Assembly (NCBI RefSeq): GCF_001636845.1
Contig: NZ_LITT01000046.1
Location: forward strand, 186,001-250,000
DNA length: 64,000 nt
Direction of reading: 5' to 3'
Source of the DNA: Clostridium ljungdahlii
GTDB lineage: Bacteria; Bacillota; Clostridia; Clostridiales; Clostridiaceae
The position numbers and the translations under genes were made by a program. Positions 1 to 64,000 of the stretch are shown here, piece after piece (position 1 is the stretch's first letter; each line of letters begins with the position of its first letter). Under the pieces are notes generated by a model. It was not told the origin of the DNA. It saw only the letters and a program-made list of their open reading frames with translations, and searched no databases.

Positions 1-96
1 GTTGAAGTTGAAATGTCCGAATTTCAAAAAATGGATGGAGGACTTACATGCCTTTCATTAAGAATACCTGTAAGTGCTGCTAATAATTTAAAATAA
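1..96 (+). CDS. C-terminal end of an amidinotransferase / DDAH-like hydrolase (partial)
   Basis: Only the last 31 codons lie in the window; the gene enters from the left edge and stops with TAA at 94-96. The readable tail contains the stretch DGGLTCLSLRI. This matches the C-terminal catalytic-cysteine segment of dimethylarginine dimethylaminohydrolase and related guanidino-group-modifying enzymes, where the Cys in the GG-(L/V)-(T/S)-C context is the nucleophile. Those enzymes cleave or transfer the amidino group of arginine derivatives. The assignment rests on this short motif alone. The gene converges on the salvage operon and the two share the hairpin at 101-134. Confidence 0.6.
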   Translation, partial: VEVEMSEFQKMDGGLTCLSLRIPVSAANNLK

Positions 97-100
97 AACT

Positions 101-134
101 TAAATCAGGTGAGATTCTTATCTCACCTGATTTA
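101..134 (-). terminator. Terminator at the end of the RuBisCO-like operon
   Basis: A perfect 14-bp inverted repeat (101-114 with 121-134) has a 6-nt loop and lies between two convergent genes. Read on the minus strand it is followed by a T-rich tail (AGTTTTATTTT), so it should end the minus-strand operon. The plus-strand tail is less T-rich, so termination of the upstream gene is plausible but weaker. Confidence 0.8.
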
Positions 135-148
135 AAAAACATTTCTGA

Positions 149-1297
149 TCATATAAGATTTTCAACTAAATCCTTAAAGTACTTGCAGGTATTAGCTATA
201 CTATGTCCCTTTCTAAACAATCCTCCACCAATTAAAAATGCCACATCATCACCATAAGCCTTATAGGATTCTGGTATATTTTCAAGGTTCATTCCACCTG
301 AAGGGCAAGGAAGTATAGATTTTAATTTTCCAAATTCTTTTTTACAATTTTCAGAAACTCCAACACATTCCTCCCGGGAGAAAGAAAATCTACCTAAAAA
401 ATTAGGATAAATAGTAGCATCAGCTCCAGCAAGTCTTGCAATATCGCCAAATAATACCTTATGGGCTATACCTTCATTTCCTAGGACAAAGCTCCCCTGA
501 AATGCAGGATGACTTATAACTGGAAGGGCTATACTGTCATCATCTGCAACTTGTCTCATCGCATCAAAACCAGTAAGTCCAGGTGCAATCAAAACTCCTC
601 CAGCTCCAAATTTTTTCGCAATTCGTGCCCTATCTAAAATCTCACCTGCTGGTGCAGTTATATTTGGTACATATATTGTATTCCTACCTGTTTTATCATT
701 TGCCCTTTTTACAGCTTCGCTGCACAATTTAACTCTCTTTTCATAAGGACAGAAAGGTTGATTTGTAAGTCCGTGATCATCTTTTATTATATCAATTCCT
801 CCAACTGCAAATTCATATGCAATATGGGAGAGTTCCTCTGCACTCACTCCCATGGGCTTTAACGCTGTAAATAAAAGTGGCCTCTTAGGCACATTTAATA
901 ATTTTCTAATACCTTTTATACCAAAACGAGGTCCTTTAAAACTGTCAGTTATTTTTTTCGACAAATTAACTTTTTCAACCCTTACACCTGGCTTTATGCT
1001 TGTGTTTCCAAATATAACATTTATAAGTTGCGTAAGCTCATAGGCAGTAGCATCTTCAGGGTAACTTATATTAACCTGAAATACTCCCTCTTCTAATTTA
1101 TTAAAAGATTCTATTTTGCCAACTATGTTATCTTTTATTATTCCTTCTGGTACGACATCCTCTGGAAATTCCACTGTCTGTTCTATACATATATCCTGTG
1201 CTTTTCTATAGGCTTCTTTTTCATCTCCCTGTACTTTATATGTTACATTAAACCTTTCCTGTGGAAGCTTCAAATCACTTTTACCAGTAAAAAACAT
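149..1297 (-). CDS. RuBisCO-like protein (form IV), last gene of the SAM-regulated salvage operon
   Basis: A large-subunit RuBisCO fold of about 382 aa, without the hallmark of true carboxylases. Counted from an upstream GTG at 1309, the lysine of the KPxG segment (LKPMG, residue 151) is kept, but the second active-site lysine two residues later is Met. The metal-binding KDDE motif reads KDDH (residues 176-179), so the acidic ligand is His. These changes mark a form IV RuBisCO-like protein, which catalyses enolisation or isomerisation. Known relatives act on 2,3-diketo-5-methylthiopentyl-1-phosphate (MtnW) or isomerise methylthioribulose-1-phosphate. The ATG at 1297 is preferred because AAGGGGTGG lies 8 nt upstream; the GTG at 1309 falls inside that site. 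The gene follows mtnK, mtnA and a split transketolase, so a role in disposing of methylthioribulose- or 5-deoxyribulose-1-phosphate is inferred. Confidence 0.9.
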   Translation of the reverse strand: MFFTGKSDLKLPQERFNVTYKVQGDEKEAYRKAQDICIEQTVEFPEDVVPEGIIKDNIVGKIESFNKLEEGVFQVNISYPEDATAYELTQLINVIFGNTSIKPGVRVEKVNLSKKITDSFKGPRFGIKGIRKLLNVPKRPLLFTALKPMGVSAEELSHIAYEFAVGGIDIIKDDHGLTNQPFCPYEKRVKLCSEAVKRANDKTGRNTIYVPNITAPAGEILDRARIAKKFGAGGVLIAPGLTGFDAMRQVADDDSIALPVISHPAFQGSFVLGNEGIAHKVLFGDIARLAGADATIYPNFLGRFSFSREECVGVSENCKKEFGKLKSILPCPSGGMNLENIPESYKAYGDDVAFLIGGGLFRKGHSIANTCKYFKDLVENLI

Positions 1298-1320
1298 ACT
1301 TATTTCCACCCCTTTTAAAA

Positions 1321-2328
1321 TTACAACGCTTCTGCCTTAGCATCACTATGAACTGCTGCTACAAAAGCTTTGTCAAGATCTTCTTCCTTTATATTAAAAT
1401 TCTGTCCTACCAACTTTTCAACTTCTTCTATAAGAGCTTTTGCATCTATCCTATACTCTTTCATCAAATATTGTTTGCTGGCGCCATGGACAAAAGTATC
1501 TTTTATTCCTATTCGTACAAGTTTTTTTCCTATACCTCCTTCCGCTAATTTTTCAGCTACAATTGTGCCAAGTCCCCCAATTACAGAGTGATTTTCAATA
1601 GTTATTACACCATACTTTGATTTTGCTATAGCTTCAATTACCGAATGGTCATTAAATGGTTTTAAGGTGGATATATGCATATGCTGAATGGAGAGTCCCT
1701 TTTTCTTTAATTCTTTAATTGCCCTTATAGCTTCTTCCGTACATATACCGCTGGAAAGCACAACTACATCGCTTCCTTTACTAAGTACTCTTGCCTTTCC
1801 AAATTGCATAGGTTCTGAAGCCTTAAAGAGCCTTGGTATTTCGCCTCTTAACATTCTTATATAAGCAGGTCCATTAATAGCTTTTGCTACATCAAGAACG
1901 GATTCAACTTCAGTGGCATCCCCACACTCAAGTATAGTCATATTAGGAAGTGAGCGCATTACTGATATGTCCTCAATGGCTTGGTGCGTAGCTCCACCTG
2001 GAGATATAATTCCAGGTAAAAATCCAAACATTTTTACAGGTAAATTTGGATATGCCACAGACATAGCTATCTGATCATAAGCTCTCCTATATATAAAAAC
2101 TGCAAAAGTGTGAACAAAAGGTATAAAACCTTCTCTTGCAAGTCCGCCTGCAAAGCTCAACATATTTTGCTCCGCTATTCCCATTGAAAAAAACCTATCA
2201 GGATAGGTATCCCTGAAGGTATCAACTTCCACAGAACTAGTTAAGTCAGCAGATAAAACTAATATTTCAGGTTTATCCTTAGCCCATTTTATAAGATTCT
2301 TTGAATGTACTTTGGTTTCTATTTTCAT
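1321..2328 (-). CDS. Transketolase, C-terminal subunit (pyrimidine-binding and C-terminal domains)
   Basis: About 335 aa covering the Pyr and C-terminal domains of a split transketolase. The cofactor-activating segment GIAEQNML near residue 55 carries the conserved Glu that activates thiamine diphosphate. Transketolases of this two-gene type transfer a two-carbon ketol unit between sugar phosphates. The start is set at ATG 2328, nine nt after a perfect AGGAGG; a TTG at 2337 lies too close to that site. The gene follows its partner subunit within a few bases. Its place between mtnA and the RuBisCO-like gene, under a SAM riboswitch, suggests a dedicated substrate rather than the housekeeping pentose pathway. 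Split apulose-4-phosphate transketolases are the nearest characterised case of dedicated pairs. Confidence 0.9.
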   Translation of the reverse strand: MKIETKVHSKNLIKWAKDKPEILVLSADLTSSVEVDTFRDTYPDRFFSMGIAEQNMLSFAGGLAREGFIPFVHTFAVFIYRRAYDQIAMSVAYPNLPVKMFGFLPGIISPGGATHQAIEDISVMRSLPNMTILECGDATEVESVLDVAKAINGPAYIRMLRGEIPRLFKASEPMQFGKARVLSKGSDVVVLSSGICTEEAIRAIKELKKKGLSIQHMHISTLKPFNDHSVIEAIAKSKYGVITIENHSVIGGLGTIVAEKLAEGGIGKKLVRIGIKDTFVHGASKQYLMKEYRIDAKALIEEVEKLVGQNFNIKEEDLDKAFVAAVHSDAKAEAL

Positions 2329-2343
2329 AAACTTCAACCTCCT

Positions 2344-3270
2344 TTATTGAAACTTCTTACTCAATTTCTTGAATTCTCTTCTGTAACTTTCTCTTTCATC
2401 TTCAGTTTTAAATCTTACATAATGGAACTTAGGTTTTCTCTTATTTAGTATATTGATTCCCCTAGAAGGATTTGTATCACATAATATAAATGTAGGTCTT
2501 CCATCAGGTTTTAAATTTCCAAGGGCTGAAATAGCATCTACATCATGTCCATCTATTCTGAACACCCTGGCTCCAAAAGCTTTTAGTCTTTCATGGAAAG
2601 GTTCTATATTCATTACTGTAGTCATTTTTCCATCACACTGATATCCATTTATATCAACATAAGCTATTATATTATCTAGTTTGTGATAGGAAATAGCCTG
2701 TACTGCTTCCCAAAATTGTCCAGATTGACATTCACCATCAGATAAAAATACAACTACTCTTCCCTTCTCTTTCTTCAATTTACGTGCAAGGGCAATACCA
2801 CCTGCCTGGCTTATGCCCTGTCCCAAAGATCCTGTAGTAACCTCCATACCTGGAGAATGTTCTGCACCAATCATTTCAACAGAACTTCCATCCTTATTGA
2901 ACTCATCAAGACCAGAAGTATCCATACGTCCAACTTCTATTAGTGCTGCATATAGTACAAGTGCATACTGTGCTGGAGAAAGTATAAATCTATCCGTATC
3001 CTTCGATCTTTCTCCATTATATATGCCACCATTAAAATAACTTTTGTTATCAGGTCCCGGAGTACCAGGAAACTTTGGTGGAACAATAGGCTTTTCAACT
3101 TCATTTAAATTCAACACTTTTGAATAAAGAGTTGAAAGTATTTCTGCTGAAGAGCAGGCCTGACTCAAATATCCTCCATTGTTTTCTATAGTGTGTTTTA
3201 AAACTCTAAGTCTTATTCTGTTTGCCACTTTATAAACTTCATCTTCCCATGTATCCTTTAATTCTTCCAT
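2344..3270 (-). CDS. Transketolase, N-terminal subunit (thiamine-diphosphate-binding domain)
   Basis: 308 aa forming the PP domain of a split transketolase. Visible signatures are GSLGQGISQAGGIALA and the ThDP/Mg segment beginning LSDGECQSGQFWEA and ending with DINGYQ. The canonical GDG is SDG here and the second Asn of the metal site is embedded in DING. A clear AAGGAGG precedes the ATG at 3270. The gene lies 22 nt after mtnA and directly before the C-terminal subunit, so the two should be co-translated into a heteromeric enzyme. The substrate cannot be read from sequence; 1-methylthio- or 1-deoxy-xylulose 5-phosphate made by the neighbouring RuBisCO-like protein is a speculative candidate. 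Confidence 0.9.
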   Translation of the reverse strand: MEELKDTWEDEVYKVANRIRLRVLKHTIENNGGYLSQACSSAEILSTLYSKVLNLNEVEKPIVPPKFPGTPGPDNKSYFNGGIYNGERSKDTDRFILSPAQYALVLYAALIEVGRMDTSGLDEFNKDGSSVEMIGAEHSPGMEVTTGSLGQGISQAGGIALARKLKKEKGRVVVFLSDGECQSGQFWEAVQAISYHKLDNIIAYVDINGYQCDGKMTTVMNIEPFHERLKAFGARVFRIDGHDVDAISALGNLKPDGRPTFILCDTNPSRGINILNKRKPKFHYVRFKTEDERESYRREFKKLSKKFQ

Positions 3271-3292
3271 AACTTCCTCCTTAATAAGCTTT

Positions 3293-4342
3293 TTATAAGA
3301 TTTTCTTCAAATTTTCACTAAAAGGTGGATATACTATCCCCTTTTCAGTTATTATTGCCGTTATAAGTTCTTTATCCGTTACATCAAAAGCAGGATTGTA
3401 AGCTTTCACTCCTTCAGGTACCATAGGCTTTGTATACCACTTTGTAGTTATTTCCTTCTCAGGTCTTATTTCAATCTTTATGTCTTCACCACTTTTGCAA
3501 TCTAAATCTATAGTGGAGATTGGAGCACATACATAAAAATGTATGTTATAATATTTAGCAAGTATTGCCACAGAAGAAGTCCCTATCTTATTTGCAGTAT
3601 CTCCATTTGCTGCCACCCTGTCACATCCTACTAAAACTGCCTGTATTTTTCCTTCCTTCATAACAATGGATGCCATATTATCACATATCAGTGTAACATC
3701 CACTCCTGCCTGTTTTAATTCCCAGGTAGTAAGCCTTGCCCCTTGAAGCAGTGGTCTAGTTTCATCGGCAAATACTTTAAAATCATATCCTCTCTCATTT
3801 CCTAAATATATAGGTGCAAGAGCCGTACCATATTTAGCAGTAGCTATAGTACCTGGATTACAGTGAGTTAAAAGTCCAAAACCCGGCTTTAGAAGAGAAA
3901 GAGCATATTCTCCAATGGATTTACATACTTTTTCATCTTCCTTATATATGTTATCTGCTTCTTCCTTTAAAGCAGTTTTTATCTCAGCAATAGTATTTTT
4001 AGATTCTTTTTTCAACCTTTCTTCCATACGATTAAGAGCCCAAAATAGATTTACTGCAGTTGGCCTTGAAGATGCTAAATATTCCTTTGTATTTTTAAAA
4101 TGTTCATACAATTGTTCATAACTTTGTGGATCATATTTTTTTACAGAAAGATATATTTCATAAGCTGCAGTTATGCCTATGGCAGGTGCTCCCCGAACTT
4201 TAAGTTCATAAATAGCATTCCAGACATCTTTTTCAGTTTTTAATTCTATAAATCTTTTTTCTCCCGGCAGGAGAGTTTGATCAAGTATTATAAGAGAATT
4301 ATTTGCATCATCTAGAATTACAGATTGTATAATTTCTGACAT
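3293..4342 (-). CDS. mtnA: S-methyl-5-thioribose-1-phosphate isomerase
   Basis: 349 aa, the usual family length. It has the eIF2B-like isomerase fold with RGAPAIG at residues 50-56, the catalytic cysteine in THCNPG (C161) and the catalytic aspartate in GCDRVAANGD (D241), matching C160/D240 of the Bacillus subtilis enzyme. It converts methylthioribose-1-phosphate, or 5-deoxyribose-1-phosphate, to the corresponding ribulose-1-phosphate in the cytoplasm. A GAGGAG site precedes the ATG. It follows mtnK by 19 nt, the order in which the two enzymes act. No mtnB, mtnX or mtnD follows; a split transketolase and a RuBisCO-like protein do. Confidence 0.96.
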   Translation of the reverse strand: MSEIIQSVILDDANNSLIILDQTLLPGEKRFIELKTEKDVWNAIYELKVRGAPAIGITAAYEIYLSVKKYDPQSYEQLYEHFKNTKEYLASSRPTAVNLFWALNRMEERLKKESKNTIAEIKTALKEEADNIYKEDEKVCKSIGEYALSLLKPGFGLLTHCNPGTIATAKYGTALAPIYLGNERGYDFKVFADETRPLLQGARLTTWELKQAGVDVTLICDNMASIVMKEGKIQAVLVGCDRVAANGDTANKIGTSSVAILAKYYNIHFYVCAPISTIDLDCKSGEDIKIEIRPEKEITTKWYTKPMVPEGVKAYNPAFDVTDKELITAIITEKGIVYPPFSENLKKIL

Positions 4343-4361
4343 TTTTTCATCTCCTCATATG

Positions 4362-5585
4362 CTAAAACTTGTTTTCCGCATCTTTAATTACCTGTATAAA
4401 GTCTGCTCCACTTTTTACATTTTCTCTGTCCAATATAAACTTTTTCGAAGATAGAAGGCATATCTTTTCTGCCCTTGTTCTCTTTTCAATGTCTTTTATA
4501 GAAACTATATCGCTCACATGGGCAAGTCCAATGATTCTCCTTGCAAGTTCTAGGCCAACTACAGCTGAGGTATCCTTTAATATATTTCCTAAATAATATT
4601 CTAAGAAGCCCTCATAATTTGCCACCTTCTCGGAAACATTTTCTTTCCATAAAACTTTAAACTTTTTAGAAAATAAATCTATAATATCAATTATTGTAAC
4701 CTCCAGCCATCCTTTATAATCTTCCTTTTCTTTTTCAGCCAATATTGTAGCTTCTGCATTTTCATAAGCAAATATCAAATTTGCAATTACATTTCCAATG
4801 TCATAACCTGCAGGTCCATAAAAAGAAAATTCGGAATCAAACACCTTGGTGGAATCTGGTTTTACAAAAATTGAACCTGTATGCAAGTCTCCATGTATAA
4901 GAGACTGGGCATTTGTCATAAACTCAAATTTCAATTTTGCAGTTTCTAAAAGAAGTTTTTTATCATTCCACAAATTAGAGGCTGCAAATTTTTTTGTTTC
5001 AGGTAATAAATCGTTTCTTGGGCAATCATAAAAAGGCTCAGTATAAACAAGATCTTCTGTTATTTCACAGAGCTCTGGATTTATAAAATCTTTTACCAAT
5101 TCCTTTTTTTTCTTATGGTTTATTGCTGCGTCCGAAGTTAAAAGAAGAGTATTAACTAAAAACGTGGTAATATGCTCTGCAAACCTTGGAAATTTTTCAT
5201 GTTTATTTAAAGCTGTACACATTATTTCATAATCAGATAAATCTTCCATGGCAAAACAATTCATTACACTGTCATATTTATAAATTTTAGGTACAAGACC
5301 CCCAGAAAGCTTATATTGAAGCTCTAATATTTCACTTTCAATTCTGTTTCTATCCGGAGATACCTTAAATTCATCAGAAATTCTAGCTACAGGACCTGCC
5401 TGTTTAATTATTATGGATTTATTACTTTTTTTATCTTGAATTTTAAATACATAATTTAAATTTCCATCTCCTATTTCCTTAGAAGTAAGCTCTGCATTCC
5501 CATCAAAAAAATCTAACTGCAGTTTTGCATATTGGAGTACATCCTTTTCAGTCATTGTAAAATATTCATCTGTAAATTTACCCAT
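4362..5585 (-). CDS. mtnK: S-methyl-5-thioribose kinase
   Basis: 407 aa, full length for MtnK. The choline-kinase-like fold is shown by the catalytic loop HGDLHTGS (residues 231-238, catalytic D233) and the metal-binding DSEFSF (D250), the same numbering as the Bacillus enzyme. It phosphorylates methylthioribose at C1 using ATP, giving the substrate for MtnA. It sits 23 nt after the permease of a ribose-type ABC importer. The operon contains no MTA/SAH nucleosidase, so the sugar is probably imported or made by an enzyme encoded elsewhere. Expression is expected to fall when SAM is abundant, through the riboswitch at 9588-9699. Confidence 0.96.
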   Translation of the reverse strand: MGKFTDEYFTMTEKDVLQYAKLQLDFFDGNAELTSKEIGDGNLNYVFKIQDKKSNKSIIIKQAGPVARISDEFKVSPDRNRIESEILELQYKLSGGLVPKIYKYDSVMNCFAMEDLSDYEIMCTALNKHEKFPRFAEHITTFLVNTLLLTSDAAINHKKKKELVKDFINPELCEITEDLVYTEPFYDCPRNDLLPETKKFAASNLWNDKKLLLETAKLKFEFMTNAQSLIHGDLHTGSIFVKPDSTKVFDSEFSFYGPAGYDIGNVIANLIFAYENAEATILAEKEKEDYKGWLEVTIIDIIDLFSKKFKVLWKENVSEKVANYEGFLEYYLGNILKDTSAVVGLELARRIIGLAHVSDIVSIKDIEKRTRAEKICLLSSKKFILDRENVKSGADFIQVIKDAENKF

Positions 5586-5608
5586 CTTTCATATCTCCTT
5601 TCTCAAAA

Positions 5609-6610
5609 TTATTTCTTTTTATAATAAGTGAGAGCCAGTGCAAAGGCTAAAACTATACCTTTTACAATGTCCATTGCATAATATGGAACCGACAACATAA
5701 CAAGTCCATTTTGAAGTATTCCTATAAGAACTGCTCCTGCAAAGGTTCCAATGGCATTGGGTTTTCCTGACCCTCCTACAGAAAATCCTATAAATGTTGC
5801 TGCCACCGCATCCATAAGATAAGGTGAGCCCGCATTTATTTCTGCAGTTTGAACCCTTGCTGCCAGCATTATTCCTCCAACACCTGCAAGAAAAGCAGAT
5901 ATTAAATAGGCATATACCCTATACTTGTTTACCGGTATCCCAGAAAGTCTTGCTGCTTCCATGTTTCCACCAATAATGTACATATATCTTCCATGTTTGG
6001 TTTTAGTTAAAAATATGTGTACGATAAGAACTATAATTATCATTACTATAATAATCCAGGGAAGCTGTCCTAAGGTTGTAAACAATTGGGTGAGTTTACC
6101 TTTTGCAAAATTTCCATTTGCCATTACCATGTTCTGAGATATGGCAGCCCCCCTTGTATAAGTAAGAGCCACCCCTTGAAATACAAACATAGTAGCAAGT
6201 GTCATAAGCATATCAGGTACTTTCACTTTCACAATCATTATGGAATTTATAACTCCTACCACAAGAGATGCTAGTATGGCAACTATTATAGAAGTAACAC
6301 TATCCTGGTTATGCCATATAAACATGGCCATAACTACGGCTCCAGATAGTGAAGCAGTAGAGCCTACAGACAAATCAAATCCTCCTACAGTTAGAGAAAC
6401 TGTAACTGCCACTGCAATTATTGTAACAATGGAAATGGAACGCAGTATATTTACCACATTACTTGGCTCAAGAAACTTTCCTCCCATAATTCCAAAGAAA
6501 ATGATGAGCAGTCCGATTGTAATCAAAGTCCCATATTTATATAAAAAGTCAAATATATCAATTTTTTTCTTATCTACAGTTATATCATTTTTGGTGTTTT
6601 CACTACTCAT
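5609..6610 (-). CDS. Ribose-type ABC transporter permease, likely for methylthioribose or 5-deoxyribose
   Basis: 333 aa hydrophobic protein with about 8-10 membrane segments, of the RbsC/BPD_transp_2 family. It carries the family segments GGFDLSVGS near residue 75 and GGSGKPNAIGTFAGA near residue 280. It forms the membrane channel for the ATPase just upstream (3 nt gap) and the lipoprotein upstream of that. The family imports pentoses, hexoses and autoinducer-2. Co-transcription with mtnK and mtnA and SAM control make a sulfur-containing or deoxy pentose the most likely cargo; this is inference from context. Confidence 0.88.
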   Translation of the reverse strand: MSSENTKNDITVDKKKIDIFDFLYKYGTLITIGLLIIFFGIMGGKFLEPSNVVNILRSISIVTIIAVAVTVSLTVGGFDLSVGSTASLSGAVVMAMFIWHNQDSVTSIIVAILASLVVGVINSIMIVKVKVPDMLMTLATMFVFQGVALTYTRGAAISQNMVMANGNFAKGKLTQLFTTLGQLPWIIIVMIIIVLIVHIFLTKTKHGRYMYIIGGNMEAARLSGIPVNKYRVYAYLISAFLAGVGGIMLAARVQTAEINAGSPYLMDAVAATFIGFSVGGSGKPNAIGTFAGAVLIGILQNGLVMLSVPYYAMDIVKGIVLAFALALTYYKKK

Positions 6611-6613
6611 TTC

Positions 6614-8128
6614 CTACATTCCCCCTGTTGAATAATATAAAATATCTGATTCATTAGTTTCTGCCGTGTTTAATTCCTTTACTATTTGTCCATTATAAAT
6701 TACATAAATTCTGTCTGTAATACCCATGAGTTCAGATATTTCACAACTGGCATAAATTATCGACTTCCCCTTTTCAGCTAATCCTTCAATTAATTGAAAT
6801 ATTTCTTTTTTAGCACCTATATCCACCCCTTTTGTGGGTTCGTCAAAAATATAAACTTTAGTATCACTTACGAGCCACTTGCCTATAGCCACCTTTTGTT
6901 GGTTCCCACCAGATAAAAGCCCTACTTTCTTGTTTTCATCCAAAGTTTTTATATCTAAATCCTCTATTATTTCTCTTGCCTTTTTATTTTCATTTTCAAC
7001 ATCCAATACATTTCTAAATTTACAAAACTTATTTAAACTAGAAGAAGTAATATTTACAGCTATACTTTCTTCAATAAATACCCCTTGTTTTCTTCTCTCC
7101 TCAGGTATCAGTGCGATACCTGCATTTACAGCATCATAGGGAGATTTTATTTCTATCTTTTTACCCTCTATAATTTTATCCCCCGACACTGTTTTAGATG
7201 CTCCAAATATGGCATTGCAAAGTTCCGTCTTTCCTGCCCCTACAAGTCCTACTATTCCAACTATTTCACCGCTTTTTGCATATATATTTATATCTTTTAC
7301 TTTTTCTCCATCACTTAAATTTTTTATTTCTACTAATTTTTTTCCCGGCTTAATATGCTTTTTTTCATAGCTATTTTCAAAATTTCTGCCAAGCATATAC
7401 CCCACTATTTCTTTTTGACTGGTAGCTTGTATTTGTTTTTCCACTACAAATTTACCATCTCTCATAACTGTTACATCATCACATATGGAAAAAAGTTCAG
7501 GCAACCTGTGAGATATAAATATAATTCCTACATTTTGTTTTTTAAGTTCATCCACAATACTAAATAATTCTTTTATCTCAGAGGTACTTAAAGGTGCTGT
7601 AGGTTCATCCAATATTAAGAACCTGCACTTCATTGATATGGCTCTGGCTATTAATACCATCTGCTTCTGGGCAAGGGTAATTTCACTTATGAGTTTTTTA
7701 GTGTCAATTTCTATGTTGAGCTTTTTTAAAATTTTTTCTGCCCCATCATTTATATTCTTAAAATTTACAAACTGTTTTTTACCCATATGGTTTACTATAT
7801 TATCAAGCATTATATTTTCAGCTACAGATAAGTATGAAATAAGTGAAGTATCTACTTCCTGATACACAATTTGGATGCCCAGATCTTTTGCATCTTTTGG
7901 CTCTCCTATATGAACTTTTTCTCCAGCTATAAAAATTTCTCCAGTATAATTTGCATAAGCTCCAGACAGAATCTTCATAAGTGTAGATTTACCAGCTCCA
8001 TTAGCCCCTACGATAGCATGTACCCTACCTGCGTTAGTAGAAAAATTAACTTTATCCAGTACCTTTACTCCTGGAAATTCTATTGAAATATCTTTCATGT
8101 TTAAAAATGTACCTCTGTTCGTATCCAT
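6614..8128 (-). CDS. Ribose-type ABC transporter ATPase with two nucleotide-binding domains
   Basis: About 504 aa with two ABC domains in tandem, as in RbsA/XylG. The N-terminal domain has Walker A GANGAGKST and Walker B LILDEP. The C-terminal domain has the altered Walker A GLVGAGKTE, signature LSGGNQQK and IFDEPTKGVD. ATG 8128 is chosen because GGAAGG lies 7 nt upstream; the TTG at 8143 overlaps that site. It powers uptake through the following permease. It belongs to the SAM-regulated operon beginning with the lipoprotein at 9315. Confidence 0.92.
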   Translation of the reverse strand: MDTNRGTFLNMKDISIEFPGVKVLDKVNFSTNAGRVHAIVGANGAGKSTLMKILSGAYANYTGEIFIAGEKVHIGEPKDAKDLGIQIVYQEVDTSLISYLSVAENIMLDNIVNHMGKKQFVNFKNINDGAEKILKKLNIEIDTKKLISEITLAQKQMVLIARAISMKCRFLILDEPTAPLSTSEIKELFSIVDELKKQNVGIIFISHRLPELFSICDDVTVMRDGKFVVEKQIQATSQKEIVGYMLGRNFENSYEKKHIKPGKKLVEIKNLSDGEKVKDINIYAKSGEIVGIVGLVGAGKTELCNAIFGASKTVSGDKIIEGKKIEIKSPYDAVNAGIALIPEERRKQGVFIEESIAVNITSSSLNKFCKFRNVLDVENENKKAREIIEDLDIKTLDENKKVGLLSGGNQQKVAIGKWLVSDTKVYIFDEPTKGVDIGAKKEIFQLIEGLAEKGKSIIYASCEISELMGITDRIYVIYNGQIVKELNTAETNESDILYYSTGGM

Positions 8129-8163
8129 ATACACACCTTCCAAATTACTTTCAAATTCATATT

Positions 8164-9315
8164 TTATTTGCTGCTATGCTGACTTTTCAAAGTATCCATC
8201 CATGGCTCTTCAAAAGCATCTGATTTGCCCCAGCTTGGAATTAATTTTGATAAGTTCTCCATGTTGACAGCAGTACCTGAATTTACTATTTGATCTTTTT
8301 CCACGGATGATGCTTGAAGATCGTAATATTTTGGTGTTTTTTCTCCTGCTATCTTTTTAGTAAGAAGTCTTACATCTACATCACCTATAAGCTTTGGATC
8401 TACAGCTGTTGTAATTGTCCATGGACTGTTTTTATCTTGAATTGCCTGAAGGTCTGCATTTGATACATCTATACCATATACCTTTATTTCATTACGTCCG
8501 GCTTCTTTAACTGCCCTAGTTGCACCTATTGCAAAAGCGTCCCATGAAGCATATATAGCATCAATAGTTCCTTTAGGATGTTTTGCAAGCATTGCAGTTA
8601 CTGCGTTTTGTGTCTGAACTGAGGTATCAGATGATGCTACTCCAAATCTTTCAACTTCTTTTATATCAGGATATTTCTCAAGCATTGCCTTATACATTCT
8701 ATTTCTATTTACCATTGGTGCAAATCCATCAACCCAAAGATATATTATATTTGCCTTGCCGTTATGGTCTTGAACTAATTTTTTAAAGGAAGTGAGTGCT
8801 AAAGTTTCATCATCCTGTTCTGTTATAGTAATACCTTCTACCTTTGCTACTTCAGGATTAGAATCAAAAGTTACTACTGGCTTGCCTTTAGCTATAATTT
8901 TTTTAACATCATCTACAGTAGCACTATCATCACCATGGGATATTATAAAACCATCATAGTCTTTTTGAAGTGCCTGACTTATGGCATCATGAAATTTTAC
9001 ACTATCTCCATTGGCACTAAAAGTGTCCACTTTAAAACCTAAACTTTCCCCTTCCTGCTTTACACCTGCTAAGTATTGTGCTGTATTGTCATCTCCACCT
9101 ATTTTACGAATTACCATTATCTTTATCTGCTTACTAGAAATTTTAGATGGAACTTTTGTGCTGCCTGATTTTTTACTACTGCTATTTTGAGTATTTTGGG
9201 AACTCTGTGATTTAGAATTATTCGAAGTATTTCCACTGTCCTGGGAACACCCGGTAAAAGCAACAGCAGCTATTGTAAATAGCGCTAAAATTATAGTACT
9301 TATTTTTTTTCTCAT
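8164..9315 (-). CDS. Sugar-binding lipoprotein of the ribose-type importer (first gene of the salvage operon)
   Basis: 383 aa. A lipoprotein signal peptide ends in AFTGC, with the lipid-anchored Cys at 23. A Ser/Asn/Lys-rich linker (about residues 25-60) follows, then a periplasmic-binding-protein type 1 domain of the RbsB family. It would capture the sugar outside the membrane and deliver it to the permease. GAGGAG precedes the ATG. About 220 nt of leader after the riboswitch terminator contain a second strong hairpin (9408-9463) that must be passed before this gene. Substrate specificity is inferred from the neighbouring mtnK and mtnA only. Confidence 0.9.
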   Translation of the reverse strand: MRKKISTIILALFTIAAVAFTGCSQDSGNTSNNSKSQSSQNTQNSSSKKSGSTKVPSKISSKQIKIMVIRKIGGDDNTAQYLAGVKQEGESLGFKVDTFSANGDSVKFHDAISQALQKDYDGFIISHGDDSATVDDVKKIIAKGKPVVTFDSNPEVAKVEGITITEQDDETLALTSFKKLVQDHNGKANIIYLWVDGFAPMVNRNRMYKAMLEKYPDIKEVERFGVASSDTSVQTQNAVTAMLAKHPKGTIDAIYASWDAFAIGATRAVKEAGRNEIKVYGIDVSNADLQAIQDKNSPWTITTAVDPKLIGDVDVRLLTKKIAGEKTPKYYDLQASSVEKDQIVNSGTAVNMENLSKLIPSWGKSDAFEEPWMDTLKSQHSSK

Positions 9316-9407
9316 TTTTATACTCTCCTCTTTTTGAAATATAAATTTTTATTAGCTTTTATTCTTTGATTTTGCACCTCCCATATATGAATATTTTTAG
9401 TAAATAA

Positions 9408-9463
9408 AAAAGACCAAGCTTCATAAATATAGAGTTTTCTCTATAAATAAATGAAACTTGGTC
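9408..9463 (-). terminator. Second hairpin with T-tract in the salvage-operon leader
   Basis: On the minus strand an AGACCAAG(T/C)TTCAT stem pairs across an AT-rich apical region that itself contains TATAGAG/CTCTATA. It is followed by TTTTTTATTT, the form of an intrinsic terminator. It lies downstream of the riboswitch terminator and 100 nt before the lipoprotein gene. It may attenuate a second transcript, or protect or process the operon mRNA. Confidence 0.6.
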
Positions 9464-9485
9464 TCTAGTTTTTCTAGTCAACCAA
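9464..9485. repeat. CTAG-N5-CTAG direct repeat, copy 1
   Basis: The 22-nt TCTAGTTTTTCTAGTCAACCAA is repeated at 9732-9753 with one mismatch. Each copy contains the inverted repeat CTAG-TTTTT-CTAG. The two copies bracket the SAM riboswitch and its terminator. They could be operator sites or the scars of a local duplication of the promoter region. Confidence 0.6.
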
Positions 9486-9535
9486 TGCGTAATTATACTA
9501 TTCTATTTTGTACCCTACAATAAAACAATTTTTTA

Positions 9536-9574
9536 AAAAACAAAAAACTCCTCACAGAGAAAATGTAAGAAGTT
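9536..9574 (-). terminator. Riboswitch-controlled terminator of the salvage operon
   Basis: A perfect 11-bp stem (9546-9556 with 9564-9574, allowing G-U pairs) has a 7-nt loop. On the minus strand it is followed directly by TTTTGTTTTTT. It stands 14 nt after the SAM-I aptamer, the normal position of an S-box expression platform. SAM binding is expected to favour this terminator and shut off the importer/mtnK/mtnA/transketolase/RuBisCO-like operon. Confidence 0.85.
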
Positions 9575-9587
9575 ATATTCTATACTT

Positions 9588-9699
9588 TTCTCATCTCTCA
9601 GGTTTCTCCTGCTGGAATTAGCACCATTGAATACAATACATCGTATTCAGGTTGCTGGACATCATAGGGCCAGTCCCTCCGTCACTCTAGATAAGAATT
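9588..9699 (-). ncRNA. SAM-I (S-box) riboswitch upstream of the importer/mtnK/mtnA/RLP operon
   Basis: On the minus strand the S-box consensus is clear: P1 strands TTCTTATC and GATGAGAA close the element. Inside are AGAG...GGAGGGACTGGCCC, CAGCAACC and GGTGCTAATTCCAGCAG. These are the conserved core and kink-turn of the SAM-I class. It binds S-adenosylmethionine in the nascent mRNA and controls the terminator at 9536-9574. Confidence 0.97.
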
Positions 9700-9731
9700 C
9701 TTTATTCGATTATAAAGTTTAAATGCTAATT

Positions 9732-9753
9732 TCTAGTTTTTCTAGTCAATCAA
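9732..9753. repeat. CTAG-N5-CTAG direct repeat, copy 2
   Basis: Second copy of the 22-nt repeat described at 9464-9485, upstream of the riboswitch on the minus strand and so in the expected promoter region of the operon. Confidence 0.6.
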
Positions 9754-9981
9754 CAAACATGTAAAATAATTTATATATAATATACAATCTTTTATTTTTT
9801 TTGTCAACAAAAATTCTAATTTTTTCTGTTTAAGTATGATTGATTTGTGATAATGTCTTAGTATACCGCATATGATTATGTCCCAAATAAATAAGTTTAT
9901 AGTATAATAAAACCCCATTTCTTTCATTATAAAGTGTCAATAAATTAAAATTTTTTCAACTTTAATCTTTCAAAAAAACTA

Positions 9982-10011
9982 TTGACAACAGGACAATCTT
10001 GGTAGTATACT
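9982..10011 (+). promoter_or_regulatory. Sigma-A-type promoter for the permease/cyclase operon
   Basis: TTGACA at 9982-9987 and TATACT at 10006-10011 are separated by 18 nt. They lie about 20 nt before the SAM-I riboswitch at 10031. Confidence 0.75.
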
Positions 10012-10030
10012 ACTAAATAAATTAAATAAA

Positions 10031-10139
10031 ATCTTATCAAGAGAGGTTGAGGGACTGGCCCTATGAAACCCAACAACCAGCATTTTTCATTTGAATGTAT
10101 TGGTGTTAATTCCTGCAGATTATTTCTGATAGATGAGAT
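10031..10139 (+). ncRNA. SAM-I (S-box) riboswitch upstream of the permease/cyclase operon
   Basis: P1 strands ATCTTATC and GATGAGAT enclose the S-box core with GAGGGACTGGCCC, CAACAACCAG and GGTGTTAATTCCTGCAG. Much of the P2-P3 region is nearly identical to the riboswitch at 18525-18632, including the ATTTTTCATTTGAATGTAT segment, which points to recent duplication. Confidence 0.97.
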
Positions 10140-10165
10140 AACTAATTTTAATATCATGATATTAA

Positions 10166-10208
10166 AAGGTCATTTTTCTTATCTTATAGAAAAATGACCT
10201 TATTTTTT
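10166..10208 (+). terminator. Expression-platform terminator of the second SAM-I riboswitch
   Basis: A 13-bp perfect stem (10166-10178 with 10189-10201) is followed by ATTTTTTTAT. It lies 27 nt after the aptamer and about 105 nt before the permease start. Confidence 0.88.
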
Positions 10209-10312
10209 TATAAGATAAACCATTCGATTTGCGCAAATCAAATATTCTGATAAGATTTCCATTTGATTAATAAAAATACAAATAAAAACCTATTCGCTAA
10301 GGAGTGAACAGT

Positions 10313-11713
10313 ATGAGCAAAGAAAACTCTAAAGGCATTAATGCCCTTAAAAAAAATCAGCTTAATTTCGTAGAAGTTATTGCACTTTCAGTTGCAATAA
10401 TAGCACCTACTTTTGCTATGTCAATGAATGTAGGACTTATGGCATCAACAGTATCTTACTCTGTAAGTGCAGTATTTGTTATATCAACTATACTAATGGG
10501 CTTTGTAGCCGTATCTTTTATAAAATTCAATGAATATTTTCCATCTGCAGGTTCGGTTTATACATTTACAGAAAGATCTTTAGGTAAAAAAGCTGCCTCA
10601 ATATCAGGATGGGCTTTACTGCTTACCTATATAGGATTTTCTGCTGGATGTTCTTCTGCTTTTGGATCTCTTTTTTCCAGCTTTATTAAAGAATTAACTG
10701 GAGTAAGCATATCCTGGATTATATTTGCACTAATTTGCGAGGCGTTTATATGGTTTGTATCTTATAGTGATGTAAAATTAAGTACAAACATTATGCTTGT
10801 CATAGAAGCTGTATCAATTCTCCTCGTAATATTACTTTCAGTAGTCATTCTTGTAAAAGTTGGTTCAACAAAAGGATTAAGTTTAGTTCCTTTTAAAGGA
10901 AATGGAAATAAATTTTCAAATTATGGTGCTGGAATCGTATATGCAATACTATGCTTTGGTGGTTTTGAGGGGGCATCAAGTCTTGGTGAAGAAAGTAAAA
11001 ATCCTAAAAAATCAATACCTCTTGCAATTGCAAGTACAGTTGTTGTAACCGGACTTATATTCGTATTCGTAAGTTATGCTGAGGTTATAGGATTTGGAGT
11101 ATCGGCTTCAGGAATAGAGGCACTAACTAAGTCACCATCTACTATAGTAGACCTTTCTAAAAATTATATAGGAAGTGTATTTACTATATTAATTACACTA
11201 GCTATCAGTATTTCTGCTTTTTCAACTGCTTTAGGATCTATGACTGCAGGTTCAAGACTCCTATATTCAATGAGTAAAGATGGTAATGTTCCACAAATTT
11301 TTTCTCGCGTACACCCTAAACACCATACTCCTTATGTGGCATTAAACATCATACTTGCAATAATAATAATTCCTGTTTTAGCACTTTTTAAACATGATGG
11401 AGTAGAAGTATTTGGATATATAGGAACAATAGGTGCACTTGCATTACTTATTGCTTACTTTATAACAAGTTTAGGCTCACTTATATACTTTGGAAAGAAA
11501 AAAATATGGACTTGGCAGCTTATTATACCTGTTGTAGCTCTATTTGTTTTGGCATTCACCTTTTATTCAAATATTTATCCTATACCAGCCTTTCCTAATA
11601 ATATATTTCCTTATATAGTTTTGGTATGGATAATAGTAGGTTTTAGTATTACTTCTATTTATAAAAAAGGATCAGTTTTATCTGCAGCTTCTAAAGAGAA
11701 TGTTGCTAATTAA
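10313..11713 (+). CDS. APC-family amino acid permease under SAM-riboswitch control
   Basis: About 466 aa with roughly 12 membrane segments and the amino acid-polyamine-organocation fold. The first helix is VIALSVAIIAPTFAMS and helix 6 carries GFEGASSLGEE. AAGGAG lies 8 nt before ATG 10313; the GTG at 10304 is inside that site. SAM repression suggests that it imports a methionine precursor or derivative. The next gene, a cyclase-family hydrolase 33 nt downstream, probably works on the imported compound. Confidence 0.88.
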   Translation: MSKENSKGINALKKNQLNFVEVIALSVAIIAPTFAMSMNVGLMASTVSYSVSAVFVISTILMGFVAVSFIKFNEYFPSAGSVYTFTERSLGKKAASISGWALLLTYIGFSAGCSSAFGSLFSSFIKELTGVSISWIIFALICEAFIWFVSYSDVKLSTNIMLVIEAVSILLVILLSVVILVKVGSTKGLSLVPFKGNGNKFSNYGAGIVYAILCFGGFEGASSLGEESKNPKKSIPLAIASTVVVTGLIFVFVSYAEVIGFGVSASGIEALTKSPSTIVDLSKNYIGSVFTILITLAISISAFSTALGSMTAGSRLLYSMSKDGNVPQIFSRVHPKHHTPYVALNIILAIIIIPVLALFKHDGVEVFGYIGTIGALALLIAYFITSLGSLIYFGKKKIWTWQLIIPVVALFVLAFTFYSNIYPIPAFPNNIFPYIVLVWIIVGFSITSIYKKGSVLSAASKENVAN

Positions 11714-11746
11714 TATACTATTTAATTTGGAAGGAGATTATATATT

Positions 11747-12481
11747 ATGACTAATAGTTTATGGAATACTTTAAATGATTTAAAAAAACACCAATGGGTA
11801 GATCTTACCCATGAATTTGGACCGGACACTCCAAGATTTGCAAGCTTTAATCCTGCAAAATTTGAAACTATTTTCACTCACAAGGATGGATTCTTTGTAA
11901 AACAATATACATTTGCAGGACAATACGGAACTCATCTTGATCCTCCAATACATTTTGCAGAAGGAGGAAGATACATTGATGAATTAGAACTTCAAGAACT
12001 TGTTTTACCTCTTGTAGTTATAGATCTTTCAGAGAAAGTAAAAGAAAATGATGACTACGTACTTACAGTAGAGGATATTTTAGAATGGGAAAAGCAATTT
12101 GGTAAAATACCAGAAGGTTCTTTTGTAGCATTTAGATCCGACTGGAGTAAAAGATGGCCTGATCAAGACAAATTTTTAAACCTTGATGAAAAAGGCGATG
12201 AACACTATCCTGGATGGTCATTTGATGCACTCAAATTCTTATATGAAACTCGCAAAATAGCAGCAAACGGACATGAAACTTTTGATACAGATGCACCAAT
12301 AGAACAAAAAATAACTGGATTTCAGGGAGAATATTATGTATTAAAAAAAGATCATTATCAAATTGAAGTTATGACCAATTTGGACAAAGTACCTCCAACT
12401 GGAGCAATAATCTTCAGCATAGTTCCTAAGGCTCAAAAGGCACCGGGTTTCCCTGTTCGTTCATTTGCTATTCTGCCTTAA
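11747..12481 (+). CDS. Cyclase-family (KynB-like) metal-dependent hydrolase
   Basis: 244 aa of the cyclase superfamily that includes bacterial kynurenine formamidase and isatin hydrolase. The metal-binding signature GTHLDPPIHF is near residue 67, with a further His and acidic residues around NGHETFDTDAP near residue 183. Family members hydrolyse N-formyl amides, lactams or lactones using Zn or Mn. A strong AAGGAGA site precedes the ATG. It is co-transcribed with the permease under a SAM riboswitch, and no tryptophan-degradation genes are near. A role in opening or deacylating a methionine- or homocysteine-derived compound is therefore more likely than kynurenine metabolism. The actual substrate is unknown. 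Confidence 0.82.
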   Translation: MTNSLWNTLNDLKKHQWVDLTHEFGPDTPRFASFNPAKFETIFTHKDGFFVKQYTFAGQYGTHLDPPIHFAEGGRYIDELELQELVLPLVVIDLSEKVKENDDYVLTVEDILEWEKQFGKIPEGSFVAFRSDWSKRWPDQDKFLNLDEKGDEHYPGWSFDALKFLYETRKIAANGHETFDTDAPIEQKITGFQGEYYVLKKDHYQIEVMTNLDKVPPTGAIIFSIVPKAQKAPGFPVRSFAILP

Positions 12482-12524
12482 ATTTACAATATATTACACA
12501 TAATTAACTTAATCCCCCCTTAAA

Positions 12525-12570
12525 GAAAAGTGAGACAAATAAAATATATGTTTTACTTGTCTCATTTTTC
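12525..12570. terminator. Bidirectional terminator between convergent genes
   Basis: A long inverted repeat (GAAAAGTGAGACAA paired with TTGTCTCATTTTTC) has an AT-rich apex and lies between the cyclase gene and the metallophosphoesterase. Both strands have T runs. Confidence 0.75.
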
Positions 12571-12589
12571 TTATTCATAATTCATGCAC

Positions 12590-13741
12590 CTAGTGCTTAA
12601 ACTTAATTTTAATGTTTACTATTTCACCTTTTGTCCCAATTCTTATGGGAGGTCCCCAGGTGCCATAACCAGAAGTAACTATTAAATTAAAATTGTCCTT
12701 TTTAAGGTATCCATAGTCATCTTCATAAATAAGCCTTGTTATAAGATTATTGGGGAAAAATTGCCCCCTATGAGTATGCCCTGAAAGCTGTAAATCCACA
12801 TTTTCCTTATGAACTTCCTCAAGATCAACCGGTCTATGATTTAATTCTATAATAGGTAGGGATTTGTCTGTATTTTTCAAAATTTCATTTAGTGGTTTTA
12901 TCTTTTCACCACTAGCAGTATCCTTTCTACCTACCACATAAAAACTATTGTCTATTTTAACTGCCTTATCTTGCAGCACTTTAACCTTTGCTTCATTCAT
13001 ATAACTAATTGTTTCAGATAAATTTTCTCCATATTCATGATTTCCTGTAATGTAATACACACCATACTTTGAATTTATCCCCTTAAAAGCTTGTCCATAA
13101 TATTTCTTTAGCTTTGTAGTGGTACTTTCATCAACCATATCTCCACAAAAGAAAACTATATCAGGTTTTAATTTATTTATGGAATTTACCATTTTATCGA
13201 TGCCTTTTTCCTTAATCATTATACCCATGTGCACATCTGACACCATTACCACGTTTAGTGAATTGATTTTACCTGCACTTTTATTTATATCTATACTATA
13301 ATTTGTTACGACTGGATGAAGGGCATTCCACATGCCAAAACAAAAAATAATTAAAACTATTATAAAAATTGAAATTCCATCATCATATATGGCACTTATA
13401 TAATTTCTAATTTTCCCCTTAAATCCTACCTTTTTTAAAACAAATTTTACCACATCTGTGAGCAGAAATAATATAAATAAATAATAAAAAATGCCTAGAG
13501 ATACTGCTCCTATTATTGTTAATAGAGAAGCAATTATGTTGTTTACTGATACAACACTTTTAAATATAGAACTTATAATATAAGAAAAAGCTATGAACCA
13601 AAATGCAATCCAGTACAGTCTCTTTTTTAAATTTTTATTTTTCTTTAAAAATACCCCTTTTACTTTTCTTCCAACGTAATACCATACTATTATGTATAAA
13701 ATCAAAATAAGTATAAGTAAAATAATATTTTCAATTAGCAT
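12590..13741 (-). CDS. Membrane-anchored calcineurin-like metallophosphoesterase
   Basis: 383 aa. Four or more membrane helices occupy about residues 1-150. A phosphoesterase domain follows with the ordered metal-binding motifs VSDVHMG, CGDMVDE, GNHEYG and SGHTHRGQ (residues about 168-325). Family members of this arrangement (YkuE/YaeI-like) hydrolyse phosphodiesters or lipid pyrophosphates at the membrane; the catalytic domain is predicted after the last helix. Its ATG overlaps the end of the HxlR gene by 7 nt, so translation is probably coupled. The substrate is not known. Confidence 0.85.
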   Translation of the reverse strand: MLIENIILLILILILYIIVWYYVGRKVKGVFLKKNKNLKKRLYWIAFWFIAFSYIISSIFKSVVSVNNIIASLLTIIGAVSLGIFYYLFILFLLTDVVKFVLKKVGFKGKIRNYISAIYDDGISIFIIVLIIFCFGMWNALHPVVTNYSIDINKSAGKINSLNVVMVSDVHMGIMIKEKGIDKMVNSINKLKPDIVFFCGDMVDESTTTKLKKYYGQAFKGINSKYGVYYITGNHEYGENLSETISYMNEAKVKVLQDKAVKIDNSFYVVGRKDTASGEKIKPLNEILKNTDKSLPIIELNHRPVDLEEVHKENVDLQLSGHTHRGQFFPNNLITRLIYEDDYGYLKKDNFNLIVTSGYGTWGPPIRIGTKGEIVNIKIKFKH

Positions 13742-14073
13742 AAATGATTACCTACACTACATTTCTTATATTCTTCTCCCCAACTCCACATGACATCGAG
13801 TATTGGCTTTAAACTAAATCCAAGGTTTGTCAGTGAATATTCAACTCTAGGTGGAACCTCGGCATATACTTTTCTATTTACAATGCCATCCTGCTCCATC
13901 TGTCTTAGATTTTGAGTCAAAACTTTTTGCGAAATACTTCCAACCGACTTCTTTAATTCTCCAAATCTTTTGGTACCTGTAAGCAAATCTCTAATGATTA
14001 AAACTTTCCACTTATCACCTATGAGTGAGAGTGTAGTTTCAACTGGACATGCAGGCAAATCTTTTTTATCCAT
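13735..14073 (-). CDS. HxlR-family winged-helix transcription regulator
   Basis: About 112 aa, the normal size. The N-terminal Cys in LPACPVE and the winged-helix core (GDKWKVLIIRDLL, FGELKKSVG, VLTQNLRQ) are typical; some HxlR proteins sense electrophiles or redox state through this Cys. ATG 14073 follows AAAGGAG, and the upstream in-frame start at 14109 has no site. It is divergent from the flavin-binding gene at 14230, which it probably controls. The 156-nt space between them holds an imperfect palindrome (14123-14149) as a candidate operator. Confidence 0.88.
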   Translation of the reverse strand: MDKKDLPACPVETTLSLIGDKWKVLIIRDLLTGTKRFGELKKSVGSISQKVLTQNLRQMEQDGIVNRKVYAEVPPRVEYSLTNLGFSLKPILDVMWSWGEEYKKCSVGNHLC

Positions 14074-14122
14074 AAAAGTTTCTCCTTTAAAAGTGTTATA
14101 AACACACAATAGTATACTTTAG

Positions 14123-14149
14123 GTAACTACAGTACTTTTAAGTGCTTAC
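14123..14149. promoter_or_regulatory. Candidate HxlR operator
   Basis: The imperfect palindrome GTAACTAC ... GTGCTTAC surrounds AGTACTTTTAA in the divergent intergenic region. It is proposed from position and symmetry only. Confidence 0.35.
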
Positions 14150-14229
14150 TTTACATTTGATATTATGAATATTATTATAAATTTGTAAGCAGCAAATTGC
14201 AAGTTCAATTTTAAAGGAGGTTCATTAAC

Positions 14230-14634
14230 ATGAACGAAGTAGTAAAATTTTTAAAAGAAAATCCAGTGCAATATTTTGCAACTGTAGGATTAGACGGTAA
14301 GCCCAAAGTACGTCCTTTCCAATTTATGCTTGAGAAAGAAGGAAATCTATATTTCTGCACAAACAATAAAAAAGACGTTTTTGCCCAACTCCAAAAATAT
14401 CCCTATGTTGAAATTTCAACATCAAGTCCAAAATTTGCATGGATAAGATTAAAGGGTAAAGTTGTGTTTTCAAATGATATGGAAACTAAAAAAGCTATTA
14501 TAGAGAACAGTTGCCTAGTAAAATCACTTTACAAGTCAGCAGAAAACCCAATTTTCGAAATTTTTTATCTTAAAGATGCAAAAGCTGTAATAGCCGATTT
14601 TTCAGGTAATCCGCCTAAAGAATATGCTCTTTAA
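14230..14634 (+). CDS. Pyridoxamine 5'-phosphate oxidase-family flavin-binding protein
   Basis: 134 aa single split-barrel domain. Recognisable segments are YFATVGLDGKPKVRPFQF at the N-terminus and LYFCTNNKKDVFAQL in the middle. Such small proteins bind FMN or F420 and act as reductases or in stress protection; they are not true PdxH. A strong AAAGGAGG precedes the ATG. The divergent HxlR regulator suggests induction by electrophilic or oxidative stress. Confidence 0.85.
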   Translation: MNEVVKFLKENPVQYFATVGLDGKPKVRPFQFMLEKEGNLYFCTNNKKDVFAQLQKYPYVEISTSSPKFAWIRLKGKVVFSNDMETKKAIIENSCLVKSLYKSAENPIFEIFYLKDAKAVIADFSGNPPKEYAL

Positions 14635-14703
14635 TTTTAAAGGCTAAATTAAACTTCCGGAAGTTAGTAAAACATTTTTATTTCTACTTAGAGTTTTATA
14701 AAA

Positions 14704-15642
14704 TCATATCACTAGATGTCCCTTTTTTTCAGCAAGTGTGATTGTGGCTTCTATACCAGAGTTAAATTTGAGATAGTCACTTTCAATGCCATCACTGAAT
14801 ATAACTCCATTTTCAGGCATTTGAGATGATATCTTTAGTTGAGATCCTTTTTTAATTCTTCCAAAAACTATATCTGCTTTTGTAGTTCTACCTGGAAAAG
14901 GCTCACGTACAGAAAAGTACAAATAATCAATATCCCAAGCTGGATTATTTTTTTACTTGATTTTAAGATCTGAATTGGATGTATTATTTATAATATTTAT
15001 AGCACCTGTAAGTATACTTTTGAGCCATCCTGTTGAACCAAGACCTGTAGATACAATAACTCCGCTTGAAGATTGATGTTCTTCAGCGTTGCCTAACTTT
15101 ATATTGTACCTAGCAGATACATGACTTTTTTGTCCTATGAACAAGTCATTTACAGCATAAATACTCTGTCCATCATTTAAAGCTGCTTTTGCCATGGAAA
15201 CTTCCTTAATTTGTCTTTTTACATTAAAGACATCTTTAACAACCAATTTAAGATCATCAACTTTAAATGGGAGAAGTACTCCATCCCACCTTGAAGGATC
15301 AGGATTTACACCAATTAAAAGCTGATTTGAAAGATACTTTAAAGTATTTGCCACAAGACCATCCTGCCCTATAACTACCACTAAATCATTATCCCCAAAT
15401 ATAAAATTAGGTACAAAATCCCTATCCACAATTTGAATTCTGCCTAATTCCTCAAATTGGCTTTGAGCTTTAGCTACCGCTTGTTTATAAATTTTATCTT
15501 CAGTTATATAATCTGAAAAGTCACTTCCAAGATGTTCGATATAAAACTTTGCCTGTTCAATTGTATTATATCTTACAATTAATTCTTCAAGTCCTGTCTT
15601 CCTCTTTATTATAACTATCTTATTTTCAGTTAATCTTACCAT
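14704..15642 (-). pseudogene. NAD kinase-like protein interrupted by one in-frame stop codon
   Basis: Two stretches in the same frame, 15642-14953 and 14952-14704, are separated only by a TAA at 14953-14955 in the context AAG TAA AAA. Together they would make about 311 aa of a diacylglycerol/NAD kinase-like fold. The part before the stop has IGQDGLVANTLKYL, analogous to the GGDGT motif but with Q for the usual Gly, and STGLGSTGWLKS. The part after it supplies the C-terminal beta strands. The gene follows the Band-7 gene by 2 nt. A single A-to-T change from AAA would explain the stop, so inactivation is recent or a sequencing error is possible. Confidence 0.75.
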
Positions 15643-15644
15643 AA

Positions 15645-16664
15645 CTAATTTCTCCCTTTAAGTATTTCTTGAAAAAGATCGGGTGATATATTGAGCTGTC
15701 CAATTTTTCCTGCATTCTCTGCTAGTTCTTGAAGGGCAAGTGCTGCTAATTTATTTGGCTGCATCCCAATACTTGCAAGAGATTGTATTACATTAGAATC
15801 TATTCCTTCTAGCGACTTCATAACAGCTGACAACTCATAAGCTTTTGCATCAGCTCTAACTTTTGAATTTTTTACAGAAATATCAACAAGTGATCTCTTT
15901 TTTTCTTCAAGTGCAGTTTCAAAATTCATCTTTTCTTGTTTGAGTTCATTTTGCTTTTGCTGAAAAGTCCTCTCTGCTTCAAGTTGGGTTTCTCTAACTT
16001 GTTTTTTCTTGTTTTCAACTGCTATCTCCGTATTGTATTCATTTTCCTTTACACGTCTTTCCTGTTCAATTGAAGCATTTCTTCTCTCATAAATAGCTTC
16101 ATCTGCTTTCTTCAAGATTTTCTCTCTTGTCTGAGCTTCTAATGCCCTTGCAGTTTCTTTATTTGGAACGATATTTAATATTGAAAGTCCAAGTATCTCA
16201 ATTCCAAGAAGTTCTATCTCCTCACTTTTTTTAATCTTACTCAATATCTCACTTGCAAGTACTTCACTTGATTTAATAGCATCTTTGAGCTCCAAATTTT
16301 CGATTGTCTTTTTAGTTAGCACCCTTACAATATTTATTACCCTCTGCGGAAGTTTTTGAGGATCATCGGAAACATAGCCCTTTCCTTTCTTCATATCAAG
16401 TGTGTAATTTAAAACTCCTGCAATTTTCTTTTGGTCAACAATTCTGAAAGTAACCTGTCCTTGAACTGTAACCGTCTGAAAATCTGAAGTAACTTCTTCA
16501 AAAATAAGAGGTGAATCCACACTTCCAACAGGAACAAGAACAATTGAAGTTGTTGGAACATAATAATAAAATGATATTCCAGCACCTTCCCTTACAATTT
16601 TACCATTCCTATACTTTAACACATACTCACTTGGTTGAAATTTTATAAATTTAAATCCAAACAT
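15645..16664 (-). CDS. SPFH / Band-7 domain protein
   Basis: 339 aa. The SPFH domain (about residues 20-180) has TVQGQVTFRIVD and the typical SEVLASEILSKI and GIEILGLSI segments. A long charged coiled coil (about 190-265) and a hydrophobic C-terminal part follow. No N-terminal membrane helix is present. Family members form oligomeric scaffolds. TTAGGAGG precedes the ATG. It is coupled to the NAD-kinase-like gene, so the two may act together. Confidence 0.85.
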   Translation of the reverse strand: MFGFKFIKFQPSEYVLKYRNGKIVREGAGISFYYYVPTTSIVLVPVGSVDSPLIFEEVTSDFQTVTVQGQVTFRIVDQKKIAGVLNYTLDMKKGKGYVSDDPQKLPQRVINIVRVLTKKTIENLELKDAIKSSEVLASEILSKIKKSEEIELLGIEILGLSILNIVPNKETARALEAQTREKILKKADEAIYERRNASIEQERRVKENEYNTEIAVENKKKQVRETQLEAERTFQQKQNELKQEKMNFETALEEKKRSLVDISVKNSKVRADAKAYELSAVMKSLEGIDSNVIQSLASIGMQPNKLAALALQELAENAGKIGQLNISPDLFQEILKGRN

Positions 16665-16854
16665 AATTTATTCCTCCTAAAAAATATTATTAAATTTACA
16701 GAGTTTACATGATCTAAGGCTTTCATTTTGAAATTGCTTTTATCCATATTATCACCTACATGTTTAAAATCTGTTATTATCTATTTGTTATTAACATAAT
16801 ATTACTAACGTGTGTTTATGTCAATACCTTTTTTGATATAGATATCAAAAAAAT

Positions 16855-16893
16855 ACAAAAACAAAGGGCTACATACTTTAACCCTTTGTTTTT
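16855..16893. terminator. Terminator after the amino acid permease
   Basis: An inverted repeat AAAAACAAAGGG ... CCCTTTGTTTTT lies just past the stop of the minus-strand permease. On the minus strand it is followed by a T-rich run. Confidence 0.8.
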
Positions 16894-16924
16894 ATATTTT
16901 TTCTTTATGCATTCAATTCTATTA

Positions 16925-18276
16925 TTATCCAGCAATTTTTTCTTTAGAAAACATAGCCCCAAAAATCATTACAACTGCAAAAACGATCAGGTATGCAACA
17001 ACCTCCATTTTATGAGAAAAACAAGCAGCAATTATCATAAAAATACATCCAGCTAGAGAAATAATAGGTGCTATAAATCTCTTAAATGAGTTTAAATCTT
17101 TTTCTTTTTTCATCATCATAATAAAAATAGGTATATACAATGCATAAATAGTAACTATAGGTAATTCGGAAGAATCAAAAGAGAAAAATCCAAACCAAGG
17201 CTTTGTCAAGTTAGCACCATAAAAGTATAATAACCATATACCACAAAGAAGCAATCCAAATACAGATGAATTAGTAGGCATATTTGTTACATTATCAACT
17301 TGCTTAAATACATCTGGTTTTGGTCCAATATTCCTTGCTGCCAATGAATAAATACCTCGAGTACATCCCAGCATTAACCCATTTAAAGTTCCGAGGCAGG
17401 AAATGATAACAAATACAAATAGCAGTGAACCACCTAATGATGAAAAAACTGTTTGGAAAGCCAATTTAGCCCCTGCTTCTCCGCCAGTCATCATAACCTT
17501 ATTTGTTACTGCTCCAGCTAGTCCTACATAATAGAGTATGTAAATAATCATAATTACAAAAGTTCCTCCAACAAGAGCTAATGGAAGATTTTTCTTTGCA
17601 TCTTTTAACTCAGCATTAATACTTGTAGCAATGATCCATCCTTCATAAGCAAAAGCTGTAGCAACAACAGCTGTAAATAACGCATTAGAAGTATTAACTT
17701 CTTTTACTACTGTTGTAAAATTATATGCAATCATACCATTACCCACACCTACAACTGTTCCAATTACAGCCATTAAAGCTAGTGGAATAAGTTTTATAAT
17801 AGTTGTGCTAACTTGAAATTTACCTGCTAAAATTGGTGACAGTGAATTTAATGCAAAACTTGCTATCAAATATACACCTGCAATAGTCATACACTCTCCA
17901 CCTGTAATTGAGAATCCTAGTAATACACAAGTATATCTAGCCGAAACCCATGCTAATACTGATGTCAATGTCGGATAGTAAATGAGTGCCATAAACCACC
18001 CAACATAATATGCATACTTTTTACCCAAAGTAGCTTCTGCATAATCTACTACACCGTTTACATATTGATACTTAGTTGCCATTACTGCGAAAGTATAGGC
18101 ACAAGAAATCATAATAATACCACCTATAACCCAGGCCAGTATACCAAGTGTAAGATTTCCGCCTGTTGCAGTTAAAACTTTTTCTGCCTTAAAAAAGACA
18201 CCACTACCTATAACAATTCCGATAACCATAGCTATAGCCGTAATAAGGCCATACCTTTTTCTAACTTTGCTTCCAT
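16925..18276 (-). CDS. APC-family amino acid permease, probable frameshift near its start
   Basis: About 450 aa with 12 membrane segments. TM1 (LITAIAMVIGIVIGSGVFF) carries the G-S-G substrate-binding bend of APC transporters. The open frame extends to 18337 but has no ribosome binding site there and an unusual N-terminus. A GAGGGGGG site instead precedes ATG 18276, whose frame reads MEAKLEKG and joins the permease frame only if one A is added to the five-A run at 18256-18260. Either the gene is frameshifted or the run was miscounted. No riboswitch precedes it; the metA riboswitch is on the other strand. Confidence 0.75.
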
Positions 18277-18468
18277 AATTAAATACCCCCCTCTTTGATT
18301 TATTAATATTGTAATGAATATTGCTTTTATACGTCATGCTATCTAAGCACTACAAACAGCATGAAATATTAATTTTTATTGTACCACAGAATTAAACATT
18401 TACCAACATTTCTTTTTCTTCATTGTTATGAATTTTCAAATTATTTGTTGATATTGAAACATTTGTAT

Positions 18469-18497
18469 TTGACAAAAGTCTAGTATTAGTATATTAT
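18469..18497 (+). promoter_or_regulatory. Sigma-A-type promoter for metA
   Basis: TTGACA at 18469-18474 and TATTAT at 18492-18497 have 17-nt spacing. They lie 28 nt before the SAM-I aptamer. Confidence 0.75.
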
Positions 18498-18524
18498 ATA
18501 ATAAATTAAATAAAATCAATTTAA

Positions 18525-18632
18525 ATCTTATCAAGAGTGGTGGAGGGACTGGCCCTATGAAACCCGACAACCAACATTTTTCATTTGAATGTATGGTGTT
18601 AATTCCAGCAGATTATTTCTGAAAGATAAGGA
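18525..18632 (+). ncRNA. SAM-I (S-box) riboswitch upstream of metA
   Basis: P1 strands CTTATC and GATAAG enclose AGAG, GGAGGGACTGGCCC, CCGACAACCAA and GGTGTTAATTCCAGCAG. The sequence is nearly the same as the riboswitch at 10031-10139, including the A/T-rich P3 region. Confidence 0.97.
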
Positions 18633-18657
18633 AAATAGTTTCTATAATTAGTATTAA

Positions 18658-18690
18658 AAGTTGTTTTTCTTATAAAAACAGCTTTTTTAT
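18658..18690 (+). terminator. Expression-platform terminator of the metA riboswitch
   Basis: An 11-bp stem (18658-18668 with 18674-18684) is followed by TTTTTAT, 25 nt after the aptamer. Confidence 0.85.
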
Positions 18691-18771
18691 TATACAAATT
18701 ATTTAAATTAACCTATTCCTTTATATAGTTATCTATTACGTAAATGTTGAAAATAAGATTTTTATTTGATT

Positions 18772-18796
18772 AAGGCATTTGAAAGAAAATAACAAG
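18772..18796 (+). repeat. Half copy of the palindromic repeat family, upstream of metA
   Basis: 25 nt are identical to the reverse complement of the right arm of the long repeat copy at 26913-27073 (positions 27050-27074). The arm ends 25 nt before the metA ATG, just ahead of the AAAGGAGG site. No second arm is present here. Confidence 0.75.
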
Positions 18797-18821
18797 CCAT
18801 TATATAAAGGAGGATTTTTTT

Positions 18822-19739
18822 ATGCCAATAAATATACCTAATGACCTTCCAGCTTCTAAAACATTAAAAGCTGAAAACATATTTGTAATGAATGAAAAAC
18901 GTGCGTTAAAACAAGATATAAGGCCACTTAATATAGTCATATTGAATCTAATGCCGGTTAAAACCGTTACGGAAGTACAACTTTTAAGGTTACTTAGTAA
19001 TTCCCCTATTCAAGTTGATATAACATTAATGTATCCTAAATCCCACAGATCAAAAAATACTTCAGAACAATATCTTCTCAAGTATTATGAAACTTTTGAT
19101 GAAATAAAAGATAGAAAATTTGATGGTATGATAATAACAGGAGCACCTGTTGAAAAACTGAAATTTGAAGATGTTGACTATTGGAATGAATTGACTGAAA
19201 TAATGAATTGGAGTAAAAAAAATGTATATTCAACTTTACACATATGTTGGGGTTCTCAGGCCGGACTTTACCACCATTTTGGTATTCCAAAATATACTTT
19301 AGATAAAAAAATGTTTGGTATCTTTTCACATATAATAAATGAAGAAAATACACAGTTACTTAGAGGATTTGACGATATATTTTACGCACCTCATTCAAGA
19401 CATACCTGTGTAAAAAAAGAAGATATTGAAAAGGTACCTGAACTAGAAATACTTTCAGAATCAAAAGATGCCGGGGTCTATATAATCTCAACAAAAGGTG
19501 GCCGCCAAATTTTTGTAACAGGCCATCCTGAATATGATACCTTAACATTAAAATCAGAATATGATAGAGACGTAGCAGCTAATTTGCCCATAGATATTCC
19601 GAAAAATTATTTTCCTGGTAATGATACAACCAAACATCCTAAAGCAACTTGGAAAAGTCATGCCAACCTTTTATTTCTAAACTGGCTGAATTACTATGTA
19701 TATCAAGAAACCCCTTATAATTTGGATAGTCTTCAATAA
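18822..19739 (+). CDS. metA: Homoserine O-acetyltransferase (MetA type)
   Basis: 305 aa, full length. It has the catalytic Cys142 in HICWGSQAG and the His235/Glu237 pair in GHPEYDT, the residues of the MetA glutamine-amidotransferase-like fold. Residue 111, in GAPVE, is Glu. In this family Glu at 111 selects acetyl-CoA and Gly selects succinyl-CoA, so the product should be O-acetylhomoserine. This is the activated substrate for sulfhydrylation or cystathionine formation in methionine synthesis. AAAGGAGG precedes the ATG. A SAM-I riboswitch and terminator lie upstream, giving feedback by the pathway end product. Confidence 0.96.
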
Positions 19740-19744
19740 TATAG

Positions 19745-19795
19745 GAAAATGGAAATGACCTTTTAATAAAATAGTATCATTTCCATTTCTCTTTT
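19745..19795. terminator. Terminator after metA
   Basis: GAAAATGGAAATGA pairs with TCATTTCCATTTC and is followed by TCTTTT; it lies between the convergent metA and chemoreceptor genes. Confidence 0.7.
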
Positions 19796-19839
19796 ATAGA
19801 TCTCTATAATTTCATAAATAGGTTCGAAATAATCAAAAT

Positions 19840-21375
19840 TTATTTAATAAGTTTATTCATATTTTCAGCAACATTTCTAAGTTCATTAATGTTGGCTTCT
19901 ATTTCTTCACTAGTGGCAGCATTTTGAGATATTGCTTCCGCTATCACTTCATATTTTGATATTGTATCTCTCGTCATATTTGATACTTCTTCATTAAATT
20001 GAGCTACATTTTTAGTTTTTGTAAATAATGTAGTAGAAGCGTTATTTATATCCATAATATTATTACTAAATAATTTCAAATTGGAAGTCATAACATTTAT
20101 TCCTTTGACTGTCTCATTAATAATACTATTACCAGTCTGAGACTTTTCGTTACTATGCGTCATTTGTTTTTCAACTACATCAATTTTATTTTTTAGTTCA
20201 TCCACTATTGTACTTGCTTGATTAAGTGATTGTTTTGTTCCTTCAGCTAATTTTCTTATTTCATCTGCTACTACTGCAAACCCCTTACCATTTTCACCTG
20301 CTCTTGCTGATTCAATTGATGCATTTAACGCAAGAAGATTAGTTTGTTCTGATATATTTCCTATAATATTTAATATCTCATATACTTGTCTTGATTTTTG
20401 TTTCAAATCTTTTGTAGACTTAAACGTATCCTCTATACTATTTTTTATATCCATAATAATTGAAAGAGTATCATTTAAAGATTTCTGATTTTTATCTGTA
20501 ATATTGATAAAATAATTTATTTTATCTTCACTATCCTTGGTTTTTATAGTAACAACCTCATTAGCATTTAATAAAGTATTTAATATTTCTTTATTCTTAT
20601 TTGATTTATCAAGCATTTCACCAGAACTTTTTGATACAGATTGACTTGTTCCTGAAACTTCTAAAAGTGAACTTGTTTGCTCTTCAATAGCTGCACTTAA
20701 GTTTTCACTTGATGATAAAACAGTACCAGAAATTTGAGCTATATTCCCAAATAAATCTAACAATTTTTGCTTTTCCTTTTTTAACTCAACTTCCTTATCA
20801 CCAATTGACTTTAATAGATTAGACGCAAAATATACAACTATGAAAATTAATGCCAAAGTTATAAAAATAGTGATGATTTTCATAGCCGCTTCTGCAATAA
20901 TCAATTGTTTATCTTGAAAGATTGAAGGATTATTTACAAATACTATGATTTGACATAAAAGGCTTAAAGCTATTGACTCTATAATCATTTTTATATCAAA
21001 AAACAAGGCTCCAAGAATAACGAAAAAGAAAACTATAAGCCACATGGAATTTAAGTGCATTGTAAAGTTCAAATATAAATACTGAAAATAAGTTATTATT
21101 AAAAGTACAATTTTTGTTATATTAAATGCTTTCATATTAAAGCCATTTTGAGTAATGATGCATTTATAACATTTATAAAATATAATACCATAAATTGAAA
21201 CAAATATTCCAAGCATAATTAAAGAAATCACACTTATGTTGTCATTAAGCCCAAGCAATTTTATTGAAGAATAAAATAAGAATGATAGAACACAGCATAC
21301 CATATAAATTATTAGCACAACTTTAAGTGATTTTTTATTAAAAGTTATTTGAAAGCTCTCTTCTTTAGTGTTCAT
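19840..21375 (-). CDS. Methyl-accepting chemotaxis-type transducer with a multi-helix membrane sensor
   Basis: About 511 aa. Some six membrane helices occupy residues about 20-195. A signalling domain (about 225-510) has the hairpin tip segment [36 protein letters not shown]-like core, typical of chemoreceptors that contact CheA and CheW. No large extracellular loop or HAMP domain is evident, so it may sense a membrane-related signal. ATG 21375 follows TTAGGGGG; the frame upstream to 21435 has no site. A c-di-GMP-I riboswitch lies in the long leader, tying expression to the motile/sessile switch. Confidence 0.88.
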
Positions 21376-21539
21376 TTTATGTCCCCCTAAATATATTAAT
21401 TTTTTTATATTTTTAAGTGCAAACTGAAATTTCATTTCAAATTTGCTTTTTCTGATAAAAACTTGAAAACTTTTACAAATTAAAAATGTACCTATTAATA
21501 CATAAATAGGTACCAGACTATAAGTATAAACAGATTTCT

Positions 21540-21760
21540 AAACATCAGGTTGAGTTTTAACTCCATTTGATGTTTATTAACAGGATTCTAAGTACTTCAG
21601 CACTTAGAAGGCGTTATCCTCTAGGAGAAATCGTTATCCAGACGCGTAGCAATGCTTACTCCCCACTTTGATAGAAAAGCAGATATCCCAAATCTTTGAT
21701 TTGGTGATAGTCGCTTTCACTGTGTGAGATGGGGTATTAACAATGGTAGCGATCGGATAA
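21540..21760. other. Structured, gene-free stretch between the chemoreceptor and its c-di-GMP riboswitch
   Basis: About 220 nt without a gene but rich in helices. AAACATCA (21540-21547) pairs with TGATGTTT (21568-21575) around GAGTT/AACTC. An 8-bp hairpin occupies 21588-21607. Two CGTTATCC copies lie 20 nt apart (21612, 21632). A three-part helix has AAAGC (21676)/GCTTT (21712), TATC/GATA and CCAAATC/GATTTGG. CCCCA (21661) can pair with TGGGG (21730). It may be a long expression platform or a separate RNA; the strand is uncertain and I could not match it to a known family. Confidence 0.5.
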
Positions 21761-21782
21761 ATATTGATTATTAAAACTATAA

Positions 21783-21872
21783 TTTGGTAACCTGGCAGTC
21801 ATAGAAAATAATTTCCTTTAGACCCATAGCTTTGCGACTTTATCTTTCGATAAATGTGCTATTATCAATGTA
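21783..21872 (-). ncRNA. Cyclic di-GMP-I (GEMM-I) riboswitch upstream of the chemoreceptor
   Basis: On the minus strand the GEMM-I landmarks are present in order. They are a GCACA entry, a stem capped by a GAAA tetraloop (TTATC-GAAA-GATAA), GTCGCAAAGC, GGGTCTAAAGG (tetraloop-receptor side), ATGACTGCCAGGTTACC, and closing AT-rich P1. It would bind c-di-GMP and control the transducer about 410 nt downstream. Confidence 0.85.
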
Positions 21873-22013
21873 GTAATATAAAATATATTACACTAAAATT
21901 TTACAAGATTCAATGGTAATCGCATATTATTGTAATTTATGTATAAAATATTTGCATATTTTGCATAAACATTTAATTCAATCATATTGCCCTGTAACAT
22001 AATTAGATTTTTA

Positions 22014-22042
22014 TTGACATTGAAAAACATAACATATATAAT
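22014..22042 (+). promoter_or_regulatory. Sigma-A-type promoter for the Fe-S protein/permease unit
   Basis: Consensus TTGACA (22014-22019) and TATAAT (22037-22042) have 17-nt spacing, about 45 nt before the SAM-I aptamer. Confidence 0.8.
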
Positions 22043-22088
22043 ACATATTAGTTAATAAGAATTTTACAAAAAATTAAAATTAAATAAA

Positions 22089-22211
22089 TCCTTATCAAGA
22101 GAAACTTAGGGACTGGCCCTATGAAGTTTCAGCAACCTCATGTTTCGCCATGCGTAAACATGTAAAGGTGCTAATTCCAGCAGATCATAATAATTCTGAA
22201 AGATGAGGGAG
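22089..22211 (+). ncRNA. SAM-I (S-box) riboswitch upstream of the QueG-like gene and permease
   Basis: P1 strands TCCTTATC and GATGAGGGA enclose the S-box core AGAG, TAGGGACTGGCCC, CAGCAACCTCA and GGTGCTAATTCCAGCAG. The P3 hairpin differs from the other two plus-strand copies. Confidence 0.96.
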
Positions 22212-22251
22212 AGATGTTTTTTTAATAAACTCTCGTAATAACTTATGCTAT

Positions 22252-22289
22252 TTATCCTCTTCTTTTTGGGAAGAGGATTTTTTATTTTT
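22252..22289 (+). terminator. Expression-platform terminator of the fourth SAM-I riboswitch
   Basis: ATCCTCTTC pairs with GAAGAGGAT and is followed by TTTTTTATTTTT, about 40 nt after the aptamer. Confidence 0.88.
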
Positions 22290-22310
22290 CAGTAAAAAAT
22301 TCATGAATTT

Positions 22311-22369
22311 AAAATACATTACTTAAAGAGAGGAAGTGAATAATGTATTTTTGCATATTAAAATACATT
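22311..22369 (+). repeat. Three-part inverted repeat around the ribosome binding site of the QueG-like gene
   Basis: AAAATACATT occurs at 22311-22320 and 22360-22369, and its exact reverse complement AATGTATTTT lies between them at 22342-22351. The middle copy can pair with either side. Pairing left places GAGAGGAAGTG in the loop; pairing right places an 8-nt loop just before the ATG at 22380. Two exclusive hairpins are thus possible in the leader. Confidence 0.7.
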
Positions 22370-22379
22370 AGTACAAATT

Positions 22380-23179
22380 ATGGACAAACTTACATCAAAA
22401 GAAATTATAAAACTTGGACTAAAAACTGGAGCTTCTCTAGCAGGCATTGCAAATGTTGAAGACCTAAAAAAAGCCCCTGCCTTTACTGTAGTACCTAAAA
22501 TGCCTAAATACAATGGTGTTGGAACTTATATGCGTGGCGAAAAAGATAAATTTCTAACAGAAGTTCTATGGCCCCATGGAATAAGAAGTGTACTTATTTT
22601 AGCTTATCATCATCCTGTAGACAATCCTGCTGTAGATTATTGGATTGAAGATCACAATACTATAGGCAATAAAAAATTAATTAGTATTACCAAAAATGTT
22701 AAAAGCATATTGGAAAAGGAAGGTATAGAAACCTATTCTTTTAATTATCATGTGGAAAAGGGTGGAATATTTTTAAAAGATTCAGCAGTAGTGGCTGGAT
22801 TAGGATGTATAGGAAAAAATAACTTATTGGTGACACCTGAGTATGGTCCACACATAAGATTACGAGCACTTGGTTTAAATTTAGATTTACAATCAACCGG
22901 ACCTTCTGGATACGATCCATGTAAAAGCTGCAAAATTAAGTGCTGGGAAAAATGCAAAAAAGTGCATTTGCTAAAAAAATATATTTTTCTTCAGAATTAG
23001 GTAGAAGTGAACTTCCTGGAAGGGTTGGGAATTTTGATAGGACCTTGTGTAATATACAAATGGAAGAAGATGTAGCTAGTATTAAACCTATGAATATACC
23101 TGAAGTTTCCACAGAAGAACCCGTTAATATTATAAAATACTGTAGAACATGTGAATATGCGTGTCCCATAGGTAAATAA
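22380..23179 (+). pseudogene. QueG-like (epoxyqueuosine reductase-type) Fe-S protein, frameshifted
   Basis: Frame one (22380-23000) gives the N-terminal reductase domain and a first cluster motif, CKSCKIKCWEKC. After the six-A run at 22956-22961 the homology continues one frame back (through 23179) as SAFAKKIY..., ending with a second cysteine set, CRTCEYACPIGK. One missing base restores a product of about 265 aa. The family contains cobalamin-using epoxyqueuosine reductases and corrinoid-activating relatives. The best ribosome binding site (GAGGAAGTG) serves an out-of-frame ATG at 22343 instead of 22380, so the 5' end may also be damaged. SAM control suggests a job in methionine metabolism, perhaps corrinoid-protein reactivation; this is inference. 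Confidence 0.7.
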
Positions 23180-23218
23180 CTATATGTTTTATTGTTAGAC
23201 AAAAGGAGGAAGTTTAAA

Positions 23219-24721
23219 ATGGACACAAATTCAAAAACAAATGAACAAGGTCAACTTAAAAGGACTCTAAAAGCCAGGCATATGAACATGATTGCCATAG
23301 GAGGATCAATTGGAACTGGTTTATTTTTTGCCAGCGGCAGTGCTGTTAGCACAGCTGGACCTGGCGGTGCTGTTTTAGCTTATGTAATTATGGGAATTTT
23401 AGTTTATTTTTTAATGACATCTCTTGGTGAGATGGCAACACTGCTGCCTATATCAGGATCTTTTGAAACTTATGCTACAAGATTCATTGACCCTGCACTA
23501 GGTTTTACCCTTGGATGGAATTACTGGTTTTGCTGGGCAATATGCGTTGCAGCTGAATTGGTTGCAGGTTCAATGATTGTTAAATTCTGGCTTCCAAATA
23601 CCAATACTACTTTATGGAGTATGTTATTTTTAGTAATAATATTTATCTTAAATATTCTTTCAGCCAGAATTTACGGTGAAAGTGAATATTGGTTTGCAAG
23701 TATTAAAGTTGTGACAATTATAGTATTCCTTATAGTCGGTGTTCTCATGATATTTGGCATTTTAGGTGGAAAATCACCTGGATTAAGTAATTGGGTACTA
23801 TCAGATGCTTCTGGAAAGAAAGGGCCTTTTGTTGGCGGAATATCTGCTATTATTAATGTATTTTTGGTTGCAGGATTTTCTTTCTCTGGAACAGAAATAG
23901 TTGGCCTTGCCGCAGGTGAATCGGAAAATCCTGAAGAAAATGTTCCTAAAGCTATAAAAAATGTTTTCTGGCGTATTTTACTATTTTATATGGGGGCAAT
24001 TATAGTAATTGGGTTTTTAGTCCCTTTCACTGATCCAAACTTATTAAAAAGTGGTGCAGATAATATTTCATACAGTCCTTTTACCATGGTATTTAAAAGA
24101 TCTGGCCTGGCAATTGCAGCAAGTATTATGAATGCAGTAATTTTGACATCAGTTCTCTCCTGTGGTAATTCAGGCCTTTATGTAGCTTCACGTATGCTTT
24201 ATTCCCTATCCAAAGAAGGAAAAGCACCTAAATTTTTATCAAAAGTAAACAAACATGGTGTTCCTACTACTGCTTTATACGCTACAACTGTTATTGCTTG
24301 TTTTGCTTTTTTCGCCTCTCTGATTGGAGATGGAAAAATATATTACATACTCTATAATGCTTCTGGTATCACAGCCTTCTTTGCATGGTTAGGTATAGCT
24401 ATCTGCCACTATAGATTTAGAAAAGCATACACTGCACAAGGCAAAAATTTGAAAGATTTAAAATATAGGGCTAAGTTATATCCATTTGCCCCCATTATAT
24501 CTATCATACTTTGTATAATTGTTATATTTGGTTCTAACATATGGGTATTTCAAGCTAAAACATTTAGCTGGTTTGATTTTGTAACAAATTATCTGTGTAT
24601 TCCTATATTTATATCTTTGTATCTTGGATACAAGATTATCAAGAAGACAAAAATAGTACCTCTTAAAGAATGTAACTTTGAGTATAATGAAGATAATAAT
24701 AAAAGAAAAACTTTATCCTAA
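23219..24721 (+). CDS. Amino acid permease of the AAT/LysP type, under SAM control
   Basis: About 500 aa with 12 membrane segments and the APC-superfamily start AIGGSIGTGLFFASG in TM1. Helix 6 carries GFSFSGTEIVGLAAGESENP. AGGAGG lies 8 nt before ATG 23219. The gene follows the broken QueG-like gene by 39 nt and shares its SAM-I riboswitch, so the cargo is probably methionine, S-methylmethionine or another sulfur amino acid. It differs in family branch from the permease at 10313. Confidence 0.88.
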   Translation: MDTNSKTNEQGQLKRTLKARHMNMIAIGGSIGTGLFFASGSAVSTAGPGGAVLAYVIMGILVYFLMTSLGEMATLLPISGSFETYATRFIDPALGFTLGWNYWFCWAICVAAELVAGSMIVKFWLPNTNTTLWSMLFLVIIFILNILSARIYGESEYWFASIKVVTIIVFLIVGVLMIFGILGGKSPGLSNWVLSDASGKKGPFVGGISAIINVFLVAGFSFSGTEIVGLAAGESENPEENVPKAIKNVFWRILLFYMGAIIVIGFLVPFTDPNLLKSGADNISYSPFTMVFKRSGLAIAASIMNAVILTSVLSCGNSGLYVASRMLYSLSKEGKAPKFLSKVNKHGVPTTALYATTVIACFAFFASLIGDGKIYYILYNASGITAFFAWLGIAICHYRFRKAYTAQGKNLKDLKYRAKLYPFAPIISIILCIIVIFGSNIWVFQAKTFSWFDFVTNYLCIPIFISLYLGYKIIKKTKIVPLKECNFEYNEDNNKRKTLS

Positions 24722-24733
24722 TATTAAGGTTAT

Positions 24734-24779
24734 AAAAAAAGCAGACAATAGATACATATACCCATTGTCTGCTTTTTTT
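24734..24779. terminator. Bidirectional terminator between permease and mccA
   Basis: AAAAAAAGCAGACAAT pairs exactly with ATTGTCTGCTTTTTTT, giving T runs on both strands between convergent genes. Confidence 0.88.
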
Positions 24780-24801
24780 ATATTTTAAATGGAATTTTTA
24801 T

Positions 24802-25716
24802 TTATTCATATAAATTTTTGCTAAAATACCTGTCTCCTCTATCTGGAAATACTGTAACTATATTACCTTTATCTATAGTTTTAGCTAACTTTAACGCAGC
24901 TGCAATTGCTGCTCCAGAAGATGAACCTACTATCAGTCCCTCACGTTTAGCCAGTTCCTTAACTAGTGAAAAGGCCTCCTCATCATTTACCTTTATGACT
25001 TTATCCACTAATTTCAAATCCATAGTATCCGGCAGGAAATCATTTCCTATACCTTCAATGGCATAACCGTGTTCTTCAGTGCCGCCACCAAGAGTAGATC
25101 CTTCTGGATCAGCTAATACAGCTTTTACATTACTATCTTTTTCTTTCAAATATCTTGCTATGCCTGTAAAAGTTCCCCCACTTCCAGCTCCAGCTACAAA
25201 GTAATCTATCTTACCGTTTAACTGCTCATATATTTCAGGACCTGTTGTAAGGTAATGGGTCTGTGGGTTATCTTCATTTTCAAATTGACCAAGTGATATG
25301 GAATTGGGAATTTTGCTTAGAAGTTCTTTTGATTTTTCTATAGCACCTCGCATACCATCTTTTTCAGGAGTATGCACTATTTCTGCACCAAGTGCTCTCA
25401 TAAGCACTTGTTTCTCTATGGAAAATTTCTCTGGAACCGCAAATACTACTCTATATCCCCTATTGAGTGCTCCAAGTGCGATTCCAAGTCCAGTATTTCC
25501 TGCTGTAGCTTCTACTATAGTATATCCTTTCTTTAACTTTCCCCTTTTCTCTGCCTGCTTTATCATATAATCCCCAATTCTGTCTTTTACACTTCCTCCT
25601 GGATTAAAATTTTCAAGTTTAGCATATATATTAACACCATCTTTTAAATCAAATTCATTTATCTTTAATATAGGAGTCTTTCCTATCATTTCCTTTATAT
25701 CATCAAAGACTTCCAT
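24802..25716 (-). CDS. mccA: Cystathionine beta-synthase / cysteine synthase-type PLP enzyme
   Basis: 304 aa fold-II PLP enzyme. The PLP lysine is in GGSVKDRIG (about residue 41), followed by the substrate loop EATAGNTGLG and the phosphate-binding GAGSGGTFTG. Bacterial CysK and MccA are alike in sequence. Pairing with mccB and the yrrT-like gene, as in the Bacillus yrrT-mtnN-mccA-mccB set, favours MccA, which joins homocysteine to O-acetylserine to give cystathionine. It is the last gene of the cysteine T-box operon. CysK remains an alternative. Confidence 0.88.
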   Translation of the reverse strand: MEVFDDIKEMIGKTPILKINEFDLKDGVNIYAKLENFNPGGSVKDRIGDYMIKQAEKRGKLKKGYTIVEATAGNTGLGIALGALNRGYRVVFAVPEKFSIEKQVLMRALGAEIVHTPEKDGMRGAIEKSKELLSKIPNSISLGQFENEDNPQTHYLTTGPEIYEQLNGKIDYFVAGAGSGGTFTGIARYLKEKDSNVKAVLADPEGSTLGGGTEEHGYAIEGIGNDFLPDTMDLKLVDKVIKVNDEEAFSLVKELAKREGLIVGSSSGAAIAAALKLAKTIDKGNIVTVFPDRGDRYFSKNLYE

Positions 25717-25750
25717 TTAAAAATCCTCCAATCAAATTATTTATCAAACT

Positions 25751-26893
25751 TTATTTTGAAAGCTCTATTGACTTTTTTAAGTCCTTTACCAAATCTTCTT
25801 TATTTTCTATTCCAACAGAAAGTCTTGCCAAATTATCTACAATTCCAACTTTTTGTCTTATTTCATAAGGTATTGCTGCATGAGTCATAGTAGCAGGATG
25901 GCACATTAAAGATTCCACTCCCCCAAGACTTTCTCCAAATGTTATAAGTTTTAAATTCTTGAAAAACTTCTTTATATCTATATCCTTTTTCAGTACAAAA
26001 GAAATTATAGCTCCATAACCTCTAGCCTGTTTTTTTTGAATTTCATGACCTTTATGGCTCTCAAGTCCTGGATAATAAACTTTTTCTACAAAAGGACTTT
26101 CATTTAAAAATTGAGCTACATAACCTGCATTTTCAAGGTGTCTATCCATTCTAACTGACAATGTTTTTATTCCTCTTATCAAGAGCCAGCTGTCAAAAGG
26201 TCCTAATACTCCACCTGTTGAATTTTGTATAAAATACAATCTTTCAGCTAACTTTTCATCATTTACAACAACAAGTCCCGCAACTAAGTCGCTGTGTCCC
26301 CCCAAATACTTGGTTGCACTGTGAAGTACTATATCTGCTCCAAGTTCTATTGGTTTTTGAAGATAAGGCGTCATAAAAGTGTTGTCTACAATAGTCAAAA
26401 GATTATTTTTCTTTGCAATTTCAGATATCTTCTTTATATCTGTTATATCCATAAGTGGATTAGTTGGGGATTCAATATATATTGCCTTTACTTCTTTTGT
26501 AATACTCTTTTCAACTTTTTCCAGGTCACTTGTATCAATCAATTCATAGTTTAAATCAAAATTTTTAAATACTTTATCAAGTACCCTGTAAGTTCCACCA
26601 TATACGTTGTCTGATATTATTATTTTATCTCCACTTTTGAAAAGTGTAAGCACAGCGGTTATAGCTGCCATTCCGGAGGCAAATGCAAATCCACTTTTAG
26701 CTCCTTCAAGTTCTGCTATAAGTTTTTCAAGTGCCTCTCTAGTTGGATTTCCCGTTCTTGAATATTCATATCCTTTGTTTTCTCCAAGTCCACTTTGCTT
26801 ATAGGTTGACGTCTGATATATTGGAACACTCACTGCTCCTGTAGTTTTATCCCCATCAACCCCACCGTGTATTAATAATGATTCTATATTCAT
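25751..26893 (-). CDS. mccB: Cystathionine gamma-lyase / homocysteine gamma-lyase
   Basis: 380 aa, full-length Cys/Met-metabolism PLP enzyme. The PLP lysine lies in SATKYLGGHSD (about residue 195) and the N-terminus has the YEYSRTGNPT motif. It cleaves cystathionine to cysteine, 2-oxobutyrate and ammonia, completing reverse transsulfuration with MccA; related enzymes are cystathionine gamma-synthases. AAAGGAG precedes the ATG. The long repeat element lies 19 nt upstream of the start, between this gene and the methyltransferase. Expression should rise on cysteine starvation through the T-box. Confidence 0.92.
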   Translation of the reverse strand: MNIESLLIHGGVDGDKTTGAVSVPIYQTSTYKQSGLGENKGYEYSRTGNPTREALEKLIAELEGAKSGFAFASGMAAITAVLTLFKSGDKIIISDNVYGGTYRVLDKVFKNFDLNYELIDTSDLEKVEKSITKEVKAIYIESPTNPLMDITDIKKISEIAKKNNLLTIVDNTFMTPYLQKPIELGADIVLHSATKYLGGHSDLVAGLVVVNDEKLAERLYFIQNSTGGVLGPFDSWLLIRGIKTLSVRMDRHLENAGYVAQFLNESPFVEKVYYPGLESHKGHEIQKKQARGYGAIISFVLKKDIDIKKFFKNLKLITFGESLGGVESLMCHPATMTHAAIPYEIRQKVGIVDNLARLSVGIENKEDLVKDLKKSIELSK

Positions 26894-26912
26894 CTTTTTA
26901 TTCTCCTTTCTT

Positions 26913-27073
26913 AGGCATTTTCAAAGAAATAACTAGTCAGTATGCTAGCCTATTTTTTATCATACTACGTTGGCAGAACCCTTAGATAGGATTCACTATC
27001 TGCGGAACCTACCCCCTTGTCTGATAAAAAATATCCGTCGCATCTTTAACTTGTTATTTTCTTTCAAATGCCT
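26913..27073. repeat. Palindromic repeat family, long copy (161 bp)
   Basis: The outer arms (AGGCATTTTCAAAGAAATAAC and the complement of GGCATTTGAAAGAAAATAAC) form a 20-bp imperfect stem. An inner pair, TATTTTTTATCA/TGATAAAAAATA, and a smaller hairpin (AGATAG/CTATCT) fill the middle. The element ends 19 nt from the mccB start. Its other arm encodes the last six residues (KAFERK) and stop of the methyltransferase. Shorter copies at 52771 and 57047 lack the middle part. Confidence 0.85.
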
Positions 27074-27737
27074 TAATTCCCTTAGCCATAAATATTCCCG
27101 GTTCAGTACACTCACCTTTGCTAGAATATCCTGTACATTTAAGTCCTGTACTTTCAACTTGTATATCTTTAAATCCTGCATTTTCTGTCCAGTCGCTTAT
27201 CATTTTATGAGAAAATCCAAGCCACTCATCGTGCATTTCAATTTTTGCCCATTCTCCATCATGTTCCTCTACGTCACATATGACAAAAGTTCCATCCTTT
27301 TTAAGCACTCTATAAATTTCATTAATTGCCTTTTCTGCATCTACTACATGATGGAGAGCCATATTTACAAATACAGCATCAATAGATTCATCAAAAAGTG
27401 GTAAATCCGACATAGAACCTTTTATTGGATATATATTCTTAATTGATTTATCTAAAGCTTCACTATGAAGCTGTTTTAACATGTTTCTAGAATTGTCCAG
27501 AGAAAATACAAGTTTTGCATCCTGTGCCAGTGCCAGTGATATAAATCCTGTTCCACAGCCCAGATCTGCACAAATTTTATCCTTTATATTAAATTGTGAA
27601 AGTGCTATATATTTTAATTTATCCTCAAAATAATCTTCTCTTATTACATCCCATTTATCTGCAATTGAATCAAAATATCCTACAGAATTCATGATTATTG
27701 CCTCCTTATAAATAATTTCAATATAAAAAATTTTCAA
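27054..27737 (-). CDS. yrrT: SAM-dependent methyltransferase, YrrT-like
   Basis: 227 aa class I methyltransferase. Motif I is DLGCGTGFISLA, the acidic end of beta-2 is FSLDNSRNML, and motif IV is VFVNMALHHV. It would consume SAM and yield SAH; the methyl acceptor is unknown even for Bacillus YrrT. It is the first gene behind the cysteine T-box and precedes mccB and mccA, matching the Bacillus neighbourhood, although no mtnN is present. Its C-terminal KAFERK and stop codon are formed by the repeat arm, so its end has been altered by, or evolved with, that element. Confidence 0.85.
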   Translation of the reverse strand: MKIFYIEIIYKEAIIMNSVGYFDSIADKWDVIREDYFEDKLKYIALSQFNIKDKICADLGCGTGFISLALAQDAKLVFSLDNSRNMLKQLHSEALDKSIKNIYPIKGSMSDLPLFDESIDAVFVNMALHHVVDAEKAINEIYRVLKKDGTFVICDVEEHDGEWAKIEMHDEWLGFSHKMISDWTENAGFKDIQVESTGLKCTGYSSKGECTEPGIFMAKGIKAFERK

Positions 27738-27775
27738 ATATTATATTTTTGAGTTCCGGATTCTCAAAAACAAAA

Positions 27776-28000
27776 AACCTTCTGCCTCAATTCAGAGGCA
27801 GAAGGTTTACTTCCGCGGTTCCACTCTGTTTATCCTATAAAAATACATATATAGGACAACTTAATTTTTGGTACAATCATACCTCAATGCTTTAACGGGC
27901 ACATACGCTGAAGTCTACTAAACTTCAATTCAGAGCTCCAAGATGCACTTCAATTATCATCAACTAAGATCTCCTTTCATCCAAGGGAAATCCTCTCTGT
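27776..28000 (-). ncRNA. Cysteine T-box leader
   Basis: On the minus strand the T-box sequence GTGGAACCGCGG (27824-27813) is followed by the terminator stem AACCTTCTGCCTC/GAGGCAGAAGGTT and a T run. Stem I is closed by CAGAG (about 27999) and CTCTG. The specifier position in GAAGTGCATC reads TGC (27947-27945), a cysteine codon. Uncharged tRNA-Cys should stabilise the antiterminator and switch on the methyltransferase, mccB and mccA. Confidence 0.92.
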
Positions 28001-28152
28001 AATAGTCAAATTATAACCTACTCTTCTTATCATCGCAATTCATAGTTATTTACTAAGATTTAATTTAAATCTATAATACTACGTAATTTAAATATAATCA
28101 AGTACTATTTTTAATTTTTATTTAACTTTTTTACTTTATATCTATGTATTTA

Positions 28153-28252
28153 TGGAGCTGTTACACTGAGTAATTTACATACAATATGTTGGTTCGTAAA
28201 TCAAGAACTAATACAACATATTGTAGTATTCATGCTTAGTGTGACAGCCCCA
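28153..28252. mobile_element. Possible 100-bp MITE-like palindrome
   Basis: Imperfect 18-bp terminal inverted repeats (TGGAGCTGTTACACTGAG and the complement of CTTAGTGTGACAGCCCCA) enclose a second 15-bp inverted pair containing CAATATGTTG. There is no coding capacity. The ends resemble insertion-sequence termini, but no target duplication is obvious. It lies between the nad operon end and the T-box leader, where it could also act as a hairpin at the 3' end of nad mRNA. Confidence 0.5.
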
Positions 28253-28263
28253 CTTTAAACTTA

Positions 28264-28458
28264 TTATATATCAATTTTATCCAACAGTTTTTCAATATAC
28301 TCAAGTATAACCCTCTGTTTTATATCTTGAAACATCTCATCAGTATCCCATATCCTATCTTTAATACAAAGACTGTCTTTTATACATATACTTTCTCTTA
28401 ATCTAGTTGCATCCAGTTCCAATTGACTTTTTAACTCTTTCAAGTTTTCTATAGCCAA
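28264..28458 (-). CDS. Small helical protein of unknown function after nadC
   Basis: About 64 aa, mostly charged helix (LKELKSQLELDATRLRES, then EYIEKLLDKIDI). I do not recognise it. A near-perfect anti-SD match GAGGTGAT suggests TTG 28458 as the start; ATG 28464 overlaps that site. It follows nadC by about 60 nt and is probably the last gene of the nad operon. The N-terminal heptad pattern suggests a coiled coil or small regulatory partner. Confidence 0.6.
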   Translation of the reverse strand: MAIENLKELKSQLELDATRLRESICIKDSLCIKDRIWDTDEMFQDIKQRVILEYIEKLLDKIDI

Positions 28459-28516
28459 TGTCATCACCTCATTTGTTCCTCTTTATATACTATTCATAAC
28501 TCTAGAATTGGGAACT

Positions 28517-29353
28517 CTATATAAATCTTAAACTTATATCCATTGCTTTTACAGAATGTGTAAGAGAACCTATGGATATTATATCAACACCAGTAGACGC
28601 AATATCCACTATAGTATCTTCGGTGACATTTCCTGAAGCTTCTAAAATAAACTTTTTATCTACAAATTTCACAGCCTTTTTCATAGTATCTACATCCATA
28701 TTATCCAACATAATCACATCAACTTCAGTATTAACCGCTTCTTTCAGCTGATCCAGATTTTCTACTTCTACTTCTACTTTAGCTGTAAATGGAATTTTAT
28801 TTTTTATTCTTTTAACAGCTTCCGTTATAGAACCTACTGCCCTTATATGATTATCCTTAATCATTACAAAATCAGACAAGTTCAGCCTATGATTGTATCC
28901 TCCTCCTGCTGTAACAGAATACTTATCCAAAATTCTAAATCCAGGAAGAGTTTTTCTTGTATCTACTATTTTCACATCATAATCTTTTACTAAATCAACC
29001 ATCTTATTAGTTTTAGTCGCAATTCCACACATTCTTTGAAGTATATTAAGGGCAACCCTTTCTCCTTTTAATATGGATTTAGAATTTCCTTCTAATTCTA
29101 CAATAACATTACCTTTCTCCACTTTGGAACTATCTTCTACCTTGATCTTGAATCTTATACTGCTGTCCACAATTTCAAATACTCTTTTAGCCACATCAAT
29201 TCCAGCAATAACACCTGAATCCTTTGCAATAAATTTTCCTTTTGAAACTTCACTTCCCAAAAGCAAATTATCTGTAGTAATATCACCATAATTTATATCT
29301 TCTATAAGAGCATTTTTTATTAATTTATCAACTATTAAGTAATTCAAATTCAA
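28517..29353 (-). CDS. nadC: Nicotinate-nucleotide pyrophosphorylase (carboxylating)
   Basis: 278 aa, full length. Recognisable segments are NILQRMCGIATKT, the DTRKTLPGFR motif, GGGYNHRLNLSD and the EASGNVTEDTI phosphate-binding segment. It converts quinolinate and PRPP to nicotinate mononucleotide, CO2 and PPi, the third step of de novo NAD synthesis. It begins directly after the nadB stop, so the two are likely to be translationally coupled. Confidence 0.96.
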   Translation of the reverse strand: MNLNYLIVDKLIKNALIEDINYGDITTDNLLLGSEVSKGKFIAKDSGVIAGIDVAKRVFEIVDSSIRFKIKVEDSSKVEKGNVIVELEGNSKSILKGERVALNILQRMCGIATKTNKMVDLVKDYDVKIVDTRKTLPGFRILDKYSVTAGGGYNHRLNLSDFVMIKDNHIRAVGSITEAVKRIKNKIPFTAKVEVEVENLDQLKEAVNTEVDVIMLDNMDVDTMKKAVKFVDKKFILEASGNVTEDTIVDIASTGVDIISIGSLTHSVKAMDISLRFI

Positions 29354-30919
29354 TCACCTCAAAACTACATTATCTTTAGAATAATCTTTAATATAATTAC
29401 TTCCTATGGAAGTCTTACTTTCCAAAGTAGCTATAATTATACTTCTAGCAACTTCATACATATTATAAACTTCTACCTGTTCTATACTTTTAAAATTTAT
29501 ATACTGAATTTTAAAGAGGACTTCATCTACAACCTCTAATGCACTTTTAATGTTATCAATTTTTCTAACTATTCCCAAGTTATTTTCCATTAATATCTTC
29601 AGATTTTGTTTAAGTTTTGAAAAGTCCATGTTATTTTCTTTACATTGAGGAATAAATACACTGTCTTCAAAATTATCTTCATCTATAACTTTTACTTTAT
29701 TTAAGATATCCTCTGCAGCTCTTTTCCCAAATACCAGAGCTTCCATTAAAGAATTACTGGCAAGTCTATTTGCCCCATGAACTCCAGTACAAGCACATTC
29801 TCCAACTGCATAAAGGTTTTCCATACTAGATCTTCCAAACAAATCCACCTTAATACCACCCATAAAATAATGCTCAGCTGGAGTTACAGGTATGTAATCC
29901 TTATATATTTCTATACCATTGTCTTCACATTCACTATAAATCTTATTGAATCTATTTTTCAAAAAACTTTTTTCGTACATAGTTGCATCCAAATAAACAT
30001 AATTAGAATCAGTTTTTTTCATTTGATCACTAATTGCCCTAGCTACAATATCCCTAGGAGCAAGTTCCATCCTTGCATCATATTCTTTCATAAACCTGTT
30101 CCCACATTTATTTTTTAGCACGGCACCTTCCCCTCTTACAGCTTCAGATATTAGGAACATTTTTTCCTCATTATTTTTAGAGTATAAAGCTGTAGGATGA
30201 AACTGAATGTATTCCATATCTTCTAAGGTTACCTTTGCCCTTATTGCCATGGCAATTCCATCTCCTGTAAGTACCTCTACATTCGTAGTTTTAGAAAATA
30301 ACTGTCCAATTCCACCAGAGGCTATTACACAGCACTTTGACTTTAAATAAACAAATTTATTTTTGTAAAATGTCATTATACCACAACATTTGTTTTTGTT
30401 ATCAACAATATCCAGGGCAAAGATATTAGATATTATTTCTATATTGGAAGCATTTTTAGCCTGGTTTACAAGAACCTCCATTATAGCTTTTCCTGTAGAA
30501 TCTCCGTTTACATGAAGTATCCTTGGAATAGAATGATTTCCCTCAAAAGACCTATAAAAATTACCTTGGGAATTTTTATCAAATTCAACTCCAAGACGAA
30601 CCAAATCATTTATAGCTTTCTCAGATTCATTTACAAGTACATTTACAGCTTCCAAATCATTAATATAGCATCCTGCATTTATAGTATCCTTTGCATGAAG
30701 CTGCCTGTCATCATTTTGTATACTTGCTGCAATTCCTCCTTGAGCCAGGTATGAATCACAATCATATACATCCTTTTTGCTTAAAACCGCTACTCTTAAA
30801 CTTTTAGAAAGCATTAACGCTGTATAAAGCCCTGCTATTCCTGCTCCAATTATAACTACATCAAAACTCTTGCTCTCACAGGAATTCATGTTATAGTTTG
30901 CTAAATATCTTCTTTCCAC
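29354..30919 (-). CDS. nadB: L-aspartate oxidase
   Basis: 521 aa flavoprotein of the succinate dehydrogenase/fumarate reductase family. The FAD-binding N-terminus is VVIIGAGIAGLYTALMLS, with the HLA-like segment SYLAQGGIAAS and the active-site region HPTALY. The C-terminal helical domain is present. It oxidises aspartate to iminoaspartate; in an anaerobe fumarate is the likely acceptor. GTG 30919 is chosen because GGTGAT lies 5 nt upstream; ATG at codon 11 is an alternative. It lies between nadA and nadC. Confidence 0.95.
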   Translation of the reverse strand: MERRYLANYNMNSCESKSFDVVIIGAGIAGLYTALMLSKSLRVAVLSKKDVYDCDSYLAQGGIAASIQNDDRQLHAKDTINAGCYINDLEAVNVLVNESEKAINDLVRLGVEFDKNSQGNFYRSFEGNHSIPRILHVNGDSTGKAIMEVLVNQAKNASNIEIISNIFALDIVDNKNKCCGIMTFYKNKFVYLKSKCCVIASGGIGQLFSKTTNVEVLTGDGIAMAIRAKVTLEDMEYIQFHPTALYSKNNEEKMFLISEAVRGEGAVLKNKCGNRFMKEYDARMELAPRDIVARAISDQMKKTDSNYVYLDATMYEKSFLKNRFNKIYSECEDNGIEIYKDYIPVTPAEHYFMGGIKVDLFGRSSMENLYAVGECACTGVHGANRLASNSLMEALVFGKRAAEDILNKVKVIDEDNFEDSVFIPQCKENNMDFSKLKQNLKILMENNLGIVRKIDNIKSALEVVDEVLFKIQYINFKSIEQVEVYNMYEVARSIIIATLESKTSIGSNYIKDYSKDNVVLR

Positions 30920-30944
30920 TTTACATCACCAGCCTATATAGAAT

Positions 30945-31859
30945 TTATTCAATACGTAACATTTTCTCAAGGGAACCCAATGCCTTTATTCTCATTGATT
31001 CAGGAATAAATATTTCATGTTCCATATTTAAAAGAGAATTGTGGACATCTTTTAGTGTAGTCATTTTCATATTTTGACATACAAGTCTTGGACTTAATAA
31101 ATAGAATTTTTTCTCAGGATTATCATTTTTCATTTTATGAAGTACCCCTATTTCAGTACCTATGATGAATTCCTTATTGGGCGATTTCTTTGCATAGTCA
31201 ATTATCTGTGACGTACTTCCAACAAATTCAGCACTATCCCTTATTTCTTTTGAAACTTCAGGATGTACTAACATTTCAGCTCCAGGATGCTCTCCTTTTA
31301 TTTTTTTAACATCTTCTATAGTTATTCTGGCATGAGTTATGCAGTGGCCACCTGACCAAGGTATGATTTTTTTATCTGTAACTTTTTCGGCTACATAACT
31401 GGCAAGATTTTCATCTGGTACAAATAATATCTCATCCTTATCCATGCTTTCTATAACTTTAACTGCATTAGAAGAAGTACAACATATATCACTTATAGCC
31501 TTAACCTCAGTAGAAGAGTTTATATAACACACCACAGCTGCCTCTGGATGCTTTTCTTTTTCCTCCATAAGTTGTTCTTCGTCTATACACTCTGCTAAAG
31601 GACATCCTGCATATTTTGAAGGAAGTAAAACTCTTTTATTTGGTGATAGTATTTTTGCACTTTCTGCCATAAATTTAACCCCACAAAATACTATAATTTC
31701 ATTATCCATTTTAGCAGCAGCTCTACTTAGTGCAAAAGAATCCCCTACAATATCTGCTATATCTTGAACTTCTGGCAACTGATAATTATGCGCTAATATG
31801 CAAGCATTTTTTTCTTTTTTCAACCTATTTATTTCATTTATTAAAAATGTTTTGTCCAT
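30945..31859 (-). CDS. nadA: Quinolinate synthase
   Basis: 304 aa. The three-fold repeated fold and the cysteines that hold the 4Fe-4S cluster are visible in CGVKFMAESAK, CCTSSNAVKV and LVCQNMKMTTL; HNYQLPEVQDIAD starts the first domain. It condenses iminoaspartate with dihydroxyacetone phosphate. It is the first gene of the nadABC set, with AGAGGTG before the ATG. The 215-nt leader has repeated motifs that could be regulator sites (31901-31962). Confidence 0.96.
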   Translation of the reverse strand: MDKTFLINEINRLKKEKNACILAHNYQLPEVQDIADIVGDSFALSRAAAKMDNEIIVFCGVKFMAESAKILSPNKRVLLPSKYAGCPLAECIDEEQLMEEKEKHPEAAVVCYINSSTEVKAISDICCTSSNAVKVIESMDKDEILFVPDENLASYVAEKVTDKKIIPWSGGHCITHARITIEDVKKIKGEHPGAEMLVHPEVSKEIRDSAEFVGSTSQIIDYAKKSPNKEFIIGTEIGVLHKMKNDNPEKKFYLLSPRLVCQNMKMTTLKDVHNSLLNMEHEIFIPESMRIKALGSLEKMLRIE

Positions 31860-31900
31860 ATTACACCTCTAAAATAATATTTTTGTTTTATAATATATTG

Positions 31901-31962
31901 ATATTTTTATACCATACCAATATTTTTATACCACAAGTTAATGTATATACACCAGTATATAC
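31901..31962. promoter_or_regulatory. Direct repeats in the nadA promoter region
   Basis: ATATTTTTATACCA occurs at 31901-31914 and 31920-31933. GTATATAC occurs at 31943-31950 and 31955-31962, 12 nt apart, about one helical turn. The spacing suggests protein binding, for example by a niacin-responsive NiaR-type repressor, but no consensus match could be verified. Confidence 0.4.
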
Positions 31963-32032
31963 TATTTTTTATATTTTAACAACATACAATAGAAGTACTA
32001 CTAAATTCCACCTTTACAATTACATTAAAAAA

Positions 32033-32056
32033 AAGCATGGATCATAATCCATACTT
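32033..32056 (-). terminator. Terminator after the soluble chemoreceptor
   Basis: AAGCATGGAT pairs with ATCCATACTT over a 4-nt loop, followed on the minus strand by a run of eight T. Confidence 0.75.
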
Positions 32057-32074
32057 TTAGTAAATTACTATAAT

Positions 32075-33229
32075 TTACAATTTATTTACAATTTGATTTA
32101 AATTTTCTGACATAGATGTAATTTCTTCTATACTAGCTGTGATTTCCTGTGTAGCCGCTGCCTGCTCTTGACTTGAATTCAGTGAATTCTGACTCATCTT
32201 GCTAGAAGATTCAACCTTTTCCCTAATATTATCTGTTAACTTTGCAATTTTAGGAACTGTGCTTCTTGACTGTTCTGATAATTTTCTAATTTCTTGTGCA
32301 ACTACCCCAAAACCCTTTCCAGCATCTCCTGCCCTAGCTGCTTCAATTGAAGCATTTAATCCAAGCATCTTAGTCTCGTCTGAAATACCTTTTATTAAAG
32401 AAGATACTTCATTTATCTCTTCTGACAAAGATATTATTTGTTTTATTTCATTATCTAGATTCTGCTCATTTGTATGTATTTCAGATGCTGAGGCAGCTAA
32501 TTCCTCAATAGTAGAGGATACTCCTGTAATATTCTCCGTAAGATCATTGGACATATTCTTCAAATTCACTGTAGCCCCTCTCGGTATAATCATTCCAAAA
32601 GTACCCACAACATCACCTGTATCCTCATCGCATAATGGATAAGTTGCCATTCTAACAGGTACTCCCAAATTTCCTAAAGTATCTATGTCCTCTGATGCAA
32701 ATTTTTTAGTTTGAATTGCCTTACTTACTACAGTTGCAGGATTATCTAAAAACGAAACTCCCGGCTTAATAGCAGGTACATCAAATTTTTCAGATCGCTG
32801 TACACTAGTCACTTTTTCTAAGTCAGATAAAATAAAGAAAGCTCCTTCTGGAAACATTTCAACTAATCTTGGTGCAAAATCTTTAAACGCCTTTTCTACA
32901 GGATGTGATTTTGAAAATACAGAACAAAATGCCCCGATAACTTGCCCTTTTTCATCAGCTATAGGTTCTTCAAAAATTTTAAGTGCTCCATATTTAGACT
33001 TTGAAATATCCTCTGTAACATTTTTCTTTTCCTCTAATACTTTTAATCTTAAATTATGTTCACTTAAATCAAATCCAACATCCATTGATTTCATATCAAA
33101 TATCTTTGATTCCTTTTTCCAAACGACTTTATTTTTCTCAGTAACAAAATATACTACCCCACCTGGTATCATTTCTGCTTGTAATTCACACATACGTTTT
33201 AAATAATCTAATTCATTTATAGAAATCAT
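32075..33229 (-). CDS. Soluble methyl-accepting chemotaxis-type sensor
   Basis: 384 aa with no membrane helix. The N-terminal sensor part (about residues 1-195) looks like a PAS/GAF-type ligand domain with repeated statements such as [15 protein letters not shown] near its end. The C-terminal signalling domain (about 200-384) has [27 protein letters not shown]. It is shorter than typical receptors. It should act in the cytoplasm with CheA/CheW or another partner. It stands alone, between nadA and an amidohydrolase gene. Confidence 0.85.
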
Positions 33230-33370
33230 AAAAATCTACTCTCCTTACATTATCTTTAAAAATTATATTAACTGTTATTTTTATTATAGTTAACCAGCAG
33301 AACTTAATCAATAAATTTACTATACTTATTTCCTCATTTTCCTACTTTTTACTAAACTTATACATAATAT

Positions 33371-34147
33371 TCAATTTTCTAACTTATTTCTTATATAACA
33401 TAAAACATTATATAGACGTCTTTTAGTACTATAAAATAGGTTATTATCTACATTTTTAACTTCTTCTTCACCGAAATATCTATTTTCTATATAGGCTGTA
33501 TATCTTATTTCAATTTGTATAGCTTCCACATTTTTCATAGAACTGTAATGAGATACGATGTATCCTCCTCTAAGTCCCTTTTCATCAACTTTTACATTAA
33601 ATCCATGAAAAGTAAATGCGTCATATACCACCCTTAAAAATTCTTTAGAACAAGTTTTTCCTTCACGGGTTCCAAGTATTATATCTGCTTTTGACTGCTC
33701 AAAAAAACTGTGTAAATCTATCAAGTAGACTTTATTCTTTAATTTCAAAACTTTTTCTAGTTCCCTTTTCAAAGAAAAGTGATAGGGATTATAGATATTC
33801 TTTATTCGTTCCTCTATTACCTCCATCTCCAATGGCTTGTCATAAATTTTTCTGTCAAAGGTAGTGTTGTAATAAACTAATGATTTTGTATATTTCCCCT
33901 GTATGAATTTATTTTCAATATTTCTATTTACGTCTATAACATATCTGCTGTAATTAGCCGACACTACAGTTATATTTAACTCGTGTAAAAAATCATAAAG
34001 GTCATTTAAAAACCAGTCATTGTTTGGAAGCACCACCCCTTTTCTCATGCTTTGTTTCATTTCCAAAGTTATTTTACTAGATCCATGAGGAATACTTGCA
34101 ATTATATTACATGGATTTTCACTATTTATTATATTAACCGGATTCAT
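33371..34147 (-). CDS. N-formylglutamate amidohydrolase-like protein
   Basis: About 258 aa of the FGase (HutG type) family. The metal-binding elements SIPHGS, DVNRN and LIDLHSF and the later IQIEIRYTAYI fit the family. The enzyme class hydrolyses N-formylglutamate in histidine breakdown, but no hut genes are nearby, so the true substrate may be another N-acyl amino acid. GGAGGG lies 7 nt before ATG 34147; the ATG six bases earlier overlaps it. Confidence 0.8.
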   Translation of the reverse strand: MNPVNIINSENPCNIIASIPHGSSKITLEMKQSMRKGVVLPNNDWFLNDLYDFLHELNITVVSANYSRYVIDVNRNIENKFIQGKYTKSLVYYNTTFDRKIYDKPLEMEVIEERIKNIYNPYHFSLKRELEKVLKLKNKVYLIDLHSFFEQSKADIILGTREGKTCSKEFLRVVYDAFTFHGFNVKVDEKGLRGGYIVSHYSSMKNVEAIQIEIRYTAYIENRYFGEEEVKNVDNNLFYSTKRRLYNVLCYIRNKLEN

Positions 34148-34244
34148 CAACATCCCTCCAAATTATACTAGAATGATAAATTTGTATCATAATACAATAC
34201 ATGTTACTATTGTATTATAAATGATATTATATATGAAAGGTGAT

Positions 34245-34514
34245 ATGTTGATTATTAAAAAAATATTTTCATTATCCCTCGTTGCATCATCTATAATGCT
34301 ACTCTCTACTTTCACATCAACTGCAGCAGCTGATTCCTCCTATTCTCCTAGAAAATCACAGGTAATTCAGTGGGAAAAGCATACAGATATAAGTACACTT
34401 AAGTGCTGGACTATAAAATTTAAATCACCAGCAGATGAAAATTCTCTTCTACTCCCGGGAATAATTACTGTAACAGACTCAAAGGGCTGCTTAATTCCAA
34501 CAAACTTTTTTTGA
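34245..34514 (+). pseudogene. Truncated exported protein with an Ig-like domain remnant
   Basis: About 89 aa with a clear signal peptide (KKIFSLSLVASSIMLLSTFTSTAAA) and the beginning of a bacterial Ig-like domain (KCWTIKFKSPAD ... GIITVTDSKG). A seven-T run near 34505-34511 puts it out of frame. With six T the reading would continue FFDNKNSYV for a few residues before another stop. It is therefore a fragment, probably of a surface protein. AAAGGTGAT precedes the start. Confidence 0.55.
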
Positions 34515-34596
34515 CAATAAAAACAGCTATGTATAAGCCATTTTAATAAATTCCACATACTTCAAAGGAAAATGGAAAAATGCCATTTTTGAACAA

Positions 34597-34629
34597 TTGT
34601 TAACATCAATATATGTTTTATGTTGACAA
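34597..34629 (+). promoter_or_regulatory. Upstream BirA-type operator of bioY
   Basis: TTGTTAAC and GTTGACAA are separated by 17 nt; the right half overlaps the -35 box TTGACA. The spacing is slightly longer than usual for BirA boxes. Confidence 0.55.
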
Positions 34630-34651
34630 TTCATTAAATAATTATTATAAT
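34623..34651 (+). promoter_or_regulatory. Sigma-A-type promoter of bioY
   Basis: TTGACA (34623-34628) and TATAAT (34646-34651) have perfect 17-nt spacing. It is flanked on both sides by BirA-like operators. Confidence 0.85.
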
Positions 34652-34655
34652 TTTA

Positions 34656-34686
34656 TTGTCAACATAAATAGTATATTGGTTAACAA
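34656..34686 (+). promoter_or_regulatory. BirA biotin-operator of bioY
   Basis: TTGTCAAC-N15-GTTAACAA matches the BirA box pattern of Gram-positive bacteria and covers the start-of-transcription region. Biotinyl-AMP-bound BirA should repress bioY when biotin is sufficient. Confidence 0.8.
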
Positions 34687-34704
34687 TTATTGAGGAGGGA
34701 AAAT

Positions 34705-35250
34705 ATGAACTTAAAACTTAGAGAAATAACTACAACAGCTATATTTACGGCTTTAACAGCTATTTTAGCTCAAATTTCTATACCACTACCATTTAGTCCT
34801 GTACCTATAACCTTTCAAATACTAGCAGTTTACATATCTGCAGTAATCTTAGGAAGCAAACTTGGTGCATTATCTCAATTGGTATATGTACTTTTAGGAG
34901 CAGTCGGCGTACCTGTATTTGCAAACTTCCATGGTGGTTTAAGCGTAGTATTAGGACCGACAGGAGGATATCTCATAACTTATCCCATTATAGCTTACAT
35001 CATAGGAAAAATTTCAGAAAAAGAACTGTCTTTTGTTAAATCAATTATAGGTTTAATTATTTCATTAATATTTTGTTATGCAATTGGAGTACTTCAGCTT
35101 TCATTTATAACAAAAATTTCAATAGAAAAGTCCATATTTGTAGGTGCTCTTCCATTTATTCCTTTAGATACCATAAAAGTTATAATTGCTTATATATTAG
35201 GTAGTAGAGTTCGGGAAGCCCTCATAAAAACAAATCTTATAAAATGTTAA
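34705..35250 (+). CDS. bioY: Biotin transporter substrate-binding component (ECF S-component)
   Basis: About 181 aa with five or six membrane helices. It carries the BioY-typical PLPFSPVPITFQ near residue 25, the GALSQLVYVLLGAVGVPVFANF stretch and the GPTGGYL motif. It captures biotin for an energy-coupling-factor transporter; no ATPase genes are beside it, so a shared ECF module encoded elsewhere is likely. ATG 34705 follows GAGGAGGG. The BirA-type operators support the assignment. Confidence 0.94.
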   Translation: MNLKLREITTTAIFTALTAILAQISIPLPFSPVPITFQILAVYISAVILGSKLGALSQLVYVLLGAVGVPVFANFHGGLSVVLGPTGGYLITYPIIAYIIGKISEKELSFVKSIIGLIISLIFCYAIGVLQLSFITKISIEKSIFVGALPFIPLDTIKVIIAYILGSRVREALIKTNLIKC

Positions 35251-35642
35251 CATTAAGAGCTCATCATCTATTGTGTATCCAGGGATATAGGGGTTACGGT
35301 TATAGTAAAAATTTCACTAAAAATATGAACAATATCGTTTGTTCTTTAAAAATGGACACTTCCATACAGGTAAAAATTATAACAAAAACAGATATCATTT
35401 GTTCTTGCTGTCCCAATAATGTAACTGGTAAGTCTTGTTGTTACCAATGTAAAGTCAGATATTTGGACAAGAAGGTGCTAGACTTGCTTCAACTAGAAAA
35501 AGATAAAGTATATTATTATAAAGATCTTTTAAATATTATCCACAATAAAATAACTTATGAAAGCTTCAAAAATATATGCGGTATATGCCAATGGTTCCAT
35601 TATGGATATTGTAAAAAAGGACTAATAGCTAACAATATATAG
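35244..35642 (+). CDS. DUF1284-family cysteine-rich protein
   Basis: 132 aa. The N-terminus LRAHHLLCIQGYRGYGYS is the DUF1284 signature. The middle is rich in cysteines (ICSCCPNNVTGKSCCYQCK), and further Cys pairs follow (CGICQWFHYGYCKKG), suggesting a metal or Fe-S site. Function is unknown. The ATG overlaps the bioY stop by 7 nt, so it is translated with bioY and may be under biotin control. Confidence 0.82.
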   Translation: MLTLRAHHLLCIQGYRGYGYSKNFTKNMNNIVCSLKMDTSIQVKIITKTDIICSCCPNNVTGKSCCYQCKVRYLDKKVLDLLQLEKDKVYYYKDLLNIIHNKITYESFKNICGICQWFHYGYCKKGLIANNI

Positions 35643-35651
35643 AGTTTCTAA

Positions 35652-35692
35652 TAAAAATGCACTATTTCATATAAGTGCATTTTTATTTTTTG
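35652..35692 (+). terminator. Terminator after the bioY operon
   Basis: A 12-bp stem TAAAAATGCACT/AGTGCATTTTTA is followed by TTTTT. Confidence 0.85.
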
Positions 35693-35765
35693 AAAAATTT
35701 GTGAAAAATTGTGATATACTATTTACATATACTTTAGTATTAAATAAGCAGGAGGTAATCGTATA

Positions 35766-36245
35766 ATGTTACATATAATTGCAGCTTTAAATGAAGATTA
35801 TGTGCTTGGCAGGGACAATAAACTAATCTGGCATATACCAGAGGATCTAAAAAGATTTAAAGACATCACCTACGGTAAATCCATTATAATGGGAAGAAAA
35901 ACTTTCGAATCCCTCCCATGTATACTTCCTAAAAGAAAACATATTGTCATTACAAGAGATACAAACTATAATATTTTGGATGAAAGAGTAGAAATACTCC
36001 ATCATATTGAAGACGTTTTAAAATATAAAAATTCCCCTATAGAAAGCTTTGTTTCAGGTGGAGGAGAAATTTATAAGCAATTACTCCCCTACTGCAATAA
36101 ATTATACCTTACAAAAATTCACTCTCATGAAAAAGGCGATACTTATTTCCCTAAATTTGATAAAAATAATTACCATGTAATCGAATTCAAAAAACACTGT
36201 TATGGCAATATAAAATACAGTTTTATAACTTATGAAAAAAATTAG
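35766..36245 (+). CDS. folA: Dihydrofolate reductase
   Basis: 159 aa, full length. It has the N-terminal IIAALNEDYVLGRDNKLIWHIPEDLKRF start with Trp and Asp at the active site, the GRKTFESLP motif binding NADPH, and the FVSGGGEIYKQLLP loop. It reduces dihydrofolate to tetrahydrofolate. GGAGGT lies upstream. It overlaps the region preceding the DUF2207 gene, whose chosen ATG lies 14 nt after this stop. Confidence 0.95.
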   Translation: MLHIIAALNEDYVLGRDNKLIWHIPEDLKRFKDITYGKSIIMGRKTFESLPCILPKRKHIVITRDTNYNILDERVEILHHIEDVLKYKNSPIESFVSGGGEIYKQLLPYCNKLYLTKIHSHEKGDTYFPKFDKNNYHVIEFKKHCYGNIKYSFITYEKN

Positions 36246-36258
36246 TAGGAGAATAATA

Positions 36259-38064
36259 ATGAATTTTTTTAAAAAATTTTTAATAAGTACCTTTATATTA
36301 CTTTTTACAATTTCCATTCACTCTTTTAAAGTTTACGCTTCAGATGGAGTGGACTTATCCATGTTCAATATAAACACCTCTATAAAAGAAGATGGTTCTA
36401 TAGAGGTAGAAGAAATTATAACCTATAATTTTAGAGATAACTATAATGGAGCCTATCGGGATATATCTACTATAAAAACCAAAGGTATAGACAACCTTAA
36501 AGTATCCCTTATATCACATAATGGTAGTGAAGTTCCATTTAAAAAAAGTTCTAATGTTAGAAACGGAGACAATGGTGTATTTGAAATATTATCAAAAGGT
36601 ACAAATTTATATGGAATTAAAATTTACTGTCCTTCAAAAAATGAGGAAAAAACTTTTAAAATAACTTATACTATGAAAAATGTATCAGTAAAATATAATG
36701 ATATTGGTGAATTTTACTACACCTACTGGTCAGACTATAATGAAGCTAAAATAGACAATTTAAAAATACACATTAACCTTCCGCAAAATATTGGTAAACA
36801 ATATATAAAAGCCTATTATCATGGTATTTCAAATGGAGAATGCAATATAAAAAATGGAAATGTAGATTACTCCTTTCCTCATGTGAAATCAAAGGAGCTT
36901 GTTCAGGTAAGGTTGCTTTTTCCAAGCAAGTTAATACCTTTATGTAAAAATGTAAATAATAGAAATATGCTAAATACAATTTTAAGTCAAGAAGCAAATT
37001 ATGAAAAACAAAAGCAAAAAAAAATAGCTCATACTATATTTGTAAGAAATATATTAAACATTATAGGTGTAGTATTGTGTTTTCTTTCCCTTTTCTTGAT
37101 ATTTAAGACATCAAAAAAGCTCAACAAAATTGAAGATACATCTTATAGTGTATATTCTCCCGTTGAAATTCCTGAGGATTGTACACCTGCAGTTACAGCT
37201 TATTTAGTTGCGAGAACTATAAACGGCAGAACTATCTACGCTACAATACTTGACTTATGGAGAAAAGGTTACTTAACTATTGAGAAAAACATATTGGATA
37301 GTGCTAAGAAAAAACTAAACTTCTTAATTATAAAAAATAAAGAACCCGATTGGCTGCTATTAAAACACGAAAAATACTTTATGCATTGGATATTTGACAT
37401 AATGGGCAGCGGCCAAAATGTAAGCACCCTGGAAATTAAAAAACATTGTAAAAGATCCTCATCTCATAGTAATTTTGCAAACTGGCTAAACCTTATAAAA
37501 GAAGAAGCCAAATCACGAAATTATTATGATGTTGAAGCTTCCAAAGCAGGAATGTTTATAATTATTCTTGCTGTAGTTGAATTGATCTTTTCAACTATTT
37601 CACTTATGACTGAAGCTCATACAGGTATTTTTAGTTTAATCATATCAATCTTCATGATTGTCTATGGATCAATGTGCTGCTGTAAAAAGAGTGCTTATGG
37701 ACAATCTCAATATAAAAAATGGATGAAATTTAAATCTCATGTACAAAATATGGACTTAGAATATAATATGGAAAATGCCACCATTGAAACCTATATTCCC
37801 TATGCAGAAGCCTTAAATATAAAACAAAATAGTATGTCTAAGCTTAAAAATTCTTTTAAAACTCCTCCAGAGGATGATATGGGGTGGCTGTACTACTATT
37901 TAATTTTTGACAGTTCTACCTTTGACAAAGACGATACCTTTAGAAACAATATATACAGCTCTTTTAACACAGGATCTTCAGGTAATTCAATTGTTTCATC
38001 AGATAATTCCTCTGGAAGCAGCAGTGATGGGGCTGCTGGGGGCGGCGGTGCTGGAGGATTTTAA
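36259..38064 (+). CDS. DUF2207 membrane protein with glycine-rich tail
   Basis: About 601 aa. A signal sequence is followed by an extracytoplasmic DUF2207 domain (about residues 25-240). Next come a membrane helix (about 258-280), a soluble region containing TPAVTAYLVARTINGRTIYATILDL, and two adjacent helices (about 430-480). The C-terminus is GSSSDGAAGGGGAGGF, the Gly-rich end usual for this family. Its function is unknown. ATG 36259 follows TAGGAG; the ATG at 36232 lies inside the folA end without a site. Confidence 0.85.
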   Translation: MNFFKKFLISTFILLFTISIHSFKVYASDGVDLSMFNINTSIKEDGSIEVEEIITYNFRDNYNGAYRDISTIKTKGIDNLKVSLISHNGSEVPFKKSSNVRNGDNGVFEILSKGTNLYGIKIYCPSKNEEKTFKITYTMKNVSVKYNDIGEFYYTYWSDYNEAKIDNLKIHINLPQNIGKQYIKAYYHGISNGECNIKNGNVDYSFPHVKSKELVQVRLLFPSKLIPLCKNVNNRNMLNTILSQEANYEKQKQKKIAHTIFVRNILNIIGVVLCFLSLFLIFKTSKKLNKIEDTSYSVYSPVEIPEDCTPAVTAYLVARTINGRTIYATILDLWRKGYLTIEKNILDSAKKKLNFLIIKNKEPDWLLLKHEKYFMHWIFDIMGSGQNVSTLEIKKHCKRSSSHSNFANWLNLIKEEAKSRNYYDVEASKAGMFIIILAVVELIFSTISLMTEAHTGIFSLIISIFMIVYGSMCCCKKSAYGQSQYKKWMKFKSHVQNMDLEYNMENATIETYIPYAEALNIKQNSMSKLKNSFKTPPEDDMGWLYYYLIFDSSTFDKDDTFRNNIYSSFNTGSSGNSIVSSDNSSGSSSDGAAGGGGAGGF

Positions 38065-38177
38065 ACAAAATTATTTAATTTTAATCTATTTTTAAGATTG
38101 CCTTTTTATAATAGCTCTATAATAATTTAATTTTGTAGTGAAACACCGAAACTATAAATTGAAAAGGAGCTATAAAG

Positions 38178-39407
38178 ATGACAAAAAAAATAAGGAAAAT
38201 ACAAATTACAAGGCACATTGTACAATTAATTTTATTTTTTTTACTACCTGGCCTTTATATAATGGCCTTTAGTGAACTAAAAAATATTTTTCAGATGATT
38301 ATTAAAGGAAACTTTAATTTCATTCAAGTATTTCCACAGTTACTGGAGTTTTCAATATGTATACTATTTACTATTTTTGCAGGCAGATTTTTCTGTGGAT
38401 GGTTTTGTGCCTTTGGTACTTTTAATGATTGGGTTCATATTATATCGAAAAGAATATTTAAAATTAATTTTAAAATAAGTGAAAAACTAGACTCTAAACT
38501 AAAATATGTAAAATACGTAGTGCTGTTATTACTTCTAATTGCTGGATACAATAGTGGAAGTAATTTTTTACAAGGTACAAGTCCCTGGGATGCTTTTGCT
38601 CAAATAACGGATTTTTCTAAGGTTATATCAACTTTAACTATAGGTTTTGTACTTTTAGTTCTAATAACTTTAGGAGATATTTTTATTGAAAGATTTTTTT
38701 GCAGATACTTGTGTCCCTTAGGTGCTGTATTCTCCCTGTTCTCTAAAATAAGTATATTCAAAATCAAAAAACCTAATGATAAATGTGGTAAATGCAGGGT
38801 ATGTACAAATAATTGTTCTATGGGATTAAAACTTTATAGTACAAGTAGTGTAAGAGGCGGCGAATGTATAAATTGTTTAAAATGCATAGAGGTATGTCCT
38901 AGGAAAAATACAAGTGTAAATATAATTGGAGAAAATGTAGATTCAAAACTTGCATGTTCAGTTGCTCTAACTCTATTTGTTGGGATTTACGGTCTTGTAA
39001 ACCTGGGAAATACTATGTTAAGTAGACAAAATACCTCTTCTATAAATAATGCAGCTACTACTCAAACTATGGTTCAGAAAAATAATTTCAATGGGAATAC
39101 AAGTACTTCTCCTTCTAATACAGTACAAGGTAAATATAAGGACGGAACTTATACTGGAACTGGAACAGGCTTCAGAGGAGGTACAACAAAAGTTTCTGTT
39201 ACTATAAAAAATGGTAAAATTACTGATACTCAAACAATATCTACAGAAGATACACCTAGATTTTATCAGAATGTAGAAAGTACATTGCCCAATGAAATAA
39301 TTTCAACACAATCAACTTCTATTGATGCAGTGTCTGGAGCTACCTACAGCAGCAAAGGGTTTACAGATGCAGTACAAAATGCGCTAAACCAAGCTGTAGA
39401 AAAGTAA
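38178..39407 (+). CDS. Membrane 4Fe-4S / FMN-binding electron-transfer protein (NapH-NosR-like)
   Basis: 409 aa. Four to five membrane helices carry the paired motifs GRFFCGWFCAFG and RFFCRYLCPLG. Two ferredoxin-type clusters follow (CGKCRVCTNNC and CINCLKCIEVCP, about residues 200-240), then another helix. An extracytoplasmic FMN_bind domain ends with DAVSGATYSSKGF, where the Thr is the expected site of covalent flavin attachment. It likely moves electrons across the membrane; the partner is unknown. AAAAGGAG precedes the ATG. No apbE flavin transferase lies nearby. Confidence 0.88.
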   Translation: MTKKIRKIQITRHIVQLILFFLLPGLYIMAFSELKNIFQMIIKGNFNFIQVFPQLLEFSICILFTIFAGRFFCGWFCAFGTFNDWVHIISKRIFKINFKISEKLDSKLKYVKYVVLLLLLIAGYNSGSNFLQGTSPWDAFAQITDFSKVISTLTIGFVLLVLITLGDIFIERFFCRYLCPLGAVFSLFSKISIFKIKKPNDKCGKCRVCTNNCSMGLKLYSTSSVRGGECINCLKCIEVCPRKNTSVNIIGENVDSKLACSVALTLFVGIYGLVNLGNTMLSRQNTSSINNAATTQTMVQKNNFNGNTSTSPSNTVQGKYKDGTYTGTGTGFRGGTTKVSVTIKNGKITDTQTISTEDTPRFYQNVESTLPNEIISTQSTSIDAVSGATYSSKGFTDAVQNALNQAVEK

Positions 39408-39452
39408 AAGAGTAAGACCTGTAAGATTATTTTCCACAGGTCTTGCTCTTTT
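39406..39452. terminator. Bidirectional terminator between convergent genes
   Basis: AAAAGAGTAAGACCTGT pairs with ACAGGTCTTGCTCTTTT. It touches the stop of the plus-strand gene and the stop of rsgI on the other strand. Confidence 0.85.
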
Positions 39453-40407
39453 ATTTTTTCTTATTTCCATTAGAATTCTGCTGGTGCGAATTATCTTTAT
39501 TGGAATTATCATTTTGCTTGCTGCTCATATTTTCATCAGTTTTTTTATTTGAGTTTTGATTTTCTTTAACTTTACTGCTATCCGAGTCTTGTGACTGTTT
39601 TACATTATATTCACCTTTGTCTTTTTCTTTATACGAGCTAGAATTACTTTCACTTGAAGAATTACCTCCACTTGATGGATTATTTTCATTCTTAAATTTA
39701 TTTTCGCTGCTGGTGCTATTATTTAATGTTTTATCCTCTTTTTTATCACTTAAATGTTTTTCACTGCTTGGAGTACTCTCTTCAGCAGCAGCTTTATCAC
39801 TGCTATTTAAGTTCTTGTTATTAGAATTATCCTTTGGTTTATTATTTAAAATAATATTACCATTAGTTTCAATTTTTACACTTAGATTAGAAGATTCCAT
39901 ATTTGATTTGAAATCAGAAACATCTATATTTTTACCACTAATGTCAATTGATATAGTTTTCGCATAATTCTTATCAATAAATTTATCTTTCTTAGCTTGA
40001 TCAATTATTATTTTTAAAGCATTATTTATATTATCATTATTTATTTTCACTTCACTCAATATTTTATTTCCATCACCATTTAACCCTTTAAAAGAAATGA
40101 TTTTATTTAAAAAATTCACCTTTAGCTCAATGCTAGGATTTATATTTACTAAAACAGTAGCTGCAGGAGTATAGTAGGCTTTTACGCCACCACCTACTAA
40201 TAATACAAACATTATACAAGCTGCCGCTATTATCTTTCTTGTATTAAAAAAACTTAATCTGTGAAGAATTTCATCTCCCTCAAATTTTTCGCCAATATGG
40301 AGCCTTTTGCCACTACAATTTACTTTTATAAATTCACCATAAGGAGTAAGTAAATTAGCATATTTTCCTTCTACACTTACTACTATGCCTTCTTTTTTAC
40401 CCATCAT
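39451..40407 (-). CDS. rsgI: Anti-sigma-I factor, RsgI type
   Basis: About 318 aa. The cytoplasmic RsgI N-domain (GIVVSVEGKYANLLTPYGEFI) is followed by one membrane helix (about residues 57-77). An extracytoplasmic domain starts VLVNINPSIELKV; the Asn-Pro here is the autocleavage site known in this family. A long Ser/Asn/Lys-rich disordered tail takes the place of the carbohydrate-binding modules found in cellulolytic relatives. It should hold SigI inactive until a wall or surface signal acts. Its start overlaps the sigI stop, so the two are coupled. Confidence 0.88.
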   Translation of the reverse strand: MMGKKEGIVVSVEGKYANLLTPYGEFIKVNCSGKRLHIGEKFEGDEILHRLSFFNTRKIIAAACIMFVLLVGGGVKAYYTPAATVLVNINPSIELKVNFLNKIISFKGLNGDGNKILSEVKINNDNINNALKIIIDQAKKDKFIDKNYAKTISIDISGKNIDVSDFKSNMESSNLSVKIETNGNIILNNKPKDNSNNKNLNSSDKAAAEESTPSSEKHLSDKKEDKTLNNSTSSENKFKNENNPSSGGNSSSESNSSSYKEKDKGEYNVKQSQDSDSSKVKENQNSNKKTDENMSSKQNDNSNKDNSHQQNSNGNKKK

Positions 40408-41083
40408 TCTCACCCACTTTTACATTTAAATAGGACCTTATATACATAAAATTTTCGCTGCTAAATAATATAAATAAAGCAATAATATACCTTCTCCACT
40501 TGTCAATAAATTTTTTGTTACATCCAGCATATATACAAATTTGCTTAACGGGCAGCTGCTTTTTATTCAATATAAAATTACTAATTTCACTATTGTTGCA
40601 TACTTTTAGCACAAGTTTTAAAATACTGTCTCTTGTATCCTTATGCTTTGGACTATTATTTACAAGACTAATAAAATCGATTTTATATTCCATAAGTTTT
40701 TTATTTAATTCAATAATTTCATCTGCTCTATTTTTATTTTCCACTTCCAATTGAAAACTTGTTATAGAATTGGCATTATTTAATTTTTCCATACTGCAGT
40801 CACTATCGTCAAAAGTAAGTAAAGGTGAATTTTTATTTTTTCTAAAATAATCAATTAATGCATTCCTAATTATAATTTTTGCATATGCGTAAAAATTTCC
40901 CTTGGTTTCTGTATAATTATCGCAAGCTTTGTTAAACGCAATCAAAGCAATGCTCAGTTCATCATCATTTTCCCATTGAAGATATCTTTTTGAAATAGTA
41001 TAAGTACATTTATATATAAAATTTTTATTTTCACTAATGAATTCATCTCTGTTTTCATGGAGTAAATGAGCAATATCTGCCAT
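40397..41083 (-). CDS. sigI: RNA polymerase sigma factor SigI
   Basis: 228 aa of the SigI group. Region 2 is seen in ELSIALIAFNKACDNYTETKGNFYAYAKIIIRNALIDYFR, with an RNA-polymerase-binding and -10-recognition character. A C-terminal SigI-specific DNA-binding part follows (VKQICIYAGCNKKFIDKWRRYI). GAGGTGATG precedes the start. Together with the overlapping anti-sigma gene it forms the usual sigI-rsgI operon for envelope or heat stress or polysaccharide sensing. Confidence 0.9.
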   Translation of the reverse strand: MADIAHLLHENRDEFISENKNFIYKCTYTISKRYLQWENDDELSIALIAFNKACDNYTETKGNFYAYAKIIIRNALIDYFRKNKNSPLLTFDDSDCSMEKLNNANSITSFQLEVENKNRADEIIELNKKLMEYKIDFISLVNNSPKHKDTRDSILKLVLKVCNNSEISNFILNKKQLPVKQICIYAGCNKKFIDKWRRYIIALFILFSSENFMYIRSYLNVKVGENDG

Positions 41084-41231
41084 TACATCACCTCATCTAT
41101 AAAATTATACGAAGCAAATAAGAATTTTAAGGGAGTCCCCTAAATTATATTTAATCATCGTATATTCCACTGAATAATTAAACGAGATTGATGTAAAAGT
41201 ACAAGTAGATTTATGGCATCTCAGGATATAT

Positions 41232-43184
41232 CTACTTTAAGCAGTGCATATATTCTCTTGCTCTATCTCCTTTTACTAAAAAGGGCTGTCCTTTAGAACA
41301 AAATACCGAAGTAGATGTATATTCAATATCCGCATTTTTATCATAGCCCATCTTTTCAATAACTTCTTCTTCATTATGGCAAATATCATATCCATCCAAT
41401 ACAAAATTAATTTTACCTCTTCCTTTTGTAAAAGAGGTAAATTCCACAGCATAATTCATAAATGTAGATACTGGCCCTCTGCCTGTTATAATAACTTCAC
41501 CATTTAAATTATCGGGATTTTCAAAAGAGCCTTTTAACTTTTGTATATCAGATAAAACTCTTCCCATATAATCTGAACTTACCTTAATCTTAAATCTATA
41601 ATAGGGTTCTAAAAGTATGTTTTTCACACCTTCAAGTCCCTGTCTAAGTGCTCTAAAAGTTGCCTCTCTAAAATCTCCCCCACAGGTATGTTTAACATGT
41701 GATCTTCCTGTAATAAGTGTAATTTTTATATCTGCTATTGGAAAGCCTGTTAAAATACCGTGATGATCCCTTTCATAAATGTGTTTTCCTACCAATTTCT
41801 GATAATTTATATCTAAGTCATCTGTGCTGCACTCATTGTAAAATGAAATACCACTATTTCTCTCTCCTGGCTCCAATTTAAAGTGTACTTCTGCATAATG
41901 TCTTAAAGGTTCAAAGTGTCCACAGCCATAAGAAGTTTCTATTATAGTTTCTTTATATAAAATTTCACAAGGTCCAAAATCTACAGGTAAATCAAATCTT
42001 TCCTTTACTAATTCTTTAAGCACTTCCAGCTGAATTGTTCCCATAATATTTACCTGTATTTCCCCTAGTTTTTCATTCCAACTTACTTTAAGCGCAGGAT
42101 CTTCTTCTTCTAAAACTTTAAAACAAGCTAGTACATCTTTTTCATTTAAACTTTTGTCAAATATTACTCTTGATTTTAACGCTGGAAGCATCTCATAATT
42201 AACTTTTCTATAGCAATTTCCAAGTCCACACCCTACAATTGAATTTGATAGGCCTGATACTGCAGCAAGTTCTCCTGCTGATGCTTCATTTACTGTTTTG
42301 AATTTGTCACCATTACAGATTCTAATTTGCGTTACTTTCTCAAAACAATCCTGAGATGTATTTACTGCAATTTCATCTCTAACTTTTAAAGTACCTCCTA
42401 GTATTTTCATATAAGTAATTTTATTTTTTTGCCTGTCATGGCATATTTTATATACAATTCCTTGAAACTTTTCTCTATTATTGTATTTTGTAAAAGTTAG
42501 CCTATCTAATTTTTCTAGAAATGCATCTATTCCCTTATCTTGAAGGGCAGAACCACTCATACAAGGAAATAACTTACTTTTATATATCATGTCTCTTATA
42601 GAATCCAGCCACATCTGATTTGTAAAATCTTCTTCTATATATTTTTCAAGAAGTTTATCACTCCGTTCTGCTGCAAACTCCATAATTTCTTTATTGATTT
42701 TATCTAACTGAACAGATTCAGGAATAAAACATATATCTTCTGTTAAGTTTACTCTAATATCTTTAAGTATACCTTCTACATTTGCTCCAGCCCTATCTAC
42801 TTTATTTATAAAGAAAAATGTAGGTATACCATGCTTTTTCAAAAGCTGCCACACTATTTCAGTCTGTGCCTGAACCCCTTCAACTCCACTTATGATAACA
42901 ACGGCATAATCCATTATTTCAATGGTTCTTTCCATTTCGGATGAAAAATCGGCATGTCCAGGTGTATCTACCAAATAATAAGTAGAAGATTTATACTTAA
43001 ATACAGCTTGATCGGAAAATATGGTAATTCCTCTATTCTTTTCTATGTCATTATTATCTAAAAATGAATCCTTATGGTCTACTCTTCCTAAATTTTTAAT
43101 ACTCTTTGTATGATACAAAATCTGCTCAGCTAAAGTAGTTTTTCCTGCATCTACATGAGCAAATAATCCAATTGTCTTATTCAT
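41232..43184 (-). CDS. EF-G-like GTPase of the Tet(M)/ribosomal-protection family
   Basis: 650 aa. G1 is AHVDAGKTTL, G3 DTPGHADF and G4 NKVDRAG, followed by EF-G domains II-V. Length and domain content match ribosomal protection proteins and their chromosomal homologues. The domain IV tip differs from known tetracycline determinants as far as can be judged (GRGPVSTFMNYAVEFTS), so resistance cannot be claimed. It could release stalled ribosomes. It stands alone with its own 5' region, divergent from the HTH-TOBE gene. Confidence 0.82.
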   Translation of the reverse strand: MNKTIGLFAHVDAGKTTLAEQILYHTKSIKNLGRVDHKDSFLDNNDIEKNRGITIFSDQAVFKYKSSTYYLVDTPGHADFSSEMERTIEIMDYAVVIISGVEGVQAQTEIVWQLLKKHGIPTFFFINKVDRAGANVEGILKDIRVNLTEDICFIPESVQLDKINKEIMEFAAERSDKLLEKYIEEDFTNQMWLDSIRDMIYKSKLFPCMSGSALQDKGIDAFLEKLDRLTFTKYNNREKFQGIVYKICHDRQKNKITYMKILGGTLKVRDEIAVNTSQDCFEKVTQIRICNGDKFKTVNEASAGELAAVSGLSNSIVGCGLGNCYRKVNYEMLPALKSRVIFDKSLNEKDVLACFKVLEEEDPALKVSWNEKLGEIQVNIMGTIQLEVLKELVKERFDLPVDFGPCEILYKETIIETSYGCGHFEPLRHYAEVHFKLEPGERNSGISFYNECSTDDLDINYQKLVGKHIYERDHHGILTGFPIADIKITLITGRSHVKHTCGGDFREATFRALRQGLEGVKNILLEPYYRFKIKVSSDYMGRVLSDIQKLKGSFENPDNLNGEVIITGRGPVSTFMNYAVEFTSFTKGRGKINFVLDGYDICHNEEEVIEKMGYDKNADIEYTSTSVFCSKGQPFLVKGDRAREYMHCLK

Positions 43185-43313
43185 ATACTACACCTCTTAA
43201 AAAATGTACAATGTGTGTACATTTTGTTCTAATATATTGTAGCATAAAAAATTTTTTCTATGCTACAATGTTATAATATAATAATAAATAAAATACAAAA
43301 GCAGGTGAGTTGA

Positions 43314-43835
43314 ATGAATGAAGAAATTTTATATAAACCAGAAGAGATTGCACAAAAACTTAAGTTAACAAAAGGTACTATATATGAGATGATTAAACGT
43401 GGAGAGCTTCAAGCTCACCATATAGGAAGATATATTCGTATATCTGACACTCAGTTTGAAGCCTACCTTCTAAAATCTAATGGCTATGAAAATATATATG
43501 AGGCAACCTTAAGCCATAAAAACGGTGAAACCTTTGCAAATATTGGATTCGTCAGCATCTGTGTTAACTCTAAACTTGAAGGAAATGTTAAAATTTCTAT
43601 CCGCCCGGAAAATATTATATTAGCTAAGGGGACATTTGAGAGCAGTGCAAGGAACCTCCTTAAAGGCAATGTAATTGACATTATCAATGATGACGACAGT
43701 GCAATGGTGGTTGTCAATATTGGTATCCCAATAAAAGCACTTATAACTACGAAATCTTTAATTGAAATGGGGATTGAAAAGGGAACTGAGCTATATGTAG
43801 TTTTCAAAACAATGTCTGTAACAGTTTATAAATAA
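43314..43835 (+). CDS. Excisionase-type HTH plus TOBE molybdate-binding regulator
   Basis: 173 aa. The N-terminal helix-turn-helix of excisionase type (YKPEEIAQKLKLTKGTIYEMIKRGEL) is followed by a single TOBE/Mop domain (about residues 105-172, ARNLLKGNVIDIINDD and the matching second half). Such fusions bind molybdate or tungstate and regulate uptake and cofactor genes. No molybdate transporter remains beside it. The decayed XdhC and TrmO fragments downstream on the other strand suggest a former molybdoenzyme cluster. Confidence 0.85.
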   Translation: MNEEILYKPEEIAQKLKLTKGTIYEMIKRGELQAHHIGRYIRISDTQFEAYLLKSNGYENIYEATLSHKNGETFANIGFVSICVNSKLEGNVKISIRPENIILAKGTFESSARNLLKGNVIDIINDDDSAMVVVNIGIPIKALITTKSLIEMGIEKGTELYVVFKTMSVTVYK

Positions 43836-43957
43836 ATTCTTTGATAAAAAACATCCTCTGATATAGGAACAGTTTCAATTTGCCAACCTGGGGGACATTT
43901 TTGAAACAGTATACTCAGAGCCTCCACCTTAGTCTTACTATTATTCAAATCTAACAT
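43826..43957 (-). CDS. Small 43-aa ORF after the TrmO remnant
   Basis: ATG 43957 follows AAGGTGA and reads MLDLNNSKTKVEAL ... CPPGWQIETVPISEDVFYQ, ending TAA at 43826. The start lies next to the TrmO stop, suggesting co-translation. I do not recognise the product; it may be the N-terminal piece of a longer lost protein. Its end overlaps the 3' end of the HTH-TOBE gene on the opposite strand. Confidence 0.5.
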   Translation of the reverse strand: MLDLNNSKTKVEALSILFQKCPPGWQIETVPISEDVFYQRIYL

Positions 43958-43958
43958 A

Positions 43959-44183
43959 TTATTCACCTTCACTTTCCTGTGACATTGTATTTTTACAATT
44001 TAAATCTGGCTCCCGATGAGATAATACTATATCATTCTTAAAGTAAGGCTTAATATCAAGAACAGGTGTCTCATTAATAACATCAAGACCAGTAACATAA
44101 AGAATGTTTCCTTCAACCCTTTCCAATTTAACCAAACTCAATGCGATTGGATTAGGTCTAGCGGGTTTACAGAAAGTGGACGA
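43959..44183 (-). pseudogene. TrmO/TsaA-like methyltransferase, 5'-truncated
   Basis: 74 codons read PARPNPIALSLVKLERVEG ... GLDVINETPVLDIKPYFK, the C-terminal half of the TsaA/TrmO family (methylation of t6A37 in tRNA). The usual N-terminal half is missing; the open frame begins directly after the TGA that ends the XdhC fragment. A translated remnant from the internal TTG or ATG is possible, but the SAM-binding part is incomplete. Confidence 0.75.
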
Positions 44184-44456
44184 TCAAACCATATGAATCG
44201 TAACTTTTCTTTCTGCATCATCGGATTTAGTCACTGGCTCACCGGTGAAATCCTTAATTTGTGAAGAATTATTAAATGCTGCATTAATTGCTGCCATTCC
44301 AAGTGATGCTTCAAGCAAACGCTGATATTTTGCAACTTGAATTTCAGCCATCACTGTCAGAGCAATCTCATCTGTTCTTTTTCCACCAAGATCAAGACCT
44401 ATAGGTGAATGAATCTTTTTTATAAGTTCGTCCGTAATATTAATCGTTTTACGGAT
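44184..44456 (-). pseudogene. XdhC/CoxI-family fragment (molybdoenzyme maturation)
   Basis: An open stretch of 90 codons begins after a TAA and has no start codon of its own at the 5' end. It reads KIHSPIGLDLGGKRTDEIAL and TVMAEIQVAKYQ, the C-terminal Rossmann end of XdhC proteins, which insert or protect molybdenum cofactor in xanthine dehydrogenase-like enzymes. The N-terminal two thirds are gone. It abuts the TrmO fragment, so a deletion has probably removed the intervening genes. Confidence 0.75.
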
Positions 44457-44483
44457 TTAATTTTATTGTCAGTTAAATTTAAT

Positions 44484-45206
44484 TTATACTCCATTTCTAT
44501 TATATACATAAGCAAAGACCAAGGATGAACCTACTATCCATGCAAAAATCACAAATATATTATAACCTGAACCTTCAAGTATATTTTTGCCATCAAAAAC
44601 TTTTTTAAGAATTATCATTGAATTGTAATTTGGCAGCAAAGTGGCAATTTTATAAAAAGTTTTATTTAATCCTGAAAGCAAAGGTATCATAAATAAAAAC
44701 ATGCATAGAGGGGTACCAATAGTCCCTGTTGCCATTTGATTTTTAGATATAATTCCAATTACAGCTCCAATTTCTACCATACTAATTAAAACTACAATCG
44801 TTATAATAAAATACATTAACAAATACTGCAGCTGAATTTCCAACATAAAAAATATAGCTATATTTACAATCATTGAAATGAAAATAGTTATAAGTGCCTT
44901 TCCAATTAAAAATTCTGCAGGAGAAAGCGAAGTTAACATAAGAGTCTTCAATGTATTTTTTTCCTTTTCCTCTGCTATTAACATGGCCATTATAAGTGTG
45001 GCCACCATAACCAAATTCATATTAAGTATCGTATTTAAAATATACATTTTACCTTGTTGTGAATTCATTATATTCCCAAATATCTTTAAATATATAACAC
45101 AAAATATTACTGGAAGTGCAGCCATAAAAAGTACATTTATATTTTTAGGCAGTTCCTTTAACTCCTTGTTAAATAATGCATTTACTCTTCTCATTGAAAA
45201 TTCCAT
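44484..45206 (-). CDS. ABC-2 type transporter permease
   Basis: 240 aa with about six membrane helices. It contains the segment LIAEEKEKNTLKTLMLTSLSPAEFLIGKAL, typical of ABC-2 export permeases. Its start overlaps the ATPase stop by one base. With the ATPase it forms an exporter, of drugs, peptides or Na+ as in NatAB and BcrAB types; the cargo is unknown. Confidence 0.87.
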   Translation of the reverse strand: MEFSMRRVNALFNKELKELPKNINVLFMAALPVIFCVIYLKIFGNIMNSQQGKMYILNTILNMNLVMVATLIMAMLIAEEKEKNTLKTLMLTSLSPAEFLIGKALITIFISMIVNIAIFFMLEIQLQYLLMYFIITIVVLISMVEIGAVIGIISKNQMATGTIGTPLCMFLFMIPLLSGLNKTFYKIATLLPNYNSMIILKKVFDGKNILEGSGYNIFVIFAWIVGSSLVFAYVYNRNGV

Positions 45207-46048
45207 TATAATTCCCTCCCTGTAATATCTAAAAATATTTCTTCAAGATTTGGCTCCATTGAATGAATGGATAAAATCTTTCCATCTTCCATCCAATTTT
45301 TAATTTTAATTGCTCCATCTCCATTATTCTTCACGGTTACTTCTTCGTTATTTCTTAAAACAACTTTGATATTGTCTTTTGCATATTTTAACTTTAATTT
45401 TTCAGGAACTCCTATATCAACTATCTCTCCTTCATTTAAGAAAGCTACTCTATGACACAGCTTGTCAGCTTCATACATATTATGAGTAGTTAAAAATATA
45501 GTTGTCCCTTCTCTATTAAGCTCAAGAAGTAATTTGTGAACTTCTAAAGCCGTGCCAGGATCTAAAGATGATGTAGGTTCATCAAGAAATAACAATTTAG
45601 GGTTGTGAATTACTGCCCTTGCTATCATAAGTCTTTGTTTCATTCCTTTAGATAGTTTCTTCACATCCCTTTTTCTATACTCTGTCATTTTCACTTTTTC
45701 AAGTATTTCATCTACATTTTTCTTTTTTACCCCATTTATCTTTGCAAATAGCATCAAATTATCATCAACTGTAAGTCTTTCGTATAACCCACTGTTATCT
45801 GAAAGCACTCCTATATTTTTAAAAATATCTTTTTTTTGTGAACGCAAACTTTTATCAAATATTTTCACATCGCCGCCTGTTGGCATTAATTGGCAGGTGA
45901 GTATCTTAATTGTAGTAGTTTTTCCAGCTCCACTTGGTCCTAAAAATCCAAATATTTCTCCTTCTTTAACATCCAGAGTTAAATCTTTAATTGCTGCATT
46001 TTCCCCAAAATCTTTTCTAAGATTTTTAATAGAAATAACATTTTCCAT
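45206..46048 (-). CDS. ABC transporter ATPase of an ABC-2 exporter
   Basis: 280 aa with Walker A GPSGAGKTT, signature LSKGMKQR and Walker B LLFLDEPTSSLD, then a C-terminal extension typical of drug or Na+ export ATPases. AAAGGAG lies upstream. The next upstream gene on the strand is the degenerate-ATPase/LytTR regulator, likely the local controller. Confidence 0.9.
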   Translation of the reverse strand: MENVISIKNLRKDFGENAAIKDLTLDVKEGEIFGFLGPSGAGKTTTIKILTCQLMPTGGDVKIFDKSLRSQKKDIFKNIGVLSDNSGLYERLTVDDNLMLFAKINGVKKKNVDEILEKVKMTEYRKRDVKKLSKGMKQRLMIARAVIHNPKLLFLDEPTSSLDPGTALEVHKLLLELNREGTTIFLTTHNMYEADKLCHRVAFLNEGEIVDIGVPEKLKLKYAKDNIKVVLRNNEEVTVKNNGDGAIKIKNWMEDGKILSIHSMEPNLEEIFLDITGREL

Positions 46049-46191
46049 ATTTAAAAACTCCTTTCAGTTTTACTATGGTTAATTATTATACAAATGCTGC
46101 TATTAAACCATAAAATCAACATGAAAAGAGTAATACAACTTATGAATGCTGCTTTTTTAAAACTGAATTTTCACATTTTGAGTTAAAAGTA

Positions 46192-47199
46192 TCATATATT
46201 TAGAATATCTTTTAACTCTTTCATTCTCCCTTTTGAAAGTGGAATAGAACTTTTACTTTTATCATCAAGACTTAAACTATAACTATTTCTTGTCCACATC
46301 ACAACTTCACGTACCCTTTGAAGATTTACCAAATAAGATCTATGACATCTAAAAAATCCGAAATGCTTTAGCCTTTTTTCCAGGTCTGTAAGTGGCATCA
46401 TGCATGGAAACTTTTCTCCTTTTATGTTTAAGTTACTTACACCCTGTTCACTTTCTACATAATCTATTTCCATAGGATCAAAGAGAATCATTCTTTCATC
46501 AATTTTAGCAGGAATCTTTTCAATTTTATATACTGACTCATCTCCACTATCTGATTCTTCCTGGCTGTTTTCCTCTCCCTGTATTTCTTTTAATCCATTT
46601 TCATCTACGCTATAGGATTTTCCACCAAGGAGTAGTATATCTTTAAAAGATACAGAAGTATTGACTACAATTGCACCACCTAAAATCAATTGATCCATAC
46701 TTTGTATTATAAGTTTTGCATCATATCTGTCCATATTAAGTATAGGTTCTTGAAATATTAGAAACTTAGGTTCTTTAAGCAATTCCCTTGCAAAGCTAAG
46801 TCTCCTTTTTTGAGAATAAGTAAGCTTGTTTATTTTAGTATTTTCAATATCTATAAGAGCAAGCTTTACCATTATTTCCTTATAATTAACTTTAGAATTG
46901 GCCATATTCTTATAAAATTTCATATAGGATTTTACAGTCATATTTTCATAAAAACCTTCTTTTCTAAATACAACGCCTATGTATTTCATATTTTTTCTTA
47001 TATAAGTTTTGTTATCTTCTCCATGAATATATATCTTCCCCTTAGTAGGCACCTCTTTGTCTAAAATAAGATCAATCAATAAATCACTTATTTGATCACT
47101 ACACTCTATATTTATCAAATTACCCTTCGTAACTTTAAATGTTATATTATTTATTACAATATCGCCTTTTACCTTATATAACTCACTTATTTCCAGCAA
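46192..47199 (-). CDS. Transcription regulator: degenerate ABC ATPase domain fused to LytTR DNA-binding domain
   Basis: 335 aa. Residues about 1-215 follow the ABC-ATPase fold, but the key sites are lost. The Walker A position reads IECSDQISDLL, the signature is LTYSQKRRLSF and the Walker B Asp is replaced in LIFQEPILNMD. Residues about 235-335 are a LytTR domain (IDYVESEQGVSNLNI, FFRCHRSYLVNLQRV, IPLSKGRMKELKDIL). Upstream of an ABC-2 exporter, it probably senses through the dead ATPase part and regulates the exporter. Confidence 0.87.
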   Translation of the reverse strand: MLEISELYKVKGDIVINNITFKVTKGNLINIECSDQISDLLIDLILDKEVPTKGKIYIHGEDNKTYIRKNMKYIGVVFRKEGFYENMTVKSYMKFYKNMANSKVNYKEIMVKLALIDIENTKINKLTYSQKRRLSFARELLKEPKFLIFQEPILNMDRYDAKLIIQSMDQLILGGAIVVNTSVSFKDILLLGGKSYSVDENGLKEIQGEENSQEESDSGDESVYKIEKIPAKIDERMILFDPMEIDYVESEQGVSNLNIKGEKFPCMMPLTDLEKRLKHFGFFRCHRSYLVNLQRVREVVMWTRNSYSLSLDDKSKSSIPLSKGRMKELKDILNI

Positions 47200-47405
47200 A
47201 ACTAACCATCCTTGTACGATATATTTAGATTAGTAAAGTCAACCTATAAAACTCTTTTAAAACATTTCCAAATATCACAGTACAATTATAAATTAAGCTT
47301 GATTTCAACTCAACATTTATTTGACCTATATCCAAAATTTTACCTTCACTTAATTTTAAAAAAATGTATAATATAATTATTGCTTAAAGAAAGGAATTGA
47401 CATAA

Positions 47406-48326
47406 TTGGACAACAAAAGTTTTTTTACAAATAAAAAAGTAGTAATACTACTTGCATCTTTTTGCTGCATACTATGGGGAAGTGCTTACCCTGGAGTTAA
47501 AAGTGGGTATGCCCTTTTTAAGATAGGCTCAAAAGATATATTTTCAGAATTGTCTTTTGCCGGCTACAGATTCATACTTGCAGGATTAATGGTTTTAATA
47601 GCAGCCCTATTTTCTTCTAAAAACATATTTTCAATAACTAAAAAAAATGTCAAACAGATTATCCTACTTGGTTTGACTCAAACTACTCTTGAATACATAT
47701 TTTTCTATATTGGACTTGCTAATACCACGGGATCAAAAGGCTCTATAATGAATTCTACTGGCACATTCTTCAGTGTAGTGCTGGCCCATTTTTTGTATAA
47801 AAATGATAGGATAAATACTAAAAAAGCCCTAGGCTGCATACTTGGTTTTATTGGTGTGCTAATTGTAAATTTCAGCAGTGAACTTTTGAGTTTTAGCTTT
47901 AAATTTACAGGTGAAGGTTTTATTATATTATCTGCTTTTGTATTTTCTGCATCTTCAATTTACGGAAAACAAATCTGCAAAAATATAGATTCAGTGCTTG
48001 TAACAGGGTACCAACTCCTTATAGGAGGTTTAGCTCTTTTAGCTCTTGGAATTTTCAATAAAGGCTACGTGACAAACTTTACAATTGGTTCTACTGCTAT
48101 TTTATTATATTTAGCAATACTGTCAGCTGCTGCCTTTTCAATTTGGACAGTGCTATTAAAATATAATAAGGTTGGCTTTATTTCCATGTTTAATTTTGTA
48201 ATTCCTGTAGCAGGTACCATTCTATCTTCTATATTTTTAGGCGAAAATATCTTTAATCTTGAAAACATTGCAGCTCTTGTGCTTGTATGTATAGGAATTT
48301 TTATAGTAAATAGGGATTCAAAATAA
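47406..48326 (+). CDS. EamA/DMT-family exporter
   Basis: 306 aa with ten membrane helices in two EamA repeats. The first has LWGSAYPGVKSGY near residue 22 and the second ends FLGENIFNLENIAALVLVCIGIFIVN. Family members export amino acids, nucleotide-sugar-like compounds or drugs. The start is TTG 47406 behind AAAGGAATTG. Its last codons, GAT TCA AAA TAA, lie in a palindrome shared with the convergent CDF gene. Confidence 0.87.
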   Translation: MDNKSFFTNKKVVILLASFCCILWGSAYPGVKSGYALFKIGSKDIFSELSFAGYRFILAGLMVLIAALFSSKNIFSITKKNVKQIILLGLTQTTLEYIFFYIGLANTTGSKGSIMNSTGTFFSVVLAHFLYKNDRINTKKALGCILGFIGVLIVNFSSELLSFSFKFTGEGFIILSAFVFSASSIYGKQICKNIDSVLVTGYQLLIGGLALLALGIFNKGYVTNFTIGSTAILLYLAILSAAAFSIWTVLLKYNKVGFISMFNFVIPVAGTILSSIFLGENIFNLENIAALVLVCIGIFIVNRDSK

Positions 48327-48344
48327 TAAAATTATTTTGAATCC
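48314..48344. terminator. Bidirectional hairpin across two convergent stop codons
   Basis: GGATTCAAAATAAT pairs exactly with ATTATTTTGAATCC around a 3-nt spacer. Each arm encodes the final Asp-Ser-Lys-stop of one of the two convergent genes. T-rich tails are weak, so it may stabilise 3' ends more than terminate. Confidence 0.7.
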
Positions 48345-49204
48345 GGTTCTACATGTATAATTGCATGTTTGATTTTAAATTCTCTATTTAACATTTCTTC
48401 TATTTCTTCTGTGATTTCATGACTTTTAACTACAGTAAGCTTAGAATTAACTCCTATTACAATATCAATCAAAATATTATTACCATGAACACGTGCTTTC
48501 GTCCCTTTAACGCAGCTCACACCATCAATTTCCTTTATCTTAGAAACTATACTATCTAACTGTTTGCTATCAAAGCCATCTGCTAAATTATGCGCTGCTT
48601 CCTTAAAGATTTCTCCACCTGTTTTACAAATTAAAATTCCTACTAGCACTGCTGCCAGTGGATCTATCCATGGAAATCCAAATTGAGAAGCTATAATTCC
48701 AGCAGCAGTACCCATGCCCACCCATGCATCTGAGAGGTTATCTTTTGCAGCAGCCATCAGTGCAGAGCTGTTGATTCTAAGTGCCACCCTTTTATTATAT
48801 ACATAAACTGCATATATAAGTATTGCACAAATAATAGCAACCACTGCTGAAATCATATCTGGTGCCTTGTTCTTTAAAAAAATAGTGGAGTACACTGCAT
48901 TGTAAATTACATCTAAACCTACGCCTATCATTATGATAGAAGCAACAAGTGAGGATATAGTCTGTGCTCTCAAGTGACCATAAGCATGATCGTCATCTGC
49001 AGGTTTTTTAGATATTTTGAGTCCTATAATAATAGCAAGTGATGCAATTATATCCGTGGAATTATTTATTCCATTAGCTATAAGTGCTTTAGAGTGATAA
49101 AAATAACCTAAAGTTAGTGTAATCATTGATAAAATTATATAAGCTATAATACTAATACGCGCTCCATTTTCTGCAATTTTAAGATTTTTATAATCTTCAT
49201 CCAT
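48332..49204 (-). CDS. Cation diffusion facilitator (Zn/Fe/Mn exporter)
   Basis: About 290 aa. Six membrane helices carry the metal site in NSTDIIASLA and in SDAWVGMGTAAG, and a cytoplasmic ferredoxin-like domain ends HAIIHVEPDSK. It exports divalent metals in exchange for protons. ATG 49204 follows AAGGAG; the frame runs further upstream to 49276, overlapping the pglX end, but has no site there. Metal specificity cannot be told from sequence. Confidence 0.9.
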   Translation of the reverse strand: MDEDYKNLKIAENGARISIIAYIILSMITLTLGYFYHSKALIANGINNSTDIIASLAIIIGLKISKKPADDDHAYGHLRAQTISSLVASIIMIGVGLDVIYNAVYSTIFLKNKAPDMISAVVAIICAILIYAVYVYNKRVALRINSSALMAAAKDNLSDAWVGMGTAAGIIASQFGFPWIDPLAAVLVGILICKTGGEIFKEAAHNLADGFDSKQLDSIVSKIKEIDGVSCVKGTKARVHGNNILIDIVIGVNSKLTVVKSHEITEEIEEMLNREFKIKHAIIHVEPDSK

Positions 49205-49226
49205 ACTTTTCTCCTTAAAATAGAAA

Positions 49227-52200
49227 TTATATTTTGCACAGTAGCTCTTTAAAGTTTTTATAGTTAGTTTTGACACCTTTATCTAAATTTATTTCTATTT
49301 TTGTAGAATCCATGTATTTCATCATTTCATCATACTTTTCCAGTTCATCTATTTTTTTAAGAAGTACTAAAAGCTCTTTTTTCATTTTCTTTTTTTTCGA
49401 ACATCCACAATCTTCTTCCATTACATTAAAGAACTCCTTCCTTTTTTTATACAATATACTTTTAAGCTTTCTTATATAAATTGTGCTTATTTTATATAAA
49501 GTATCTTTATCATATCTGTGCATATAAACCAGGCAATTAAATGTCTTTTCCTTGCCAGATGTAAACATCCAATATATAGGTCTCTTTTTATACATCTTTA
49601 CATGATCTTTAAAGAAATCACATGTAAAGTACCTCCTTATAGCGTCTTCATTTGTTTCATGCTTCTTTTTTCCAAGGGCTTTTACAATAAATTGAAGATT
49701 TTCTGATAGATTTTTTTCTCCAAAAGTAACGCTTACAAATTTTACAAATTTATCTACTATATCATCTTCAAAATAGTGTTCTGAAAGTACAGGAATTATA
49801 TTATCCTTATCGGGTGAAAAAGTAGAGTAACCCCACGTATCGCTTTTTTGATTTTTAACCTCCCATTTTCCATTTTCAAGTTTCCATTTATCATAAAAAT
49901 TTCCTCCAGCATATACAATTCCATCTACATCTAAAGAATATCTGCCAAACATACATCCCACAGCATAAGAAATAAAACCCCTTATATCTCTTGATAAATC
50001 TGCTTTTCTAATAGTTATTTCCTCATCTGGTACTTCTGGCGTCAATTCATTTTTAAGTCCATAAATTTCTATAAAAATGCTGTTTAATTCTTCTTCATTA
50101 AATCTTAATCTAGTAAACTGTTTATCAGTGAATATTTCCCAAGTATTAAATGCATCTGACAAATGAGTAGTATTTTTTTGATTTTCATTGCTTTCTACTG
50201 ATAACTGTTCACTATCAACTATCAATTTTCCACTCTCAACTGACAAAAGAGGATGCCTTGTAAAATTCCAGGAAATTTCAAAAAAGTCCCAATCCAATTT
50301 AGATATAACTATGCACTCCTTACAGAGTGAATCTATTTTTTTTCTGACAATTATTTTATTGTTCATATATATAGGAATTTGCTTAACAGTTCCTGCAGTT
50401 AAATTTAATGTTGGAGATATAAATTCAAAAATATTCCTCATTATTTTAGTATTAAAAAAAGCCAGTATATAATTGTAATCAAGCTTATTTTTTACAAATA
50501 TAGAGTCTGCAGATTGGTCAAAAATAAAGCCTTTGTTTAACACCCTTATAGTATTATTTCCTGAAGTTATCCTTTTCCAGCTTATACCTCTTTTAAAATA
50601 AAATCTCTCATTTCTTATAACGGCACCTTTTTCTTCTTTCAACTTTTCTCCATTGTGTTTCCAGTAAACTACTTCCGAAATATTTCCATACCATTTTCGG
50701 GCGTCTCCTCCCATTTGATAGGGTATCCAATATTTATTTTCATTATTTTTACCTGTGAAATTAATAGTTTCATATTCCACCTCAAACCACTGTCTTACAT
50801 ATTTATCATTATTTCCGGTCTGCATACCAGTACAGGGGAATGAAACATCAGCTATAACTTTTGCTTCATTTAATACTTGAATTTCACTATCTGTAAGCCA
50901 GTAACCAAATCTATTTTGTGGAATGTTATTCATTTTACCTTGCTTTACTTCATACCTGTAACCCACAGCTGGATTATTTATTGCCTCCTTAACCTTCTCT
51001 GGCTGGATGAAAACTCCCTTAAAGCGTGACAGTTTAATATAATTTTCTTTAATTTGTGCATTATAATTTCTTAAAGTGAACGTACAGATTGGAACTGTTG
51101 CTTCTTCAAATGCAGAATACTCCAGCTGTATTAAATTATTTATGTTTTTATCATCTACTATAATTTTCCTCAGCTTTTTATAAGACTGTATGAACATCCA
51201 CACAAAAGGTGTCATAAACCCCAATTGACCGCTCACCTTAACTTTTGAAAAACTATATACCATAAATGCAGAAAATATATCTGACTTTCCTTCTGGATAC
51301 TTCTCTCCAATATATTTAGCCAAAAGTGGATTTAAATATTTGTTTCCTATATAAGGTGGATTTGCTACCAAAATATCATAAGGTTTAAGCATTATTTCAC
51401 TCTGCTTTATAAGCTGCAGCATAAGTATTAAAACCTTTTTTCTCCTGCTTTCTTCAATCACATTATTAGAAATTCCGTCCCTTATATACTCTAGTCTATT
51501 CTTAAAAAATTGCATATTGAATTTATCTAATTGTAAAAGGGAACCATATATTTTTGCATTCTTAAAATTTTCTATGAAAGACTTTGTTCTGTTATAATTT
51601 TCTCCTGAATTTTCTCCAGCTATATAAGCTATGTCTTTATCGTCAAGGCTATTAGTCTCTTGTATAGATACTATGTTAAACCTTATAGACTTTTTATTTG
51701 TGTTATTAAGTAACTCTTTATCATACCTCATCCCCCTCATTATAATTGAAAAACGTGCAAGCTGACATGCCCTATCATCTATGTCCAGCCCATAAAGATT
51801 ATTTTCTATTATAAGAGTTGGTATATTTACCTTTTTATATCCACATTTTACATATATATCATATAACAGATCAAACATATATATAAGTATGTGCCCCGAA
51901 CCGCAAGCAGGATCAAAACATTTTATTTGTTCAACCTTCAATTTTTTATCTATATAAGGTTTCAGTTTATGACCTATATCCTCTTTTTTCTCTGAATTTT
52001 CTATATAAAATTCCCACTTTTCCTTTAAATCATTGTGCTCTGGATGTAACTCTATCCAGTATCGTCCCAGAGAATTTTGAACCATATATTTTACTATCCA
52101 ATCTGGTGTAAACAGCTGTGTTGCACAGGGAATTTCTTCTTTAGTATACTTCTTTTTTGACTTTATTATCCTATTTTTTTCTTCAATTTCATAGTATTCG

Positions 52201-52751
52201 TAAAGCCATCCTATAATTTCTATGTTCCTCCAATCGTTTTCAGATATAATATTCTTATCTAATAGATTTTTTATAAAAGAACCTTCTTTTATGAGTTTAT
52301 GTGGAAAGAGTAATTCTACATAGTTTTTATTCTTTTTAAACACAGAAGGCAGTATTTTATTTAAACTGTTCCATTCAGTTATTATTATATGCTTAAATAA
52401 TTCATCTACATTTTCATTTAATTTCATTTCATCAATTTTTTCACTATCCATATTAAATTTCAAATCATTTGCTTTTGCTAATATATTTATTTCAATGTCA
52501 GCTGGATTAAAACAAGATAATACTCCTATTTTTGTAGGAATATAATGATTCACTTCCATAAATCTGATTGAAATAAATCTATTAAACCAAATATATGCGG
52601 TTTCTTCAATGATTTTGTTATAAGCATTATTATCTTTTTCATTTAAGCTTTCAATTTTACCCTTTCCCATATCATATAATGATGCTTTAATTTTTACTTT
52701 AAGTTCTTTTCTACTTTGAATGGCAAAATTTTTTATTATACTTTTGTTCAC
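49227..52751 (-). CDS. pglX: Solitary PglX-type adenine-specific DNA methyltransferase
   Basis: 1174 aa. The SAM-binding motif CFDPACGSGH lies at residues 278-287 and the catalytic NPPY motif in DILVANPPYIG near 470. The long N-terminal helical region and large C-terminal target-recognition part fit PglX of BREX-type phage defence (or related type IIG enzymes). No BrxA, B, C, L or PglZ gene flanks it here. Start GTG 52751 follows AGGAAG. Two stretches of simple-repeat-derived residues (near 50190-50245 and 49846-49895) read KLIVDSEQLSVES and KLENGKWEVKNQ in frame. The short palindromic repeat lies 19 nt upstream. Confidence 0.85.
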   Translation of the reverse strand: MNKSIIKNFAIQSRKELKVKIKASLYDMGKGKIESLNEKDNNAYNKIIEETAYIWFNRFISIRFMEVNHYIPTKIGVLSCFNPADIEINILAKANDLKFNMDSEKIDEMKLNENVDELFKHIIITEWNSLNKILPSVFKKNKNYVELLFPHKLIKEGSFIKNLLDKNIISENDWRNIEIIGWLYEYYEIEEKNRIIKSKKKYTKEEIPCATQLFTPDWIVKYMVQNSLGRYWIELHPEHNDLKEKWEFYIENSEKKEDIGHKLKPYIDKKLKVEQIKCFDPACGSGHILIYMFDLLYDIYVKCGYKKVNIPTLIIENNLYGLDIDDRACQLARFSIIMRGMRYDKELLNNTNKKSIRFNIVSIQETNSLDDKDIAYIAGENSGENYNRTKSFIENFKNAKIYGSLLQLDKFNMQFFKNRLEYIRDGISNNVIEESRRKKVLILMLQLIKQSEIMLKPYDILVANPPYIGNKYLNPLLAKYIGEKYPEGKSDIFSAFMVYSFSKVKVSGQLGFMTPFVWMFIQSYKKLRKIIVDDKNINNLIQLEYSAFEEATVPICTFTLRNYNAQIKENYIKLSRFKGVFIQPEKVKEAINNPAVGYRYEVKQGKMNNIPQNRFGYWLTDSEIQVLNEAKVIADVSFPCTGMQTGNNDKYVRQWFEVEYETINFTGKNNENKYWIPYQMGGDARKWYGNISEVVYWKHNGEKLKEEKGAVIRNERFYFKRGISWKRITSGNNTIRVLNKGFIFDQSADSIFVKNKLDYNYILAFFNTKIMRNIFEFISPTLNLTAGTVKQIPIYMNNKIIVRKKIDSLCKECIVISKLDWDFFEISWNFTRHPLLSVESGKLIVDSEQLSVESNENQKNTTHLSDAFNTWEIFTDKQFTRLRFNEEELNSIFIEIYGLKNELTPEVPDEEITIRKADLSRDIRGFISYAVGCMFGRYSLDVDGIVYAGGNFYDKWKLENGKWEVKNQKSDTWGYSTFSPDKDNIIPVLSEHYFEDDIVDKFVKFVSVTFGEKNLSENLQFIVKALGKKKHETNEDAIRRYFTCDFFKDHVKMYKKRPIYWMFTSGKEKTFNCLVYMHRYDKDTLYKISTIYIRKLKSILYKKRKEFFNVMEEDCGCSKKKKMKKELLVLLKKIDELEKYDEMMKYMDSTKIEINLDKGVKTNYKNFKELLCKI

Positions 52752-52770
52752 TTTTGCACTTCCTAACTTA

Positions 52771-52826
52771 ATGCATTTTCAAAAAATAACTAGTGAGTAT
52801 GCTAATCTATTTTCTTTCAAACGCCT
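52771..52826. repeat. Palindromic repeat family, short copy upstream of pglX
   Basis: 56 nt: ATGCATTTTCAAAAAATAACTAG, a short centre with AGTATGCTA, and CTATTTTCTTTCAAACGCCT as the opposing arm. It ends 19 nt before the pglX start codon. Confidence 0.8.
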
Positions 52827-52843
52827 AAATAAAATTTCTATAA

Positions 52844-52891
52844 AAAAACACTATTAAAATCATTATATCAAATGATTTTAATAGTGTTTTT
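52844..52891 (-). terminator. Terminator after the 106-aa hypothetical gene
   Basis: A 21-bp perfect stem (AAAAACACTATTAAAATCATT and its complement) has a 6-nt loop and A/T tracts on both sides. Confidence 0.85.
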
Positions 52892-52908
52892 AAATTACTG
52901 TCTATAAA

Positions 52909-53229
52909 TTACTCTTTTTTATCAGAGTCAAATGTATCTTTAATAGAATCCAATACTGATTTTACAGTCTTATTAGCCAGTTCTTCTATTTCATCCATTA
53001 CTTCATCTTTACTTTTTATTCTACTTATATATATATCCAATTCTTCTTTTGCAAAATTTCTTACGGTTTTTAAAACCATATATTCTTCGTTACCTTCTTT
53101 AGGAATTATAGTATCCCCGCTTTGTATATTTGTAAATATAGGATTATCTGAAGTTATCTGACTTTTCAATTCTTTTTTATTTTCTCCATTTCCATCTAAA
53201 ACAGCATAAAAATTTATAACAGTTTCCAT
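52909..53229 (-). CDS. Hypothetical protein of 106 aa
   Basis: No family was recognised. A beta-rich N-terminal half (METVINFYAVLDGNGENKK ... GDTIIPKEGNEEYMVLKTV) is followed by an acidic helical C-terminus (MDEIEELANKTVKSVLDSIKD). No signal peptide or membrane helix is present. ATGGAGATG lies before the start. It has its own terminator and stands between pglX and the yibE/F gene. Confidence 0.7.
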   Translation of the reverse strand: METVINFYAVLDGNGENKKELKSQITSDNPIFTNIQSGDTIIPKEGNEEYMVLKTVRNFAKEELDIYISRIKSKDEVMDEIEELANKTVKSVLDSIKDTFDSDKKE

Positions 53230-53295
53230 TAATGTTCATCTCCATATTTTCAAATTGTTTCACTATATTATAATATTGTTTTAGATGAAAAAATG

Positions 53296-54441
53296 TTACT
53301 TTTCCTTACCTTTGTTCAGTTTAATTAAAAACGCAGTTATAACTGCTGTTATAGGTACTGCAAATATAAGACCTATACTTCCTGCCAGAGCTTTTAAAAC
53401 TTCAGAGGCAATAACATCCTGATCCAAAGCTGTAGAAATAGATGTACTATAAGAGTAAGATGAAATCATAATCATTATGTACATGGCCCCTCCTACATAA
53501 GCAAGTATCAAAGTATTGGCCATAGTACCCATAATATCTTTTCCCACATTCATACCGGATTTCACAAGTTCCTTCATAGTCATATCAGGTTTTACTTCTT
53601 TTATTTCCATTATAGAGGAAGCTATAGACATACTTACATCCATAACTGCTCCAAGCGCTCCCATGATTATTCCTGCAAACAGCAAACCTGAAAAATTAAA
53701 ATTAGCATTTTGTGAGGTATATATAATAGACTGCATTTGATCATCAGTAAGTCCATTTAACATCATTATAGAGTTCGAAAAGAAAGCTATAGCCCCTGCA
53801 ATAAGCACTCCACCAGAGGTTCCTATAATAGCAGCAAGTGTTTTTTCATTTTTACCACTTATTATAAGTAGGTTCACTACGGTTACAAAAATACATACTG
53901 CAATAGATACTGCCATTGGGTTGAATCCTTGTAGTATAAGTGGTATAAGTACTTTTATTACCACAATTCCAGTTATGGCTAAAGTTATCACAGATTTAAA
54001 GCCTTTTAAGCCACCTATAGCTATAAGTAATATAATTAAAAATGCAGCCAAGCCATATAGATATTTATACCTTACTATCTCATAAATATAAGCTTTTTTC
54101 ACATTGTTTTTTGAGTCATATTGTATATTGACTAATACTTCATCTCCTACTTTTGCAAAACTCTGTGTACTGCTTCCTTCATCTTTGATTTGACCACCTG
54201 CAAAATTTTGAACTGTAATAACTTTGCCTTTAAGACTTCCCGATATAATCTTTACATCTGCATTGGAAAATCTTTGGGAATTCTTGTCTCCACCTGCATG
54301 TATTTTAATAACTTTGCCATGAACTGGTTTGTTATCGGTATCTGAAGTTCCGCTTGCCATAACTTTTTCAGAAAACATACCTACAGTCATTACAATAAAA
54401 GCCAACAAACTAATTACAATAATCTTGCTTACTTTTTTCAC
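53296..54441 (-). CDS. YibE/F family membrane protein
   Basis: 381 aa. A signal-like helix is followed by an extracytoplasmic beta domain (about residues 35-125, KVIKIHAGGDKNSQRFSNADVKI region). Seven or eight membrane helices with the YibE/F core follow (GALGAVMDVSMSIASSIMEI near 265-285). The function is not established for the family; a transport role has been suggested. It is a single gene between the hypothetical gene and clpA. Confidence 0.87.
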   Translation of the reverse strand: MKKVSKIIVISLLAFIVMTVGMFSEKVMASGTSDTDNKPVHGKVIKIHAGGDKNSQRFSNADVKIISGSLKGKVITVQNFAGGQIKDEGSSTQSFAKVGDEVLVNIQYDSKNNVKKAYIYEIVRYKYLYGLAAFLIILLIAIGGLKGFKSVITLAITGIVVIKVLIPLILQGFNPMAVSIAVCIFVTVVNLLIISGKNEKTLAAIIGTSGGVLIAGAIAFFSNSIMMLNGLTDDQMQSIIYTSQNANFNFSGLLFAGIIMGALGAVMDVSMSIASSIMEIKEVKPDMTMKELVKSGMNVGKDIMGTMANTLILAYVGGAMYIMIMISSYSYSTSISTALDQDVIASEVLKALAGSIGLIFAVPITAVITAFLIKLNKGKEK

Positions 54442-54483
54442 TTTAACTCATCCTTCCGTCATAGACCCCCTCTAATATTTAAC

Positions 54484-56724
54484 TTACTGTCCTTCTACTT
54501 TAATCTTTATGCTATCATTTTCTATATCTATGACGCTAACGGTATCCTTAATTTTATTGTCAAAGAGCACTTTATCTACAAAATAAGGCTTTATTTCCTG
54601 CTTTACTATCCTCATTATCTCTCTTGCACCATATTCTAATGACACGCCTTTTTTTGCCAGCCATTTATAGCAATTATCTGTAACTCTTATCTTTATATTC
54701 TTAGTCAAAAGTTGCTTTTCAAATTCACCCATGGCTTTTTGTGCTACACGATATGCCATCTGTTCATTCATTCCATTAAAAAATATTATTTCATCCAATC
54801 TATTTCTGAATTCTGGAGAAAATACTCTATTTACTTCCTGGGAAATTGCATCATCTTTTACAATTCTATTTCCAAATCCCATAAGTGACTTTCCTAAATA
54901 TCTTGCTCCTGCATTTGAAGTCATTATAAGTATTACATTTTTAAAATCAGTTTTTCTTCCAGTATTATCTGTAAGAGTAGCATAATCCATAAGCTGCAGC
55001 ATTATATTAAGTACATCTGGGTGTGCCTTCTCTATTTCGTCTAAAAGCAGTACACAGTAAGGAGTTTTCCTTATAGTATCTGTTAAAAGTCCACCTTCTT
55101 CATATCCTACATATCCTGGCGGCGATCCAATAAGCCTTGCCACTGTATGCTTTTCCTGGTACTCACTCATGTCAAACCTTATTAGTGGAATATTTAAAGC
55201 ATTTGACAGCTGTTTACTTATTTCCGTTTTTCCCACGCCTGTTGGGCCTACAAAAAGGAGGTTTGCCACAGTTTTGTTGTCTTCATTAAATCCAGCTCTA
55301 GACCTTTTAATTGCCCTTACTACAGCCTTAACAGCCTCATCCTGCCCGAATATCTTTTCCTTAAGAATCTTATCTAAATTCTTAAGAACTTTTGTCTCAT
55401 CCTGTGACAACGTTCTCTCTGGTATTTTTGCCATAGATGAAATTGTCTTTTCTATATGTTTCTTTTCAATAACTATTTGTTCTTCATCTTTTCCATGAAG
55501 CCTTGCATAGGCACCAGTTTCATCTATTACGTCTATAGCTTTGTCTGGCAAATACCTATCATTTATATATTTTATAGATAAATCTACTGCTGCTTTTAAA
55601 GCTTCATCTTCATAAACCACATTGTGAAATTTTTCATACTGTCCTTTTATTCCTAAAAGTATATTATAAGTATCTTCTGCCGTAGGCTCCGGTACTTCTA
55701 TTTTTTGAAATCTTCTAGCAAGAGCTCTATCCTTTTCAAATACCTTTTTGTATTCGTCGTAAGTAGTAGAACCTATAAATCTAATTCTCCCACTAGTCAA
55801 AAAAGGCTTTAAAATATTTGCAGCATCAAGAGATCCACCAGATACAGACCCTGCCCCTATTATAGTGTGTATTTCATCTATATATACTATAGCCTTATCT
55901 TCCTTTTCTATTTTCTTCAATATATTTTTTATTCTCTCTTCGAAATCTCCCCTGTACTTGGTACCTGCTAAAATAGATCCCATATCCAAGGAATATATCT
56001 TACTGTCTTTTAAATTTTTAGGCACTTTGCCATCTGCAATTAAGCTCGCCAGGCCTTCTGTAATGGCTGTCTTTCCAACCCCTGGATCTCCTACATGAAT
56101 TGGATTATTTTTGTTTCTTCTTGAAAGCACCTGAATTGTTCTACTGAGTATATCATCTCTGCCAATCAAAGGATCTATTTCACCATTTCTTGCCTTTTCA
56201 GTAAGTTCTACTGAGAAATCTGCTATTTGAAAAAATAAGGGCATATCCTGTTCGTCAGATGAGTATATAGCATCATCTTCAATATTATAATTAAACATAT
56301 TTGCTGGAGTTCCATGAGTTATATAATTTAATATATCTATTCTCTTTATCCCTTGTTTTTTTAGAAAAAAACTGGCAAAACTCTGTTCTTCGTCATATAT
56401 GGATATAAAAATATCTCCTAATTTTATTATTTCCTTTTCAGCTGCTAAAACATGTTCGCCTGCAGAAGTTAATATATTTTGCAAACTTACAGTTTCCAGC
56501 GGCTCTTTTTTTTCTGTAACTTGTATATTATCACTAAAATACTGCAGCAAATCATTTTTTATATCCTGTACACTTCCGCCGCATCCTTCTACTATTTCCA
56601 TTCCCTCCGGAAAAAATAAGGCAGCATATAATAAATGTTCTGGTGTAAAATATTCATGCTTACAATACTTTGCTTCATTGTAAGCTGCAGTCATAATTTC
56701 ATTTACTATTCTATCTAGTTTCAT
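54484..56724 (-). CDS. clpA: ATP-dependent Clp protease ATP-binding subunit ClpA
   Basis: 746 aa, normal ClpA length. An N-terminal Clp-N domain is followed by two AAA+ modules: Walker A HVGDPGVGKTA with Walker B VYIDEIHTI, and FVGPTGVGKTE with LLLDEIEKAH. There is no long middle coiled-coil as in ClpB. It unfolds substrates for ClpP, directed by the adaptor ClpS encoded just upstream with a 2-nt gap. The first Walker A is preceded by NNPIHVGDPG where NNPVLIGEPG is usual. Confidence 0.95.
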   Translation of the reverse strand: MKLDRIVNEIMTAAYNEAKYCKHEYFTPEHLLYAALFFPEGMEIVEGCGGSVQDIKNDLLQYFSDNIQVTEKKEPLETVSLQNILTSAGEHVLAAEKEIIKLGDIFISIYDEEQSFASFFLKKQGIKRIDILNYITHGTPANMFNYNIEDDAIYSSDEQDMPLFFQIADFSVELTEKARNGEIDPLIGRDDILSRTIQVLSRRNKNNPIHVGDPGVGKTAITEGLASLIADGKVPKNLKDSKIYSLDMGSILAGTKYRGDFEERIKNILKKIEKEDKAIVYIDEIHTIIGAGSVSGGSLDAANILKPFLTSGRIRFIGSTTYDEYKKVFEKDRALARRFQKIEVPEPTAEDTYNILLGIKGQYEKFHNVVYEDEALKAAVDLSIKYINDRYLPDKAIDVIDETGAYARLHGKDEEQIVIEKKHIEKTISSMAKIPERTLSQDETKVLKNLDKILKEKIFGQDEAVKAVVRAIKRSRAGFNEDNKTVANLLFVGPTGVGKTEISKQLSNALNIPLIRFDMSEYQEKHTVARLIGSPPGYVGYEEGGLLTDTIRKTPYCVLLLDEIEKAHPDVLNIMLQLMDYATLTDNTGRKTDFKNVILIMTSNAGARYLGKSLMGFGNRIVKDDAISQEVNRVFSPEFRNRLDEIIFFNGMNEQMAYRVAQKAMGEFEKQLLTKNIKIRVTDNCYKWLAKKGVSLEYGAREIMRIVKQEIKPYFVDKVLFDNKIKDTVSVIDIENDSIKIKVEGQ

Positions 56725-56726
56725 AA

Positions 56727-57026
56727 TTATTCCTCTTCCATACTAAATTTTAGTGGGAACCCACTGCTCTCCGCCATCTTTACAGCTTGCATTATTTTAG
56801 TAGCAGCAATATCATAAACATATACGCCCGCTACTCCTATACCTCTTCTATGTACATCATACATTATTTTGGTAGCTTCTACAGCACTTTTTTCAAATAT
56901 TTTCATTAAAACTTCAACTACAAATTCCATAGTAGTATAGTCATCATTGTGTATAATGACTTTATACATAGAAGGTGGTTTAATTTTCAATTGAGGACTT
57001 TGCTTTAAAACAGTTTTTTGCGTCAT
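56727..57026 (-). CDS. clpS: ATP-dependent Clp protease adaptor ClpS
   Basis: About 99 aa. The core YKVIIHNDDYTTMEFVVEVL and VHRRGIGVAGVYVYDIA are the ClpS N-degron-binding elements (Asn-Asp-Asp and following Met). It delivers N-end-rule substrates to ClpA, which follows it. ATG 57026 is preceded by ATGGAG; the frame upstream runs into the repeat element and is not needed. The repeat at 57047 ends 20 nt before the start. Confidence 0.94.
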   Translation of the reverse strand: MTQKTVLKQSPQLKIKPPSMYKVIIHNDDYTTMEFVVEVLMKIFEKSAVEATKIMYDVHRRGIGVAGVYVYDIAATKIMQAVKMAESSGFPLKFSMEEE

Positions 57027-57046
57027 TTTAACAACTCCATAGGTGT

Positions 57047-57104
57047 AAGGCATTTTCAAAGAAATAACCAGTTAGTATACTAGCCTATTTCTTTCAAATG
57101 TCTA
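57047..57104. repeat. Palindromic repeat family, short copy upstream of clpS
   Basis: 58 nt: AAGGCATTTTCAAAGAAATAAC, a centre with AGTATACTAG, and CTATTTCTTTCAAATGTCT as opposing arm. Both arms match the long copy at 26913-27073. Confidence 0.82.
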
Positions 57105-57235
57105 AATATATAATACATAAAATCATTTTAACATAATTTAATTTCAAAGTGTACAATAATGAATTGATATTACTGGAAAAGTAGATCACGGAAGCTTCAA
57201 TTATACACATTTGGAAAGTAATTAATTGTATGCAT

Positions 57236-57268
57236 GTAAAAAAACATCCCTATAAAAAGGATGTTTTT
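57236..57268 (-). terminator. Terminator after the cell-wall-binding protein
   Basis: AAAAACATCC pairs with GGATGTTTTT over a 9-nt loop, with T/A tracts either side, just beyond the stop at 57281. Confidence 0.8.
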
Positions 57269-57280
57269 ACATACCATTTT

Positions 57281-58999
57281 TTACTTTACAGGATAATAAC
57301 TTCCCATATCAATATTCATAAGTTTCAAAGATGAATCCTTGTATTTATAAGATCCCCTCGCCCATCCAATTACATCTGCATGACAGCTTCCTGATATATC
57401 CTCATAAACCTTTAATTCATACACTCCATCACCATCTATGTCAGACACTGTAAATCTTGGTCCATGACCTACGTATGGATCTAAACTTTCTCCATCCTTT
57501 TTAATATTTTGTATGCCTTCATCTCCTGTCAAATCCACAGAACAAGTCTTATCAAGAGATTTTGAATACATTTTAAATGTATCATATCCATCAAGGTTAA
57601 AAGAAAGATCACTCTCAGGAAAAGGATTTAAAGAATTTTCAGCACCATATTTTCCAAGTTGAACAAATTTATTATCTTTTAAAGTTTCTATATCACAAGT
57701 TTGTATACTACTATTTCCCCCATTTTCAACTACTGCTGTAATATCTGGGATTCCATCTCCATTTATGTCTGCAAGCACGATATCACCTTTTCCAGATGAA
57801 AAATCTTTAATAGTCTTGGAATCAATTATTTTTCCATCTGAAGCATCCTGCACATATAATATTGGACTTAAATCATCACCTTTACAAGCTAGTATAACAT
57901 TCTCAGGTTTTCCATCATTATTTACATCAGCAGTTTTAAAATCAATTATTTTATTTTCTTGAAAATCTCCATCAAGATCTAATTTAACGCCGTTAAAACT
58001 ATTTTCTATAGAAGAATTTACAGAACCTTGTCCACCCAAAATATATAGGCTTGTGTATTTTGAATCATCTATATATTTTTTTTGTACATTTGCATCTACT
58101 CCATCAGTTAAGATTATAGGTGCATTTAATTTTGAAGCAAGTGCACTACCAGATAAAGCATCTGGGAAATTTTCACCATTGGCTAAAATTACGCTTTTAG
58201 AATCCAAATTGAAATAGTTAGCTATTTTAATTGAGGTTTCATACCTATTACTGCCGCTAATTCTAACTAAATCATCACTTTTTATATAAGCCATAGCATT
58301 TTTAATCTGATCTTCAACTTGACTATCCAATGCACCTGTTCCACCAACTATATAGATCTTAGATGGATTTATAGAAGTTATCTTCTGAATTATACTATCT
58401 GGAATAGAATTAGATAAACTCATAAATATAGGATATCCTTTAGAAGCTGCTACACTTGATATACTAAGTGCATCTGGAAAATTCAATCCATTTACAAGCA
58501 CTACAGGAGTACCTTTTGAAGGATTTATTTCATCAACTATGGAATTGTTGGTTTCAAATCTATTCTTTCCTCCAAGTCTTTTTATATTGTTAAAACCTAA
58601 TTGATTCAAGCAGCTTATAACCTGTGGACTTACAGATGCATCTCCTCCTAAAACATATATAGTTCCATCTTTAGATACATAATTTTCTATATAACTTAAA
58701 GAGTCATCCTCGGAAGGATCATTAACATCATCCATAAGTAAAATAGGTGCATTTAATTTTTTTGAAAGTACAGAACCTGCAAGAGCATCCGGGAAATCTT
58801 TTCCTGATGCCAATATAACATTTTTTACTTCCTTTGAATCAAATTGTCTGCTTATATTTGCAGAGGTTTCATACCTGTTAACACCATATATTCTAGAAAT
58901 ATTGTAATACTTTCCACTGTCTGCAAAAACATTATGAAAAGATGATGCTATAATGGCACAGGTTAAAGCCATAGTTACTTTAATAAATTTTTTGTTCAT
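57281..58999 (-). CDS. Secreted protein with three cell-wall-binding type 2 repeats
   Basis: 572 aa. A signal peptide is followed by three CWB2 (PF04122-type) repeats, each with the pattern VILA-G--FPDAL-GS-L--K-NAPI (about residues 58-340). These anchor the protein to secondary wall polymers. The C-terminal part (about 345-570) has FG-GAP/VCBS-like DINGDGIPDI and DVNNDGKPENV calcium-binding loops. It is probably a surface protein; enzymatic activity is not evident. It is a single gene with its own terminator. Confidence 0.9.
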   Translation of the reverse strand: MNKKFIKVTMALTCAIIASSFHNVFADSGKYYNISRIYGVNRYETSANISRQFDSKEVKNVILASGKDFPDALAGSVLSKKLNAPILLMDDVNDPSEDDSLSYIENYVSKDGTIYVLGGDASVSPQVISCLNQLGFNNIKRLGGKNRFETNNSIVDEINPSKGTPVVLVNGLNFPDALSISSVAASKGYPIFMSLSNSIPDSIIQKITSINPSKIYIVGGTGALDSQVEDQIKNAMAYIKSDDLVRISGSNRYETSIKIANYFNLDSKSVILANGENFPDALSGSALASKLNAPIILTDGVDANVQKKYIDDSKYTSLYILGGQGSVNSSIENSFNGVKLDLDGDFQENKIIDFKTADVNNDGKPENVILACKGDDLSPILYVQDASDGKIIDSKTIKDFSSGKGDIVLADINGDGIPDITAVVENGGNSSIQTCDIETLKDNKFVQLGKYGAENSLNPFPESDLSFNLDGYDTFKMYSKSLDKTCSVDLTGDEGIQNIKKDGESLDPYVGHGPRFTVSDIDGDGVYELKVYEDISGSCHADVIGWARGSYKYKDSSLKLMNIDMGSYYPVK

Positions 59000-59229
59000 A
59001 CTACTGGTCCCCTTTTGTATAATCTAAGTAAAAATGTATGTATTATTTATCTCCTCATATAGAAGAGTCCCTAGTTTGAAAGTTAACTTATACAATATAT
59101 TATAATGCATACATAAATCCAATTGTATTCTACTATGAAGCTAAATTAATTGTCAAATAAATGAATAATTTACTAAGTATATCTTCGTATAAAAGTATAA
59201 AACTAATATTAAAATGGAGGTGTTACTTT

Positions 59230-59436
59230 ATGAGTAGAAGACCTTTAGTTCCAGAAGCAAAGCCAAAACTGGATAAATTAAAAACAAAGTATTCAAACGA
59301 ATTTGGCATGGAATTTAACGACAGCTATAAGGGAAACAAGACTTCAAAATTAAATGGCCATAATGGCGGACTGGTTGGCGGCTTAATGACTAAAAAAATG
59401 GTAGAAGAATTTGAAAAAAATCTAATAGATAAGTAA
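59230..59436 (+). CDS. Small acid-soluble spore protein, alpha/beta type
   Basis: About 68 aa with SRRPLVPEAKPKLDKLKTKY, the EFG germination-protease recognition region in SNEFGMEF, and the C-terminal GGLVGGLMTKKMVEEFEKN. It coats and protects DNA in spores and is degraded at germination. ATG 59230 follows TGGAGGTG; the in-frame upstream start at 59161 has no site. Its upstream region should carry a sigma-G promoter. This gene is direct evidence for a spore former. Confidence 0.93.
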   Translation: MSRRPLVPEAKPKLDKLKTKYSNEFGMEFNDSYKGNKTSKLNGHNGGLVGGLMTKKMVEEFEKNLIDK

Positions 59437-59440
59437 TTGT

Positions 59441-59482
59441 AAAAAAACAGTTAGTATCCTTAGAGGTACTAACTGTTTTTTT
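59441..59482. terminator. Bidirectional terminator after the SASP gene
   Basis: AAAAAAACAGTTAGTA pairs with TACTAACTGTTTTTTT between the SASP gene and the convergent chemoreceptor gene. Confidence 0.88.
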
Positions 59483-59495
59483 ACTATCATATTTT

Positions 59496-61490
59496 CTAAA
59501 GTTTAAATTTAGTAACTTCTTTTTCCATATCATTTGTCATATCTGCCAAAGTATGTGCTGTTGCTGATACTTCCTCAGTGGATGCATTCATTTCCTCAGA
59601 CGATGCTGCTATTTCCTGAGACGAAGCTGAAACTTCTTCTGCAACAGAAGATATTTCTTCAATCTTGCCAAGTATATCGGACTTTTCATTGTCAATGTTT
59701 GCTGTTAAACCAGTAACTATATTAATTTTGGAACCCATTTGAGTTATTTCATTGACTATGAGCTTGAATGAATCAATTGTAGTATTTACAATTGAAATTT
59801 GTGAATTTAACTCACTTTTTATTTTTCCTGATGATTTTACCATTATGTTTGAATCATCTGATACATTACTTATCAATGTGCTTATATTTTTTGAAGATTC
59901 CGTTGTTTGCTCTGCCAATTCCCTAATTTCTTCCGCAACTACTGAAAAACCTTTACCTGCCTCTCCTGCCCTTGCTGCTTCAATTGCTGCGTTTAATGCA
60001 AGAAGATTGGTCTGCTCTGCTATACTATTAATTAGACTTGTTATTTCATCTATTTGTTTTATATTTTGACCAAGGGTAGTAGTCTTTGATATAAAATCAT
60101 TAAAAGAATCACTTAACTTATTCATAGACTGGGCAAGTTGTTCCATTTCAGTATTACTTTTTGCAGACATAGTATTTATACCCTTTGCATTAGAGTCAAC
60201 TTCTTTTATAGAATTAATGATTTCAACTAGTTCGCTTCCAAATTTATTTAGTATATCTGTAATGTTTACTAAATTTTCTGCCTGGGAACTTGCACCCTTT
60301 GCAACATCCTGCATTGACGTTGCAACATCACTTGATGAAGCTGATATTTCTCCTGATATTGAAGATAAATTGTCCGCATGACTGTTAATTTCTGAAGAGT
60401 TTGTTCTAATAGTCTTTATCATACTTATAATTGATTCCTGCATTATTTTTACAGCTCTTGCTAGATTACCAGTTTCATCCTTAAATTCCAAATATTTAGG
60501 ACTTATCTCTGAACTCAAGTCACCAGAAGATATCATCTCTAAATATTTAATTGCTGCAATAATATTTTTAATAAAATTTTGTGAAAACATAAATATAAAG
60601 ATCAAGCCTAAAATTATAAAAGCTATAGATGCTGCACCAACCCATAATTTTAAAGTGCTTTCATAACTTAATACTTCGGCTTTTGGTGAAGTAACTCCAA
60701 TGGACCAATTAGTACCATTAACAGGTGCATATCCTAAATATTTTCTTACACCACCATAAGTATATTCTCCAACTCCAGATTCACCATTCATCATTTTTTT
60801 CTCAATATCCGCAAGAGGCTTTAATTTGGCATCTTTTTTAGCGTTTTCATTAATATTGTCTCCTTTTAAAACCATTTGCTCATTTACGTTGGCAACTGCC
60901 GTACCTTGCTTATTTATCATAAATGCTTGTCCGCTTTTTCCAAAGGTAATATCTTTTGTTATATCATTTAATGTCTTACCATTCCTTGCTGCAGTAATTA
61001 CACCAACAACTTGATCTCCATTTTTTATAGGTGCTGCATATACTATAACCATAGCATTTTGTGTTTTACTTAAAACAGGATCAGATACATTTTTTTCACC
61101 TGCCAGAGCCTTTTTAAAGTAATCTCTATTTTTTATATTAGCTGTTTTACCATTAGTATTTACAGCATTTCCATTTTTATCTACAATATTCATCTCAATA
61201 TGCCCACTTCTTTTTACTTCTGCATCTAATATAATCTTTTTATTCTCCCATGAATTGTTCATATCACTTATCTGTGTTTCGCTAGCTATAGCCTCTAAAG
61301 CATTCAGCTGGCTTTCCACCCTGCTATTAACAGTTTTTGCAGACTCTTTTGCTATTTGAGGTAGAACTTCATTTACATTGCCAATTAAAGCTTTTGACGA
61401 AGTATAATATGAAATTATTCCCAGGCCTATACATATAATTGCAAGTAAGAATCCCATGTACAACATTAACTTAGCTTTAATACTTTTCAT
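59496..61490 (-). CDS. Methyl-accepting chemotaxis protein with a dCache-type sensor
   Basis: 664 aa. A first membrane helix (about residues 8-30) is followed by an extracellular double-Cache region (about 35-275) with [19 protein letters not shown] and the [13 protein letters not shown] end. A second helix (about 280-305), a HAMP domain and a signalling domain with [35 protein letters not shown]-type core follow. dCache domains commonly bind amino acids or organic acids. GGAGG precedes the ATG. It is a single-gene unit. Confidence 0.92.
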
Positions 61491-61746
61491 TTTGCATCCT
61501 CCTTTTTTGATAACCTTTACAAGAGTGAGCTATATAATACACTTCTTATATTAAGAATAACATAATTTGATAAGTTTTTAACATAATTATAAAAATTTTC
61601 TTTATTTATGGTATTAATTGTTGATTCGTCAATAATAATTTTATTATCTAAAAAATATAGAATAATTACAATACTTATATTAGTGAATTTATTATTCATG
61701 TATACCTTATAATATTAAAAATTAGAGGAAGATATGTTGATAGTAA

Positions 61747-62385
61747 TGGTTATTTCTTAATGTTAGAATTCCAAGAATTTTATCCGCATTAATGATTGGA
61801 TCAGGTTTGTCTGTTGCTGGAGCTACCTATCAAGGTTTATTTAGAAATCCTATGGTATCACCAGATATACTTGGTGCTTCTGCTGGTGCTGGATTTGGTG
61901 CAGCTTTCGGTATTCTTATGTCATTTAATCCTTTTGGTATACAGATTTCAGCATTTTTATTTGGGCTTGCAGCAGTAACATTAACATATTTAATAAGTGT
62001 GATTATAGCAAGAGGCACTAATGTTTCAAAATTAAGGATAATTATTATCCTTTCTTCAACTCTAATTACAGCTTCAGTTGTATCCATTGGTGGTATGATT
62101 GGATGGATAGGACTTATAATACCACATATAGCTAGAATAATTGTAGGACCTAACTTTAAAAGATTATTGCCTGCATCCATATTCATTGGAGGTACATTTT
62201 TGTGGGATAGATATGGTGCAGAGGAAGCTCTTCAAATTCAGTTGGCAGCTAAAACATTGCATCCCTATAAATTCCAAAATATTGATATAAAACAAGAAGC
62301 AAAGAATTTTTATAAAACATTTTTCAATTATAACTTAACTGACGATGAAGTTAATAGAATTTTAGATGGGAAATCTCTAGATTAG
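61747..62385 (+). pseudogene. Chimeric remnant: FecCD permease fragment joined to a FecB-type binding-protein tail
   Basis: The frame opens after a stop at 61744 and reads RIPRILSALMIGSGLSVAGATYQGLFRNPMVSPDILG, the second helix region of FecCD siderophore/cobalamin permeases. After TASVVSIGGMIGWIGLIIPHI ... FIGGTFL it switches to WDRYGAEEALQIQLAAKTLHPYKF ... LTDDEVNRILDG, the C-terminus of an iron-complex binding protein. The permease start, part of its middle and end, and most of the binding protein are missing. Deletion between adjacent fec-type genes is the simplest origin. Any product from ATG 61792 would be non-functional in transport. Confidence 0.8.
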
Positions 62386-62507
62386 AGATTAAAGCAAAAT
62401 TTTTTGTAAACTTAAAACTATTTCAATGAAATATTGATATTGTCTTTATTTAGGACTATGATTATGTAATAATAATTATATTTTAAAATTGAAAGGAGAT
62501 ATTACAT

Positions 62508-63053
62508 ATGAAAAAAGTAATATTGTTAAGCGGAAGTCCAAATCCAGAAGGCAACACTGTGCAAGTGCTTAAAGAATGTGCAAAAGTCATAGAGCAAAAT
62601 GGTGTTTCAGCTGAAGTTGTGTCCTTAGCTGGAATGACTTTAAAAGATTCCATGAACCCTCAAGGAGGCTATAATGATGGATTTGATGAAATAATTGAAA
62701 AAATAAAGGGTGCTAAGGGACTCATTGTAGCATCACCTGTTTATTGGGGAACTGCAAGAGCAGAGCTTATGACAGCACTTCAAAGAATAGCTATGGCATC
62801 TATGAAAGGTGGAAATTTCTTATCCAGAATGGTAGGAGGACCTATTGCTGTTGCAAGGCGTGCTGGCCAGACATCATCAATACAGGAAATGCTTATGTTC
62901 TATCTCTACAATGACATGATTATACCAGGCTCAACATACTGGAATGTAGTCTTCGGACAAAAACCTGGTGAAGCTTTAAAGGATGAAGAAGGAATGAGAA
63001 CAGTAAAGAGATTTTCTGAAAATATAGCTTATTTGGTAAATAAACTGGATTAG
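62508..63053 (+). CDS. NADPH-dependent FMN reductase / iron-sulfur flavoprotein-type protein
   Basis: 181 aa flavodoxin-like fold. It has LLSGSPNPEGNTVQVL (FMN phosphate loop) and GLIVASPVYWGTARAELMTALQR (isoalloxazine site). No Fe-S cysteine motif is seen, so it is of the NAD(P)H-FMN reductase subgroup. GAAAGGAGA precedes the ATG. It is a single gene with its own terminator, downstream of the decayed iron-transport remnant, and may once have served ferric reduction. Confidence 0.87.
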   Translation: MKKVILLSGSPNPEGNTVQVLKECAKVIEQNGVSAEVVSLAGMTLKDSMNPQGGYNDGFDEIIEKIKGAKGLIVASPVYWGTARAELMTALQRIAMASMKGGNFLSRMVGGPIAVARRAGQTSSIQEMLMFYLYNDMIIPGSTYWNVVFGQKPGEALKDEEGMRTVKRFSENIAYLVNKLD

Positions 63054-63060
63054 TCCTATA

Positions 63061-63110
63061 GGAAACGAGCATGGATTTTTGTGCAGCAAGCACAGTCTAT
63101 GCTCATTTTC
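63061..63110. terminator. Terminator between the flavin reductase and MFS genes
   Basis: An imperfect long stem, GGAAACGAGCAT ... ATGCTCATTTTCC, has an inner TGTGC/GCACA pair and lies between convergent genes. Confidence 0.7.
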
Positions 63111-63121
63111 CATTTTAATAA

Positions 63122-64000
63122 CTATATCGTTACATCTTCTCCTGCTTTATTTCCTACAATAATAAGACATATTGCCATAATAATTAATCCTGTAAGTGGT
63201 ATATTCCAGGAATGAAATAAATCAAATACACCTCCAATTATAAAAGGTCCGATAGCTGCTAGGGTATAACCTAATGATTGTGCCATTCCTGATAATTTTG
63301 CTGCCTCTCCTGCCCCACTGCTTCTAAGTCCAATAAAGGACATTGCAAGGCTAATGCAACCTCCTGAACATAAACCGCACAAAAGAACAGAAACTACAAT
63401 AATCATAGTACTGTTTGCGATCAAGAACATGAATATACTAACTGCATAAATGCAGGAAATGGTACCTGTTACCAGCTTCTGATTTTTTCTTCTTACTGCT
63501 AGTAAAGGAACAGCAAAAGATGCAGGAATCGCAATTATTTGATAAGCCGAAGCATAATATCCTGCAATCTCAACGTTAATTCCTTTTGCCTGTAAAATCG
63601 TAGGAAGCCAGGCCACAAAACAATAATACAAAAGTGATTGTATCCCCATATACAAAGCAACATACCATGCAATAGGTGACTTGTACACATTTTTCTTGAG
63701 ACTATCATCTTGAAATTGATTTTTGCCTTTCAATTGTAAATTCCACTGGAAAAGCCATATTATCATAGTAACAATTACAAGTACAAGCCAAATTGCCAGG
63801 GCATTTTTCCAACCTAAGCCTGGATCTTTTGAAAGTGGCACACTAATTCCAGAAGATATACCTGCAAAAATAGACATTGAGGTGGTAAAGACACCTGTTA
63901 TCATTCCAATTTTTAAGGGAAACTCAGATTTTATAATACTTGGAATCATTACATTACCCACTGCTATTCCTATACCAATAATGGCTGTTCCAATAAATAA
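63122..64000 (-). CDS. MFS transporter, CynX/NimT-like (partial)
   Basis: The frame stays open to the right edge (residues reading LFIGTAIIGIGIAVGNVM before the first internal start at 63961), so the N-terminal part lies outside the window. The visible part holds about nine membrane helices and GNVMIPSIIKSEFP, the signature of the CynX/NimT branch, which moves cyanate, nitroimidazole-like or other small anions. The gene ends at 63122. The cargo cannot be stated. Confidence 0.85.
   Translation of the reverse strand, partial: LFIGTAIIGIGIAVGNVMIPSIIKSEFPLKIGMITGVFTTSMSIFAGISSGISVPLSKDPGLGWKNALAIWLVLVIVTMIIWLFQWNLQLKGKNQFQDDSLKKNVYKSPIAWYVALYMGIQSLLYYCFVAWLPTILQAKGINVEIAGYYASAYQIIAIPASFAVPLLAVRRKNQKLVTGTISCIYAVSIFMFLIANSTMIIVVSVLLCGLCSGGCISLAMSFIGLRSSGAGEAAKLSGMAQSLGYTLAAIGPFIIGGVFDLFHSWNIPLTGLIIMAICLIIVGNKAGEDVTI

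Follow-up and report, generated by a model that had tools for sequence, protein, structure and literature searches.

A minus-strand operon of Clostridium ljungdahlii, carried in the 64,000-nucleotide stretch of DNA that we analyzed (hereafter the window, to which all coordinates refer), encodes an ABC importer, MtnK, MtnA, both subunits of a split transketolase (TK), and a RuBisCO-like protein (RLP). On balance, we favor the explanation that this operon salvages methylthioribose anaerobically by way of the RLP and then the split TK. Judged from gene content and sequence comparison, this would be a new form of methionine/5-deoxysugar salvage in the absence of oxygen. Anaerobes are barred from the final, oxygen-dependent steps by which methionine is otherwise salvaged, and, to our knowledge, the known anaerobic exits all need either a thiol-dependent cupin or an aldolase. 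We found no description of an RLP working with a transketolase in salvage in the open-access literature searched.

The operon consists of eight open reading frames (149–9315) with intergenic gaps of 3 to 23 bp. A SAM-I riboswitch (S-box) aptamer lies ahead of it at 9588–9697 (RF00162, 88.8 bits, gathering threshold 44.4), just beyond the 149–9315 span given in an earlier note on this DNA. Upstream of the aptamer is a promoter-like site, TTGACA-17-TATATT (9779–9807), which matches the consensus, the sole criterion used here, at 11 of 12 positions. Between the S-box and the first gene, folding yields two hairpins with T-tracts: a terminator-like hairpin directly past the aptamer (9546–9574) and another long hairpin with a T-run behind it (9412–9463). 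The importer comprises an RbsB-like substrate-binding protein (8164–9315; PF13407, 114.8 bits), a probable lipoprotein whose N-terminus reads like a lipoprotein signal, an RbsA/AraG-like double ATPase (6614–8143; PF00005), and an RbsC-like permease (5609–6610; PF02653, 141.3 bits). Family assignment shows the predicted roles of the next two products, methylthioribose kinase (mtnK, 4362–5585; TIGR01767, 432.6 bits, cut-off 275) and methylthioribose-1-phosphate isomerase (mtnA, 3293–4342; TIGR00512, 427 bits, cut-off 279), both of which exceed the curated NCBIfam equivalog cut-offs. The ThDP-binding half of the TK (TKN, 2344–3270; PF00456, 80.8 bits), its pyrimidine-binding and C-terminal half (TKC, 1321–2337; PF02779, 111.2 bits, and PF02780, 73.1 bits), and a DeepYkr-type RLP with a KDDH motif at residues 176–179 (149–1309; PF00016, 119.5 bits) complete the operon, and all of these features are on the minus strand. 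The earlier note's description of an mtnK/mtnA/split TK/RLP/importer operon behind an S-box is thus borne out by the reading frames, the Pfam and NCBIfam matches, and RF00162.

That note had also remarked that none of the usual partners in methylthioribulose-1-P metabolism is present, which holds for the operon and, as far as the cupin and PF00596 searches reach, genome-wide. No class II (Ald2/FucA-type) aldolase occurs in the operon, and no cupin like that of locus L053 or Rru_A2000 was found in the operon or the host genome at E ≤ 1e−15. A PF00596 search of the host genome did not find the MtnB dehydratase, which we take to be a PF00596 protein; the sole match (134 of 183 positions) is a 148-residue reading frame elsewhere that reads as part of a polysaccharide gene set.

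To place the operon among its relatives, we surveyed the best 80 of 398 relatives found, with flanks of up to 10 kb and often less. The RLP has TK genes beside it in 60 of these 80 loci, 53 of them in the order TKN-TKC-RLP, and within this sample the pairing spans 12 named phyla, including one Lokiarchaeota MAG. The order mtnK-mtnA-TKN-TKC-RLP recurs in four further loci (C. drakei L036, L038, L075, and the Lokiarchaeota MAG L076), and mtnK lies within the flanks in just 7 of the 80. Across 391 class genomes, the host's included, TKC at ≥73% identity is found in six, and these are the same six that carry an RLP at ≥56%; another genome (G015) has an RLP at 50% identity without the RLP-associated TK. 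The earlier note had suggested a search for such conserved neighborhoods and had allowed that the arrangement might be unique to this strain. It is far from unique, and the survey and the co-occurrence of TKC and RLP lead us to reject chance or strain-specific clustering.

A cupin resembling the R. rubrum 1-methylthioxylulose-5-P methylsulfurylase adjoins the RLP in 7 of the 80 loci, that of L053 being closest to Rru_A2000, and TK and cupin occur together at none of the 80. In the RLP tree, two or more changes of the cupin label fall on starred branches. Neither partner is present at 13 of the 80 loci; L096 alone has an upstream region too short (348 bp) to reveal a TKC, and the other 12, with at least 1 kb upstream, are real exceptions locally, although their partners may sit elsewhere in the genome. 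In L085 and L103, the genes paired with the RLP look like DhaK/DhaL and an FGGY kinase. An MTA phosphorylase was considered for a gene next to the cupin in L044 and L053, but the gene is ThiF/TcdA-like (L053 tested).

The RLP of the window matches six MtnW/RuBisCO-type NCBIfam models, all below cut-off, and a Calvin-type operon was rejected because the protein scores far under the RuBisCO cut-offs. Its nearest solved relative by sequence is an R. palustris RLP, and it is closer to that DeepYkr protein than to MtnW, Photo RLP, or RuBisCO. Residue H179 gives KDDH rather than the KDDE motif, with Glu in all eight outgroup rows. At the thresholds used, TK-type and cupin-type RLPs could not be told apart at any alignment column: of 82 near-invariant TK-type columns, 74 are invariant in the cupin types as well, and 70 are equal in 3qfw. 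Because TK and cupin never occur at one locus among the 80 and no column sets the two types of RLP apart, the window protein can very probably be equated with the known DeepYkr 1,3-isomerase, with the TK in the place of the cupin. The reaction given for the DeepYkr clade is the conversion of methylthioribulose-1-P to 1-methylthioxylulose-5-P (PMC5893883). Together with the R. palustris kinship and the cupin-type columns, this strongly supports the isomerization put forward in the earlier note, and we consider it highly likely that the RLP step gives 1-methylthioxylulose-5-P. The R. rubrum enzyme is reported also to yield the ribulo epimer (PMC5893883); in L075, a ribulose-P 3-epimerase gene lies directly past the RLP, and its product would rescue that epimer.

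We then compared the RLP-associated TK family with up to 25 canonical TKs (the best TKC matches, L130–L153, and the host's own TK), excluding gaps. The canonical set is mixed: some of its rows have Ala or Asp in columns S383 and H466, a trait that the sulfofructose enzymes share. We take His30, His103, His469, and Asp477 of yeast TK, in that numbering and with those roles, to be the conserved substrate residues. The His30 column holds Tyr in 54 of 54 family members and His in 20 of 20 canonical sequences. At the His103 column, Met (48) or Leu (5) is found in the 53 family members scored, as against His in 21 of 21 canonical sequences, although two alignments match His103 to different residues and the predicted model is of low confidence in the corresponding loop (TKN residues 130–137). 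Leu replaces His469 in 58 of 58 members (canonical His, 21 of 25) and Gly replaces Asp477, again in 58 of 58 (Asp in 23 of 25 canonical sequences); the latter change is not diagnostic alone, since the host's second TK pair likewise has Gly. His69 was rejected as a diagnostic residue, the family having 29 His and 24 Gln. The ThDP-binding residues and the fold of transketolase are retained in TKN and TKC, with the ThDP glutamate E56 kept in 57 of 57 members, H118 in 58 of 58, and H283 in 54 of 54. SDG replaces GDG in 54 of 54, a change described as harmless in M. tuberculosis TK (PMC3352088). By these sequence criteria, the RLP-associated TK is a distinct family: none of the members scored has the yeast residue at any of the four active-site positions, whereas the ThDP residues are kept. 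The fold and ThDP residues would also suit an ordinary pentose-phosphate enzyme merely placed in the operon, a role that the earlier note had weighed against its own idea. We consider this very improbable: the four positions are changed throughout, close TKC and close RLP share the same six genomes, and the host genome holds another, canonical split TK, so a housekeeping assignment was rejected as far as it could be tested.

In the pathway that we propose, the importer would take up methylthioribose, and probably 5-deoxyribose as well, for salvage without oxygen, and MtnK and MtnA would produce methylthioribulose-1-P. The RLP would shift the carbonyl to give 1-methylthioxylulose-5-P, which the split TK would take as donor and cut between C2 and C3, a step that we regard as likely, to yield glyceraldehyde-3-P and a ThDP-bound C2 unit. 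In the version that we rank likeliest, at about even chances, the C2 enamine would expel methanethiolate by β-elimination, so that an acetyl group remains as acetyl-P or acetate, and an S-box-controlled MetY would join methanethiol to O-acetylhomoserine to form methionine. The window also carries an S-box (18525–18632, plus strand; RF00162, 85.7 bits), part of a SAM regulon common with the operon, before metA (18822–19739, plus strand; homoserine O-acetyltransferase type, NF047918, 506.1 bits, cut-off 460.5), whose product would furnish the MetY co-substrate. The host genome further encodes MtnN and an S-box-preceded metY, and in L086 a metY gene lies 148 bp before TKN. These metA and metY genes favor methanethiol release over a dead-end thio-C2 product. 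The pathway of the earlier note appears right in outline, with its RLP step strongly supported, the neighborhood seen to recur widely, and its two-carbon thio unit refined to a proposed methanethiol release. L086, where TKN and TKC are 2.7 kb apart, is the one TK locus in which a MetY above cut-off adjoins the TK; PLP enzymes in L056 and L109 passed no cut-off and were dropped as not assignable. A riboswitch scan of 18 relatives (16 TK-type) placed an S-box ahead of the cassette in L036 only; L056 has one downstream. This weighs against the pathway, as do the rarity of mtnK in the flanks, the 13 loci with neither partner, and G015. In its favor, L041 and L069 carry MTA-phosphorylase-like genes immediately after the RLP, and L106 has such a gene 3.9 kb further along.

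A less likely alternative, to which we nevertheless give some weight, is that the TK frees or transfers the C2 unit intact, giving glyceraldehyde-3-P and (methylthio)acetaldehyde or its acceptor-aldehyde adduct, with a carbon outcome approximating that of the DHAP shunt. C2 transfer is normal transketolase behavior, and in two Anaerolineae loci (L094 and L088) an acetylating-type aldehyde dehydrogenase and BMC/EutN shell genes precede TKN, which suggests an aldehyde product there and points against methanethiol release. The L094 dehydrogenase scores 535.7 bits against TIGR02518, under the cut-off of 620, and that of L088 is 75% identical. L113 also contains EutN genes, and shell genes are found at the contig edge in L083. 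The window operon, however, has no aldehyde dehydrogenase, and the S-boxes on the operon, metA, and metY, with the MetY of L086, point to recovery of the sulfur as methanethiol. In L065 and L113, class II aldolase-like genes accompany mtnK, so an aldol pathway may operate alongside.

More doubtful still is the proposal that 5-deoxyribose, from radical-SAM 5′-deoxyadenosine, is the true substrate and methylthioribose incidental. The RLP would then form 1-deoxyxylulose-5-P from 5-deoxyribulose-1-P, and a DXS-like TK cleavage would release glyceraldehyde-3-P and acetaldehyde or a unit at its level; our preferred pathway would admit the same sequence as a second use. The GG-x-L stretch of TKN is nearer to the host DXS than to canonical TK, the dehydrogenases of L088 and L094 would fit, and MtnK/MtnA relatives act on 5-deoxyribose in known clusters, of which some include transporters (PMC6079011). 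Against this, the kinase and isomerase score far above the methylthioribose cut-offs, although deoxyribose enzymes might pass those models too; control by a SAM riboswitch suits sulfur limitation; and the cupin of seven related loci resembles a demethylthiolating enzyme. Returning to methanethiol release, we advance more tentatively, at somewhat less than even chances, that the RLP branch has a widespread third exit, a ThDP enzyme ("methylthio-phosphoketolase") cleaving 1-methylthioxylulose-5-P to glyceraldehyde-3-P, an acetyl group, and methanethiol, perhaps housed in microcompartments in some Anaerolineae. If true, the TK-RLP pair, present in 12 named phyla, would be a main alternative anaerobic exit, extend ThDP chemistry by one reaction, give a role to a large number of proteins now labeled by family only as transketolase or RuBisCO-like, and show where methanethiol (or acetaldehyde) can arise in anoxic habitats.

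Phosphoketolase, which expels hydroxide, and sulfoacetaldehyde acetyltransferase carry out ThDP enamine β-elimination to an acetyl group; they belong to different families and offer a precedent for the proposed elimination. The RLP-associated TKs differ from the canonical split TK of Carboxydothermus hydrogenoformans (PDB 6yaj/6yak) at His30, His469, Asp477, and the His103 site throughout the family, and by ≈27 extra residues near 60–88. In the available part of one study, the chemistry of a promiscuous TK likewise acts on 5-deoxysugar by-products of SAM in 5-deoxyadenosine salvage: 5-deoxyribose is a TK acceptor in S. elongatus, giving 7-deoxysedoheptulose, and a suggested M. jannaschii step takes 5-deoxyribulose-1-P to lactaldehyde and methylglyoxal, with neither an RLP nor a dedicated split TK described there for either system (PMC8102628). 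SqwGH, the 6-deoxy-6-sulfofructose TK, is similarly a split TK recruited for sulfur-sugar breakdown in anaerobes, and its head-group His is also replaced (H466 to D); as far as the available text goes, it differs in having no RLP and in transferring a non-sulfonated C2 unit, with sulfur kept on the aldehyde side (PMC11659671). The DHAP(-ethylene) shunt and 5-deoxyribose salvage resemble the operon in entering through a kinase and an isomerase, in having transporters in some of their clusters, and in a C2 + C3 split. That shunt uses a kinase or phosphorylase, an MtnA-type isomerase, and a class II aldolase, whereas the operon lacks the aldolase and its split would follow 1,3-isomerization, giving glyceraldehyde-3-P instead of DHAP. 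The MTA-isoprenoid shunt of Rhodospirillum rubrum and R. palustris, which couples a DeepYkr RLP to the Rru_A2000 cupin, is alike in the MtnA step, in RLP type (alignment columns and KDDH), and probably in its 1-methylthioxylulose-5-P intermediate. Entry into the operon's pathway, however, would be by MtnK rather than MtnP, and a split TK stands where that shunt has its cupin.

The eight genes that the earlier note described as one minus-strand operon (149-9315) do form such a unit, with intergenic gaps of 3-23 bp. MtnK and MtnA both exceed the curated cut-offs of NCBIfam models, and a family search identifies the two transketolase genes as the N half (TKN, 2344-3270, minus strand) and C half (TKC, 1321-2337, minus strand) of a split transketolase. 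The RuBisCO-like protein (RLP; 149-1309, minus strand) belongs to PF00016 and matches MtnW and RuBisCO models, in each case with a score under the cut-off. A riboswitch search places a SAM-I aptamer (S-box) ahead of the operon at 9588-9697 on the minus strand, with a promoter-like site upstream and hairpins with T-tracts downstream. In Clostridium drakei, the nearest named relative found, the operon has an identical gene order, likewise behind an S-box, and the RLP shares 93% identity. The host genome (4.36 Mb in 65 contigs) also encodes a canonical split transketolase, a second transketolase-like pair, and DXS.

Using an alignment of seven RLPs as the query, we searched genome contigs from 84,980 species, one genome per species, and obtained at least 398 stretches encoding relatives; the best 80 were analyzed, a sample biased toward window-like RLPs and including many MAGs. 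Conservation of the neighborhood, a check proposed in the earlier note, is borne out: the RLP has transketolase genes beside it in 60 of these best 80 of at least 398 loci (TKC in 59 and TKN in 54, with L115 carrying TKN alone on the opposite side of the RLP). The order TKN-TKC-RLP occurs on one strand in 53 of the 80, with the genes no more than 300 bp apart in 50 of the 53 and wider gaps in L064, L075, and L086. By record names, the 60 transketolase-flanked loci cover 12 phyla, one record being without a phylum. The gene order of the window, mtnK-mtnA-TKN-TKC-RLP, recurs in a Lokiarchaeota MAG (L076, 4571-10136), which could reflect transfer or a binning error. Within the window's class, TKC at 73% identity or higher occurs in six of 391 genomes, the host included, with other listed matches at or below 43%; the same six encode an RLP at 56% identity or higher, and a seventh, G015, has an RLP at 50% identity but lacks this transketolase. 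The transketolase-RLP system is real, widely conserved, and beyond any described pathway found in the open-access literature. We found no description of such a pair in sulfur or deoxysugar salvage in that literature, which is weak evidence of absence; for 5-deoxyadenosine salvage, a promiscuous transketolase has already been reported (PMC8102628).

Among the 20 loci of the best 80 that lack transketolase, 13 have neither partner and seven encode a cupin (L044, L049, L052, L053, L054, L077, and L082); transketolase and cupin share no locus among these best 80 of at least 398. Each cupin is ~145-150 aa long and at most 1.2 kb from the RLP; five of the seven share its strand. Among proteins of solved structure, the top match to the L053 cupin is R. 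rubrum Rru_A2000 (E 1.4e-41), a 1-methylthioxylulose-5-P sulfurylase (PMC4958253), and the six remaining cupins were assigned through 43-72% identity to the L053 protein. On a quick RLP tree, in which the solved structure 3qfw sits on a long branch, the cupin label takes four changes, at least two of them forced by starred branches. No alignment columns separate transketolase-type from cupin-type RLPs. Of 82 near-invariant columns of the former, 74 are invariant in the latter and 70 agree with 3qfw, whose title gives R. palustris as its source. Turnover of methylthioribulose-1-P is listed in PMC5893883 as 1.3 per second for R. palustris RLP1 and 1.2 per second for the R. rubrum RLP. The isomerization of methylthioribulose-1-P that the earlier note ascribed to the RLP is firmly predicted by homology. 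The simplest reading is that transketolase and cupin are two alternative consumers of one common intermediate, 1-methylthioxylulose-5-P. In L085 and L103, RLPs of this group lack both partners; their neighbors there, an ABC sugar importer and kinase-like genes, may mark another use of the RLP.

Cleavage between C2 and C3 of a ketose bearing a C1-SCH3 group would leave an enamine with an adjacent thiolate, which makes a subsequent beta-elimination to acetyl-ThDP by the RLP-linked transketolase plausible; phosphoketolase and sulfoacetaldehyde acetyltransferase offer analogues. In the host genome, S-boxes precede the operon, an acetyl-type metA (18822-19739), and MetY (TIGR01326, 678.2 bits; cut-off 495.1). 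In L086, MetY also lies 148 bp upstream of TKN; the cupin locus L052 has it near the RLP, and L054 has a partial copy at the contig edge. These associations point to methanethiol as the product. An aldehyde is suggested by L094, where shell genes (PF00936, PF03319) and an aldehyde dehydrogenase of the acetylating type precede TKN, by the close counterparts of these genes in L088, and by EutN genes close to the cassette in L083 and L113. Class II aldolase-like genes stand alongside mtnK in L065 and L113, so both roads may coexist. In the Anaerolineae loci L083, L088, and L094, BMC/EutN shell genes lie just ahead of TKN-TKC-RLP, and L113 has a microcompartment shell gene nearby (17925-18233); these four cassettes perhaps represent an undescribed kind of microcompartment, and the word "transketolase" is absent from the main text of a microcompartment catalogue published in 2021.

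The host nucleosidase MtnN (NF004079, 288.5 bits; cut-off 169) would supply methylthioribose to MtnK, and the importer in the operon suggests uptake from outside. Importer relatives (at least 30% identity) occur near transketolase-RLP genes in L036, L065, L070, L075, L088, L094, L112, and L113. MTA-phosphorylase-like genes in L041, L069, and L106, which score above the NF006599 (thioinosine phosphorylase) cut-off and just below that of TIGR01694, would do the same job without MtnK. A 376-400 aa protein is encoded directly 3' of the RLP in L065, L070, L083, L088, L094, and L097, overlapping the RLP stop codon in L083, L088, and L094, and at a greater distance in L075, L096, and L113. The L094 copy weakly matches a solute-binding-protein family (PF01547). 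No signal peptide is apparent, and the protein may be an additional component of the system.

The window contains four S-boxes. A second, found by the riboswitch search and divergent from the operon (10031-10139, plus strand), precedes an amino acid permease (10304-11713, plus) and a PF04199 cyclase that is arylformamidase-like but under the cut-off (11747-12481, plus), an odd pairing under SAM control (10031-12481). A further S-box (22089-22209, plus) precedes a 206-aa ORF without a Pfam match (22380-23000, plus) and an amino acid permease-like ORF, within 22089-24721. A c-di-GMP-I riboswitch (21783-21870, minus) precedes an ORF reading like a chemoreceptor (19840-21435, minus) within 19840-21870. 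A T-box just above gathering (93.2 bits; 27791-28042, minus) precedes methyltransferase-like, cystathionine gamma-lyase-type (596.1 bits; cut-off 594), and cysteine-synthase-like genes (24802-28042, minus).

We compared the RLP-linked transketolases with up to 25 canonical split transketolases, excluding gapped rows from the counts, at four positions that we take to be substrate residues (yeast numbering). The His30 position is Tyr in 54 of 54 RLP-linked proteins, whereas it is His in 20 of 20 canonical ones, and that of His469 is Leu in 58 of 58 as opposed to His in 21 of 25. The His103 column holds Met (48 of 53) or Leu (5 of 53) against His in 21 of 21, and the Asp477 position Gly (58 of 58) against Asp in 23 of 25; a profile alignment sets His103 opposite an invariant Ile and Asp477 opposite a gap, so the loss at these two sites is robust and the replacing residue is not. 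The second pair of the host also has Gly at Asp477 and retains the three histidines. His138, invariant in the RLP-linked family and near the His103 site, could compensate. An arginine close to the TKC N-terminus, present in 25 of 25 canonical rows, is not retained, with Lys or Arg one residue further in 53 of 56 RLP-linked proteins; R161 and R164 are conserved throughout the family (59 of 59). Judged from the residues, these changes would lower the polarity of the donor pocket, suiting a C1 methylthio or methyl group. The assignment of 1-methylthioxylulose-5-P as the substrate of the family is a strong inference. In sulfofructose transketolase, the His469 equivalent is likewise replaced, and the authors tie the replacement to substrate choice (PMC11659671).
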